A stretch of DNA of 64,000 nucleotides from NCBI GenBank assembly GCA_037974665.1, contig CM075764.1:91332825-91396824 (forward strand). Reading direction: 5' to 3'. The notes under the pieces are model-generated. The model was not told the DNA's origin and searched no databases. It saw only the letters and a program-made list of their open reading frames with translations. The position numbers were made by a program, and so were the translations under genes. The DNA comes from Ehretia macrophylla. Its lineage: Eukaryota > Streptophyta > Magnoliopsida > Boraginales > Ehretiaceae. Position 1 is the first letter of the stretch. The number at the start of each line of letters is the position of its first letter. Shown piece after piece: positions 1-64,000 of this stretch.

Positions 1-639
1 CTAGTAGTCAAAGTGAAAGAATCCCACTTAGCCCAATTTTACGGAAGTATTATCTTTGTTCAGTCACAAACCTACAAATTTAATCAAAACTCTCATTTCG
101 TTAACTCTCAATTTACTTAGTCATCCTTCCCTAAAATATTCTAGAATAATTAATTCATCCAAAATTATATAAATCAAAAGCCTATAATCTTACCTTGTTG
201 AAATGGTTCTAAATATTATGCATTAATTTGTTTCTTCTTCTTCTTCTTCTTCTGCTATTGGTACTGCCGAGAGAAAGAGAAAAAAAGAAGTGAAATGAAA
301 TTAGAACAATTTGCACTGCAGATGAGCTTTTCGCTCATTTTGGAATCTATAATGTTTGGTTTAAATAAAACCATTTTCTCAATTGGGGTGACTAAATTAT
401 TATGAGTGGGAAAAATTGGCTAAAGTGGTAAAGTAAGTCAAAAAAAAACTCTTAAGTGGCTCGGAATTTGGTTTACGGGTGGAGAAAAATTTGGCTAAAG
501 TGGCATAAGAAGTCCAAAGCTCAAAAGTGGCTTGGAAATTTGGATTCTAAGTGGAGAAAAATTTGGCTAAAGTGGCATAAGAAGTCAAAAGATCAAAAGT
601 GGCTTGGAAATTTAGCTTCCAAGGCCATGTGCATTTATA
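1..639 (-). mobile_element. Partial gypsy LTR, minus orientation
   Basis: Read on the minus strand this LTR begins at 639 (TATAAATG, where the sister copies have TGTAAA) directly after a polypurine tract at 640-655. It runs off the left edge of the window. It matches the LTRs at 923-2663 and 4195-6233. The part nearest 450-620 contains nearly three tandem copies of a 72 bp unit. Confidence 0.8.
456..625. repeat. 72 bp tandem repeat inside the LTR
   Basis: Units containing 'ggagaaaaatttggctaaagtggcataagaagt' (split by small changes) recur at about 480-550 and 553-622, with a degenerate third unit from about 410. The same array is mirrored at about 940-1130 and, more decayed, at about 6010-6205. 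The repetition makes an apparent ORF with a 24-residue repeat, which is an artefact of the array. Confidence 0.7.
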
Positions 640-778
640 TCCTCTCCCCCTTAAAAGGAGTTTCGCCCTTAAAACTTATCTTACCTTGGTTTTCAAATAG
701 CTTTGGGTATTTGGCACGAGCCTCCTCTTCAGGCATCCATAGAGCTTCTCTAGTTGTTTGGTTGTGCCATCTTATTCC
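640..778 (-). pseudogene. 3' end of gypsy pol: chromodomain tail plus polypurine tract, left palindrome arm
   Basis: On the minus strand this encodes a chromodomain tail of the type seen in plant chromoviruses (core RWHNQTTREALWMPEEEA, then KYPKLFEN). A purine-rich tract (640-655) follows immediately before the LTR. In the related element at 10336-24555 the equivalent segment is the C-terminus of integrase, just before the 3' LTR. Only the last ~40 codons remain because the palindrome centre cuts the gene. A chromodomain tail binds modified histones and guides integration in this group; this remnant cannot function. Confidence 0.65.
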
Positions 779-922
779 ATATGTGAAAGTAAGATGGCAC
801 AACCAAACAACTAGAGAAGCTCTATGGATGCCTGAAGAAGAGGCTCATGCCAAATATCCAAAGCTATTCGAAAACTAAGGTAAGATAAGTTTCGAGGGCG
901 AAACTCTTTTAAAGGGAGAGGA
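779..922 (+). pseudogene. 3' end of gypsy pol: chromodomain tail plus polypurine tract, right palindrome arm
   Basis: Mirror copy of the left-arm fragment. Codons for PYVKVRWHNQTTREALW and the following KYPKLFEN end in a TAA at 876-878. A short spacer and the polypurine tract aaagggagagga (911-922) then lead into the plus-strand LTR at 923. The longer plus-strand ORF that ends here starts inside the left-arm LTR and is therefore a chance fusion across the palindrome centre. Confidence 0.65.
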
Positions 923-2663
923 TGTAAAAGAACATGGCCTTGGAAACTAAATTTCCAAGCCACTTTTGAGCTTTTGACTTCTTATGCCACTTTAGCCAAA
1001 TTTTTCTCCACTTGGAAACCAAATTTTCAAGCCACTTTTGAACTTTGGACTTCTTATGCCACTTTAGCCAAATTGTTCTCTACCCGTAAACTAAATTCCA
1101 AGTCACTTATGAGTTTTTTTTGACTTATTATACCACTTTAGCCAATTTTTCCCACTTAGAATAATTTAGTCACCCCAATTGACAAAATGGTTTTATTTAA
1201 ACCAAGCATTACAAATTCCAAAATGAGACAAAAGCTCATCTGTAGTGCAAATTGTTCTAATTTCATTTCGCTTCTTTTTTTTTCTCTTTCTCTCGGCAGT
1301 ACTAATAGCAGAAGAAGAAGAAGAAGAAGAAGCAAATTAGTGCATAATATTTTGAACCATTTCAACAAGGTAAGATTCTAGGCTTTTGATTTATATAATT
1401 TTGGATGAATTAATTATTCTAGAATATTTTAGAGAAGGATGACTAAGTAAATTGAGAGTTAACGAAATGAGAGTTTCGATGAAATTTATAGGTTTGTGAC
1501 TGAACAAAGATAATACTTCCGTAAATTTGAGGTAAGTGGGATTCTTTCACTTTGACTGCTAGTCTTCCATTGAATTACTAGTCTTCATTTGAATATGTTA
1601 ACTCATATAATACTTTTATTGGTTCATATGGTATTTTTATTCTATTTGTCATTTTCGTCCTATGTAATTTCCCATAGTATTTCGTTCCTATGTCGCGTGT
1701 TTATACATTTCATTCATTTGTTCGATCAACGCGACTATTCTACTCTGGAATAATTTATTTCTTTTAGATTATCCAAAGTGATCTATTCGTATATCTTGAT
1801 AAGTATTTATATCTCACTCTTTTTTTTTTTTTGTCAATATGTTAGTATTTTCTTTTTATTTTATTTTTCTTGTACAATAAATCAATTATTATTATTATTT
1901 TAGTAGTACTGATACTATTATTACTACTACTTTTATTTTGATGATTCAAACTATGAAATATGTATTTGACTTGTTCTCAACTATATACCTTGATATGAAT
2001 TTGTCTTTTGAAGAGATCTCTTGCCTGATGAGGGCTTAATACTCATCATTCTGTTTGGCCCGATAGAAGCATAGTACCCATCTTTCTAATACAACTTGAG
2101 AATTATGATTTGTTAGTTTGTTACCATTCTTAAAATTATTTTAATATATATATATTTGTGCCCTTATTCGTCCGTCCACCAGTTTGTTCGTTATTTATAA
2201 CTTTATTCGTTCGTATGTTCGTTCATTCGTTATGAGTATTTTGTTCGTCTATTTCATCATCATTACCATATTATTTGAGAAAGTTTTCCCCTTACTGAGA
2301 TTTTGTTCGCTTACCACTTTTGCTTCCGCCTGATTTCTTTTCAGATCCGACAGAGTAAGAGTGATGACTTGATTTATGAGCGGGGTAGTCAACCGGGAGA
2401 AATAATTAAAACTACGAGATTTGAATTTTGGATATTTGGTATTTTCTAATTAAGTTTGTTTTGACTTGATTGATGTCATAATTTGTGGATTAAGCTTGAA
2501 TTTCTTATTTGACAAGGATTGTAACAGAGTTTTGAAATATTGTAGAATGTAGTGCTCTTGTTTATTCTTATGGTATGTTAGTATAGCCTAGCGTGCTTAA
2601 GAAATTACACTTCTTGAGTTCGCGGCCTGTCATGCCCTGACTCTGTTCCTTAAGACAATATTG
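923..2663 (+). mobile_element. Gypsy LTR, plus orientation, missing its last few bases
   Basis: Starts TGTAAAAG right after a polypurine tract. It ends at about 2663, where the sister LTR continues for roughly seven more bases to its terminal TGACA. It then joins directly to gag sequence lying in the opposite orientation. The R/U5-like part (2290-2400) has the 'cttactgag...gttcgcttaccacttttgc' block seen in every related LTR in this window. It is inverted relative to the LTR at 4195-6233. Confidence 0.8.
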
Positions 2664-4043
2664 GGGTCCAACTTGAGCTCTGGTTAGTGGTTGTGCGGTC
2701 ATCTCTGGACAATCTCTAATAAAATGCTGAGTTGAACCATATCGTTGGCATGCCCCTAGTTTCTTCCAACAGTTCCCAGATGCATGTGCTTTCCCATAAT
2801 GTTCACATACTACCGTCTCTTGTTTTTTGGTGGTAGCAATGTTTGACTTCTTTGTTCCACTCGAAAACCCTTGGTTATTTTGCCATTTTCATGGGCCACT
2901 TTTTCTTTTGTTATCCTTAGCATTAAAATGTCGTTGCTTATCAAGGATGCACATTTCTGCCACCAATGTTGTACTGTAGGCCTTCCCAAAGTTACGGTGT
3001 TGCATTTTTACCCCCTCTCAAAAAATTGGCCTCAATCCTACTTCAAACTTTTTGGCTTTTATGTAATCGCTAGTTATCATCTCTGGAGCAAATTTGGCCA
3101 GGCTTAAGAATTTGTCGTAATATTGTTCAACTGTTAAATCCCTTTGCCTGAAATCCATAGAATCTGCTACTCTTTGATCTTTGAATGCATCGGTACAGAA
3201 CCTAGTTATCACTAGCTCACGAAAACCCTTCCATATAAAAGGCCTTAGCAGGCCAGTTACAATATTTGTCCACCATTCCAAGGCCCTGGCAGAAAATACA
3301 TAGGCTGCAAAGCAAACCTTTTGATCCTTAGTAAATTCTATAGTTAGGAACTTATTTTCCATTGATGCCAACCAATCATGGGTGTCTTGAGGCCTACCTT
3401 CTCCGCTGAAATATATAGGTTGTAGCCCAAAAAATTCTTTCAAGTCAGCGCAATCTGTATTCCTCCTTCCAATGACTGGAGTTGGGTTTGAGGCAGGGAC
3501 AACACCTAATTGCCTCAATAATGATGTTGCGATCAAGTCTGAATCCAGATGAATGCCCGGGATATTCTGAAATGTGATTGCCATTGTCTGTGTTGTCATA
3601 AGATAAGGCATGGTTATAGGTTGTGACATAAACTGTGTTGCAGCAATAGGTTGCATAGTCAACATGGACTATGGCGGCAACATGGTTGACTATAATGGCA
3701 TTGGAGCCGTTGGTATAGTGGGGACTACCGGAGTTACAATTTCAGGTATGGTTGGGAGTACCTGATTTGTCTGGAATACCCATGTAAGAACTACCTCAAG
3801 TATTTCCATTTCCGTAGAAGCCAGTGCAGGTTGTGGGACCTGGTTGAACTAATCAATGGTTTGAGGAACAATACGTGGAGCGGGTTCTGGGACTAGATTA
3901 TGCTGAGAGATTGGATTACTGGGTCCCGTAGAAGTTAGGTTGGCACTCAGGTTTCTAACATGAGGACGTAAGTTACGACCTCCTGGGACAAGATCAGCCA
4001 AAACAGTGTTGTTGCCTTAACGATTGTCGTTCGAACTTGCCAT
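2664..4043 (-). pseudogene. gag: Gypsy gag remnant (capsid and zinc knuckle)
   Basis: Read leftward from an ATG at 4041-4043. The 215-codon open section at 3018-3665 has the retrotransposon gag core: YFSGEGRPQDTHDWLASMEN, then ALEWWTNI, then the QRDLTVEQYYDKF region. Gag forms the virus-like particle. Four stop codons interrupt the N-terminal part (4043-3665). A zinc-knuckle region follows at about 2690-2830, but one expected cysteine reads as tyrosine (CQRYGSTQHFIRDC). The gene breaks at 2664 against an LTR in the opposite orientation; no protease or RT follows. Similar in layout to the gag at 12384. Confidence 0.75.
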
Positions 4044-4172
4044 CGCTTTGCTGCCACGGATAATGCAAAAATACAATCAGAACAAATAAAAGGTTAGAGT
4101 GTAACTAGATTGCACAAATGATACTCTATATTTCACTCTACCCATATCCCACCTAGGTGTAATAACCATGAA

Positions 4173-4190
4173 CCTAAAGCTCTGATACCA
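4173..4190 (-). promoter_or_regulatory. Primer-binding site (initiator Met tRNA type)
   Basis: The minus strand reads TGGTATCAGAGCTTTAGG, the usual plant PBS complementary to the 3' end of initiator methionine tRNA. It lies four bases after the LTR end at 4195, marking the LTR at 4195-6233 as the 5' LTR. Confidence 0.85.
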
Positions 4191-4194
4191 TCTT

Positions 4195-6233
4195 TGTCAT
4201 TCCCAAATACTGTCCTAAGGAACAGAGTCAGGGCGTGACACGCCGCGAACTCAAGAAGTGTACTTTCTTAAGCACGCTAGGTTATACTAACATACCATAA
4301 GAACAAACAAGAGCACTACATTCCACAATATTTCAAAACTCTCTTACAATTCTTGTCAAATTAGAAATTCAAGCTTAATCCACAAATTATTACATCAATT
4401 AAGTCCAAGCAAACTTAATTAGAAAGTATCAAATATCCGAAATTCAAATCTCATAGTTTTAATTATTTCTCCGGGTTGACTATCCCGCTCATAAATTAAG
4501 TCATCACCCTTACTCTGTCGGATCTAAAAAGAAATCAGGCGGAAGCAAAAGTGGTGAGCAAACAAAAACTCAATAAGGAAAAAACTTTCCCAAATAATAT
4601 GGTAATGATGATGAAATAGACGAACAAAATACTCATAACGAATGAACGAACAGACGAACAATTAAAGGTACAAATAACAAACAAACGAGCGGACGGACGA
4701 ATAAGGGCACAAAGATATATATATTAAAATAATTTTAAGAATGATAACAAACTAACAGATCATAGTTCTCAAACTGTATCGGAAGATGGGCACTATGCCC
4801 CCATCGGGCCAAACAGGATGATGAGTATTACGCCCTCATCATGCAAGAGATCTCTTCAATCAGACAAATTCATAGCAATGCATACAGTTGAGAACAAGTC
4901 AAATACATATTTTATAGTTTGAATCATCAAAATAAAAGTAGTAGTAATAATAGTATCAGTACTACTAAAATAATAATAATAATTGATTTATTGTCCAGGA
5001 AAAATAAAAAAAGGGCAAAACTAACATATTGATCGAAAATTAAAATGAGCGAGATATAAATACTTATCAAGATATACAAATGGATCACTTTGGATAATAT
5101 AAAAGAAATAAATTATTTCGGAGTACAATAGTCGTGTTGATCGAACAAATGAATGAAACGTACAAACACGCAACATAAGAACGAAATACTCTAGGAAATT
5201 AGATAGGACGAAAATGACAAATAGAATAAAAATACCATATGAACCAATAAAAATATTATATGAGATAACATAAATATTAGAAGAAATATAATTTTATTTT
5301 GAGTTTCCATGGAAGCAAAAAGAAGAAAAATAGGAAACTCAAGTAACGAGGCATTTTTGGTCATGATATGAATATAATCAAACTTTTGTGAAACAAACAA
5401 GCCATACATTTAATATAACGATTTAAAGTTGAATTTAAGTTCTTTTTCAACGAACGATTTTTTTTTTTTTACGAATAATATTATGTATGGAATAATTGAG
5501 GAGAACGAACATATAAATACTACAATAAAACTGATACGAATACATGAATGAAATTTATTCCAAACATATTCAAATGAAGACTAGTAATTCAAAGGAAGAC
5601 TAGTAGTCAAAGTGAAAGAATCTCACTTACCGCACTTACCTCAATTTTACGAAAGTATTATCTTTGTTCAGTCACAAACCGACAAATTTCATCAAAACTC
5701 TCCTTTCGTTAATTCTCAATTTACTTAGTCATCCTTCCCTAAAATATTCTAGAATAATTAATTCATCCAAAATTATATAAATCAAAAGCCTAGAATCTTA
5801 CCTTGTTGAAATGATTCTAAATATATGCATTAATTTGCTTCTTCTTTTGCTATTGGTATTGCCGAGAGAAAGAGAAGAAAAAGAAGCGAAATGAAATTAG
5901 AACAATTTGCACTGCAAGTGAACTTTTCTCTCATTTTAGAATCTGTAATGCTTGGTTTAAATACAACTATTTTGTCAATTAGAGTGACTAAATTATTATG
6001 GGTGAGAAAAATTGGCTAAAGTGGTATAATAAGTCAAAAAAACTCATAAGTGACTTGGAAGTTAGTTTACGGGTAGAGAAAAATTTGATTAAAGTGGCAT
6101 AAGAAGTCCAAAGCTCAAAAGTGACTTGGAAATTTGATTTTCAAGTGGAAAAAAATTTGGTTAAAATGGTATAAGAAGTCAAAAGTTCAAAAATGGCTTG
6201 GAAATTTAGTTTCCGAGGCCATGTGCGTTTACA
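4195..6233 (-). mobile_element. Gypsy 5' LTR, minus orientation
   Basis: About 2.04 kb. On the minus strand it begins TGTAAACGCACATGG at 6233 and ends GGGAATGACA at 4195, followed by the PBS. It is collinear with the plus LTR at 923-2663 except for a 290 bp extra segment at 5273-5562. Confidence 0.85.
5273..5562. mobile_element. 290 bp insertion in the LTR with 6 bp direct repeats
   Basis: Comparison with the plus-strand LTR (around 1590-1605) shows 290 bp present only here. It is flanked by aacata at 5267-5272 and again at 5563-5568, while the empty LTR has one copy. The insert is AT-rich with no clear terminal inverted repeats and no coding sequence. It could be a small non-autonomous transposon. 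Confidence 0.55.
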
Positions 6234-6536
6234 AAAGGTCACGTTAATTTGATTGTTCATTGTTACTAACGAAATATATAAAATGCAACAAGTCAACAGC
6301 ATCATCTATTATTTCTCATAAAATTAAGAAAAGAGTAAGCAGCATTCAACGTCAACTACGTATTCCAACCTCTGAAACCTTGGGGATACAATGCTTCAAG
6401 AAAAATTACATTTGTGCGTTGGTTAAATTTACTTTGAAGGAAAACATTCCAAGTAAACTCACAAATGGAAAATTGTTCAGATAGATGTAGACCTTATTTC
6501 AAGAATTCAGTGAAGATCTTGATAGATGGACAAAAC
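6234..6536. other. F-box copy A downstream flank (repeat shared with copies B and D)
   Basis: No gene. The stretch 'tgcaacaagtcaacagcatcat' to 'ccttggggatacaatgcttcaag' recurs at 34325-34475 and partly at 35870-35910, 36130-36170 and 57985-58020. This is the downstream flank of the minus-strand F-box family, duplicated with each copy. Confidence 0.6.
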
Positions 6537-6817
6537 ATTCCTCAAAATATAAGCTATCATTACAAGTTCATCTTCCAGCAGTCCCTTGAATTGAAGAATG
6601 GACATTCTTTGAAAGCATGACAAGAAGCATATAGGCACTTTCTCAGGTTCTCTCCACCATGTCACATGTGCATCTTTATGACCATAATACTACAGCAGAA
6701 ACAAAAGAAAGTTAAGACGTTTGCCAACTAAAAAAGAACATCCACAGTATATGTGGCTTCCACACGCAATCGAGTTAGTCTCCAGAAGCTTGGGAGCATA
6801 CCTGCATGGCTAAAAGA
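6537..6817 (-). pseudogene. F-box copy A, remnants of exons 2 and 3 (LRR end and FBD start)
   Basis: Exon 2 starts at 6817 after an AG acceptor and keeps SHAGMLPSFWRLTRLRVEAT. It breaks at about 6740, where the rest of the exon is deleted. Exon 3 begins at 6689 after ctgctgtag and reads YYGHKDAHVTWWREPEKVP, then CFQRMSILQFKG, the start of an FBD domain. Homology stops near 6540. Exon phases (0/0) match copy B. Here the tryptophan codons that are stops in copy B are intact, so the two copies decayed differently. Confidence 0.65.
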
Positions 6818-9211
6818 CTCCACAAAAGTGCCCCAAAAAAAAAAGGACACCATACACCACAATAGCAAGGAGGTGAGACAACAGGCATTTGATCTCCACC
6901 ATGTGCTGATGAATATACAGAACCAAATGATAAATTAGCAAATAACCTACAACTTCTTGAGCTAAGAAATTTCACAATGTAGAATACTTTAAGCATTTCA
7001 ATTACACGAATATTATCAAAAGTACAATCTATTCATGCAAATATTGACATTCACTTGAACTATGGGGGAAATTTTTTATTAAAAGGTCAAGAGAAGAATA
7101 TTTATTTTGATTGAAGTATTCAAGCTAATCTCAAGCTTGAATCGAGATATTAACAGAAGGACATCATATCGTACATCTTAGAAGGCATATTATGAACTGA
7201 GAAAACTGAAGGTCATTTCAGCACACAGATCCTGATCATTACAGAGATCAAGCGGTTCATGTCCGGAGTGTTATCCCCAGTATTTCTCCATATAATTGGA
7301 GATTGCAACAATATCCTGCTTAGGCTAAATATGTGAAGGTTGTACATTCTCTCACATATTGTATAACATGATGGGGAAAAAGAATATGCGAAAATTTTCC
7401 ACTCTCCTGACTGCTGCAGCTTACCATTGTACATTTGGTGGAAAGAAGAGACTTTGATTGTTACAGCTTGTTGATGTCTTAATTTAAGAATTATGGTGCA
7501 TAAGGATTTAATTTACAATGTAAAGAGCTTCATAAACATAACATAGATAGCGAATATGATTTCGCTGTTGTAAGTAGGAGATGTTGTGGGATATCATTTG
7601 AGAACACAGAAATTCATCTCATTAGATGTAAAAATTGAAAAACATAAACAAGCTGGAGGTATTAAACATATAAAATTGGATTGTGATGGTGAGGTGTCCT
7701 TGTGTTGCTTAGTCTTCACCATTTCTCTTGCCTTCTCTCGATCAAGAGATAGTGTCCAATACTACAATGACAGTAGCACATCACAGTCTGGTCAACCTAT
7801 CAAGAACAATATTACCCCTGTTTATCAGATAGCATCTCTGTCTGATAGAATGCAAGTCACGTATGCTAATGAAAAATCTCTCCAATGATGTCTCCCCGAA
7901 TACAAATGATCAAAGCCACAAAATCGTGTGCCATAAATTTTTACTCTAAGACCTCTTGTACATTTCCACATTTTTTAATAGATTAGAACATTAAGCCTAG
8001 TTTTCCTTTAGCTATGGAAAGTATCTGAAGAGTTAATGTACTTCTGAAGCAAGACAATGACTTGATCACTAGAAAGAAGAAAGATATTTCGTAAGCAAGA
8101 AAACAGATTACGAGAGAATTGATCTTTCACTATATGAAAAAGCAAAAGCAATAACAAAAGCAAGAGAAAAGAAGACCCTTTAGCCCTCTAACTTTAAGTT
8201 CAACTCTACCACAAGATCCTATATTGGAACAAATCCAAGAGTACCGAATTTAAAAAGAAGACCTTAATCACCCAAAGAAAGCATATGAAGAATACTCCCC
8301 ATCATGTTGACTTATATCATTCTTCTGTAGAATTTTTATAATGTTCCTACAGAATATTATTTCAAATTATAAACATAGTCATATACATGCTTATGCGCAA
8401 ATGTACATAAAGAAACAGATATTTATATAAGTAGAATTTGTAGTGAACTTCCACAAGTAGATCACTGAAGCTTAAGTATAAATAACTAGGCGATTAGCAA
8501 TTAACATGAGTTGTATGTGGCTATTGTCAAGTTGTATAGAATCTTGCCAAAATATGTTTTCAATTTTCCCTTTTGATAGATATGGACATATCAATTAGAT
8601 AAGAGAGATCAATAGTTCATGTTATGACTGGCATAATGATTTTCAGAATGCATTTAACAATTGGTAAATAAAGTTATACTTGTGAGCCAAATTAGCTGTA
8701 AAACTGGGTAATGTAGGTAAAGCCTTGTTATATTAATACTCTACACATCAGAATTCTAATTTCCAATTCACGAGTAAAAGCCAAAATTTCCTGGAATCTA
8801 TAGATTTATTAAAGGCAGTTTTAAAGCAATAATATAAGAAGAAATATTTTGGTCAAACCACGAGTCCAAGCTCTCAGGAAAGTTCAGCAGCAAAGCATCA
8901 TTATCAGAGGATTTCAGATAAGCTACTTATTTCAAAGAGGACAGAGAAGCAAAACAAGAATGCTGTTGCATATTTTGAATCTTTACAAGACATAACTCTG
9001 ATTCGTGGGTTATTACACTGATATGCATTGTATTGAAAAGTACTTGAAACACAGAGTATGGCAATCGACACGATGATTTCCCGTCACCAAGATATTACAA
9101 AATAATAAGACTATAAAATGAGAAATAGAACAGATCAGTAATAGTAAAATTCACAAAATTTTCCACATTACTTGAATAACAAAATGTGAGATCAACTTCT
9201 CAGCAGTTTAC

Positions 9212-9887
9212 CTCAAAGGCATCACTACTTAGATATAAGTTCCTTCACGTTATAAACTCCTCGAAGAAGTTTAACAACAGCTTTGGAGTAATGGTCATAG
9301 TCAATCGGCTGTAGATCCAAGTAAAGATAAATATTTGCTTTAACTAAAGAGCACAAGCCCTCAACAAAGAAGTCCCTCAACAAACCGTCATGTAGATAAA
9401 GGTATGTAAGTGCGGGAGCATTTATCTCAAGCTTGTAGACATGCTCTTCAGGAAAGGAGCTATATTCACCGTTAAAGCAGAACCAAAGAGAAAATTTGTC
9501 TATGGTTTGTTGATTACCAACTGCAGCGGCTATCCATTTAGTAACATCGTAAAACACGCAATATTTCCCTATCTTAAGAGAAAATTTGTCTATGGTTTTT
9601 TGATTGAGTAATAGCAAAACCTTACTAACAAAATGTGCAAACTTAACCTTCCTGTCTTTCATGCTCGGATTGTACAGCCTGTTGTCATCATCGAAAGAGA
9701 GAATAGGGATAGTTGTCCAGAGGAATTCCCACTTTTTTGATAGCAAGCTGGTGGATACAGCGTCCTTGGTTGGAAGAAATGAGAGAATGTGACAAAGAAC
9801 AGATTCTGGCATGTCGCTAATCCTATCAACATCAGTTGAAGGTCGTCGGCGCTTACGGCCAGAATATTTTCTTGCACGCGATCACAT
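9212..9887 (-). pseudogene. F-box copy A exon 1 (F-box/LRR family), broken
   Basis: F-box proteins recruit substrates to SCF ubiquitin ligases through SKP1. The 196-codon open section 9225-9812 contains a clear F-box (MPESVLCHILSFLPTKDAVSTSLLSKKW...) and the family's KLEINAPALTYLYL block and YDHYSKAVVKLLRGVYNVKEL end. The ancestral start (9885-9887, aligned with copy B) is followed at once by TGA. About 120 codons of the LRR middle are missing, with TIDKFSL duplicated around the gap. A frameshift near the end removes the normal DAFE|gt splice junction (donor at 9210-9211). Intron 1 runs from 9211 to 6818 with no recognisable coding exon inside. Confidence 0.8.
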
Positions 9888-10039
9888 ATTAATCAGCGTT
9901 GTGGAAACACTTTGATGCCAAATTTAGAGGCTGAAGAAGGCCGAAGACGGTGGAGATTTCTTGGGTTTTGATAGCTTTTCTGGGCTTTGGCTTGTGAACA
10001 CTTGATTTTTGCAGTTAGTCTTGTCCGCGGGGAAAATGA

Positions 10040-10300
10040 AAGCCCCCACCACACACCCAACGTTTTAAATTTTTTAAAAAATATCTATGTAGTATTATTA
10101 AAAAAATTTATCGGCCCAAAATTTATATAGTATCATTAAAAAAATATTTTGGCCCTCTTAACATTTTAGGATTTTAAAGTTTTTTAAAAATATCTATGTA
10201 GTATTATTAAAAAAATTTATCAGTCCTCTCTATTTTTAAAAAATTCTATATAGTATCATTAAAAAAATATTTTGACCCCCCAATATTGAATCTCTAGTTC
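10040..10300. repeat. AT-rich tandem repeat upstream of gypsy insertion
   Basis: Four degenerate units of about 50-55 bp built on 'tatgtagtattattaaaaaaattta' and 'atatagtatcattaaaaaaatatttt', each followed by a short GC-richer piece (cggccc, ggccctc, cagtcctc, gacccccc). No coding potential. It ends with 'agttccgcccctag', a phrase often found at decayed transposon ends. Confidence 0.6.
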
Positions 10301-10335
10301 CGCCCCTAGATGAAAGGTTTATGGGGTTGAACTAT

Positions 10336-11161
10336 TGTAATGACCGTCCAAATCAGACAAGACATCTCTTTCATTTTTTTATACCGTCCCTTTCATTTCT
10401 TTGCTCTCAATCGTAGAGGCCTTAGATAGAAGTTTTTTTGGATAAGGTAAGTAATTTAATAAAATTCATAGTCTAGAGGATTTATCATAGGTTGTGAAAT
10501 AATTTCTAGAATTAATTGTTGATGACTTATTTGGTAAGAGAAATTTTGGTTTATGTGTTTAAGAGACTGAAGTGGTTACTAAGATTTGCGATATTGTAAT
10601 TTGAGAATTTTTTTTCTTGGAACAAAGTGTAAGTGGAATTCATCTATTTTCCTCCAAACATTTCCTATGCTCACCTTAATTTTTAGATCCAAGATTTGTT
10701 CCCTCTTATGTTATATCGTTCAGTTAGTATAAGTTTAATTCGAAAGTAAATTTGATATTTCGTTCGTTAAGATCTCTTATTGTTAGTTTTCCCTTAAGGA
10801 TTACTCCGGACTTTGAGTTATTTAATGATTAAGTTCATATGGAATTGTTAAATAAAATTATTATTATTTTGGATTTTGTTCTATTAAAATGACCAAATTT
10901 AAGATATTATGTAATTGTTAGATTTTGTACTTTTAATTATCCTTTTCATCTTTTACTATTGAAATTAAAAGATAAATTTTAAACTATTGAAATTAAAAGA
11001 TTGATTTAAAAAAAAAAGAAAAAAAAAGAAAAAAGAAAGTCACTGGAAATGACTTTTTTTTTAAGGTCACTTACAGTGACTTTCGAAAAAGTCACTTAGT
11101 GACTAGCGTCTTTGGTCAGTCGACTAGAGATGTTAATATTTTATCGATATTAATTTTTAGT

Positions 11162-11228
<67 letters not shown>

Positions 11229-12235
11229 ATTGTATACTTTATTTATTTTAAAAGAAAGTCAAAAGTAGCATTTAAAGAGTTTGTGTTGTTATTCTATACA
11301 TTTTAGCTGTGGAATTAAATTCTATTCAATACGTAAATAAAACTCCTGTTATTTAATCGTATTATGATTTTGTCTCTAAGTTCGGATAAATCTTTAGGAA
11401 CCCTATTGTACTGTTTGATCACCGTCTAAAAGCTTCTCAGTCCTCGTTAACTTTGCACGTGTTCTTTATTTATGATTTTCTATATCATGAAAAAAAATTT
11501 ATAATTGTGTTACTTTAGTTGTACCGATACTGTTACGGTACCACGGTACAGGAACTGTAACTGTAGCATTTTAGTGGGTACTAATACCCCCACTGTATGA
11601 ATTGGGCCTAAATTTATTACTAAACCGACACTGCACAGGTTAAATGCAGTCTCAACTATTTCTATATATTTTGTTTATGAGTCATGTTAGTGACTATTCC
11701 CTTCTGTTCTACTAAATGTATTGGCCTGTCAATTATTAACCAACTGTTGTGAAATTTGTGAATTCACATCAAAAATTTTATGACTTAATCCCCAAGTTGT
11801 ATTTTTATTATGGATTGAATTCCCTTATTGAGCTTTTGTTCGCTCACCACTTTTGCCTCCGGCTGCTTTCTTTGCAGTTAAAACAGAATAAGCACTACAT
11901 CTATGAGCAGGGTAGAGACACCCGAGCATGACGATTTAGTGACATGAAATTTACTTTATTGAATGTTATTAGGATTCGGATTGGAACTTTATTTGTGACA
12001 TTTGGGTTTGATTGTATTAATTTTGAGGATATGTTCTTTATGACTATTTGGATATTTGGTTTGTAATTGAATACATATAGTTTGATTGGAAGTCTTTAAA
12101 TATTTATGGTTTAGTGGCTCTGATTTGAGTGTTTAATAGATGTGCACCTAGCAAGCTTTAGGGATTTTATCCTTTTAGCACGCAGCATGTCACGTGCCGA
12201 GACAGTGTACAAGTGTTTAATTTCGGGGCATGACA
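10336..12235 (+). mobile_element. 5' LTR of the chromodomain gypsy
   Basis: 1900 bp, from TGTAATGACCGTCC to GGGGCATGACA. Closely matches the 3' LTR (22601-24555), with scattered substitutions and small indels. The 3' LTR has about 160 bp near its start (22620-22780) that are absent here, and this copy has a long (TA)n run. A typical R/U5 block (ttattgagcttttgttcgctcacc) lies at 11825-11850. Confidence 0.9.
11165..11223. repeat. (TA)n microsatellite inside the 5' LTR
   Basis: About 29 TA units. The equivalent place in the 3' LTR (about 23503-23522) has only an interrupted 'cgatatatatagatata', so the array grew after insertion. Confidence 0.9.
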
Positions 12236-12239
12236 GAGA

Positions 12240-12257
12240 TGGTATCAGAGCCTAGGT
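12240..12257 (+). promoter_or_regulatory. Primer-binding site (initiator Met tRNA type)
   Basis: TGGTATCAGAGCCTAGGT lies five bases after the 5' LTR end. The first 12 bases are the usual complement of plant initiator tRNA-Met. Confidence 0.9.
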
Positions 12258-12383
12258 TTCATGACATGCTGACCTAGGTAGAATTTGGGTAAAAGGGATT
12301 AAGTGTATGTCGTATTGAATTTACGAATAAGACTTAGTTTTGATTTTTATTGTTTAATAGAATATTGTTTGAACTTTTAGAAT

Positions 12384-13710
12384 ATGGACAATCCTACCGG
12401 AAGTCGTGGCGCGAAAAATATTCTATTGACTGAACTTGTTCCACAAGGCTATGTGTTACGTTCACGACGAATTCAGATAGATAGAAATCAAGTACCGGTA
12501 AACGGTCCTATTATTACTGCTCCACAATCTGTGACACCGCTGACCGAGGTATCGCTGCCCGTATCATCGCACAAGTGCCTCATTTACATTATGTCGCAGT
12601 GCCTCAGTCTACCCCGTCACCGCGACCAGTATTTGAGGTACCTGTTATTGTAACACAAACAGTTGTTCCATCGGAGCATGTTCCGCTGCCATCAGTTCCA
12701 CCATCATTGCTTGTTCAAACACCTTTGATTATGCCTACACCATCAACGATTTCAATTGCACAAGCTGACCCAACGTCTTCAGCCACACTGATACCTCAAT
12801 ATGTATATATGCCACAGTATATACTAGGACCTTAGTATGCCCCTACATCTATGGTAGAATCATAGTCTGTTCAGTGGCCTCAATAATTTATCAGCCCTCA
12901 GTTCATGCAGATTCCACCGATGAATGCAGGGGATATGAAGTATCAGGCTTTTGAAAGATTTATGTAGATGAATCCTAAAACCTTTAATGGAGAGGGTGGT
13001 CCCCAGATATCATCTGAGTGGTTGATAGATATAGAGGATAATCTTTCTACTTATGATTATGATGAGGATCGAAAAGTGCAGTTTGGTACACGTATGCTGA
13101 AAGGTGCAGCAAAAGAATGATGGTCATTGCAAAAGGATCAGATGCCAAATCCGGTCACTTGGGCTCAATTTAGAGGTACATTTGAGTCTAGGTTCTACCC
13201 TCCATCCTACAAAAGTCAAAAGTATCACTGAGTTTATCAATTTAAACAGCGAGATATATCAATTGAGGAGTATGGATTGAAATTTAATGAGATGTCACGC
13301 TTTGCTCCTCAAATGGTGTCAAATGAAAAAGTAAAATAAAAAATGTTTGAGGCTGGCTTGCGTTTTGAGATACTTGAGAGTGTGGAGGCCTATCGTCACC
13401 AGACTTTTCAAGATGTGTATAATACTACATTGGTAATTGAGAAAAGGTTGGGGATTAAGAAAAGACATCAACAAAAGCTTGAAAATAAAAAGAGGGATCG
13501 AACTGGTGATTCTCAACATAGGGGCAAACAATAAGGCAATGCACCAAAAAGAGTTGTAACCGTAAGCAAAGAGAATAATGCTATAGAACGATGTAATATC
13601 TGTTTAAGGAGGCATCCACCAGGAGTGTGTTGGTGGAAGAGTGGAGCATGTCTATGTTGTAAGTCTAATGATCATCGTATTCGAGACTGTCCATTAGTTC
13701 AAGAGTAGCC
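12384..13710 (+). pseudogene. gag: gag of the chromodomain gypsy (capsid and zinc knuckle)
   Basis: Starts with an ATG (MDNPTGSRGAKN) after the PBS leader. A variable proline/serine/threonine-rich section (to about 12900) precedes the capsid core NPKTFNGEGGPQISSEWL, ending in the RDISIEEYGLKFNEMSRFAP region and FEAGLRFEIL. The zinc knuckle CCKSNDHRIRDC fits CX2CX4HX4C at about 13655-13695. There is at least one frameshift near 12600 and many stops; stops inside conserved motifs (AKE*WSL, GKQ*GNA, QE*PQT) fit TGG, CAA and CAG changed by one transition. Gag would build the particle around the RNA. Confidence 0.8.
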
Positions 13711-13839
13711 ACAGACTGCTAGACAGGGCAATCAGCCTAACCAAGGTAGACCTGGACCACGCCAGGGTGGTCAAGATAGACGTGATAACCAGGGGCTACA
13801 AAATTGTACCCGACTTTACGCAATGACTCAAGGGGATGC

Positions 13840-14300
13840 TCAAGCTAATAAAGAAGTGGTGGCAGGTATTATACCTATCATGACTGAATATGCCTATGTT
13901 CTATTTGATACGGGTTCAAATTACTCTATGTCTCGCCTAAATTTGCATCTCTTTTAAATTGTCTCTGATGTGTTACCTAATGATATTTGTATTGAAACTC
14001 ATTTGGGTAATTCTACTATGGCTCGCACTGTATATAGAAACTGTTTAGTTAAAATTGAGGAGAGAGATTTACCTACCAATTTAATAGAGCTTGAAATAAG
14101 AAATTTTGATGTAATTTTGGGTATGGATTGGTTGTCTTCTTTCCACGGTCATGTCGACTATTTTGCTAAGAGAGTAGTATTTCAAATTCTTGGAGAAGCT
14201 AAATTTGAATTTGTAGGCAATAGTTCTCATGGTCCATGTGTTATCTCATCTTTGAAGGCACAAAAACTATTAAAGAAAGGCTACATCGTGGACACTCGAC
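13840..14300 (+). pseudogene. pro: Aspartic protease domain of the chromodomain gypsy
   Basis: The catalytic triad DTG lies at 13907-13915 within YVLFDTGSNYS. The protease would cut the gag-pol polyprotein. Just downstream two opposite frameshifts (about 13925-13965) break the segment; a different frame over that stretch gives [10 protein letters not shown]. The reading frame resumes at 13970 and continues through DVILGMDWL, the conserved second half of the fold, where DWL is followed by HVDY. Confidence 0.75.
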
Positions 14301-15280
14301 AGGAAAAACCTAAATTGGAAGACATCCCTGTTGTGAAGGGATTTCCTGACGTTTTTCCCGAAGACATTCCTGGACTACCCCCTGATCGAGAGGTTGAATT
14401 AGTCCCGGGCACTGCACCCATCTCTAAGGCACCATATCGTATGGCTCTGGCAGAGTTGAAAGAATTAAAAGTACATCTGCAAGAACTTTTAGATAAAGGA
14501 CAGATCCGTCCGAGTGTTTTTCCTTGGGGTGCTCCTGTGTTGTTTATGAAGAAAAATGATGGGAGCATGAGATTGTGCATTGACTATAGGGAGATGAACA
14601 AAGTAATAGTAAAAAATAAGTATCCATTGCTACACATTGATGACTTTTTTGACCAACTTCAAGGAGATCAAGTTTTCTCAAATATAGATTTGAGATCAGG
14701 TTATCATCAACTAAAGATAAGGGAGAAAGATGTGCCAAAAACAACTTTCAGAACTAGGTATGAGCATTAGGAATTCATAGTGATGCCCTTTGGGCTGACA
14801 AATGCACCAGTTGTCTTCATGGATTTAATGAACCGTGTGTTCAAGGAATATTTAGATCAATTTGTGGTGGTTTTCATTGACGACATACTTGTTTACTTGA
14901 AGAGCACTGAAGATCATGAACTACATTTAAGGGTTGTCTTACAAACTTTGAGAGAAAATCAGTTGTATGCCAAACTAAAGAAGTGTGAGTTCTGGTTGTC
15001 TAAGGTTGCCTTTTTAGGTCTTGTAATCACTGCAGAAGGTATTTCTGTAGATCGTCAAAAGATAGAGGCAGTGGTACACTGGCCGAGACCTACTAATGCA
15101 ACAGAAATTAGCACCTTTTTGGGATTGGCTGGATACTGCATAAAATTTGTAGAGGGTTTTTCAAGTATTACAGCACCCTTGACCCAGCACTTGGGAAAGA
15201 AAGTCAAGTTCGAATGGACCCCTAAATGTGAAAGTAGCTTTCAAGAGTTAAAACAACGACTGATAACGGCTCCGGTGCTT
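14301..15280 (+). pseudogene. pol: Reverse transcriptase of the chromodomain gypsy
   Basis: Motifs in order: [60 protein letters not shown] (first catalytic Asp), MPFGLTNAP, and FIDDILVY (about 14872-14895, catalytic pair). The catalytic residues are present. A TAG at 14768-14770 between YEH and EF cuts the frame; it is one of the few stops that needs a transversion (from TAT or TAC). RT copies the element RNA into DNA. Confidence 0.85.
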
Positions 15281-15810
15281 ACGTTACCAGAAGGTACCGA
15301 AGGATTCACCATTTATAGTGATGCTTCCATGGTAGGTTTGGGTTGTGTACTTATGCAGCATGGAAAGGTAATTGTTTATGCATCACGACAGTTGAAGAGT
15401 TACGAACGTAACTACCCTACCCATGATCTAGGATTAGCTGCCGTAGTTTTTTCTCTGAAAATCTAGCGACATTGTTTGTATGGGATTACATGTGAAGTAT
15501 ATACGGATCATCAGAGTCTGAAATATTTATTCACCCAAAAGGATCTGAATCTGAGACAGAGACGTTGGTTGGAACTTATCAAGGATTATGATATCTCGAT
15601 ACATTCCCATCCGGGTAAAGCCAACAAAGTAGCTGATGCACTCAGTAGATATCCAGTTACTAGCATAAGAGCCATGATTACTGCACAAGATGACTTGATT
15701 CGCGAGTTTGAGAACTTACAAATTGAAGTGATAAAGACTTCTGGCACCGGTGTATTGGTGCATGTCCTCGTACAATCTATTCTTTTTGAGAGGCTCAAAG
15801 TTGCCTAACG
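15281..15810 (+). pseudogene. pol: RNase H of the chromodomain gypsy
   Basis: Begins with [18 protein letters not shown] (first catalytic Asp), continues with the [18 protein letters not shown] segment, and ends with VADALSR at about 15630-15650. A TAG at 15464-15466 replaces a tryptophan codon in the LKI(W)RH motif by one G-to-A change. RNase H removes RNA from the RNA/DNA hybrid during reverse transcription. The inter-domain linker runs to about 15805. Confidence 0.8.
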
Positions 15811-15949
15811 TAAGGACCCTTATCTTGAAGGAATTCGAGCAGAGATTGAAGATGGGAAGGATTCTTACCTTTGCTTACATGATGATGAACCCTACATTTT
15901 GGTGATAGAATATGCGTTCTTGATAACCCAGAGTTAAAAAGGGAAATGT

Positions 15950-16826
15950 TAGCTGAAGCTCATGGATCTCGTTTCTCTATACACCCAGGAGGAACAAAAA
16001 TGTATCAAGATTTACGTGAGAATTTCTAGTGGAGAAACATGAAAAAAGAAATTGGAGAATTTGTGGCTAAATGTTTGACTTGTCAAAGGATTAAGACAGA
16101 ACATCAAAAACTGTCTGGACTCCTTCAACCATTGGATATTCCAGAACGGAAATGGGAATGCATTTCGATGGACCTTGTCGTGGGCTTACCAAAGTCACGA
16201 GAAAAGGATGACGCTATCTGGGTTATTGTGGATTGTTTGACAAAATCAACTTATTTCTTACCGATTCGTGTTGATGCAAAACTAGAAAAATTTGCGGATC
16301 TCTATCTCAAACGCATTGTGAAATTGCACGGTGTACCTAAGGAAATTGTGTCTGATCGTGATCCAAGATTTACTTCAAAATTTTAGAACAGTCTACAAGA
16401 TGCTTTAGGGACTAATCTAAGAATGAGCACAGCCTATCATCCATAAACCGACGGGCAGACAAAGAGGACTATTCAGACATTAGAAGACTTGTTACGAGCC
16501 TGTGTATTAGACTTTGGCGATAATTGGGAAAAATATGTAACTTTTGTGGAGTTTGCATACAACAACAGCTACCATGCCAGTATTCAGATGTCACAATTTG
16601 AGGCCCTATATGGAAGAAAATGTAGAACACCACTCTATTGGGACCTAGGTGAAAGAAAGATATTAGGCCTACAACTTGTAAAAGAGACCGAAGACAAGAT
16701 CAAAATGATTCACAAGAGATTGAAGGCAACCCAAGATCGACAAAAATGTTGGGCCGACAAAAGAAGGAAATACTTAGAATTTCAAGTCAGAGATCACATC
16801 TTCTTGGAAGTTTCACCCACCAAAGG
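15950..16826 (+). pseudogene. pol: Integrase, N-terminal and core parts, of the chromodomain gypsy
   Basis: The zinc-binding domain (HPGGTKMYQDL to CLTCQRIKTEH) precedes the DDE core: SMDLVVGLPKS has the first Asp and EIVSDRDPRF the second. The expected catalytic Glu in the TDGQxER motif is lysine (AAG at 16462-16464), a G-to-A change, so the enzyme would be inactive even if read. Stops occur at about 16027-16029, 16384-16386 and 16444-16446. The frame reaches SPTKG, where a solo LTR interrupts it at 16826/16827; the rest resumes at 22174. Confidence 0.85.
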
Positions 16827-19800
16827 TGTAGTGCGCCGAACCTAACCCTACGCTATAGGTCAAGTCCGAACCCGCTACTCGGACAAAGTCTCATCTGTAC
16901 CGAGGACTAAACTGGTACCTGCAAATAGTCACACGTAGTTCTAGAACCGCAAACAAACCCCTTATACAACCCAACTTCCAAGATTAATATAGTCAACCAG
17001 TTTCACAAGGCATCTGAGCCTTGGAACAACAAAATAGATATCATGCAAGCATGCAGGTTATAACTTTAACTTTAATTTCAAGTAATACATCTTAGTTATA
17101 AGCCAAGCTCAACAAGCTAACTACTTAGCACCCAAGCATGCAACAAAAGAATTAAGTCCACTATCGGTTATTACATGCCATCTACCTTTGCTAACCCACA
17201 TACAAGATTACAAGTTAGTTACAACCACCGAATACATACAAGACCCCAAGGTCTCAAAAGCACAACAACCAACATCTTCATTATAAACCACACATAATAG
17301 GCAACCTTATCACACAAGAAAGTCACGGAAGCTGATCTACTTGCACTTCTTCTTCTTCTTCTATTGCTATTAGTTAGGGATTCACCTCAGCTTCTCCTGA
17401 AACATGTTAAATGAGGAGTGAGCATCAATGTTACCCAGCGAAGGAGGTGATGCAACATACCAGGGCTTGCAACATGACATGCAATAGGATGTAAAACAAG
17501 GTAACAACATGTTCAACATCAAATAACATAACTAGTTAAGCAAGTAATTAACCACATATAAAAATGATACGGTTCACTTCTTGTCTTCAATCTCGAACCA
17601 CGAGTCGCGATCTTCAACCAAGTGCCGACAATCCCTTATTCCTCCAAAGTGGGGAACTTCGGATGTACCCCGATCTTACGACCCTTTCTCTTGAGGAAGG
17701 TCCATATGCCCAGCAGGTGAACCATGCCTCTGGGGTAGTAGAGAATACTTAACGAGAGAAATGGAATAGGTACCATGGTAGTCAAGGGAGTATGGCAAGC
17801 CCAATGTCGCCCGTGTTTCTCGACACTACTATGTCTGAAAAGGTTGCGCAACCCCGAGACAAGACCACGAGAATCAAGATAAACACATAACATGTAAGAG
17901 GGATGACAAAGTAGGCCACTCTCACAAATAACCACAATATGCACAAAGTCATTATATAAACATAAGGGAGACAATAACATATTTTCTTCCACAACCTCCT
18001 CAAATAACTCACTTACACTTTAGACAAGCATATAATTACATAATAACACCTTTACAAGCACTTATAAGCATCAAAATAGTCAATCACTACTTTTCCCATT
18101 TCTTTAACCATGTCATTCTTCTCCTATATACATTTTGGAGTTACAAAACTAATGCCCAATCATTCTACATCCGTAATGAAGTCAAAAGACACCTATCAAG
18201 GCCATGAAAACCCGTTTTGGAGGCAAATGTGATGCCCTGATTTCTCGCGAAATCAGGAACCGCTAAAATAACCCGATCCAAACCCGAGGCAAGAATACGA
18301 GGGAAAATGGACAGGTTTCCCACGTACTTAGGTCAACCAACATCTGCTTAAACCACTAAATATCCAAGTATTCACAATAATAAAAGCATAGTGGGCTCGA
18401 CATTACATCAACTCTTAACATTACAACCCAACATAACGCATTACAAAGTATGACTAACAAGATCATTATATAAATCTCTACATTGATTCTTATACTTGTT
18501 ACATTCTCTTGACAAAATCATAAACTAACACATAAGTCATACTTATACTTCTCTTGCACTTACCCAAGTCCTCGGGTTTACCTGTAGCATGCAAAAATAA
18601 GTGTGAGCTAAACAGGCCCAGTGAGGAACGACACGGGTATTTTGGAAACCTTATCTTGAAACTCTTTCGCATGTTGGATAACATATCATATAGATAATCA
18701 AGTATTTCACACTCGCATAAACACTTTGAGTACTCAAGTTAACATACACATTGTGAAACACTAGCTTACACGAAGAAACATGTGCGTATTCGTTCACGAG
18801 ATATATCGTTTTGACAAATAAAGGAAGAGAATAAAATACCACATGTCGTTGCATGAAGCCTCGCTATCACGAACAAGTAACATGAAACACTTAAACACTA
18901 GCAAACATCCATCCTTGTCACTTTCGATTGTGCACTCTAGATCATATAATATGAACGATAAAGCTATAAACCACGTTATAAGGATACTGCTCATAGTTTA
19001 TTGATGCCAACCCATATAGCCCCTTTCACGATCTCATTGCATTCACTTCACCTTCGCATATTGGTACTCCGGATGTACCTACCTAGACACCCCATTCTCT
19101 ATGGCCTTTTCCGACCACACGAGAATAGTGTTAGACTATGGTAGTCGTGCAATTACCCGCAAGCCCTATGTCACCCGGCACGACACGACGCTACCCAGTA
19201 TCGCTCAAGGTTGCAACCTTACGTTAAAGGGAATCCACCCAACGAGATAAGGGAATCCACCTAACCTTACGAATCTACGACCCAAGCTCGAAATGATATA
19301 CGTGGATCATATGAGAAGGGAATAGCATATGATAGTCAAGTTAGCACCGACAAGCCCTATGCTGCACAGTGTTCTAAGACACTACCATAGCAATGCATCG
19401 CTTATACACATGCATACACATATAACACATAGTTCGCATTCGCATTCACATCGTAACACATCTCATTTAATCACGTTTCACGTACTTATACCAAAATAAG
19501 GTTGTCACACATTCACAATAATCATTTAACATCGTATTTAGTGGAAAAGTATAGTAGGACATGCTACCAAGGCAACACAAAGGAAAATAACACAATAGGA
19601 AGCATGAAGACTCATCCAATCGAGAAATATTAATCCACAAAGCAAGCATGCTTAACCAAGTAAAGATAGGTTCATAACACAATGGTCCAACTTAATCATT
19701 TTCATTACCTATTCTCCCGACCTCCAAATAATCTGCTTTTGGTATAGAATTAAAGCTCTTCGAAAGTAGATAACTCGAGAATCAATTGGATGTCAATTCA

Positions 19801-22173
19801 AAGTTAAATTGATAAAGTTATGATCAAAATAGTGCAAGCAATACTTCAAACAAAACAATGGAATTTAGAACAACTTGCATAACTCTGCACTAGCTTATCT
19901 TAATCAATTAATTTACCTATCTTTCCAAACTCCAATTAATATGATTTTAGTCTAGAATTGAAGCTTATCAAAAGTATATAACTTTAGAATCAAACAGATC
20001 TCAATTCAGAGTTGAAATGAGTGAGATATGACCTTTTGAAAATTATTGCGCAAAGCTGAAAAAGAACCATCCGTTCGACATAGCCCTCATATGGGTGACC
20101 GGATCCGACCTGAATTGCCCGATAGAGAGTTGCCGTCCGGTCGACATAGCATGCATCAGGGCGACCAGATCCAACCTATATCACGCGGATCCGACCTAAA
20201 ACACACGAATTTCATGATTTTTGAACCAAACTCTTGCTCTAATCATGCAAAACCATAAGAACACTTATAAAACATCTTTAGGCTATCAAAACATGATAAT
20301 TTAACCATGGAAACACTTCCAAATCATCAACATAGCTCACATACATGATATTCTATATAAACCATAGAAACATGCACAAACACTTGATTTTCATGTAAGA
20401 CTAGCTATATATGCATTGTTTACTCTTTACTTAGCTCAAGAACACACACAAAAACACCAAGCTAGCAACATATAACTACCAATGACCATATAACTCATCT
20501 TCAAAACAACAAATAAACTCAAGAACACATAAATGGCTCATCAACTCCATTTTTCTCATAGATTCAACTATAACAAGCATCGATAACACATGTTCTAGTA
20601 TTAACATCACCAAATAAACACAAACATGCAAGAACATGAAATTTCTTCACCTTAGAAATGTTGAACAAAGAGAAACTAATCCAATAGAAAGCTAGAGCAC
20701 ACTTAGGAAAGATCAAATCCACAAGCTTGGCCTTTGATTCCACCTCAAACAAGCTTAAAATGCAAGAAATGACTATTTGAAAACCCTAGGGGTGGAGCAG
20801 CTGAAGTGGGCTTGGATTTGTGACTAAATTGCCTAGCTATTTTCATCCTTATTACTAAAATACCCTTGATAAAACCCTAAAAATGCAGATGACTAGAAAC
20901 TCTTCATATTTTGCTCATATGACCCTTATACCCTTTCTAGAAGATTGGTTAATGTGAAAAGACTATTTTACCCCTCTAGCAATTTATGGGTGAAATAAGC
21001 TCAAAATCATACAGAATGTAAATTTGAATGCACAAATATGTTCAAGTATTAGAATGAGCATTTTAAATGTATGTGATGAATGTTGGGGTCTCACAACAAA
21101 AGCTTGGGAAGACCCCGAGTGAGTTTTAACTACAACTACCCTATTCGGACCCTAATTTCATGCAACGAAAGCACCAAAAGTGCTTTTATACCCCAAGAAT
21201 GCCTAATCCAAAGCTCAAACGTGCCCGAATTGCATTATATGGAAAATCTCATTTTTAAAGTTAGCTACTTTTACAATTTTGCTAAATTTCGGGTGATTCA
21301 ACTTCACGTGACCTCCCAACTAGTTTCACTAAAGTCTAGAGTACCTAAGGAAGCCTCAATTCATTCTATTTAGCAAGTTTTATCAAAACCCTAAGTTTTG
21401 GCACTATTTATCATCTCTTTCATGCATTTCAAGCTTTAACCATGGAACAAGCCAACAAGTTCTACATTCTAGGTCTTGATAGCATAAATAAGCAATATAC
21501 AACAATATATGGACATTATATAAGCTAATAACATCAATTAAAGAAAATTCATAATGTGAACATAAACTTTAAACAACAAAATATGCAACTCCCTCACAAT
21601 TTTGTAGGTGCAAGCAAGTTGTAGAAGTCCCCTAGTGCTCCAAACTTCTTCTAGTCTAAGCCAAAGGACCAAATTCATGCACAAAAATTGAAGAAAATCC
21701 TCCTCCTTGCACCTTGTGGCTGTCGGGTTCTTGGGGGACTTTTGGGTAGTTTTAGCTTTTGATTTTATGAGTATATGGTGTATATATGTAATATGTTGAG
21801 TATATGTATGAGTAAGTTATATAATATTAGGTCAGATGTTATAAAAACTAAGTCAAATTGGCTTAAAACTCCAATTAAATGTTAACTTAAGTCAAACTAA
21901 TGTTTCTACATACATAACACTATTCAACCGAAGCAAAAAATATTTTTCAAACGCATACTCCCGGCCCCAAAGCTCAAAAACTACCATTTCTTGACTCCTT
22001 TTACATGTTATGTGGTTTAGAAAAATATTAAATTGAGCATTTAAAACATTAATTTTTTTTATGAATAGTGCCTAATAGTAACACAATTAAACAAGAAAAG
22101 AAATGCATATAAAATGCTTAAGTAATTATGCAACAGTTATATAAAAGATGTGATGAAATTCCCGGGCGACACA
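16827..22173 (-). mobile_element. Solo LTR inserted in the integrase, itself interrupted
   Basis: On the minus strand it starts TGTGTCGCCCGGG at 22173 and ends TTCGGCGCACTACA at 16827. It is flanked by the exact 5 bp duplication aaagg (16822-16826 and 22174-22178), and removing LTR plus one copy restores the integrase reading frame. About 2.47 kb of its own sequence remains after subtracting the nested LTR at 18228-21095. The block around 17390-17450 resembles the R/U5 region of the other LTRs. No internal coding domain is present. Confidence 0.85.
18228..21095 (-). mobile_element. Second solo LTR nested inside the first
   Basis: On the minus strand it starts TGTGAGACCCCAACA at 21095 and ends GGGCATCACA at 18228 (2868 bp). 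Flanking 5-mers are gcaaa (18223-18227) and acaaa (21096-21100), four of five alike, so the duplication is slightly eroded. R/U5-like text (cctcactgggcctgtttagctcac on the minus strand) is at about 18605-18630. No PBS, PPT or protein domain. Confidence 0.75.
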
Positions 22174-22560
22174 AAAGGGGTAGTAAGATTTGGAAAACGA
22201 GGAAAGTTAAATGCTCGTTTTATTGGGCCATTTCAGATTTTGGAAAAATTAAGCCTATTGACTTATAGACTTGCTCTACCATCTTCCTTGGCCGGCATTC
22301 ATGATGTATTTCATGTGTCGCAGCTCAGAAAATATGTATACGATCCTAGCCACGTACTTCAACATGAGCAACTTCACATTAATAAAGATCTTACCTTTGA
22401 GGATAAACCCATTGGCATTGTAGATCGCAAAGATCAACTGTTGAGACACCGCACTATTCCTTTCGTGAAGATTCAATGGCAAGGTCAAACACCAAGGGAA
22501 GCTACATAGGAACCGGAGCATGAAGCAATAGCAAAGTATCCCTTCCATTTCATTGATTAA
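22174..22560 (+). pseudogene. pol: Integrase C-terminus and chromodomain (continuation after the insert)
   Basis: After the duplicated aaagg the frame continues as RFGKRGKLNARFIGPFQIL, then HDVFHVSQLRKYVYDPSHV, the usual gypsy integrase C-terminal block. A chromodomain-like tail follows (IVDRKDQLLRHRTIPFVKI, then QWQGQTPREAT). The stop at 22507-22509 lies where the family has tryptophan (AT*EPEHE), again a G-to-A change; a further 15 or so codons lead to a TAA near 22558. The polypurine tract comes directly after. Confidence 0.85.
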
Positions 22561-22586
22561 GGTAAGTTTCGAGGACAAAACTTTTA

Positions 22587-22600
22587 TAAGGGAGGGAAGA
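22587..22600 (+). promoter_or_regulatory. Polypurine tract
   Basis: The purine-rich run ataagggagggaaga sits directly before the 3' LTR start at 22601. It would prime plus-strand DNA synthesis. Confidence 0.85.
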
Positions 22601-24555
22601 TGTAATGACCGTCCAAACCAGACAAAAGAAAAGAAAAAAAAATGATGAGTGGGAAACAAAGTATCTTAAAATGGGGTAAAGTGGAGTGATTTGGGGAATA
22701 AAGGGAAGTGGGGATAATGATGAAAAGTTTTGCTAATGGTGGCTTTGACCAAAAAAAAAAAAAAAGAGTGAATGCATAAGAGATCAGACATCTTATTCAT
22801 TTTCTTATACCATTCCTTTCACTTATTTGCTCTCAATCGTAGAGACCTTAGACAGAAGCTTCTTTGGGTAAGGTAAGTAACTTAATAAAATTCATAGGCT
22901 AGATGATTTATCATAGGTTGTGAAATAATTTATAGAATTAATTGTTGATGACTTATTTGGTAATAGAAATTTTGCTTTATGTGTTTAGGAGTCTGAAGTG
23001 GTTACTAAGATTTGCGATATTGTGATTTGAGAATTTTTGCTCTTGGATCAAAGTGTAAGTGGAATTTATCTCTCCTCCTCCAAATATTTCTTATGCTCAT
23101 CTTTTAAGGATTACTCCGAACTTTGAATTATTTAATGATTAAGTTCATATGGACTTGTTAAATAAAATTATTATTATTTTGGATTTTTTTTCTATTAAAA
23201 TGACCAAATTTAAGATAGTATGTAATTGTTAGATTTTGTACTTTTAATTGTCCTTTTCATCTTTTATTATATATCCGAAAATGAGTTTGGTTGAAACTAT
23301 TGAAATTAAAAGATAGATTTTAAACTATTGAAATTAAAAGATTGATTTTAATAAAAAAGGAAAAAAAAATGAAAGTCACTGGAAATGACTTTTTTTTTTA
23401 AGGTCACTTACAGTGACTTTCGAAAAAGTCACTTAGTGACTAACGTCTCTGGTCAGTCGACCAGAGACGTTAATATTTTATCGATATTGATTTTTAATTA
23501 TTATCGATATATATAGATATATTTTGGACATTGTATACTTTATTTATTTTAGAAGAAAGTCAAAAAGAGCATTTAAAGAGTTTGTGTTGTTATTCTATAC
23601 ATTTTAGTTGTGGAATTAAATTCCATTCGATACGTAAATAAAACTTATGTTATTTAATCGTATTATGATTTTGTCTCCAAGTCCGGATAAATTCTTAGGA
23701 ACTCTATTGTATTGTTTGATCACCGTCCAAAAGCTTTTCAGTCCTCGTTAACTTCGCACGTGTTCTTTTATTTATGATTTTCTATATCATGACAATTTTC
23801 TTATAGTTGTGTTACTTTAGTTGTACCGATACTGTTACGGTACTACGGTACAGGAACTGTAACTGTACCATTTTAGTGGGTACTGATACCGCCACTGTAT
23901 GAATTGGGCCCAAATTTATTATTGAACTGACACTGCATGGGTTAAATGTAGTCTCAACTATTTCTATATATTTTGTGTATGAGTCATGTTAGTGACTATT
24001 CCCTTCTGTTCTACTAAATGTATTGGCCTGTCAATTATTAACCAACTGTTATATGTATAGTATCTGTTGTGAAATTTATGAATTCCAGACAGAAATTTCC
24101 TGACTCAATCCCCAAGTTATATTTTTATTGTGGATTGAATTCCCTTACTGAGCTTTTGTTCGCTCACCACTTTTGCCTCCACCTGATTTTTTTGCAGTTA
24201 AAATAGAATAAGCACTACATTTGTGAGCAGGGTAGAGACACCCGAGCACGACGATTTAGTGACATGAAATTTACTTTATTGAATGTTATTAGAATTCGGA
24301 TTGGAACTTTATTTGTGATATTTGGGTTTGATTGTATTAATTTTGAGGACCTATTCTTTATGACTATTTAGAGATTTGGTTTGTAATTGAATACGTATAG
24401 TTTGATTGGAAGTCTTTAAATATTTATGGTTTAGTGGCTCTGATTTGAGTGTTTAATAGATGTGCGCTTAACGAGCTATAGGGATCTTATCCTTTTAGCA
24501 CGCGACATGTCACGTGCCGAGACAGTGTACAAGTGTTTAATTTCGGGGCGTGACA
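22601..24555 (+). mobile_element. 3' LTR of the chromodomain gypsy
   Basis: 1955 bp from TGTAATGACCGTCC to GGGGCGTGACA, collinear with the 5' LTR except for about 160 bp at 22620-22780, a small deletion near 23100, and no long TA array. Confidence 0.9.
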
Positions 24556-24569
24556 ACTACTCATTCAAA

Positions 24570-25765
24570 TTACACAGTAAAACTAACTCCAACAGGTCTC
24601 CCTATTTTTTTCTCTATTTCAGGGAGTTTAGACTTGACTCTTTATTTTTAAGGTTTTTTATTTCAGTTTCACTTCACCACCCTCTCTACTTTTAATCTCT
24701 CCTTATTTAAGCGACTCCCTATTTCAATTTTACTCCAACAACTTCGCTATTTTAAGAACTCCCTTTTTTTTTTACTCCAATATTTCTATTTTTCCGATCA
24801 AACAAACAATTTTAAATTTTTTATTTACGTTATTTATTTTTAATGATGTATACTATTTTAATTATTAATAATTATTTTCTATTATAGTTTATAATAAATA
24901 CTTTTTTCTTAATATTAATAAAAAAAACTATTAAGTTAAAAATATAATTTATTAACTATAACCTAATATTAAAAAAAAAGGAGTAGAACTTTGACTAAAA
25001 AAAATACAAACCAATTAATTACAAACTTATTCCACTAAAACATTTTTATTTTACTAAACTTTGATTTGAAAAAAAAATACAAACCTATTCCACTCAACTT
25101 CGATTTGAAAAGAAATATAAACCTATTAATTACAAACCTTCGATTTACTAAACTTTTGACCAAAAAAAAACCTAAACCTATTCCATTAAAAATCTTTATT
25201 TTAAACCTAACCTATTTCACAAAACCTATTCACTTTCTTTTTCCTTCTCTGCAGCCGTCTCCCTCCCCTTCCCTCCCATACACACACGAACAAAAATTTG
25301 AAGCTCTGCCTCCCACCCCCTTCCCCCACATACACACGAAAAATAGTAAGTTTACCTTTTGCTTTTGTGTTTTTTTTTCTGATTTGGTTTGTTTTTTGGC
25401 TTGATATTATTTTTGGGACTTGATATTGATTTTTTTTTTTGCTGAAATTTTTGGGTTTCAAAATATAAAATCTGAGATTTCAAAAGATTGGAGCCTTTTC
25501 TTTGCTAATTCAATTTGATTTGTGTTTTATTTATAGAAGAGCTCTCCAACGTTCAATATTTTTACCGTTGGAGAGCCTTAATTTTTTTTTTAAAGTCAAC
25601 TTTTTGGTAGAGCTCTCTTCTACTAGCGAGTCTTGTAATCAAATGTGGTGCTCCACATTTTAAAGAGCCTCTTATATAGAGGCTGTTAGAGAAGATAATA
25701 CTATTTTGCCTCCCTATAGTGGCTAAGGAGCCATTATAGAGAGGCTGTTGGAAAAGGTCTAATTA
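24570..25765. mobile_element. Possible non-autonomous DNA transposon with imperfect terminal inverted repeats
   Basis: The left end 'actccaacaggtctccctattt' (from about 24588) is roughly the reverse complement of the right end 'tatagagaggctgttggaaaagg' (to about 25758). Subterminal copies of the same theme (ctccctatttcaattttactccaaca at 24712; aagagcctcttatatagaggctg at 25660) and a perfect small hairpin (ctctccaacg/cgttggagag at 25542-25575) support a TIR-type element. AT-rich inside; no transposase seen. Ends and duplication are not certain. Confidence 0.4.
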
Positions 25766-25910
25766 GCTAGTTATACAAGTGGGGAAGATGAAGGGTTTAA
25801 AGGCTGATTCCTCATTGGGATTACATTTTATTTTATTTTTAAAATATGTACTTTAAATTAATTTTGGGTTGCCTCTAAGTTTTTTTTTGTGTAGATTAGG
25901 ACATGAAGTG

Positions 25911-28900
25911 TGTAAGGCCCGACCCCGAATACCTTGTTTTACCTCAATTAGTATGCCCTAATCTCGATTAATGTGCCCTAATCTCGATTAGTGTGCCCTA
26001 ATCTCAATTAGAGTGCCCTAATCTCAATTAGTGTGTCATATATATTATCTCACGTGTACTTACCTTGAGATACGTACTTTAACCCTGAATACGTGCATTT
26101 CCTTAGCCAACATTCACTTATCTCGATTTACGTGCCTTAAACCTAGATTTACATGATCAACCTTGGGTTACGTGCACTCCTATTAGAATATATGCATCTG
26201 TCTCGAAGTACAAGCCTTAACCTAGATTTAAGTGCCTTACCTTGATTTACGTGCATTACCTCGAATTATGTGTATTTGTCTTGAAGTATATACATTACCT
26301 TGTAATACGTGCCCTAACCTAGGAATACGTATATTGGTATTGGACTATGAGCATTACCTAGGGATTCATGCCCCGTATTGATTTTTGTGCATGTCTCGTA
26401 GTACGTGCCTTGACCTAGGAAAGCGTGCCTGCACACTAATCTAGGTAGATTCCTGCACAAAGCTAGGCAATAGAATATTCTTACTACACAATCTATTAAC
26501 TATTTAAATACTATTAAACCAATCCTACAAACTCCACTAACACTAAAATATTATTAAAACTATCCTACATATTTCACTAACATTATTCTAATCCTAATTC
26601 AAATCCACTACAAGATAAAACCTCTAAACATGCCCTATATTCTATTCTAACTTCAATGCTACACAAACACCTAAGCCAGCATCTTCTATACACTTTTCCT
26701 AAACCTTTAATGTTTTTACACACTTTGTCTACACTACACTAAACACTAGACACCTAAAATACTACAATCTCAAGACACAAGATATCTAAAATACTACACC
26801 CACACATGATTTAAAACACACACACAAGCTCTAATTTTCAGACCTAGCAACACACGCACACAAAAACAAGTCAAACTACATCAAAATAACAAAACAACAC
26901 TCTAAATCTCCCTCTCAAAACCTAATACACTCAAAACTCTCATTTTCTCTCCATTCTCTCTCATTTTCTCTCATTTTCTCTCCATTTTTGGACCTAGAAA
27001 GGCATTTATCTTCAAGAAGCTTTCAAGACTCAAGAACACTCCCCAAGGCTCTCAACATCTTGCCTAAGCCAAGGAAAATTGCTAAGAATACTTAAGCACT
27101 CTCCTAAGTTCCCCATTTTTGGCCAAGGTTGGTCTTAAGTTACATCTTCTTCTTCTTTTGGTTTTGAACACATGTACACCTCCTACACCTACTAACTAAG
27201 CTATGATTTAAGGAAAAACAAGAGTTCTATTTGGCCAAGCTTGGAAGAGAAGAGATTTGGCACTTTCAAGACCATTTCAGAAGCGGTTCTTACATTTCTA
27301 GCTAGGATTTGCTAAGGTGAGGGTTAAAGCTGATTCTTAAATATTTTTAAAGCTTATAAGAATATGTATATATGTGATATAGCCTTGCATGCTTATTAGC
27401 AAAGAAGATGAGTTTAAACATGACTGAAGAATCTTAGACAGCTCACTGACCTCACTGTTTTGAGCACTTTTAAAGTAGTAAACAATCTCAAAAATTGATA
27501 CAACTTGGTAGGTAGCTATATTTTTCCGTTTTGAACAAATCTTGCAGAAATACACTAGAGCTAATTTGGACGTTAAGACCACCTAATAGGGAAAAAATCG
27601 TAGGGTATACTGGATAGTTATTAAAACTGGACTGGTTACGCGGTCTCACGAGAATGGTTATAACATTTAGATCTTAACTCGAAATTGAATGAGGTTTGTG
27701 GTCGGAGTTAAAACATTCGTAAAGCTTCGATTTGATATATGATTCATTGAATTTGGAGATCATTTACTTGGGTAATTAACTGACAAAAGTTAGAGCAATT
27801 AGTGAAGGTCGTAATTGGAATATGTGCTATAGGGTTGCAATGTGAGGGTTTCAAATTGATTTCTTAATGTTTTTAAAGTTCATAAGCATATATATATATG
27901 TGTATATGGTCTTGCATGTGAAGATATATGGTTGTGGTTGTTAGAAATTGTGATTTGAAGCATATCGGGCCATTGCATGTGTTTGTAGTGCTTAGAACTT
28001 GGTTTGCATGGACTGTTTAAGGCTAGACAGATTGGTTTAGATGACTATTCTTATGTTCTTATTTGATTTTAAGGATAGATGTTAGTTAATCTTGAGTATG
28101 GCCATGTGTATGAAGGTTATAGTTAATTCTATGGTTGTTATGGGTTTAATTCCTTGGTTTCATGATGTATTTTGATGCTATTATGATATGTAGTAGGCTG
28201 GCCACGAAATGTTTAGCATGTTATTGTTTGATTCTTGATGATATCTTGGAAGATTGGTGGTTATTATTGCATGTGGTTATGTATTTGAAACCCTTAGTCG
28301 GTTGAAATGCTTGTTTGAGGTGATCACTATGAATTGCATGACTTTAATTGATTTATATGAGTTGCATAGTAGGCTGCCCAGAAATGTTTAAATGCTTAGG
28401 AGAATGTTCCACGTTGACTTGAGGGTTGAATGTGGTTGAATCATAGAGGTAAACACGTATATGTATGATGATGATCTAAGTGTTCCTTGTAGCTAATAAT
28501 TGATGAATCTTGCACCCGAGTATGAACCTAAAACCCTAATTGCAAACTAGGTCTTCTAAGTGTTAAATCATGCTTTACGTAACTTATAATTGAGGTTTTA
28601 ATTGAAGTTGTGGACTGCCCGGAAAATTTATTATAGCCTCATGCATGAATTATATTGATTATGGGGTCATACGTTAACTATTCGTTCACCCGATCTTGTA
28701 TATGATCTTATAACACGTTTGTATGCTTATTATGCATTCATTATATTGTTAAAATGTATTCTATGGCTTTTATTGTATATGATTACTTGGCTGCCCGTAA
28801 ATGTATCAATTCTTTTAAATTGGTATATGAAGTGATTATATGTTCTAACGATGCCTTATGTGCCAACGTGTCAATATGTGATCATATACATGTATGGAGG

Positions 28901-30089
28901 CAACCTACTTTGTTGACTTCCTATTGTGAAATATTAATTGGCATAAATGTACATTTCATACGAGGTTGCAACATTTCTTTCAGCATGGTAGCGATTCACG
29001 AAAGCCAGACGGCATAGGGCTTGCCTGTGCTTCCGTGACTACCATGGTCCGTATTCCCTCTCTCGCTTGGAACTTTGTTACCCTCGGAGATTTGGGTCGT
29101 AGGTTTGGTGTACAATTCGGAGTACACCCATGCGGGAGTGATAAGAAGTATAATATTCAAGGCTAGCCACTACATGTGAATGCAAAAGCTAAAGCGAAAT
29201 GTATCCTTTGAAATGATGTGGTAAATGTGTTCATTTATATTCATGTTATGTTATGAACTTACTTGTATTACATAACATGTTTCCAAAGGAGTTTTCACAA
29301 GTTAACCGGAAAAGAATTTCAAAGGCCCCGTTACTTGTTCCCCCCTCACTGAGTTCATAAGGAGTCACCTTCTTTATGTCATTACAGGTGAAACAGAATT
29401 GGAACAGGCGCCCGAAAAGAATGTGCTAGTTGATGAACCTTTGGAGTGATGACTATGTGCATTACGTGTTTTTCATGAACATGGATGTTATTAGGGATGT
29501 TGTGTTTAAGTTAAAAACTGTTTATGTTGTTGTTGTAAATGACCCCCGTTGTAATTTGAGATTTAATTTTGGTTTGTACTAACTATAAACTGGATGAACT
29601 CTTTTATTTCGGTCGTTTGCTTTCATCATTATGGATAGTAGTTATCATTAGGTGTTTAAACCAATAGGTGAAGAATCAACTAAGTTAGCCCTACCTATAC
29701 TTATTAAGGTACTCATTTGTAAGCTAAATGATAATAGGTACTTGTATAAATAGGAATTTGACAAATAAATGGTATGTAGTTATCATGATAAGGCTTATTA
29801 ATCCAAATTGAACATTTAAGATAAACTAGCGGGCATATCGATTGATGACAAAACAAGAGTTTTAGTTGTAAGCAAATTAAAGATTTGGAATTTTGAAGTG
29901 TTCTAGAAAATAGGTCAAACCAAAGATCCTAAATAAAACCGTTATGTTGCCGATTTTTTGAAAAACTTTTGGAGTTCTAGGTTAACAAATAAGCATTAAT
30001 TATAGTCAAATGGTTAAAGTCGTAAAATAACAATAATGATTTAGGTCATACCCTAGTCTACCCTCTATAGGTTGGGTTGGGGCGTGACA
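25911..30089 (+). mobile_element. Large solo LTR (4.18 kb)
   Basis: Runs from TGTAAGGCCCGACCC to GGGGCGTGACA with the perfect 5 bp duplication aagtg on both sides (25906-25910; 30090-30094). The R/U5-like block (cccctcactgagttcataagg...cattacaggtgaaac) is at 29341-29398. There is no PBS, protein domain or second LTR, so recombination between LTRs has probably removed the body. The 5' 500 bp are a degenerate short-repeat array. Small ORFs inside (for example 28754-29166) have no recognisable domain. Confidence 0.9.
25940..26440. repeat. Degenerate ~20-22 bp repeat array in the solo LTR
   Basis: Starts as near-exact 20 bp copies of 'tgccctaatctcgattagtg' (five copies, 25955-26035). It then drifts into variants on 'acgtgcattaccttgattt' up to about 26440. 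No coding content. Confidence 0.75.
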
Positions 30090-30094
30090 AAGTG

Positions 30095-30536
30095 GGGTTA
30101 AATTTTCCAAGTATAAAAAGAAACTCGTTCGTACGATCCCTTTCATCATCATTTGGAGTTTATAGAAGTAACAGAACCGTAGAGATTTTGAAGGGAATGT
30201 ATTGTCCTTTTCGGTCGTGAAATTCCATTATTTACATGATCTTTGTCTTTAGATTAACGGTACTTGTAAATTTGTTGTTGATATGATCCTTGATTGTTTT
30301 GATTTTATACGTAGTTAATGTTTATAGTGAGTATATATAGAGGATTTTATAGTTGATGTATATACCCCTTGGTACATAATTAATAATTTTTTTCACTTCT
30401 TAAAGAAAAAGAAATGAATGGGACGATTAAATCTTGTTAATTAAGATTTGAAGAAATTGTAAAAAAATAATCATAAAGGATTACAAATTCTTTTTGTCTT
30501 AGTTGAAAGGTAAAGGTAAATTTTTTACACAAGTTA
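30095..30536. other. No recognisable gene
   Basis: AT-rich single-copy-looking sequence between the solo LTR and the TRIM. I see no long ORF, inverted repeat or RNA gene in it. Confidence 0.5.
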
Positions 30537-30541
30537 ACATA

Positions 30542-30939
30542 TGTTGGAACATACAATCCTTTGGCAGCGAAAAATCACCAACCCCAAATTCACTATATAT
30601 GATCCTGGGTTACTTTACTTGATATCAATTGATTTTAAGATAGAATCTCAGACTTCTTAACATGGTATCAGAGCTACACCCATAGTTTAGTCGAGTTCAT
30701 CTTTCATATCTTGTCACATGTGACCCATCTATCTCTTTCGTTTCATTCTCGTTGACTCGTTTTCCTTTAATATCAACTCAAGTTTCTAGGTTTTCTCTGG
30801 GTCACACGTGAGAGGGGTGCTGGAAGATACATTCCTCCTACATTAAAAAATTACGAATCCTAAATTCACCATATAAGATCATGAACTACTCCATTTGACA
30901 TCAATTGATTTTAAGATGAAATCTCAAACTTTTTAACAA
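30542..30939 (+). mobile_element. TRIM (miniature LTR retrotransposon), complete
   Basis: Two short LTRs (30542-30662, 121 bp, TGTTGGAACATAC...TTCTTAACA; and 30818-30939, 122 bp, TGCTGGAAGATAC...TTTTTAACA) flank a 155 bp interior. The PBS TGGTATCAGAGC (30663-30674) directly follows the first LTR. A purine tract (tgagagggg, 30809-30817) directly precedes the second. The perfect 5 bp duplication acata flanks it (30537-30541; 30940-30944). It has no coding capacity and would depend on another element's proteins. About 80% similarity between LTRs suggests it is old. Confidence 0.85.
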
Positions 30940-31092
30940 CATATATACTTTTTATTTTTATTTTTATTTTGTTGGATTGATTAGAACAATGGAAAACAGC
31001 AGGTTAGCCAATTCCAGATGGGTCAACATCAATAGATACAAGTTGTGCTAACTGCAAAGGTAAATGGGTAAGTCAATCTAAGAGAAATGTCC

Positions 31093-31320
31093 CTATCCTG
31101 ATTGCGCATGCAACCCAATTTGCCATTCGATTGGCGGATCAAGACTACCGGAGTCAGTAGCCAAAGGAGTAGGATATGAGGGAGAGAAAGTTGTGGGCAA
31201 TAGAGGCAATTCTCCAGTCACAACTTGAGGAGCACCAAAAAGCTTCAATGATTGTAGTTGCATCTGATTTGATGACCACCTGGGGACCGACAGGGACCAT
31301 TGTGTTAGGAATCGTGCATG
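31093..31320 (-). pseudogene. RNase H-like fragment (RVT_3 or LINE type)
   Basis: The minus strand encodes VVIKSDATTIIEAFWCSSSC then DWRIASIAHNFLSLISYSFG. This resembles the second half of RNase H-like domains found in plant LINE polyproteins and RVT_3 proteins (a VxExD-type core followed by ILxDI). A frame change near 31150 separates it from VVLIRQSNGKLGCMRNQ, a plausible final helix. It is cut by the copia LTR at 31302. Family assignment is tentative. Confidence 0.35.
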
Positions 31321-32550
31321 GTATTTTAAAAATTTTAAAACATGAAACGCAGCGAAAACATGAATACACATGCACCTATTTATCGCTAATAACGTAGATT
31401 AATAACATGCATAAATAATCAATATTAAATATGATAGAGAATTTTAGGATTACTTTTATGATGCTAAAATGATGTAGAATCTGATTGTCTCAGAGCTCCC
31501 CACACGTGAAGCCTCTGAAAGTATCCACACGAGATCCCAGAGCATCAATTAGCACCTACTCAGAGTTTTAGAGAAAAAGTCTAACTATGACAAACAAAAT
31601 TTTGTACTAGCTTTTCTGTCTGTCAATAGGAAACACTTTATAGACTAGGTTTAGCTTTTGGGCCAATCCTAAATGCTTGGACTTGGACTGATAAATTGAC
31701 TGGACTAAAATTCTAATCTAACCAGTTTTAAGTCCAATTAAATAATTGGACACTCCAATATTTAATTCATTTTCTCGCTGACTAATTTATGGATCTCTTT
31801 TGTGTGTGACCTCTCGGGTTCATAATTAAATGACAGCGAAATAATATTAATCCAATTAATATTTAATTAAAACTCTTCTAATTAATTTCTCGCAAGTCGT
31901 GAGTAATACCTAGCAGTGTATCACGACTACCCAATTAATGATGAAGTGAAATTGAACCCTATAACTACTAATTACAGCATAATTAATTTCTTTCGTCTAC
32001 CATTCTGATTAAGTGAGAGTCATGGATAGAGATGTCAAACTCACTTACTTAATCATATGGTCAAATCTAATTAATTAGTAACTCGTCAATGAATTGTGGA
32101 ACGTCTTCCACTATTCCACCTCGCCCAAGGATTTTCGGTTACTTAATTAATAGATCGCATAGCCTATTGACAGATTTCATACCTAACACACATATATCTC
32201 CATGCAGGAATAGATCATAACCACTGAGTATATGATTCAATCCATGATTAGAACCGAATTATTTGCACTAGCAAATTATTGCATCTCATACACAAGATAA
32301 CCATGGTGAGTCTAAGGACTAATTATGCAATTATAGCATATAACGAATTATTGACCATCCATGTAATTCGTTATATGATCGGTCATGTCCAGTTACTTGT
32401 TCCTAACAAGTACTTACGCATCTACTAATACAATATGATACACATTGCCCTTATCATTAATTTATACATCTACTAATACAATATGATACAAGTACTTATA
32501 AATAAAGTCCTAAAATTACAACAAATTGTCTTTTAGGGCATATACTCCAA
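31302..32550 (-). mobile_element. Copia-type 3' LTR, minus orientation
   Basis: On the minus strand it starts TGTTGGAGTATATGCCC at 32550 and ends CACGATTCCTAACA at 31302 (1249 bp). A polypurine tract (gcaaatggggga on the minus strand, 32552-32563) lies just upstream of its start. The TGTTGGAGTATATGCCC start is typical of Angela/BARE-like copia elements. Only this LTR is present; the 5' LTR and most of the body are missing. Confidence 0.75.
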
Positions 32551-32960
32551 CAATCCCCCATTTGCACTAAAGCCAATAGCTTTGGTATCTCATACCTATC
32601 TTCTCAAGATGACGATCTAATGACTGCTGAATCATTGCCTTAGCCAGTGGATCAAAAAATTAATTGCTGACGTCATTTACTGTACAACAATGTCATTCTT
32701 CCCACAATCTCCGAATGATGTGGTAATGCCTCTTAACGTGTTTAGATCTTTGGTGAGACCTAGGTTCCTTAGCTTATGCTATTGTTCCATTATCATCATA
32801 GCACTACTCGTTGACTTTAATGGAAGGAACCATCCTAAGTTCCGTTACGAACTTCTTGATCCAAAACCACTTCCTTTGCTGCATCTAACGCAACAGCGTA
32901 CTCAGCCTCAGTATTGAAATCTGCAGTTGTACTCTATTTAGAATATTTCCAACTAACTGC
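32551..32960 (-). pseudogene. Copia pol end (RNase H), heavily decayed
   Basis: Upstream of the LTR on the minus strand, EAEYAVALDAAKEVVLDQEV (about 32912-32853) is the C-terminal copia RNase H block. It continues through many stops toward the polypurine tract (VGRMTLL, then KLLALVQMGDC). Homology fades by about 32960. Too broken to make protein. Confidence 0.6.
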
Positions 32961-33190
32961 TCCTCTATGACTGGTAAGTATGAACCAATACGATGGATTG
33001 TGTTTGAGATGTGTATAGGGAAGCGAATACACAAGGGGATTTGAAAATTATCGATTGGGCCAACATTTGGGCAATTGTTTCGTCTGTTCCATTCCATTGT
33101 AGTTACTCCTATAATTGATAGGAAAAAAAAAAACCTAAGTGATAAAATGGTGAGGCATCTCCTAAGGTGATTGTTTAGAGTTTCTTGTTT

Positions 33191-33415
33191 GATTCTCTCA
33201 TTTTTTTAGGTGAGATGTATCATGAAGTATTAGATTTTATCCTTTTAAATTTCAACCATTTGTTTCAAATATTTTTTTAAAAAGTCTTTTTCATAGATAT
33301 TTAGTTTATTAATCAAGATCTAATCACTAAAATTAAAAGGATATATAAAATCTAACAACATATAACACGTCTTATCTAAAATAAAATAAAAAGAGATTTA
33401 GAAGATGAGAGGATC
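33191..33415. mobile_element. MITE-like hairpin, about 225 bp
   Basis: Ends gattctctcat and atgagaggatc are inverted repeats. Inside, 'aggtgagatgtatcatgaagtattagattttatcc' (33209-33243) pairs with 'ggatatataaaatctaacaacatataacacgtcttatct' (33339-33377). Non-coding. No clear target-site duplication was found. Confidence 0.5.
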
Positions 33416-33446
33416 CTTACCCGCTTTCCACATCTTATGCATCCAT

Positions 33447-33468
33447 TGTGTGTGTGTGTGTGTGTGTG
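33447..33468. repeat. (TG)n microsatellite
   Basis: Eleven uninterrupted TG units. Confidence 0.85.
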
Positions 33469-33469
33469 T

Positions 33470-34280
33470 ATAAATTAAGAATAATGAAAATAATCAGAAA
33501 AAAGGGGAAATAGAGTACATACGAATTCTCCCGAACATGGTAATTGGAGCCTAACTTCTGATCGTAAACTACTGTACTTTCCGGAAATTCGTTGTTATTT
33601 GATGAAACAAAAATCAAAGAAAAAATAGGATTTACCATATTGAGAATTTACTTTATCGGCACAATTTTATTAGTACCCGTAATATATGCTAGAATTTGGG
33701 TTTTTAACCCAAGTGAATATTTATGTATTTCTTACTTAATATTTAAGGGGGTCTTACATTTCTAAGTGGAAAGAATTGAATACGTATGCGTTCTTCGTAC
33801 CAATTAGATTAGGATTACATATTTTCGAGTAAAGTCAAAAAACTAATAAATGAGGATCTCGATAATGAATTTGTAGAATCATTTTTAAAAGCATTGAGAA
33901 AGTTGCGTTTTCTCCACATGAGAAAAATGAAGACAAATGTGTGAGTCATTGGGTTTGGTCCAATCGACCACAGACGTACGTAAGTGTCTGGCTATTATGG
34001 CTCTGTTCGTATTAATGGGTGTGGAACCGACCATGATTATTTTTTGCTATAATTTTAGAATTTATTCTAAATTTATTTCAAAAATTTATTCCAAAAACAA
34101 ATACTAGATTTGAATATATGGAGGAATTTATTTTATGATTTATTCTAGAAATAAAATATCATAAAACATGAAATAAGTTTTTAGTTACATCCGTTTTGTT
34201 TACTCGAGTTGTTCTTCGCTTTAAAGCGTTGAGTTTTTTTAAAAATACACATGCATATAGAGTCCGAATAATCAAAAAAA
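33470..34280. other. No recognisable gene
   Basis: AT-rich DNA between the MITE-like hairpin and the F-box copy B downstream flank. No ORF with a recognisable domain and no clear repeat structure. Confidence 0.5.
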
Positions 34281-34502
34281 GAAAGTTCTACTTTTTGATT
34301 CCTTATTGTTACTAAATGAATTAAAATGCAACAAGTCAACAGCACATCAACTATTTCTAATGAAATTAAGAAAATAAATAAATTGTTATAATTCATACTC
34401 CCTGTAACAGTAAGAAGCATTCAACGTCAACTACGTATTCTAGCCTCTGAAGCCTTTGGGATGCAATGCTTCAAGAAAAATTACACCACATGAATAAATA
34501 AC

Positions 34503-34975
34503 GATTTGGTCCCGGGGGCTTAATCTCCTTCTTATTAATGAGACTATCGCGAATTGGGAAGAGGCAGAGGCCTGGGGTCTATGTTCTTGCAGGGGTGATA
34601 GCCTCCAGGCTACAATGGCGAGACTACTTCTATGTGGGATTGTGTACGCGATCTGAAAAGAGCATAACCAAATGATTTGTCGTGATAGTTACGTTAAGGA
34701 TGAGGATATTATTGCTAGCATTTTCCAGTTTATTAAACTAAGGATTTACTCGTGTAAAAAGTTTATTGATTCAAATGAAACTAGACTAATCTGTAGGAAC
34801 TGGGGCCTTGAAGGCATCTCAGATAGGTGTTTTGTACCTTTGCGTTGTTTTCTTTTGTTGAGCTTAATGAGAAGATCTTGCTTTCCTAGCAAAAACAAAC
34901 GATGTACAACAGATTCGTGCAATGCCTTTGGGATACAATGTTTCAAGAAAAATTACACCACATGAATAAATAACG
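34503..34975. other. Insertion-like segment between 55 bp direct repeats
   Basis: The F-box flank sequence 'cctttgggatgcaatgcttcaagaaaaattacaccacatgaataaataac' (shown split: it starts with cctttgggat and ends with tgaataaataac) occurs at 34452-34502 and again at 34925-34976. Between them is about 420 bp of different composition, with a small plus-strand ORF (34672-34965) of unknown product. Either an inserted fragment or a local duplication. Confidence 0.45.
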
Positions 34976-34979
34976 GATG

Positions 34980-36560
34980 TGCAACAGATTCGTGCAATGG
35001 TTAAATTTACTTTTGACTTAATAGGAAAACATTCTAAGTAAACTCGCAAACAGAAGATTGTTCACTGTTCAGATAGAAGTCGACCTTATCTCAAGAATGC
35101 AGTGAAGATCTTGATAGATGGACATATCATGTTCAACATCTTGTAAGATATATAACAACTATCAAATATCTTTAATTAAGTGAAACTTACAAACATAATG
35201 TCTTAGCTTACAAACATATATTAATCAGGACCACACTCGTAATTTCATAACATATGGACATTTGCCTGCAAATGTACCACTGTAGAAGACAAAAGATATA
35301 TTTTGTTGTCTGGATCAGCATATCTAGTCAAATTTAGGCTTCAATTTTACTTCAAGTTTCCTGAATTTTTGAATCTCTTGTATTAATTGACTTTCTAGTA
35401 TTCTCCATATTTTTGGCATTCCACTTTGCATTTGTTTTGCAAAACATTCTTCCAAGAACAAGTAAATTTTCTTTCATGATTTATATATATATTTCGTAGT
35501 ATATATACACATATCTATAGTTGATCATGGTGTATAAAGAATTTAGAATTCTGAATTGTGACAATATTCTAATTTTATTATTTGTGAAGTCAACTTGTGA
35601 TTTCATAAAGATGGGAGATCATTGTGATGGAATAGAGAAGTCAACACAAATATGAAGCACTCCATGGACGTGCATAATTCTCAAAAGTTATATATTGCTT
35701 TATATGCTAGCACGCAATAGCTTTCTGTGATAAAGACTTGCTTTTTCAAGTTCCTCCTAACCTATACAAAGTGTTCCCCGCTTTTTCTCAGAATCTCTAC
35801 GTGCTCCTCCTCGGCCCTTACCTATTGATCCAAGGGTCATCTTTGATTGTTCATTGTTACTAATGAAATAAATGCAACAAGTCAACAGTATCATCTATTT
35901 CTCATGAAATTAAGAAAATAAATAAATGGCTACACATTTGTACTCGGAAGAGTGGATTCACTGCCACTAAGACTTTGATTCAATAGTATATAACTCGCTA
36001 TGTATACGAGAAATTACGGATTCAAGTCTCACTGGTTATATTATACGACCTTAAACCTCCCCTAAATCAAAAAAAAAAAAAAAAAAAGAGTGGATTGACT
36101 ACATTATGGAACTCTTTGTACCAGTAAGCAGCATTCAACATCAACTACGTATATACACTGTCAAGGTTAGCAGCTTTCACAGAAAGATTAAATAGTATTA
36201 ATGATTGATATTGCGGAGCAACTCTCCACCATGCACAGATCAGTACAGACATGAATAAATAACGGATGTGCAACACATTTGTGCGATGGTTAAATTTACT
36301 TTGACTTAATAGGAAAACATTCCAAGTAGAACTCACAAATGGAAAATTGTTCAGATAAATATCGACCTTATTTCAAGAATGCAGTGAAGATCTTGATAGA
36401 TGGACAAATCATATTCAACATCTTGCAAGACATATACCAACTATCAAATATCTTTAATTAAGTGAAACTTACAAACATATTAATCAGGACCACACTCGTA
36501 ATTCATAACATATATATATTTGCCTGCAAATGTACCACTGCAGAAGTCAAAATATGCAGC
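34980..36560. repeat. Tandem duplication of the F-box downstream flank (about 1.27 kb offset)
   Basis: 34986-35290 and 36262-36545 are about 85-90% alike (from 'ggatgtgcaacag' through 'gaagatcttgatagatgga' to 'tgcctgcaaatgtaccactg'). A third copy is at 58110-58243 and continues at 63794-63920 beyond a copia insertion. The ~530 bp between (35300-35830) shows no gene. A poly-A run is at 36069-36087. Confidence 0.65.
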
Positions 36561-36714
36561 TTTGTGAACAGATGCAAATTGTAAAAAAAATTACTTTTTC
36601 AACGTATATCAGCATATCTAGTCAACGTATTGTGCATCTATTCCACTTCCCATTTCGCTAAGAGAAGAGAAAATGGACATGATTGTTCAAGCAATCTCAA
36701 GAAAATGTAATTTC

Positions 36715-36975
36715 TCATTTTTCAGATCCTCGAGAAAACTTTAATATCTTCTGAACCAACTGAAATTTAGTCTCGAGGTCAAGTTTCGTTTCGGCCTCTA
36801 TTATCATTGTTCTCAATACTTTAGCATTCTTCAGAATATAAGCTACCATTGCTAGTTCATCTTCCAGTCCCTTGAATTGAAGAATGGACATTCTCTGAAA
36901 GCATGACAAGAAGCATATAGGCACTTTCTCAGGTTTGCTCCATCACGTCACATGTGCGACTTCATGACTACAATT
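36715..36975 (-). pseudogene. F-box copy B exon 3 (FBD domain)
   Basis: Begins at 36975 after ctgctgtag. Reads NCSHEVAHVT, then TGA, then WSKPEKVPICFLSCFQRMSI, ELAMVAYILKNAKVLRTMII and LVQKILKFSRGSEK before a TGA at 36715-36717. The latter pieces are a good FBD domain, the usual C-terminus of plant F-box/LRR/FBD proteins. The internal TGA sits where copy A has TGG. Phase 0 at the junction with exon 2. Final exon length 261 bp fits the family. Confidence 0.7.
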
Positions 36976-37057
36976 CTACAGCAGCAACAGAAGAAAGTCA
37001 AGTAACATACAGGTAAAAAATTCTAAGAGCCTCCACTCTCTCGGAGCTTTCACTGAC

Positions 37058-37195
37058 CTGCATATAGGTAAGAAATTTTAATTTATTCAATCCTTTAACA
37101 AAGTCTAGCAGTGAATTCCATCCACAGTATGTGGCTTCCACATGCAATCGAGTTAGTCTTCAGAAGCTTGGGAGCACACCTGCATGGCTAAGAGC
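37058..37195 (-). pseudogene. F-box copy B exon 2
   Basis: 138 bp, phase 0 at both ends. Acceptor ...cttctgtcaag|GCT, donor ATGCAG|GTCAGT. It encodes ALSHAGVLPSF, then TGA, then RLTRLHVEATYCGWN and SLLDFVKGLNKLKFLTYMQ. Copy A has TGG at the stop. Copies of the same exon with the same borders are at 6740-6817 (truncated) and 43855-43992. Confidence 0.7.
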
Positions 37196-39179
37196 CTTGA
37201 CAGAAGTGGACAAAAAAATAAAAGATTAAAATTTGTTTATGTAGCATATTAATAGTTTAGAGGATACTATACACCAAAATAGCAAGGAGGTGAGACAAAA
37301 GGCATTTGATCACCATGTGCAGATGAAATTTCTTGAGCTAAGAAATTTTCACAAGGAAGAATACTTTAAAAATTTCAGTTACATGAATATCATCAAAAGT
37401 AGAATCTATTCATGCAAAGATTGACATTCACTTGAACTACGGGGGAAATATTGTATTAAAAAGTCAGAAAAATATTTATTTTTATTGAGATATTACAGCT
37501 CATCTCAAGCTTGAATCGTCAAAATAGGACATCATATCATACATCTTAGAAGGCATAATAAGAACTGAGAAAACGGAAGGTCATTTCAGCACACACAGAT
37601 CAAGTGAAGAAGCTACATGGCCAAGTGCAAGGGAACCAATAACTCCTGACCATTACAGTGATCAAGCGATTCATGTTATAGGGTGTTATCCCCAGTATTC
37701 CATTTTCCTGACTGCTGCAGCTTACCATTTTACATTTGGTGGAAAGAAGAGATTTTGATTGTTACAGCTTGTTGACGTCTTCATTTAAGAAATTATGGTG
37801 CATAAGGATTTAATTTACAACGTAAATATAGAGCTTCATAAAAATAACATAGATAGTGAATATGATTTCACTGTTCTAAGTAGGAGATCTTGTGGGATAT
37901 CACTTGAGAACACAGAAAGGTTCATCTCATTAGGTGTAAAAATTGAAAAACATAAACGAGCTGGAGGTATTAAACATATAAAATTGGATTGTGATGGTGA
38001 GATGTCCTTGTGCTGCTACCTCTTCTCCAACTCTCATGCCCTCTCTCAATTAAGAGAGAGTATCCACTACTACAATGACAGTACCCCTGTTTATCAGCTA
38101 GCCTCTCTGTCTGATAGAATGCAAGTCACCTATGCTAACGAATAATCTCTCCAATGATTACAAATGATTGAAGCCATAAAATCGGGTGCCAGAACTTTTT
38201 ACTCTAAGACTCTCTGGTACATTCTCCACATATTTTAATAGATTTAAACATTAAGCTTTGTTTTCCTAATTTAAATGTCTAATCGTATATGCCAAAAATT
38301 TCTTGCATGGAGTCTTAGTTAGTTATCGGGCCAATAGGAGTATAACAACTTGATGGAAGTATGTGAAGAGTTATTGTACTTCTGAAGCAATGATCACTAG
38401 AAAAAAGAAAGGTATTTTATAAGCAAGAAAATGAAATAGGAAAGAATTTCTTCTTTTACTATGTGATTAAGGAAAAGTAAAAAAGAAAGCAAGAGCAAAG
38501 AAGTCCCTTCAGCTCTCAAAAATTCTCTTTGACCCTACCACAAGATCCTATATTGGAACAAATCCAAGAGTACCTAGTTTAAAAGAAGACGTTACTCAGT
38601 TAAAAGAAAGCATACGAAGAATCTTCCACATCGTGTCAACTTTGGTCATTCTTCTGAAGAAATTATAATATACTTGTAGAACATTATCTCAAATTATAAA
38701 CAGTCATATACATGCTTATGTGTGCATTAATATAGAGAATCAGGGATATTTATATAAGTAGAGTTTGTAGTGACCTTCAACGAGTAGATCAGTGAAGCTT
38801 GAGTATAAATAACTAGGCGATTAGAAATTAACATGAGTTGTATGTGGCTATTGTCAAGTTGTATAGAATCTTATCAAATAATATTTTCAATTTTCCATTT
38901 TGATAGTTATGCACATATTAATTAGATAAGTGAGATACAATAGTTCATGTTTTGACTGGAATAAATGGTTATCCATTTAACATTGGAAAAGAAAGTTATA
39001 CTCGTGAGCCAAATTAGCTGTAAAACTGTACAAATCAGAATTCTAATTTTGAATTAACGAGTAAAGGCCAAAATTTCCTGGAATCTAATAGATTTATTAA
39101 AGGCAAAAGCAAGAATATAAGAAATTTTTTGGCAAAACCACGAGTCCAAGCTCTCAGGCTAGTTCAGCAGCAAAGTATT

Positions 39180-41489
39180 TGTAATACCCCTCACGTGTAA
39201 AAAGCTTTAGACAACATGGGAGAAGGATGTAAGGTCCACCCCTACTATCAACAACTTTTCTTTTACTTTCTGCCTATGGAATATGGCATCACATGTAGGA
39301 ATATGGAGAAAAGTGTTTACCTTTAAATTTATTTTTACAAAAGCAATGTGGTGTATAACAACTTTACATATAATAATGCATGTCATGATTAAACATGCTC
39401 AAGTTCCAGCTTTTCTTTCCCTTATCAACCGGTGGAGAGTTGGTAATGGACGAGTGAGTTGTTAGGCATTGTCAAGGTTTTAGCTTTTCGTTTCTTTATA
39501 TGCCAAAGCTGGACTATAAATAGAGCCTCCAATGAAGACAATGCGGGAATAGTTTGGCAAAATAAGATGTTGACAAGTTATTACTACATTCATTCTAAAA
39601 TATTTGTGCGGCAATTCCGACAAGGAACAAGTGTTCGTGCGGGATTTTTAGAGATTTTTCCTTCCCGGCTAAGTTGCTATCATGGGTAGGACCGTGAGTG
39701 TTGATATTAAAGGTCTTCACAACTTTGCTCGTGCAAATTAAGTCTTCATATTATGTAGCTTGGAAGTGAGGTAAGTGGGGTTTTTCATCTCTTTCTATTT
39801 TTTCCAGTGTTTCTTGCGTGAACTCGTGTATCTATCTTGTATTGTGTAGTACTTCTATTTATATTGTACTCAATTCTCAATATTACATCACATTCTATTC
39901 ATATTCTTACTCTACTTATACTGTGATGTACTCGTTAATTATTGGTCATATCACATTATTATTAATTCTTGTCACCATGTTATATTCTTACTCGTTGTCA
40001 GGGAATCATATTTTATTCTCCAGTCTCAACTTCCTATTACTCATTCCTTGCTCTCCCCATATGATATTAGTTGAACCTTGATCAATTTTGTACCTGTACA
40101 GTGCATCATCATTCCTAAAGTTATTGTTTCCAACTTCCCTAGTCAAGCCTTCTCATTTAACATACAATATAATTATACTACGAAATCATTTATGAGTTGG
40201 GCATTCTTTATTTATTTCATCATACCCGACTAATCGTTGATACCAATCTTATTAATATTTCTTCTATTTCTTAAATTCCAGAGGATCTTGTATTCTGGAT
40301 TTCATCTTGAAATGACCTTATTCATATAAAATCCTTTATCATCTTGTATCATTTTTCATCACTGAACGATGACAATTAATTTATTCAGTTCTATCTATTA
40401 TTGGTAAATATGGGACTTGCTTCACCCGTATTACTCGTGAATGATATCCATAATTTTTCCGCTGCTTTATTTCTTTTCCCAAATCAACTTAGTCGTGATT
40501 CTTTCCTTTGTTAATATCTTATCTTATCTCGTGTTTACTATTTAATCTTGGCTCGATTCCACATGCTCCCGTACTTATTTATACAGTGGTCATTGTTCTT
40601 ATTTCCTTTCTAAATTAAGTTAGCCATGATTCTTCTCCTTTGTTAAAATCTTATTTCATGTTTACTGTTCAATCTTGACTCGATTCCACGTGTCTTATTC
40701 TTGTTTAATACAATGATCCCTGCCATTATTTTCCTTAAATCCATCATGAATGACTACTATACTTTTATTATAAATTGTGACATATATATATTATTACTCA
40801 AGCTGTGAACTTGACGTGACGTGATTGCGATTTACTCGCTTGTCGTGATGGGATCCCTTAATCGTGTATGCCTATTGGGTGTTATACCCATATAGTGTCA
40901 TGATCGTGATTAATGCTACTATGTAGCCACATCTAATTATCGTGCGTGATATTTATTTTATATCTATTATTTTCAATATTATCTCGTGACAGTGACTTGA
41001 CTCGTGTTAATTCCATTCAAAATACATGAAAAATATCCACGTCAAGTTTTTTTTTTCTTGGTCTCTGTTCTCATCTCATGTTCTTGTTGTGTACTTGTAT
41101 TTTTCATAAGCTTCATTCTAGGGAAAACTCTTACTTAATGAGCATTCGATTCGCTCACCCATTCCTTTTGACTGTTTCTTTTACAGATGATAGAGCTTAA
41201 GTGAAGAGTTAGTGGGAAGGGTAGTCATATCCCAAGATTGAAGATCGTGTAAAAGGAATTGATAATATGTTTCATTAGCGAGAATAATTTGCATTTATAT
41301 AAGGAATGTAAATTTTAAGTATTTGATATGAAACAAATCTTGGAAATGATTTCAATTTAAAGGTCTCTAGTGCTCTGTATATTGCGTGTTTAGTTATAAG
41401 TTTGTCTTGCGTGTTTGAGGGGCTTTTCCTCTTAAATACGCGGTAGTCACGTTCTTAAATTTACCTTGGTAAATTTTGGGGGCGTGACA
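39180..41489 (+). mobile_element. Solo LTR in intron 1 of F-box copy B
   Basis: 2310 bp from TGTAATACCCCTCACG to GGGGGCGTGACA, with the perfect 5 bp duplication gtatt (39175-39179; 41490-41494). Copy A at the matching intron position (about 8895-8905, 'agcaaagcatcattatcag') lacks it. The R/U5-like block (cttacttaatgagcattcgattcgctcacc) is at 41131-41160. No internal domain. Confidence 0.9.
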
Positions 41490-41754
41490 GTATTATCATC
41501 GAAGGATTTCAGATAAGCCACTTATTTCAAACAGGACAGAGACGCAAAACAAGAATGCTGTTGCATACGTTGAGTGATTACAAGAGATAACTCTGATTCG
41601 TGGGTTATTACAACTTGTTTGTATTGTATGAAAAGTACTTGAAACACGCAGAGTATGGCAATGGACACAATGATTTCCAGTCACCAGAATCTATTTAAAA
41701 ATAATAAGACTATACGATCAAAGAGAAGTAGAACAAGAATGTAAGATCAAATAA

Positions 41755-42819
41755 TCAGAAGATTACCTCAAAGGCATCAGTTCTTAGATATAGCTCCTTC
41801 ACGTTATAAACTCCTCGAAGAAGTTTAACAACAGCTTTGGAGTAATGGTCATATTCAGTCAGCGGTCTAGCAAAGTAGAGTTCAATATCTGCTTTATCTA
41901 AAGAGTGCAAACTCTCGACAGAGAAATCCTTCGATAAATGGTCACGTAGATAAAAGCATGTAAGGGCAGGAGCATTTATCTCAAGCTTGTAGTCATCTTC
42001 AGGAAAGAAGCCATCATCTTCATAGAAGTGGAAGGTGAGATTTGTCAATGTAGGAGAAGATATGGTAAAGTTGACCACATTGTCATACGCATCTCTTACG
42101 ATATACAGAGTCTGCAGCGATGAACAGCCAGATACAAGATTACGAAAAGATTCATCGCACTGGAAAATCACGTTGTTGAGCCTCATGGTTTTGAGATTTG
42201 GAAGACAAACCAAGGTTGGGACGTTGAGACTCATAACACCATCTAAATTAAGAAACTCTAGCGTCTTACAAGTGAGAAGACTACAAGGCAGCTGAATGCG
42301 TGGATCAGAAGGGGAAAACAAAGTTGTCGAACAAAACTCGAGCACTTTAACTTGTCTAGCAACTGCAGCGGCTATCCATGTAGTAACAGCATAATCCACA
42401 TAATATTCCATGATCCTAAGAGAAAACGTGTCTATGGATTGTTGATTGAGGAATAGCAAAACCTTACTAACAAAATGTGCAAACTTAATGTTCCAGTCTT
42501 TCGTAGCGCGCCGACTGAACTGCCTGGTGATATAATCGCTGAAAAAGAGATTATGTATATTCTTCCAGAGGAATTTCCACCTTGTTGATAGCAAGCTGGT
42601 GGCCACAGCTTCCTCCGTTCGAAGAAATGAGAGTATGTGAGAAAGAACCGATTCTGGCAAGTTGCTTAGCCTATCAACATCATTTGAAGCTTGTTGGCGC
42701 TTATGGCCAGAAGATCTTGCAAACGACGACATATTAATCGGAGAAGTGGTAACACTATGATGGAAACTCTTTGATTTTGATACCTGTTCTGGGTTTTGGC
42801 TTCCGAGTGAAAACCCCAA
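41755..42819 (-). CDS. F-box/LRR (FBD family) gene, copy B exon 1
   Basis: The longest gene-like ORF not from a transposon. F-box at residues 51-95 of the 354-codon ORF (LSNLPESVLSHILSFLRTEE, then TSLLSTRWKFLWKNI), followed by leucine-rich segments (LPCSLLTCKTLEFLNLDGV, VCLPNLKTMRLNNVIF) and KLEINAPALTCFYLRDH. Such proteins are substrate adaptors of SCF ubiquitin ligases. Comparison with copy A favours the Met at 42730-42732 (MSSFARSSG) as the start. Exon 1 should end at 41767 (GCCTTTGAG|gtaatc); the last codons of the ORF are intron. Splicing to exons 2 and 3 meets a stop 12 codons into exon 2, so only a truncated F-box protein without FBD could be made. It may be a young pseudogene. Confidence 0.75.
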   Translation of the reverse strand: MGFSLGSQNPEQVSKSKSFHHSVTTSPINMSSFARSSGHKRQQASNDVDRLSNLPESVLSHILSFLRTEEAVATSLLSTRWKFLWKNIHNLFFSDYITRQFSRRATKDWNIKFAHFVSKVLLFLNQQSIDTFSLRIMEYYVDYAVTTWIAAAVARQVKVLEFCSTTLFSPSDPRIQLPCSLLTCKTLEFLNLDGVMSLNVPTLVCLPNLKTMRLNNVIFQCDESFRNLVSGCSSLQTLYIVRDAYDNVVNFTISSPTLTNLTFHFYEDDGFFPEDDYKLEINAPALTCFYLRDHLSKDFSVESLHSLDKADIELYFARPLTEYDHYSKAVVKLLRGVYNVKELYLRTDAFEVIF

Positions 42820-42854
42820 CTTGATTTTAGTTGTTTATGTGAGGGAAGATGAAC

Positions 42855-43224
42855 AGTATGTTTGGATTGAGGGGGGAGAATTTAAGAAAGGAGAGGAAAT
42901 GAGAAAATTATAAAGGGAATGAGCGAAGATGAGAGGATTAAATATGTTTGAATAAAGGTGTACGAGTATTTTGTGTTTGGATTAGAAAGAAAATGAAAGA
43001 AAGTAATAAATTTTATGTGTAAAATAATTTTTATAAATGAGATTTACTCTTCTTCTTGTATATTTTACTTTAAATTGAGAGGAAAAAAAAGTGAATTTGG
43101 AAAGAATTATTTTTACCTTTTTACTTTTTTTAAAAAAAAAGCTTTTAAAACAAATAAGGAATAAATTTTTTTAATCTCTCTCCTTACCTTCGCTTTTTCC
43201 CATTCCTTTTAATCCAAACATACT
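42855..43224. mobile_element. MITE-like element with 14 bp terminal inverted repeats
   Basis: Ends agtatgtttggatt and aatccaaacatact are perfect inverted repeats 370 bp apart. Internal echoes (tatgtttgaataaagg at 42945; tgtttggattagaaag at 42975; tctctctccttacc near the right end against ggggggagaa... near the left) support a non-autonomous TIR element just upstream of F-box copy B. No clear target-site duplication. If old, it could carry part of the promoter region. Confidence 0.6.
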
Positions 43225-43730
43225 CTAAGTTTTTTGGGGGAAGGATAATTTTAAGTAAGGATGGTAATTGGGTGAGTTTAGCTTCACTATCTCTTTAAAT
43301 GGAGAGGGTATTAGGTGAGAAATTAGAAATGAGACAACACTTGTACCTTATCTGGAGACATTTTTGGCTTTACAAGACTTATCTCGTCCGAAAAAAAGCC
43401 ATGGGACGGAGGGTGAATATTAAATTTTAGTCTTTGTGCGGGGCCCGAGCAAGGACGGTTGGGGTGTACGAATTAACATTCCTCACTCTATAAAACCTGC
43501 CTGCATATATTTGTTTAAAGTTTTTTTTTTATTTATTTAGTTCTTATACATGTACCAAAATTTAAAGCTTAGAAGTGTAAAAGCATAAGAAGATGACGTT
43601 AGACAAGTATTATTAAATTGGAGGAAAAAAATTAATCACTCAAACAAAATTATAATCATTCTTTTAATAAATATACTACGTGCATTATTTGGCCTTTGTA
43701 ATTATTTTACATGAATACGTTCGCCCCCGC
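43225..43730. other. No recognisable gene
   Basis: AT-rich sequence between the MITE-like element and the CACCC microsatellite; no ORF with a known domain. Confidence 0.5.
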
Positions 43731-43829
43731 CACCCCACCCCACCCCACCCCACCCCACCCCACCTCACCTCACCTCACCTCACCTCACCTCACCTCATCT
43801 CACCACCCCACCCCACCTCACCTCATCTC
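43731..43829. repeat. (CACCC)n/(CACCT)n microsatellite
   Basis: About 100 bp of pentanucleotide units that switch from CACCC to CACCT, then CATCT, then repeat a shortened CACCC-to-CACCT pattern. Confidence 0.9.
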
Positions 43830-43854
43830 ATATCAGCTCTCTCTTTTTACTGAC

Positions 43855-43992
43855 TTGTGTATATGCAAGAAATTCTAATTTATTCAAGCCTTTAACCAAG
43901 TCAAGCAGTGAATTTCAACCACAGTATTCAGCTTCCACAGTCAACTGAGTTAGTCTTCGAAAGCTTGGGATCACACCAGCGTAGCTAAGAGC
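43855..43992 (-). pseudogene. F-box copy C: orphan exon 2
   Basis: 138 bp, same borders and phase as exon 2 of copy B. Reads ALSYAGVIPSFRRLTQLTVE, AEYCG, TGA, NSLLDLVKGLNKLEFLAYTQ. The TGA replaces the tryptophan codon of copy B (CGWNS). Intronic flank similarity extends to about 44085 and stops. No exon 1 or 3 of this copy is in the window. Confidence 0.7.
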
Positions 43993-44129
43993 CTTCACAA
44001 AGTGGACAAAAAAATTAAATTGTGCTTATGTCCCATATTAATGGTTTAGAGGATAATACACACCACAATTAGCAAGGAGGTGAGCTATCCTCGGAATTTT
44101 GCCCACGTCGTTCTTTTTGCAGGTGGAAG

Positions 44130-44316
44130 AAAGAGAAAATTTTACATTTAATTCTTATTATTTTGTAAAAAAATTTAGTTTAGTCTTAATTGTTTAAAAT
44201 ATTTTAATTTAGTTTTTATTATTTTATCAAAAATTTTAATTTCGTCTCTATTATTTAATTTTTTTTAATTTTATCTTTATTATTTTCTAAAAGTTTCAAT
44301 TTCGCCTTATGGGTGC
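44130..44316. repeat. AT-rich ~31 bp tandem repeat
   Basis: About five degenerate units on 'tttagttttattattttatcaaaaattttaat', just left of the Tat-type element. Confidence 0.55.
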
Positions 44317-44816
44317 TGTTGAGGTCGGAAATCCTCGCAACTGAGGTTGTACGGCTACGCCTTATTGAGCTGAACTTTCAGGTTGGCCTCCGAGCTGAAC
44401 TTTCGATTTGGCCTCCGAGCTGAACTTTCAAGTTGGCCTCCGAGTTGAATTTTCAGGTCGGCAACTGAATCTGCACAAGGAAAAGGAAGGAAAAGGCGGG
44501 GTGATGACCAGGATTTTCCCCTTGGGCGTGCGAATGATTAGTATGTCCGAGCTGGCAAGGTAGCTGAGAGCATTTAATGACGAGTTACCTTTGAAATGAA
44601 GGGGATGGAGCTCTATTTATACTAAATTCGGGTCTGACAGCATTTAATGTTGTGCAGCTTTATGTCCCATCGGAACAACTGGCACTGAGGTTGGGGTTTT
44701 CCAGGGTCGGATTAGCATCCAGGTTGGGCATTTAGCTGAATGCGCCGGGCCCTGCTCTGATTAGCCCGTCTCAGCTCGGCGTGGGTAACTCACTTCAGCT
44801 CAACGTGGGTAACTCA
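44317..44816 (-). mobile_element. 3' LTR of the Tat-type element
   Basis: On the plus strand runs from tgttgaggtcggaaatcctcg to gtgggtaactca (500 bp). A purine tract (agaggggagggattga on the minus strand, about 44820-44836) precedes its minus-strand start. A 25-30 bp motif (gtgggtaactcacttcagctcaac) is duplicated at its right end. The phrase 'ctgaactttc...ttggcctccgag' is tandemly repeated three times (44372-44460). Confidence 0.8.
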
Positions 44817-45016
44817 CTTCAATCCCTCCCCTCTAAGTCGAGATCGAGGGGGTGAGATCTAGAATTGGGAGTTGCTCCCGAGCTAGAGGTGCCCGACCCC
44901 GGCAGAGTAAGGATGGCTACGTCAGCGACGCATGCCCTTCAGATAACTGACATGTCACCTGGCGGTTCTGACAAGAGGCGACGTTTGGGCTCCCCGAGGC
45001 GATTTTCAGAAGTGTC

Positions 45017-45024
45017 TATAAATA
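45017..45024 (+). promoter_or_regulatory. TATA box of the antisense gene
   Basis: TATAAATA on the plus strand lies about 222 bp upstream of the ATG at 45246, with a likely start of transcription near 45050 (ttcatttcacacttcgc). It is outside the LTR and points toward the antisense gene. Prediction only. Confidence 0.55.
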
Positions 45025-45245
45025 AGGCCTTGACATCCGAGATTCATTTCACACTTCGCTTTCAACTTTAAAGAGTTTTAGATCGGATACCAGAGTGGTT
45101 GGACGCATTTAGCTCAAAAAGAATCTTCTCGGGATTTTCAGCTCGGAACCAGCTAGGTCGGGTCACATTCCGCAACCAAGAGAAGTAGGTACGTCCCGAC
45201 TCCCTTTAATCATTCCTGTACATTTATATTTAGTCTGTAGATAGG

Positions 45246-47577
45246 ATGGGGATGTTGAAGCCAGAAGATTCTCAGGCAATGGAGGTGAGGTCCTATGGTG
45301 GGGATGAGAGTCTGTCGAGCTCGGAGTCTATCTCAAATAGAGACCAAGGTGAAGAAAGCACCAGTGCGTCTCTAGGATCAACTCGGAAATCTGGGCCCGT
45401 GGAGAGCGATGATGATTGCCAAGTTATTGGGGTCAGACTGGCACAAGAGGAGGCCGAGGCGGATCCTTTGGCCGACCTAGGAGACTTGGAAGATAGGGAG
45501 GATGAGGAGCTGCTGAATCAACTGAAGGGTGTCGAGATGCAACAAGAGTACCTAGCTAGAGTTTCTGCCGCTGAGCCGATCGAAGCAGTCCCGGTTAGTG
45601 TTCGACCTCGAAGCTCGGCCACAGCCAGTGCTTCTTCAACTCGGGGGAAGAGGATTGAGTAGTTGTTTGCCTGTTGCAAGCGTGAGTGCCATTCCACTGT
45701 ACAAATGGCCAACGCCAAGCTGAGGAACTGGTCAGTGGATCGTCATCACAATTTGAAGGTTCCAGGTCGGCACGAATTGGCTTGCTATCCTCTGGCCGAC
45801 CACTTCACCATTTACGATCTTGCATTTGACGTTATCCAGCTCTCCCTCCCCGATTTTGTTGTTGACATCTTGAACTACTTCTAGCTCAGCCCATGTCAGA
45901 TGTCGCCGAATGGTAAGGCCGTGATGGTGGCCTTCTATGTGTTCTGCCTTGAGAAGAAAGTGGAGTTGGCCTTGCGTAGGTTCAGGCATTTCTTTGTGTG
46001 CAAACCCAACCCAAAGCAGCCAGGGTGGTTCAACTTCGCAGCTCGAGTCGGTAACTCCATATTCACCAAGTGGCACTCTTCTAACAAGGGCTGGCATAAT
46101 GACTATTATTAGGTGGAGTCAGCTGTGAACTCTGGGTGTAGGTTGGACTGGATTCCAAGTTTAAGGAAGATTGTCAATGATGACCCCAAGCTCTCAAAGG
46201 AGGAACTTGAGGAAGTCATGATGCTCAGGCCTGCGCTCAGGATGCTGGTAGATATTGACAGCATGCTCAAATAGGAATGGATCTGGGATTCCAAGCTATT
46301 TGGTAGGGAACCCGACCTCTCGAGGGATCATCCCAACCTGCTTCCCGAGCCCGAAAGGGACGCGGGGTCTAGTTCAGAAGAGGGTCAGTTTGCAGGATCG
46401 GCACCCGACTTCCAAATTGTCCTGTCTGCTAGTCTTTTTAGGTTGGACTTCGGCTCTTTTTCATTTCTTTCCTCTACCTTTTGCAGGTATGGCGGATATG
46501 AGAAAACTCGCGTATGCCCAGGTGAGAAAGAAGAATGAGGCCAGCGGCAAGGCTTCAGCTCGGTCTGGCTTGGGAAGTGCTGCTCAGAGTCAGAGGCAGC
46601 GGCCCAGCGGCCAAGTGCGGGAGGTCAGCTCTAAGGTTTCCTTCAAGGGGGCGTCGGGTTCCCCCTTGCCTTAGAGAGCGGGCTCAAGAGCGGCGATCCC
46701 GGACCGGTCAGCATCCTGACCTGAGAGCAGAACGCGGCCTCGGGCCGAGTACTCCGGGAAAGCCAAGACCGCGGAGGTGAGCGCTCCCAACAAGGACTTC
46801 ATGGAGGCGACCAAGGTCGCTCGTGATCCCAAGTTGGCTACGGTCCTAGCAGAGCAGCTCTCGCTCGACCTGAGGACGGCCATAGTCACAGTGAGTCTTA
46901 TCCAACTTTTGGTAAGGTTATGCTTTTTAGCTCAGTTGATCATTTTGCTTTCTTTTAAACAGGTCGAGTCCTACATCCTTTTGGCTCCCGGCTTTCTTGT
47001 CAGGGCCCAGACTTATTGCGTCGAGCTCGAGTAGTGATACATGGATGCCCGTGCCGAGCTTGAGACTCTGAGAGAGGAGGTCGCCCAGAGGCGCAAAGCA
47101 GACGCGATGGAGATCGAGCGTCTGAAAAAGGAGCTTGATGCGGAGAAGTCCCGGCGTGAAGCGACGGCCAAGGACGCCGAGCGCTACAAGCTGGAGAAGC
47201 ATGAGGCCGAGACGAAGCTCCGGGATCTAGTGGACCGAGTCAGCCCTGAAGGAGAGAAGGCAGTGGAAGCCTTCAAGTCCAGTGATGCAGCCGTGGACTG
47301 GTTGGCTACGGAAGGTAGTGCCATGGCCAAGTATGCTGAGCTAGAGTTCTACTTCCAGGGTCAAGTCGCAGCTCGGGAGAGAGCGAAGACCTTTTTTCCT
47401 GCCACCAAGAATGACTATATTGAAATCTTGGAGGTTCCGCCACCAGAGTTCTGGGAAATTCCTGAGCTTCCGGCCGACCTGACATCCCAAGCGAAAGAGG
47501 TGACCAAATTTGTCCAAGAAGGCATGGACCAGGTTAGGGACGAGGCTGATGCAACCAATGCCGCTCCTCCAAAATAG
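45246..47577 (+). pseudogene. Antisense accessory gene of the Tat element (putative gypsy-type 'Transposase_28'-like protein with coiled coil)
   Basis: A three-exon model is in frame throughout: 45246-46383, 46487-46890 and 46963-47577, with GT-AG introns of 103 and 72 bp (phases 1 and 0), about 718 codons. The N-terminus is acidic and Ser-rich. Residues about 170-290 (YPLADHFTIYDLAFDVIQLS, then LSPCQMSPNGKAVMVAFYVF, FRHFFVCKPNPKQPGWFNFA, KWHSSNKGWHNDYY) resemble the plant family called putative gypsy-type transposon (PF04195). A Lys/Arg/Ser-rich linker follows, then a strong coiled coil (about 47041-47240, LETLREEVAQRRKADAMEIE) and an acidic tail ending AAPPK. Eight stops (TAG at 45660, 45882, 46110, 46272, 46672, 47032; TGA at 46717, 47035) interrupt it, each explicable by one transition from CAG, TGG or CGA. 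Role unknown. From memory, Grande-type elements also carry antisense ORFs here. Confidence 0.7.
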
Positions 47578-47579
47578 AT

Positions 47580-47660
47580 TTTATAAATCGGCCCGGGTTG
47601 GGCTTTTGTAATTTCGCCCAGGTTGGGTTCATTGTAATCTTGCCCAGGTCGGGCTCTGAA
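47580..47660 (+). repeat. 26 bp tandem repeat in the 3' part of the antisense gene
   Basis: Three units on 'cgcccaggttgggttcattgtaat' directly after the antisense stop codon. No canonical AATAAA; 'aatagaattaatg' near 47680 is a possible weak signal. Confidence 0.55.
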
Positions 47661-48208
47661 ATTGTTTTGTTTTCAATTCTAATAGAATTAATGTTTTGCA
47701 TTTTATTCGAGTTCGTACTTGTGTATTTTTCCCTTCGCAAATTTTTCTTAAGTAAATGGGGTCGGCCTAATGTAACGGACCATTCAAACTTAAGTAAAAA
47801 GAATCGAGCTGGACGCGATTAATGACTTATCATCCTAATCCGAGCTGGTTAACCGGGCAACATTATAATCGTCGCCAACCTGGACTCGTCTGTCCGATTT
47901 AAAATTGGTCAAACTAATATTGACGAATGTTGAGTTTGAGTTTAGACCCAAACTAATATACCGACTGAAGCCGGATTACACCGAGTTGGACCTTAATCTG
48001 AACTAGCAAAGCTAATCAAATTGTTATTGATTATTCCCGAGCTGGAACATAGTCCGAGCTGGTTTACTTGATCATTAGCTTGTGATTAAGCGTGGCCACC
48101 GCGTTAATCCGAGTTGGTAGTAGCTTTGTAGCTGAGGCACTTGGGCCCAGGTCGGGCATTGCACTGATTTACAAAATGTATTATATTGAATTTGTATACG
48201 AAGTACTT

Positions 48209-48356
48209 AGGCTCGGGGGTCGATTACAAGTAATTTTTTGGCTCGGGGCCTTAACAAGAGATTTTGGCTCGGGGCCGTAACAAAATATTTTGGCTCGGTA
48301 CCGTAACAAGAGATTTCGGCTCGGGGCCGTTACAAAATATTTCTGCACGGGGCCTT
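48209..48356. repeat. 26 bp minisatellite at the end of pol
   Basis: About five and a half units on 'ttttggctcggggccgtaacaaaa', alternating '-caagaga' and '-caaaata' endings (a 52 bp higher-order pattern). The array abuts the pol stop codon at 48356. Confidence 0.8.
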
Positions 48357-49300
48357 CAGACAAAATACCGCTTCAGGTGTTCTGAGTGCCATGCATTCTT
48401 CACTAGTTTTCCGTTCTTGTCGTGGAGGTAGAAGGTCCCAGGTCGGACTTCTCTCATGACTTCATACGGTCCCTCCCAGGTTGGGGAGAGCTTGTTACCA
48501 GAGCGTGGCAAAAAGATGGCCTTCCTGAGTACGAGGTTGCCAACCTTAATAGGCTTAGGCTTGACCTGTTTGGCAAAGACTCTTTGCATGGCAGCTTTGC
48601 TGGCCAGCATTCTGATTTGAGCTTTAGCTCGGAGCTCTTCGGTGAGGTCGAGCTCTTCACAGATCCGTGCTCCATTTATTTCTGAATCATGGTGGATGGT
48701 TCTACTGGTCGGGGACCCGATCTCCACTGGCAGCACTGCTTGAGTACCGAAGGTCAGCTCGAAGGGCAATTCTCCCGTTGCCCACAATACCTCGGGAAAA
48801 ATCGATGCCCATTGGCCCTCTGCTTCCTCCAGCTTAGTTTTCAGGCCCTGTAAAATGATTTGGTTAGTCCTTTCAACTTGGCCATTACTTTGAGGATGAA
48901 CAATAGACGAGAATCTAAGGTCGATCCAAATCTCAGCACATTTTTCTCGAAAGTATGCAATGTTGAATTACTTGCCGTGGTCAGCAATGACGGACTTTGG
49001 CACCCCGAATCGGCAAATGATATTTTTTCACACAAAATCTCAAGCTGCCTTTTCTGTTATTCTAGCAACATCTTCAGCCTCAGGGCATTTGGTGAAGTAG
49101 TCTACTGCTACGAAGGCGTGTTTCTTTTGGCCAACACTGGTTGGCAATGGGCCGATGATATCTAGACCCCACTAGTAAAATGGTCATGGGCTTATCATCA
49201 CCGTGAGGTCTACCGCAGGCTTCATCTGTACGTTAGTGAGCCTTTGCAGGTGTCGCACTTTTTTACAGACTCTTTGGCATCTTGTTCTAAGGTTGGCTAG
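48356..49300 (-). pseudogene. pol: Integrase of the Tat-type element
   Basis: The minus strand shows the zinc-binding end (KCDTCKGSLT), then the DDE core: WGLDIIGPLP with the first Asp, VIADHGK with the second, and SNGQVERTN with the Glu. The open C-terminal section 48356-48787 carries LPFELTFGTQAVLPVEIG, then GPYEVMREVRPGTFYL and SEHLKRYF. Several stops lie in 48790-49290. It would insert element DNA. No chromodomain, as expected for Tat. Confidence 0.75.
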
Positions 49301-50439
49301 AAATAGCCTTGTCTCAATGCCTTTCGAGCCAGAGCTTTGCCTCCCAAGTGATTTCCACATACCCCTTTATGGATCTCCCAGAGTACATAGTTTCCCTCCT
49401 TGGGTCCAACATATTTTAAGAGAGGCCAAGTGTAGGCTCTCTTATAGAGTTGCTCGACAATTATGACAAACCTTGAGGCCTGTTTCATGAGTTTTCGAGC
49501 TGCTTTTTCATTCTTTAGGGTCATACCCCCCTCCAAGTAGTCCACGATTGGTTTAGTCCAATCTGGACTTAGATTGAGCTCGGCTACGGCTTGCACCACC
49601 AACTGAATACTTGGTTCGAATATTTCTTCCACATAGACCAGGGTAGGTCGGCTCTCGCCCAAGGCCAACCTGGACAGGGCATCAGCCTTCATATTCTCTT
49701 CCCTCGGAATTTGCTGTATCGTGAACCTTTTGAGTCCTGAGGTCAAATCCTTGACTCTGTTGAGGTAGGCCAGCATAGTACTGTCCTTGGCTTCGAACTC
49801 TCCCAATATCTAACTAGAAACCAATTGAGAGTCGGTGCTCAGGTCGACTGTCTGTGCCCCGAGTTGAGCTGCAATTTTCAGCCCCGCAATTATCGCTTCA
49901 TACTCTGCTTCATTGTTGGATGCCAGAAAGGTAAACTTGAGGGAGTATTGGTGCTCATGCCGGGTCGGGTCGAGGATGACCACCCCAGCTCTGCTACCAG
50001 ACTTCACTGAGGCCCCATCCATATGGATCTTCCATACGTCCTCCGGGTTATGCTCGGCTCGGTTAGTGCATTCTACCACAAAGTCCGCGATGGCTTGGGC
50101 TTTAATAGCTGTTTTGGGCTGGTAGGTGATGTCAAATTGACTCACCTCAACTGCCCATTTCAGCAGCCTGCCCGACGCCTCCGGCTTGTGCATGATGGAC
50201 TTGAGTGGGGCATCCGTCATGACCTTAATCAGATGAGCGTCAAAGTTTGGCTTCAGCTTTCTTGCAGCCGTTATGAGCGCGATGGCGAGTTTTTCCAAGG
50301 AGGAGTACCTCACCTCGGCCCCTTGCAAGGTTTTGCTGATATAATAGACCGACTTTTGTTCCTTCCCTTCTTCTCGAACTAGTGCCACTGCCACTACTGT
50401 CCCCGAACATGCTAGGTATAGTACCAGCTCCTCTCCCAC
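49297..50439 (-). pseudogene. pol: Tandem RNase H domains of the Tat-type element
   Basis: The upstream RNase H (50439 to about 50110) reads VLYLACSGTVVAVALVREEG, then VYYISKTLQGAEVRYSSLEK. After a linker a second RNase H (about 50030-49690) starts HMDGASVKSGSRAGVVI and has NNEAEYEAIIAGLKIA, TDSQLVSS and MKADALSRLA. A second, archaeal-type RNase H is a Tat-clade mark. A TAG between SS and ILGEFEA (49808-49810 region) splits it; CAG to TAG would explain it. The frame then continues into the integrase zinc-binding region. Confidence 0.8.
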
Positions 50440-50487
50440 CTTAGGTCAGGATAGTAGGGGTGGCGAAACTAGATATATTTTCAGCTT

Positions 50488-51566
50488 TTAGAAGGCGTTT
50501 TGACATTCTATAGTCCATTCAAAGTTCTTAGGATTCCTTAATATCTTGAACAAGGGAGTACACTTGTCTACCGATATAGACATGAATCTGCTTAACGCCG
50601 CGACCTTGCCTGTTAACACCTGGATGTCTTTTACGCAGGTCGGCGGTGCCAAGTCGAATATCACCTGAACCTTCTCCGGGTTGGCTTCTATCCCACGGGC
50701 TATGACTATGAAGCCCAAAAACTTTCCCGCCTTGACGCCAAATGCGTACTTTTTCGGGTTCAGCTTTATCCCAAATTGCTCCATTACAGCGAAGGCTTCA
50801 TCTAGGTCGGTGTCATGGTCTTCCGCCCTTCTACTCTTGACCAGCATGTCATCCACATAAATTTTCATATTTCGGCCAATCTGATTTTGAAAACCTTGTT
50901 TACCATCCGAGTGTAGGTAGTTCCAGCATTCTTGAGGCCAAAATGCATGACCTCATAGTAGTAGAGACCTTTATCGGTGGTAAAGGCAGCCTTCTTTTTG
51001 TCTCCGGGTGCCATCTTAATCTGGTTATAGCCTTTGAAGGCGTTCATGAAAAAGATTAGCTCGAACCCGGAGGTGGCATCCACCATCTGATCAATCCGAG
51101 ATAGGGGAAAGCAGTCCTTGGGGCAGGCTTTGTTGAGGTCGGTGAAGTCAATACATAGTCTCCATCCACCTGAGGACTTGGTCACCAGGACCACGTTGGA
51201 TAACCAGGTTGGGTACTGGATTTCCTTTATGTGGCCGGCGTCTACTAATTTGTCCACCTCTTCTGCTATGATTTGTTACTTATCATAATGGAAGTACTTG
51301 TACTTCTGCTTTACCGGATGGTGATTCGGGTCGGCATTTAGATAATGCTCAATCACTCCCGGGTCAATACCTGTCATGTTAGAGGCAGACTATGCAAATA
51401 TGTGTTCATTTTTTAGAAGAAATTGGCTTATATCTTTCTTGAGGCTATGAGAGAGTTCACTTCCGATCTTTACTTTCTTTGTTTCATCGGAGAGTTCTAC
51501 CTCTTGAAGGTTTTCAGCTAGGCTTCCTCTCTTAGCATCCTTATTTCATTCGGGCAAATCTGGTCC
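50488..51566 (-). pseudogene. pol: Reverse transcriptase of the Tat-type element
   Basis: Motifs on the minus strand: GIDPGVIEHYLNADPNHHPV, VDKLVDAGHIKEIQYPTWLS, WRLCIDFTDLNKACPKD, FFMNAFKGYNQIKMAPGDKK, YYYEVMHFGLKNAGTTY, YVDDMLVKSRRAED. The first catalytic Asp (FMDAF in relatives) is Asn here, a G-to-A change. A one-base frameshift at about 50870-50880 separates MVNKVFK from MKIYVDDML. Stops near 51275 (K*QII) and 51390 (FA*SAS) fit CAA and TGG. Confidence 0.8.
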
Positions 51567-52040
51567 CTAGCCAACCTGATATTTGGGTCGGAGAAAATTT
51601 TTATAATATTCCCGGGCTGAGAGCTGGGCTCCGCGGATGGTGGCTGCGCCGGCCGGGGTCGGGAATTTTAGGGCCTGGTAGTAGGTAGAAAGGACGGCCC
51701 TAAAATGGTTGAGTGCCACTCGACCTAAAATCCTATTGTAAGTGGAGTTGTAATCCATCACAATGAAGTTGGCTTGCATTGAAACCCGCTTATCTCTGTC
51801 TTCCAATTTCAGCGAAAAGTTGATGACCTTTTCGGCTCGATAGGTATACCCAGTGAATCCAGCCAATGTGCCCCTCAATGGTCTAAGCCGGCTTCTGTCC
51901 AATCCCATTTGCTCAAACGCCTTCAAGAATAGGACTTCTGTCGAGCTACCGGTGTCTACCATCAACCTTTTCATGGTGAAGTTGGCTATTTCGGCGCTGA
52001 TTACCAGTGGGTCGTCATGGGGCAATATCACACATTCCAA
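51567..52040 (-). pseudogene. pro: Aspartic protease of the Tat-type element
   Basis: 157 open codons. LMVDTGSSTEVLFLKAFEQM has the catalytic DTG; YNRILGRVALNHFRAVLST is the second conserved block. It follows gag in the same transcriptional direction. It would process the polyprotein. Confidence 0.8.
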
Positions 52041-53600
52041 ATCCTCTGAGGAAAAATGAGCTCCTCCAACTCCGGGATCGGACCCCGCGCCGGCCCATAC
52101 TCTCTTCCGGCTCGAACATAACCCTTCCTGCCAACCGAGGTCTCTCCACCCGATGCCAATCCTCCGGCGATAGTCTTGATCACAACTAGACGTCCGCCCC
52201 TGGCTTGGCGTCTGGGTGGACTTCTCCCCTTGTCCCTCTGATCTTGGCTCCGGGTTGGCTGATTATCTACGTACCTCCGGAGGTGACCTCGGGCTATCAG
52301 TGCTTCGATCTCCTGTTTCAAGTCTTTAAACTCCTCGGTGGTATGGCTGTAATCCATGTGGTAGCGGCAATACTTGGTTCTGTTGCGCTTTTCAAGTCGG
52401 CCTTTCATTCTCGGTGTTGGAGGTAGATGGTTCTGGTGCTGGATCTCCAGTAAGATCTGCTCCCTTGAGGTGTTAAGTGGAGCGAACATAGTGAATCGGG
52501 GGTTTTGCTTAGGCTGCTGAGGCTGCTTTCCTCGGTCGTTTTGGATCTTACCTCCAGGTTGGGCTCGGGAGATTTCTCCATTTTTTCTAGCTTCCTTTTC
52601 TTTGTCATCGTCCCTCTTAGCTTGATGGATTTCCTCCGAGTATATGTACCCTTCTGCCCATACCATCAGCTAGGCTACGGTATCTACGGGGTCGATGGCC
52701 AAGGAAGAGTTAAGGGGTCCCGACCTAAGCCCATTTTGGTAAGCCATTAGTGCCATGGAATCCTCCAGGTTAGGGATCCTGAGGGTCTCTTCATTGAATC
52801 GGGTGGTGTAAGCCCTCAAACTCTCTCCTTTGTGATGTTTCACCGACAACAATGACGAGGTGTGACGCGTTGCACGTCGGCTTCCAGCGGAGCAGGAGCT
52901 AATAAAAACTTACAATAGAGCTGGGACAAAGTTTTTGGAACCAGTCCAAGGCATTGCCAACTAGGGTGGTTGGGAATATTTTCGTCCTCATGAGGTCGGT
53001 CATATCATGCAGAGTCATATGGTGGTCGAAGTTCAGCAGGTGGCTGGTTGGGTCTCCGTCCCCATTATAGATCACCAGGTTGCGCATCCGGTTGCAGGTG
53101 GGTAATGGCGTTGCCAGTACTTAGGGCGAGAGTGGGCTTACGCCGAGCTGGTTAATGACCTTGGCTATGGCAACCGCGGTCTTGGCCTGCTCAGGGTCGA
53201 CGTGGGCCTCCTTTTTTTCTCTCGCCTCTACGGGTCTCGCCTCCGGCTCTAGGAATCTTTCTCCGTCTTGTGCTCGGGTTCGCCCCGGGGCCGAAATGCA
53301 AAACTGTGGATGCATGGGCCGTGGTATAGTTGCTTGTGGAACTGGGGGTTCTGCAGCTAGCCGAGCTACTTGCTCCTTTAGCTCCTGGAACATCTTAAGC
53401 ATCATTCTCATCTCCGGCGTTAGGCTGGAGTTGAGGTCTCCATCTGTAGAGGGGTTGGTTTCTGAGGCTAAGTGTATACGTTGGCTCATTCCAACGTCAG
53501 CTTGGGTTTGATCTTGGATAGGCACCTGCGTGGTTTCGAGGTCCTCGTCCGGGCTAGGTGAGTCCTCTACCGGTGCGCTGTGGCTTCTAGTTTGTACCAT
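52028..53600 (-). pseudogene. gag: gag of the Tat-type element
   Basis: Starts MVQTRSHSAPVEDSPSPDED at 53600. It continues through an acidic and coiled-coil part (MLKMFQELKEQVARLAAEPP), then the capsid core (YNGDGDPTSHLLNFDHHMTL, NALDWFQKL, then KGESLRAYTTRFNEETLRI), and a basic tail with a CRYHMDYSHTTEEF motif near 52330. Stops at about 53119, 52897 and 52668 and a frameshift at 52855-52895 break it. The first two stops and 52668 fit glutamine codons changed by C-to-T. Confidence 0.75.
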
Positions 53601-53647
53601 GATAGTTTCTCAATAAGCGGTAAGAAGAGTGATAGAAAGAACTCGCT

Positions 53648-53665
53648 TTCCTACAAATGGCGCCA
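53648..53665 (-). promoter_or_regulatory. Primer-binding site of the Tat-type element
   Basis: The minus strand reads TGGCGCCATTTGTAGGAA three bases after the LTR end at 53669. GGCGCC-type sites are usual in Tat/Athila elements and differ from the Met-tRNA sites in the other elements here. Confidence 0.75.
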
Positions 53666-53668
53666 AAT

Positions 53669-54112
53669 TGTTGAGGTCGGAAATCCTCGCAGCTGAGGTT
53701 GTACGGTTACGCTTTGCCAAGCTGAACTTTCAGGTTGGCCTCCGAGTTGAATTTTCAGGTCGGCAACTGAATCTACACAAGGAAAAGGAAGGAAAAGGCG
53801 GGGTGATGACCCAGATTTTCCCCTCGGGCATGCGAATGATTAGTATGCCTGAGTTGGCAAGGTAGCTGAGAGCATTTAATGACGAGTTACCTCTGAAATG
53901 AAGGGGGTGGAGCTCTATTTATACTAAATTCAGGTCTGACAGCATTTAATGCTGTAGAGATTTATGTCCCATAAATGCTTTATGTCCCATCGGAACAGCT
54001 GGCACTGAAGTCGGGATTTTCTGGGGTCGGGTCAGCATCTAGGTTGGACATTTAGCTAAATACGCTGGGCTCAACTCTGATTAGCCCGTCTCAGCTCGGT
54101 GTGGGTAACTCA
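53669..54112 (-). mobile_element. 5' LTR of the Tat-type element
   Basis: On the plus strand runs from tgttgaggtcggaaatcctcg to gtgggtaactca (444 bp). It matches the 3' LTR but has fewer copies of the internal 'ttggcctccgag' unit and of the terminal duplicated motif. Confidence 0.8.
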
Positions 54113-54279
54113 CCTAAGCTTGGGGACCCCTCGTCAGGCGCCATCCATATTTCTTATAATCATGTGATGTTTGTTGTTCGAAGTAGTAGGATTAGTGTTA
54201 TCACGTTACAAGGTGATAGACCTGTCAACAGCACATAGATTCTCCATGGATAGAGAAGACACAATATTATCATTAGTTA

Positions 54280-54613
54280 GGGCATCCTCAATAGAGTCTT
54301 CAAATGCAAAACTTTCATAATTTAGGTGTTTTTAGAGACTCCAGTCTCTAAAAACAACACTATTCATGATAAAAGTACGTGGGGTCCACCACTTTTGGCT
54401 TCAAAGATGCCAAAATAGAGACTCAGTCTCTATTTTCTTTTACAAATTTGTTAAAAAAATAGAGATTGGGTTTCTATATTGACATCTTTTAAGCTAAAAG
54501 TAGTGGATCCCACGTACTTTTACCATGAATAGTATTGCTTTTAGAGACTGGGGTCTCTACAAATACACAAATTAAAAAAGTTTTATATTTTAGAGATTCT
54601 ATTGAGGATAGAC
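54280..54613. mobile_element. MITE (Tourist-like), 334 bp
   Basis: Ends GGGCATCCTCAATAGAGTCT and the reverse complement of agagattctattgaggatagac are inverted repeats. The flanks are TTA (54277-54279; 54614-54616), the usual PIF/Harbinger target. The whole element is almost self-complementary (tagagactccagtctcta; aagtacgtggggtccacc against ggatcccacgtactttt). Non-coding. Confidence 0.85.
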
Positions 54614-54739
54614 TTAGCAGAAAGTAAGACAAAGGGGTTGATGACATAGTGCCGGTACTAGAGTCTAAATTTGTTGTGCATAGGTCAACACTTGTAGGCC
54701 AATATGGGATCATTGGCTCCTGCAAATTATTGTGAGAAC

Positions 54740-55555
54740 TCACATGGGGCACAGTGGAGCCACAAGAGGAAAACTGATTAACAGAAGGTAGAAGTTGATG
54801 TGGAAATTACTTGAACCTAAACCATGAGGAGTCATGGCATCAGTTGGTGAAGTGGAGATGCCTGGAAAATTTTGCTCATCAAATACCACATGACGCGAGA
54901 TAATAGTTTTGCTTGTAAGCGGATTGTAGCATTGATAACCCTTATGCATGGGGCTGTAGCCAATGAAGACACAACTACATCTTTTGAAATCCAACTTGTT
55001 TCGACCAAAGGTGCTAAGACAAAGATAGCACTTGAACCCAAAAACCCGAAGCATAGAATAATCTGGCAGCTATCCATGGACAAGTTCATATGAAAAATGA
55101 TTTGCAAGATTTGGCGTAGGAAGCCTATTAATGAGATATATAGCAGTCGAGAAAGCATGACACCAGAATTTTTTAGGCAAACGACTATGAGCTAGAAGGG
55201 TAAGACCCATTTCAACCACATGTCTGAGCTTCCGTTCAGCCACTCCATTTTGCTCAGGAGTTCCAAGGTATGACAATCGATGAGAAATCCCTTTTTGGCG
55301 AAACAGTGTTTGAACATGATGACTAATGAATTCGCCACTTGCATCACTTTGTATGTATTTAATTTTGGCATTACATAAATTTTTGACTTTAGCAATAAAA
55401 ATCGAAAAAATTGAAGCCACATCAGACTTACAATGCAATGGGTAAAACCATGCAAATCTATTAAAATCATCCACAAAAACAACATAATATCGAAACCCAT
55501 GAATTGAAGAAACCAGGGCTGGACCCCAAACGTCACAGTATACAATATTAAGCAA
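54740..55555 (-). pseudogene. pol: Integrase of the truncated copia
   Basis: The minus strand reads LNIVYCDVWGPALVSSIHGF (first Asp), KIKYIQSDASGEFISHHVQT (second Asp, with NGG changed to ASG), and YLGTPEQNGVAERKLRHVVE (Glu). Then FGFKCYLCLSTFGRNKLDFK and CSCVFIGYSPMHKGYQC, the C-terminal block. A frame change lies near 55060. The catalytic triad is present, but there is no downstream RT. Confidence 0.8.
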
Positions 55556-55567
55556 AGAAGTAGAACG

Positions 55568-56167
55568 CTAAGTACAAGAATCGAAAGATAATCTATGACA
55601 TTTTTCCAAGTGGCAGCTCTCACAAGGTGCATGTGAGATGGTCGAAGGAGCCACACCCAAGTCTTTATTGAGAGAATGCAAAACACATGCTGAAAGACGG
55701 CCTAAATGCGCATGCCAAACATCAGCAGGAACTTTAGATGCCCAAAGCATTGGTTTATTTGGAAGAAGAAATGAATAAAGTCCGCCATTAACCGTCCCTC
55801 GATGTAGAACACTGCCTGTCTTCATATCCTTAATCAAGTAACCAGAAGAAGTAAATACAAAATAACAGTTGTGTTCTTTAGTAAATTGAGCAACAGAGAG
55901 CAATCGTTTAGCAATATGAGGAACAATCAAAACATTAGAACGTAAAATAGCACCATTAGACATAACAAACGGAGCTTGGCCTGTGTGGGAAATAGATAGA
56001 CCTGCGTCGTTTCCAACCATAACATTATCATGTCTATCGTAAGGAGCTTTGCTAGAAAGATGCACATCGCCGGGAGCCATATAATGTGTAGCACCCGTGC
56101 CGACGTACCATTGAGGGTTTGCTAAATTAGAAACAGTCAGAGTGAAAATCCTTGGTGGTAGAATCAA
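55568..56167 (-). pseudogene. pol: Protease and pre-integrase of the truncated copia
   Basis: WYVGTGATHYMAPGDVHLSS is the protease site, but the catalytic Asp of the usual D(S/T)GA is Gly, so it is inactive. Then GQAPFVMSNGAILRSNVLIV and the pre-integrase zinc finger VWHAHLGRLS ... PCESCHLEKCHRLSF. A stop separates it from the integrase core at about 55568. Confidence 0.8.
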
Positions 56168-56183
56168 TTACCTCATCCGGTGC

Positions 56184-57080
56184 CTAACAGTTGTTTGCTT
56201 TATGGTATAGATAGCCGCATCGATAACAAATGACGGAGGATGATGCCTGGCCTGAGGAGCCTCTGCCACGACCCCTATTATTCCCACGCCCACCGCGTCG
56301 TCCCCGATTGGAGCTACGACCATAGTGGTTGCCACAAGGAGAGGACGACGGAGGCGGTGATTGAGAAGAGTGGCCTGGTGATGTTTGATGTTTTGCCAAA
56401 GAGAGTGAAGCTAATTTGTCCAACAGAGCAAAAGAGGTAGACAATCGCAGCTCATAATCAAAGAATAAGCCACAGACCTCCGCATAGGTGGGACTGACTG
56501 GGCGAGAGTTTATTGCTGCAACTATGGGGTCAAATTTCGAGTTGAGGCCACGGAGAGTCCATAAAACGAGATCATCTTCGTCAACAGGCTTGCCGGCACT
56601 AGAAAGCGCCAAGGCAAGGGATTTAGCGTTGAATATACGCATGAACAGGTTGTGCACCCTTGTTTAAAGATTGCAATTCAGTTTTTAGTTGTTGAATGCG
56701 AGCCCGTGACTGCGACCCATAGAGAATCTCAAAAGTATGCCAGACATCATGCATGGTATGTTTGTCAACCACCTAAGAAAGCACAGTGTCGAAGAGAGAG
56801 ACAAACAACCATCCGAGGACTATCTGATCAAGTCGTTGCTAGGTAGCAACAACATCTGGTGGCGAAGTTGGTTTGACGATGGTGCCATCAAGAAATCCGA
56901 GAAGCCCATGGCAGCGCAGTACTGGATAAATTTGTGTCTTCCATAGTAAAAAATTGGTTCTTCCAAGTTTTACAGATACCTCTTGCAGTATATGCTGAAC
57001 TTAAGGAAGAGAAACAGCGGAAGAAGTGTCAGTGGTGGAGGCAGCGCAGTTCTAGTTTGAGGAGTAGAAGATGTTGCCAT
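56184..57080 (-). pseudogene. gag: gag of the truncated copia
   Basis: ATG at 57078-57080 (MATSSTPQTRTALPPP), several stops to 56660, then an open section 56184-56657: DDLVLWTLRGLNSKFDPIVA, SYxEVCGLF-type block, and a Gly/Arg-rich stretch before the zinc knuckle CYRCGYLYHKANNC. The second Gly-His position of the knuckle is altered (GYLYH). Typical copia gag of the UBN2 type. Confidence 0.8.
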
Positions 57081-57115
57081 TTGAAAAAAAAATAGATGTG
57101 CAAGACAGGATCCCT

Positions 57116-57130
57116 ATGCTTTGTATACCA
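57116..57130 (-). promoter_or_regulatory. Degenerate primer-binding site
   Basis: The minus strand has TGGTATACAAAGCAT directly after the LTR, resembling TGGTATCAGAGCAT with two or three changes. Confidence 0.6.
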
Positions 57131-57311
57131 TGAAAGATTTGGTTTCCTCTGATAATCATCAGGGATCGTATGTATTGCTTTTATAAGTGTATTACAACAT
57201 CTATGTACAAGGTAGTTGATACAACATAGGAGACTAGATTATAGCCACCTAAACTATCTTGAGCAATATTTGAATAACAAGTTAGGATAAGCATACAATT
57301 ATCCCGACACA
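57131..57311 (-). mobile_element. 5' LTR of the truncated copia, 181 bp
   Basis: On the minus strand starts TGTGTCGGGATAATTG at 57311 and ends CAAATCTTTCA at 57131, next to the PBS. A TATA-like tataaaagc lies inside at about 57178-57186. The matching 3' LTR is not in the window. Confidence 0.6.
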
Positions 57312-57402
57312 ATACTGTTGCCTAAGGTGGGTTTAACAAAGACTAGTTCTCTTCTTTTGGCCAATTGATTTATTGTTATTTTCCCAATATTTTTTTACTT
57401 TT

Positions 57403-58081
57403 TTATTTTTGGTCAAAGAGTCTAATATGGTCGTCTACATCTCTTTCAATATACAGAGTCTCCCGCAATGAACAGCCAGATATAAGCTTACGAACAGATT
57501 TATCACTTTGGTAAATCACTGATTCAAGATAAAGGGTTTTGAGATTCGGAAGACAAACCAACCTTGGTACATTGAGACTCACGACACCGCGTAAAAGAAG
57601 AACCTCTAGTGTCTTACAAGTGAAAAGACTACAAGGCAATTGAATGAATGGATCAGAGTTGAAGGAAGTTTCCAAAAAATCAAGCACTTTAACTTTCCGA
57701 GCAACTGCAGCAGCTATCCAGGTAGTAACATCATACAACTCACAATATTCCTTGATCTCAATAGAAAACTTTTCTATGGTTTGCTGATTAAGGAGTATTA
57801 AAACCATGTTAACAAAATGTGAAAACTTTTTGATGGTGTTATAATTGAAATTGAGATTACGGATATTTTTCCAAAGGAATTTCCATTTTTTTTTATAGCA
57901 AGTTGGTGGCCACAGCTTCCTCAATTGGAAGAAATGAGAGAATGTGACAACGAATCGATTCTGGCAAGTTGCTTAGCCTATCAACTACATATTCTAGCCT
58001 TTGAAACCTTGGGGATACACCTTCAAGGTTAGGAACTTTTACAGAAAGATCAAATGATATGATCATGCATGCACAGATCAA
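57403..58081 (-). pseudogene. F-box copy D (F-box/LRR), truncated and chimeric
   Basis: The F-box part (VDRLSNLPESIRCHILSFLP, IEEAVATNLL) and the LRR part (KKKWKFLWKNIRNLNFNYNT, WIAAAVARKVKVLDFLETSF, LPCSLFTCKTLEVLLLRGVV, LVCLPNLKTLYLESVI) are in different frames, separated by a slip in a T-run at 57888-57895. The gene stops after RDVDDHI where copy B continues. Its 5' side is not the normal start region. It runs into sequence (NLEGVSPRFQRLEY, 57985-58060) that in copies A and B lies downstream of the gene, so the copy is a rearranged fusion. Confidence 0.75.
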
Positions 58082-58243
58082 TATAGATAGAGTAATACAT
58101 GAAGTAAAGCACTAAAGCAGTGAAGATCCTGATAGATGTCGACATTTATTTCAAGCATGCTGTAAAGATCTTGATAGATATCATATTCAACATCTTGTAA
58201 AATGTATACCAATTATCAAATATCCTTTTTATTAAGTGAAACT

Positions 58244-59011
58244 TGTTGGGAGGAAACCCGAAATTAAAGCACAAACAACAAATGCACAGTGGAAATAACA
58301 CCCTCCCACCTTGTATAAACCTGTTAGGAAGCAACAAATAGAGCCAATAACAATATGCACAAATCTGAAAATTCCAGAAAATAGAGCAATACCAAGATTT
58401 TAACTTGGAAAACCTCCCCAACGTGGAAAGTAAAAACCACGGGACCGTAGTCCACCCAAAAATTTTCACTATCAACAAATAATGGGTACAAAAAAGTCTT
58501 CTTTAGCTACAACTAGAGGCATACACAATACATTTACTAAGAATGACATATTCTTGCAAACATTGCATCAACAAAAGAGATTAAACCAAGAAATAGGAAC
58601 GAAATCACCAAAAACATCGTCACTGTTCACGTTAGAAAAACGGGCTATAAAGAGCTCCAAATCTGATTCCACCGTTCAAATTGAAGACCCAAGAGTTGTG
58701 AACATGCACGCAAAATTGCAGCTCAATCGGACCACAAATGACCTTCCAATCGTCGACTTGATGAAGATGGCACAGGCTGAAATTTTTGCTCTCTTTCTCA
58801 CTATTTTTCTCTCTCTGTTTCTTTTTCTCTCTCTCTCTCTCGTTCACTCACTCTCTCTTTTTCAAAACAAGTGACAGACCAGGTCTGTCCATTTCATTCT
58901 TTTTTTTTTGTTTATGGTTTTTCTCCTTTTTTTTGTTTCTTTTCTTTTGGTCAAAAAGCAAAAGCAAAAGAAAAAATAATTACCAACCCACATGGGTTGG
59001 TCTACACAACA
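58244..59011 (-). mobile_element. 3' LTR of the complete copia
   Basis: 768 bp; on the minus strand TGTTGTGTAGACC to CTCCCAACA. A purine tract (ggtgggggagttt on the minus strand, 59012-59026) precedes it. A (TC)n-rich stretch (58790-58860) and a long T-rich run (58900-58950) are shared with the other LTR. Confidence 0.85.
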
Positions 59012-59026
59012 AACTCCCCCACCAAC

Positions 59027-59400
59027 TCATGTAGGTGGGTCAATCAACCCGGCAACCAAACGACATATCTCAAGCTTCTCTCTTGGCAACGCCTTCGTCA
59101 ACATATCAGAGCCATTATCATTTGTGTAAACTTTTTCAAGTTTCAACAACTTTGAATTCAAAACATCCCTGATCCAATGGTACCTCACATCAATATGTTT
59201 TGATCTTGAATGAAATGAAGAATTCTCACCAAGATGTATTGTACTCTGATTGTCGTGATACAAGACATAATCATCTTGCTCAAACCCAAGTTCTTCCAGA
59301 AACTTTTTCATTCATAGCAACTCCTTGCATGCTTCAGTTGCTGCGATGAACTCCGCTTCAGTAGTGGAAAGGGCAACACACTTTTGCAATCCTGATTGCT
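59027..59400 (-). pseudogene. pol: RNase H end of the complete copia
   Basis: LGFEQDDYVLYHDNQSTIHL (catalytic Asp), HSRSKHIDVRYHWIRDVL and NGSDMLTKALPREKLEICRL are the standard end of copia pol, 59311-59027. Upstream (59400-59320) the STTEAEFIAATEACKEL-like block is present with a frame change. Confidence 0.8.
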
Positions 59401-60621
59401 ATGCCACAGCTCCCTCTGCAAAGGTAATCAAATAACCCAAAGTATACTTACGAGTATCAACATCTCTAGCCATATCAGTATCTGTGTAACCCACAAGCAT
59501 AGGCTTCTCACATCCAAAGCAAAGTCTCAATTTAGATGTGCCTCAAAGATATCTTATAATCCACTTCACTGCATTCCAGTGTTCTCTCCCAGGATTTGAG
59601 AGAAAACGACTTACCCTACCAACTGCATGTGCTATGTCTGGCCGTGTACAAACCATAGCATACATCAAACTTCCCACTGTTGCAGAATATGGAACATTCT
59701 GCATATCTTTTTTTTTTCATCTGTGGAAGGACACTGTTGAACATTTAGCTTAAAGTGAGTAGCAAGAGACTTTAGCTTTATCCATGTTGAAATTTTGAAG
59801 TACTTTCTCGATGTACTTTTCCTGCGACAGATACATCTTTTTGCCATTTTTGTCTCGCTTGCTTCTCATGCCAAGAATTTGCTTTGCTGGTCCTCAGTCT
59901 TTCATAGCAAAAAACTTGTTCAACTGTTTCTTCAACCTGTCAATTCCTTAAGAATTCCTGCCAACAATCAACATATCATCAACATATAGCAACAGGATAA
60001 TAAAATCATCATCATAGAATTTTTGAGTAAAAGCACAATGGTCCGAAGAAGTTTTCATGTAGCCTTGCTCCCCCATAACACAAACTTCTTATACCATTGT
60101 CGAAGTAGTTGTTTCAAGCCATAAAGACTTTTCTTCAGTTTACACACGTAATCCTCTTTTCTTTTTTCTTTGAACCCCTCCGGTTGCTCCATATAAATTT
60201 CTTCCTTCAACTCACTGTGAAGAAAAATAGTTTTCACATCCATTTGCTCGATCTCCAGATCAAGACTAGCAGCCAAACCCAGAACAACTCGAATGGATGA
60301 CATCTTCACAACTAGAGAGAAAATCTCATCAAAGTCAACACCCTTTCTCTGACTGAACCCTTTCACAACCAGTCTTGCGTTGTATCGTGGCTGTGAAGTA
60401 TTTTCTTGTTGCTTTAACCTGTAAACCCATTTGTTTTTCAAAGCTCTTTTGCCTTTAGGCAACTTCACCAACTCAAATGTGCAATTTTCATGCAAAGATT
60501 TCATCTCATCTTGCATGGCTTCCATCCACTCATTTTTATGTTTATCATCCATAACTTCTTCAAAACTTTTAGGTTCACCTCCATCTGTCAATAAAATATA
60601 CTCATCAGAAGAGTATCTCAT
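59401..60621 (-). pseudogene. pol: Reverse transcriptase of the complete copia
   Basis: The open section 60055-60621 has KNEWMEAMQDEMKSLHENCT, then KWVYRLKQQENTSQPRYNAR, LVVKGFSQRKGVDFDEIFSL, LEIEQMDVKTIFLHSELKEE (DVKTAFL in relatives) and YMEQPEGF. After stops and frame changes the catalytic YVDDML is at about 59968-59985, followed by the GTRYLK/MYAMVCTRPDIAHA region near 59650. RT would copy element RNA. Confidence 0.85.
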
Positions 60622-60765
60622 GGAAGGTTGTCTGTCTCTAACGGATCTCCTGAGTGGAACTGTTGGTGGAGTCTCAGGCTGACTATCATCATCACCTACC
60701 TCAACCTGTGTAGGACTTTCTACTTGATCATCATCAGAGAAATTACCTTGATCATCATCTTCAAC

Positions 60766-61697
60766 CTACTCTGTTGTTGGTGGCGTTGAAGGCACTATAT
60801 CAAGATCAACCAATTCATCTAACTGTGGGGGTAACTCTTTCTCTACTTTGCCAATGTCCTGAATTGTTTGATCCTCCACAAATACAACATCTCTGCTCTT
60901 GACAATTTTCTTCTCAACTGGATCATATAGCCTGTAACCAAATTCATCAAAGCCATAACCGACAAATATACATTGTCGTGTCTTCATATCAAGTTTGGAC
61001 CTTTTATCCTTTGGAATGTGTACAAACGCCTTGCATCCAACGACTCATAAATGATCATAAGAAACTTTTTTCCCTGTCCAAACTCTGTTAGGAACATCAA
61101 GCTTTAAATGAATACATGGTGAGAGATTCTACAAATGAACAACTGTACTCAAAGCCTCACCCTAGAATGAATGTGGTAGATTTGCATGTGAAAGCAAACA
61201 TCTTACCTTTTCAATCAAAGTTCTATTCATTCTCTCAGCAACACCATTCAACTGTGGTGTCTTTGGTAGTGTCTTTTGATGCCTGATACTTTGATCCCTG
61301 CAATACCTGTCAAATGGACTACAATATTCACCTCCATTATCTGTACGGATGCATTTCAACTTTTTTCCTGTTTCTCTTTCAACAGATGCCTGAAACTGCT
61401 TGAATACATCCAACACTTGATCTTTAACTACAAGGTATAAGCTCAAGTCTTCCTGGAGTGGTTATCAATAAACGTCACAAAGTAAAGAGAACCACCAAGT
61501 GTTTTAATTTTCATCGGACCACATACATCCGAATGTACCAACTCAAGTATATTTTCCTTCCTAGAAGGTGGATGACTCTGGAAAGAAACTCTGTTCTTCT
61601 TTCCTGCAAAGCAATGATCACATTTTCTCATATGTGGATTTGTTAGTCCCGATAAAATTTTCTTCTTGGATAAAACTGAAATTCCCTTCTCACTCAT
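60766..61697 (-). pseudogene. pol: Integrase of the complete copia
   Basis: Zinc-binding end MRKCDHCFAGKKNRVSFQSH, core LELVHSDVCGPMKIKTLGGS (Asp), LKCIRTDNGGEYCSPFDRYC (Asp), PQLNGVAERMNRTLIEKVRC (Glu), and C-terminal KTRQCIFVGYGFDEFGYRLY with VKSRDVVFVEDQ. The catalytic triad is intact. A frameshift near 61445 and stops near 61160-60990 break the frame. Confidence 0.85.
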
Positions 61698-61981
61698 GTG
61701 ACCCAGTCTTTTGTGCTACAACTCTGTTGCATCTTCATTCTTCACTGCATTAACAATGCTCCTGGAAACCTTTGAGTTCATCAAATACAAAGTTGAGCAT
61801 TTCTTACCTCTGGCTACAACCATAGAGCCCCTTGTAAATTTCCATTGACTATTACTGAAGGTATTGAGAAAACCTTCATCATCAGTCTACCTACAGAGAT
61901 CAAATTCAATCGAATGTCATGAACATGTTTCACATCTTTAAGGATTAATTTGTCGCCATTTTTGGTCTCTAAACAAACATC

Positions 61982-62818
61982 TCATGTACTGATAATTTTG
62001 GAGACACCATCATTACCCATTTTTACAACTCCAAAATAACCAACTGTATAAGACATAAAAAAGTCCTTTCGAGAAGTAGCATGAATAGAAGCACTACTGT
62101 CAATCACCCAACATGTATCATGACATGCAAGATTAATAACATCACTGTCATATTTAATGAAAAACTCCTGTGTAGTGGTAGCAACTCGATCTTTACCACT
62201 ATCATCATAGTTCTTCTTATCATTATCTTTGTTTTTATTTTCATTTTGTAATATTCTGCAAAATATCTTGATATGAGCCATTTTTCCACAGTGATGACAT
62301 TTGACATTACTGTACTTCCCTCTTGACTTGCTTCTACTACTTCCTTTATTTCCCGAACCCTTTTGCTTATTCCTTCCCATAGATTCAGTAACCAAAGCAT
62401 CTGACTCTGAAGAAGAATTTTGTGACTTTCTTCTAGCTTCTTCACTTAAAACTCTACTTTTAGCTAGATTCAAAGTGATTCCACCATCTGGGGTTGAGTT
62501 ACACAATGATATTCTAAATGTCTCCAATGTGTCCGGTAAAGTATCAAGAAGTGATAACCCCTTAAGTTCATCATCCAATTTAATTCCAGTGGCAGCTAAC
62601 TGATTTATAATTCCAAGATATTCATTTACATGATCAGTTATAGGAGTTTTATCTCGGTATCTCAAACCTATCAATTGTTTTATCAAAAACAACTTGTTGC
62701 TCCCACACTTTTGTGCATATAATTCTTCAAGTTTGTTCCATAATGTGCGTGCATGTGTTTCTTCACTAATGTGGTTCATCACATTATCATCTACCCATGT
62801 CTTGATATAACCACACAC
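61982..62818 (-). pseudogene. gag: gag and protease start of the complete copia
   Basis: 279 open codons: HISEETHARTLWNKLEELYA, NKLFLIKQLIGLRYRDKTPI, DELKGLSLLDTLPDTLETFR (UBN2-type gag), a Lys/Ser-rich basic stretch, the zinc knuckle CHHCGKMAHIKIFC, then the protease site CWVIDSSASIHATSRKDFF, where the usual DSGA is DSSA. The true gag start lies upstream near 62985 (minus-strand ATGGAAGTTAATAC) with a stop between. Confidence 0.8.
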
Positions 62819-63013
62819 TTGCTTGTGAAATAATTAACATTCTTCATCAATTTTATTGTTGGATTTTTCAGTAGTAAACACCGGTAGATAATAATCTTTC
62901 ACATACAACAAGTCTTCTATTTTTCTTTTCCACATGGCATAATTCAAACCATTCAAAAATATCATTCTACTTGTATTAACTTCCATTGTTTACACAAGAA
63001 AACAATTCAATAA

Positions 63014-63031
63014 CCAAGCTCTGAGGCCACT
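63014..63031 (-). promoter_or_regulatory. Primer-binding site of the complete copia
   Basis: The minus strand reads TGGCCTCAGAGCTTGGTT directly after the LTR end at 63032, close to the Met-tRNA type TGGTATCAGAGC with two differences. Confidence 0.7.
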
Positions 63032-63788
63032 TGGTTTGGAGGAAACTCGAAATCAAAGCACAAACAACAAATGCACAGCGGAAATAATACCCTCCTACCT
63101 TGTATAAACCTGTTAGGAAGCAACAAATAAATCCAATAACAATATGCACAAATCTTACAATTCCAGAAAATAGAGCAACACTAAGATTTTAACGTAGAAA
63201 ACCTCTCCAATGTGGAGAGTAAAAACCATGGGACCGTAGTCCACCCAAAAACTTCTACTATCAATAAATAATGGGTACAAGAGAGTCTTTTCTAACTACA
63301 ACTAGAGACATACACAATACATTTACCAAGAATAACATATTCTTGCAAACATTGCATCAACAAAAGAGATTAAACCAAAAAGTATGAAAGAAATCACCAA
63401 AAATGTCATCATTGTTCACGTCAGAAAAACGGGCTATAGAGAGCTCCAAATCTAATCTCCACCGTTAGATTGAAGACCCAAGAGTTGTGAATATGCACGC
63501 AAAATTTCAGCTCAATCGGACTACTAATGACCTTCCGACCGTCGACTTGATTAAAATGGCGCAGACTGAAATTTTTGTTCTCTTTCTCACTATTTTTCTC
63601 TCTCTGTTTCTTTCTCTCTCTCTTTCTTTTTCAAAGTAAGTGTTGCTGGTCTGTCCATTCTATTCTTTTTTTTTGTTTATTGTTTTTCTCTTTTTTTGTT
63701 TTCTTTTCTTTTGGTCAAAAAACAAAAACAAAAACAAAAGCAAAAGCAAAAAATAATTACCAACCCACATAAGTTGGTCCACACAACA
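63032..63788 (-). mobile_element. 5' LTR of the complete copia
   Basis: 757 bp; on the minus strand TGTTGTGTGGACC to CTCCAAACCA. Collinear with the LTR at 58244-59011 with many substitutions and short indels, so the insertion is not recent. Confidence 0.85.
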
Positions 63789-63793
63789 AAACT

Positions 63794-64000
63794 TACAGAC
63801 AATGTATAAGTATCTTAGCTTCCAAACATATTAATCAGGACACACTTTTAAATCATAATAACATATCGAAAATTAGATAGCAAATAATGTATCGCTGCAG
63901 AAGTCAAAATATGCAACTTGTGAACAGATGCAAATGATACCAAAAATTAATTTTTGGCCGTCTGGATCAACATATATCTAGTCAACTTATTACGCATCTA
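63794..64000. repeat. F-box copy D downstream flank, continued
   Basis: Continues the sequence broken at 58243. 'cttacagac...tccaaacatattaatcagga' to 'ctgcagaagtcaaaatatgcaac' matches 36470-36570 and 35200-35300. No gene. Confidence 0.7.

What the first reader, a model, noticed from the sequence alone, without database searches (positions are those of the whole stretch)
45017..47660. Spliced antisense gene inside a Tat retrotransposon with its own TATA box
Opposite to gag-pol, one reading frame extends through three exons with GT-AG introns of 103 and 72 bp whose phases fit exactly, giving about 718 codons. A TATAAATA sits upstream and outside the LTR. The conserved middle resembles PF04195 (putative gypsy-type transposon) and the C-terminal third is a coiled coil. 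A gene that keeps introns cannot have been copied through its own sense spliced RNA, so it must travel on the unspliced antisense strand, the genomic RNA. That suggests a retained function for the element or a host gene captured in reverse.
Basis: partly seen in the sequence, partly recalled or inferred. Interest (0 to 1): 0.8.

Follow-up and report, generated by a model that had tools for sequence, protein, structure and literature searches.

The report
Intron-bearing antisense gene in plant retrotransposons
A family of plant jumping genes carries, on its back strand, a three-part protein gene whose two introns sit at the same places in distantly related copies; back-strand genes of this kind are already known, but the introns look undescribed in the papers I could see.

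Summary
Opposite a decayed Tat-type gag-pol, three exons (45246-46383, 46487-46890, 46963-47577) join in phase to 718 codons with eight internal stops, behind a TATA box outside the LTR. This copy is dead.

In 39 close relatives plus the window, all three exons show coding constraint (codon positions 1-2 diverge 0.10-0.18, position 3 0.34-0.36). Both introns diverge like position 3 (0.33, 0.38). Indel runs in multiples of three: exons 101 of 139, introns 5 of 164. Two more distant families in the same genome (exon 1 about 55% and 30% identical) carry both introns at the same sites and phases. Spliced-junction patterns match 0 times genome-wide; unspliced donor patterns match 1,067 and 597 times.

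An antisense TRP28 (PF04195) gene between pol and 3'LTR is already a published hallmark of Retand elements (PMC11963269), and an own promoter is reported for Grande (PMC7264820). The two ancient introns appear new: "intron" occurs in neither paper. Splicing itself was not observed; no RNA data were available. Likely role, inferred: a nuclear accessory regulator that works like HTLV-1 HBZ. A captured host gene is not supported.

The parts
44317..44821 (-). 3' LTR of the element (the element runs on the - strand); edges set by eye
   Evidence: LTR alignment with 53669-54116; repeat D2; purine-rich tract of the - strand next to it at 44822-44837 (by eye)
45017..45024 (+). TATAAATA box of the antisense gene, outside the LTR
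   Evidence: Sequence; exact TATAAATA in 37 of 40 group A rows; found 1065-1094 bp before the SSNKGWHN motif in 3 of 6 group B and 1302-1308 bp in 2 of 3 group C loci, 1060 bp in the window
45246..46383 (+). Exon 1: acidic N-terminus and TRP28 (PF04195) region; four internal stops in this copy
   Evidence: PF04195 on piece 45885-46109; p-distances by codon position .128/.102/.335
46384..46486 (+). Intron 1, phase 1, 103 bp; pyrimidine-rich end
   Evidence: GT in 39 of 40 and AG in 36 of 40 rows; p-distance .325; T 41%, 87.5% pyrimidine in the 20 nt before the acceptor
46487..46890 (+). Exon 2: linker with a basic NLS-like cluster in most copies; two internal stops here
   Evidence: basic cluster in 32 of 40 rows, the window not among them
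46891..46962 (+). Intron 2, phase 0, 72 bp
   Evidence: GT in 38 of 40 and AG in 40 of 40 rows; p-distance .380
46963..47577 (+). Exon 3: probable coiled coil and conserved C-terminus, ending in TAG; two adjacent internal stops here
   Evidence.178/.127/.364; weak coiled-coil family matches
48356..53600 (-). Decayed gag-pol of the carrier element (RT at about 50491-51257)
   Evidence: ORFs; PF00078 RVT_1 50.2 and 34.9 bits
53669..54116 (-). 5' LTR; edges set by eye; a TGGCGCC primer-binding-site-like stretch lies next to it at about 53650-53667
   Evidence: LTR alignment, 34 transitions and 3 transversions in 427 columns, K2P 0.0945; reading of the primer site recalled

Best explanation
It is a dead copy of a real three-exon, two-intron protein gene (TRP28/PF04195, basic linker, coiled coil) that lies antisense between pol and the 3' LTR of Retand-like Tat retrotransposons and has its own TATA promoter. 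Transcribed from its own promoter on the + strand, the antisense RNA would be spliced and translated. The element itself copies through the sense genomic RNA, in which the introns read as reverse complement and are not spliced; so each new copy inherits the introns, and they have persisted across at least three diverged families. Shown here: coding constraint on three exons, neutral-like introns, conserved splice signals, TATA and phases. Inferred: that splicing happens, and that the product is a nuclear, probably oligomeric accessory regulator of the element's expression or integration, working like (not homologous to) HTLV-1 HBZ. I put the gene anatomy at about 0.9 and the nuclear-regulator role at about 0.45.
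For: Codon positions 1/2/3 diverge .128/.102/.335.178/.141/.358 and .178/.127/.364 in exons 1, 2, 3; introns .325 and .380; indel runs in multiples of three 101 of 139 in exons against 5 of 164 in introns. Intron lengths fall in all three residue classes modulo 3, with GT-AG kept. Stops per 100 codons .70/.78/1.02 in the coding frames against 1.17-4.97 in the other frames. Same positions and phases in group B (GT 6 of 6 and 6 of 6, AG 4 of 6 and 5 of 6) and group C (GT 2 of 3 and 3 of 3, AG 3 of 3 and 3 of 3), whose exon 1 is 55% and 29-30% identical. A TTTA microsatellite fills intron 2 of one group C copy where another has a T run. Spliced junctions 0 and 0 genome-wide against 597 and 1,067 unspliced donor matches; 29 and 26 of 40 copies would match the spliced patterns if spliced. 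TATA kept in 37 of 40. Role: Grande's antisense product is nuclear with its own promoter (PMC7264820 passages); basic cluster in 32 of 40; TRP28 predicted to bind DNA (PMC11963269).
Against: No RNA evidence of any kind. Intron 1 has a weaker donor (mostly GTCAGT), and 4 of 40 rows lack its AG, including one of the 4 rows without internal stops. In one copy an open frame of 616 codons runs through both introns, so retention isoforms are possible. All relatives come from one genome; a protein search found none elsewhere, so age across species is untested here. In exon 2 one - strand frame has nearly as few stops (1.17) as the coding frame (.78). Copies were chosen from a list ranked by PF04195 score and I favoured long open frames, so counts of open copies are biased upward. 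Nuclear location and regulation were not tested.
Confidence: 0.82

Rival explanations
1. Ordinary unspliced antisense ORFs: TRP28 and the coiled coil are separate ORFs, and the 'introns' are just non-coding gaps between them, as the published surveys treat them (ORFs over 600 bp).
For: PMC11963269 lists antisense ORFs one by one and never mentions introns; in some copies introns happen to be open in frame.
Against: Exon ends carry GT-AG with pyrimidine tracts kept in most decayed copies; phases 1 and 0 are the same in three families; exon 2 and exon 3 open in frame right at the acceptors and exon 2 has no conserved start of its own in phase.
Confidence: 0.1
2. A host gene with its introns was captured in reverse orientation by the element.
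For: Introns in antisense orientation are what capture of genomic sequence in reverse would leave; an ancestor of this sort cannot be excluded.
Against: No copy outside an element seen: 38 of 40 six-kb loci have Tat pol on the opposite strand, 2 have none in the locus; Vicient 2025 finds no TRP28 similarity outside TEs. It is shared by families whose integrases are 62% identical, so not a recent capture. The comparison with the plant mobile domain PF10536 did not complete.
Confidence: 0.12
3. The antisense transcript acts as RNA (double-stranded RNA, silencing or interference) and coding is incidental.
For: PMC7264820 raises this role for antisense transcripts.
Against: Constraint is at codon positions 1 and 2 with position 3 and introns free, which an RNA role does not explain.
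Confidence: 0.05

Closest known systems
Antisense TRP28 (PF04195) aORF of Retand elements (Vicient 2025, PMC11963269)
   Same: Same domain, same place (pol to 3' LTR), same antisense direction; LTR about 0.5 kb, internal region about 8.8 kb and pol-3'LTR about 3.5 kb fall in the published ranges
   Different: Described as single ORFs; no introns mentioned in the text searched. Here two introns join TRP28 and the coiled-coil ORF into one gene
Grande gene 23 / RIRE2 / PvRetro13 antisense aORFs (Vicient and Casacuberta 2020, PMC7264820, passages)
   Same: Antisense between pol and 3' LTR; gene 23 has its own promoter and a nuclear product; PvRetro13 ORF2 carries an SMC (coiled-coil type) domain
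   Different: No intron described in that review ('intron' 0 times); the primary Grande and Retand papers were not held
HTLV-1 HBZ (PMC1459196, abstract seen)
   Same: Spliced antisense transcript of a retroelement coding for a regulator; nuclear and coiled-coil (bZIP) by general knowledge
   Different: Starts in the 3' LTR; no sequence relation tested or claimed; here the promoter lies outside the LTR
Ogre gag-pro/RT intron (PMC6317226, passages)
   Same: A Tat-lineage element that carries a spliceosomal intron
   Different: Sense strand, removed from part of the genomic transcripts; here antisense, so never removed from the genomic RNA

Membership tests
Retand lineage of Tat (Ty3/gypsy) | Antisense TRP28 ORF between pol and 3' LTR | tested here: met
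   Layout; PF04195 20.4 bits in the window's own copy (below cut-off), 43-48 bits in three sister copies
Retand lineage of Tat (Ty3/gypsy) | Sizes: LTR 315-1,194; internal 7,380-12,869; pol-3'LTR 2,933-6,566 bp (PMC11963269) | tested here: met
   About 505 and 448; about 8,847; about 3,535 bp from coordinates
Retand lineage of Tat (Ty3/gypsy) | RT phylogeny | not tested
   RVT_1 found but no tree with reference RTs was built
Spliced antisense gene | Splice sites, phases and coding constraint conserved | tested here: met
Spliced antisense gene | RNA reads across the junctions | not testable with these tools
   No transcript data at hand
HBZ-like antisense regulator (works like) | Nuclear protein that modulates the element's own transcription | not testable with these tools
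   Only a basic cluster in 32 of 40 rows and literature on Grande
Captured host gene | Homologous gene outside the element | tested here: inconclusive
   None in 40 six-kb loci (38 beside opposite pol, 2 without pol in the locus); no PDB sequence match, no protein-database match; no other plant genome was searchable

The most novel reading that the evidence does not exclude
The antisense gene of Retand retrotransposons is one ancient spliced gene whose two introns date from before its families split and have been kept by every cycle of retrotransposition, because the genomic RNA reads them backwards. Published 'separate' antisense ORFs (TRP28 and SMC-like) would then be exons of one HBZ-like nuclear regulator, a plant counterpart that arose independently, and the introns would act as a strand lock: only antisense mRNA from a nuclear promoter, never the packaged genome, yields the protein.
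Probability: 0.4. Interest if true: 0.75.

Novelty: new variant of a known kind. Interest (0 to 1): 0.56.

Why it matters
Antisense genes of Retand elements are widespread and of unknown function; surveys count them as single ORFs. If they are spliced, ORF-based annotation splits one protein into pieces and misreads its domains, and a 2020 review asked exactly for a search for antisense spliced transcripts (PMC7264820). It also gives a clean natural case of spliceosomal introns preserved through reverse transcription, and a directly testable parallel to the antisense gene of a human retrovirus.

Tried and rejected
Protein homologues outside the genome: 4,735 candidates, none at E 0.001; the database probably lacks such plant proteins, so this is no evidence of absence. 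IMG/VR scan: one match, L049, a phage-like contig where 13-24 residues match opposite phage-like ORFs; rejected as chance. PDB profile search: 0. A bacterial promoter scan of the upstream region gave nothing of use. A fifth element, a 52-nt AG/GTACGT...TGTAG stretch at 45189-45240 in the leader, looks like a micro-intron but is shorter than plant introns usually are (recalled); left open. A PF10536 (plant mobile domain) search to test a common origin did not complete. Acceptor-side control patterns did not complete; one search replaces them with a count on the 40 aligned rows.

Limits: 48 of the 150 listed PF04195 matches (3,551 first-look candidates) were fetched: the 8 best-scoring by the tool and 40 picked by me, favouring long open frames. 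Indel runs are counted against the window row, so events shared by descent count repeatedly. Ages from LTRs use recalled rates (1.3e-8 and 7e-9 per site per year): 3.6 and 6.8 My.

Full report
What is there. The carrier is an LTR retrotransposon on the - strand with LTRs at about 44317-44821 and 53669-54116, a decayed gag-pol (48356-53600; RT recognised by PF00078) and about 3.5 kb between pol and the 3' LTR. A TATAAATA box sits at 45017 outside the LTR. The LTRs differ at 37 of 427 aligned sites (34 transitions), K2P 0.0945, or 3.6-6.8 My at two recalled rates. This copy is therefore dead.

Is it a gene? The host genome holds many relatives: a PF04195 search found 3,551 first-look candidates and listed 150, with no match in 14 control genomes. 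I fetched 48 loci (8, 40; long open frames favoured). By best match 39 belong with the window (group A), 6 to group B and 3 to group C. Aligning the 39 with the window (40 rows) gives a clear coding signature in each exon: mean pairwise differences at codon positions 1/2/3 are .128/.102/.335 (exon 1).178/.141/.358 (exon 2) and .178/.127/.364 (exon 3). Of indel runs against the window row, 101 of 139 in exons are multiples of three. Stop codons are rarest in the claimed frame of each exon (.70.78, 1.02 per 100 codons; other frames 1.17 to 4.97, the closest being a - strand frame of exon 2). Four of 40 rows have no internal stop when the projected exons are joined; one of them lacks the AG of intron 1.

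Are the gaps introns? Both diverge like third codon positions (.325 and .380), and only 5 of 164 indel runs in them are multiples of three. Their lengths fall in all three residue classes modulo 3 while the splice sites stay: intron 1 GT 39 of 40 and AG 36 of 40; intron 2 GT 38 of 40 and AG 40 of 40. Median support for the majority base at interior columns is 32 of 40 and 27.5 of 40. T makes up 41% of each intron against 20% of exons, and the 20 nt before the acceptors are 87.5% and 72% pyrimidine. A test against these being chance gaps is their recurrence in other families. Group B exon 1 (one open copy aligned) is 55% identical to group A, group C (two aligned) 29-30%. Group B shows GT in 6 of 6 and 6 of 6 and AG in 4 of 6 and 5 of 6 for introns 1 and 2 (read by eye); group C GT in 2 of 3 and 3 of 3 and AG in 3 of 3 and 3 of 3. 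The phases are 1 and 0 throughout. In group C, intron 2 of one copy is a TTTA microsatellite where another has a T run, which a reading frame could hardly bear.

How do the introns survive? A gene copied through its own spliced mRNA would lose them. Patterns of 31 letters across the spliced junctions, with up to 3 mismatches, match 0 times in 1.58 Gb (junction 2; junction 1). Patterns across the unspliced donors match 597 and 1,067 times, with 0 for the reversed controls. The spliced patterns were not too strict: 29 and 26 of the 40 rows would match them if their introns were removed, against 14 and 23 of 40 that match the donor patterns. Copies of other subfamilies, or old ones, would be missed. 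So copies arise through the sense genomic RNA, in which the introns read backwards.

Own promoter. TATAAATA is exact in 37 of 40 group A rows, and occurs at a similar distance before the TRP28 motif in 3 of 6 group B loci and somewhat further in 2 of 3 group C loci. The leader diverges little (.172). It also lies next to the element's own 3' end, so part of this constraint may serve the sense strand.

What does it make? Exon 1 carries PF04195 (46.9, 48.1 and 43.2 bits in copies of groups A, B, C). Exon 2 is a linker with a basic, NLS-like cluster in 32 of 40 rows, the window not among them. Exon 3 looks like a coiled coil, on weak Pfam matches. No solved structure matches by sequence, so the fold is open.

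What is known. Vicient 2025 (PMC11963269; abstract, passages, one part of section 11, and the Discussion read) shows that antisense ORFs with TRP28 between pol and 3' LTR occur in 97% of Retand clusters, predicts DNA binding, reports no similarity outside TEs and suggests regulation. Vicient and Casacuberta 2020 (PMC7264820; passages) report transcription of Grande's gene 23 from its own promoter, a nuclear product and weak expression for Retand, and ask for a search for antisense and spliced transcripts. Neither text contains the word intron. Further library searches listed no paper on introns in these genes, though the primary Grande and Retand papers are not held, so priority is not settled. 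HTLV-1 HBZ is a spliced antisense gene (PMC1459196, abstract), and Ogre has a sense-strand intron (PMC6317226, passages).

Reading. The antisense gene is known; that it is one gene with two old introns seems not to be. An inference follows: the SMC-like antisense ORFs listed beside TRP28 ORFs in the survey may be exon 3 of the same gene. The likely function is a nuclear regulator of the element, by analogy with HBZ and with Grande gene 23; this part is untested. A captured host gene remains possible as a remote origin, without evidence: 38 of 40 six-kb loci have Tat pol on the opposite strand, 0 on the same strand, and 2 have no pol within the locus.

Noticed in passing
window 45189-45240: In the leader, a 52-nt stretch AG/GTACGT...CTGTAG just before the start codon is kept in most group A rows and looks like a very short leader intron.
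   Followed up: partly
L016 2352-4202: A 616-codon open frame runs from inside exon 1 through both introns into exon 3, whose lengths there are multiples of three; intron-retaining products are conceivable.
   Followed up: partly
L024 about 3640-3700: Intron 2 of a group C copy holds a TTTA microsatellite where its near twin L025 has a run of T.
   Followed up: no
window 54489-56167, - strand: ORFs that look like copia-type integrase pieces lie next to the 5' LTR (named by eye); the element may sit in or beside a copia element.
   Followed up: no
window 58245-58544 and 63034-63333: A 300-bp direct repeat, 90% identical, 4,789 bp apart, probably the LTRs of another element.
   Followed up: no
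window 41755-42819, - strand: A 354-codon ORF resembling an F-box/LRR protein by eye.
   Followed up: no
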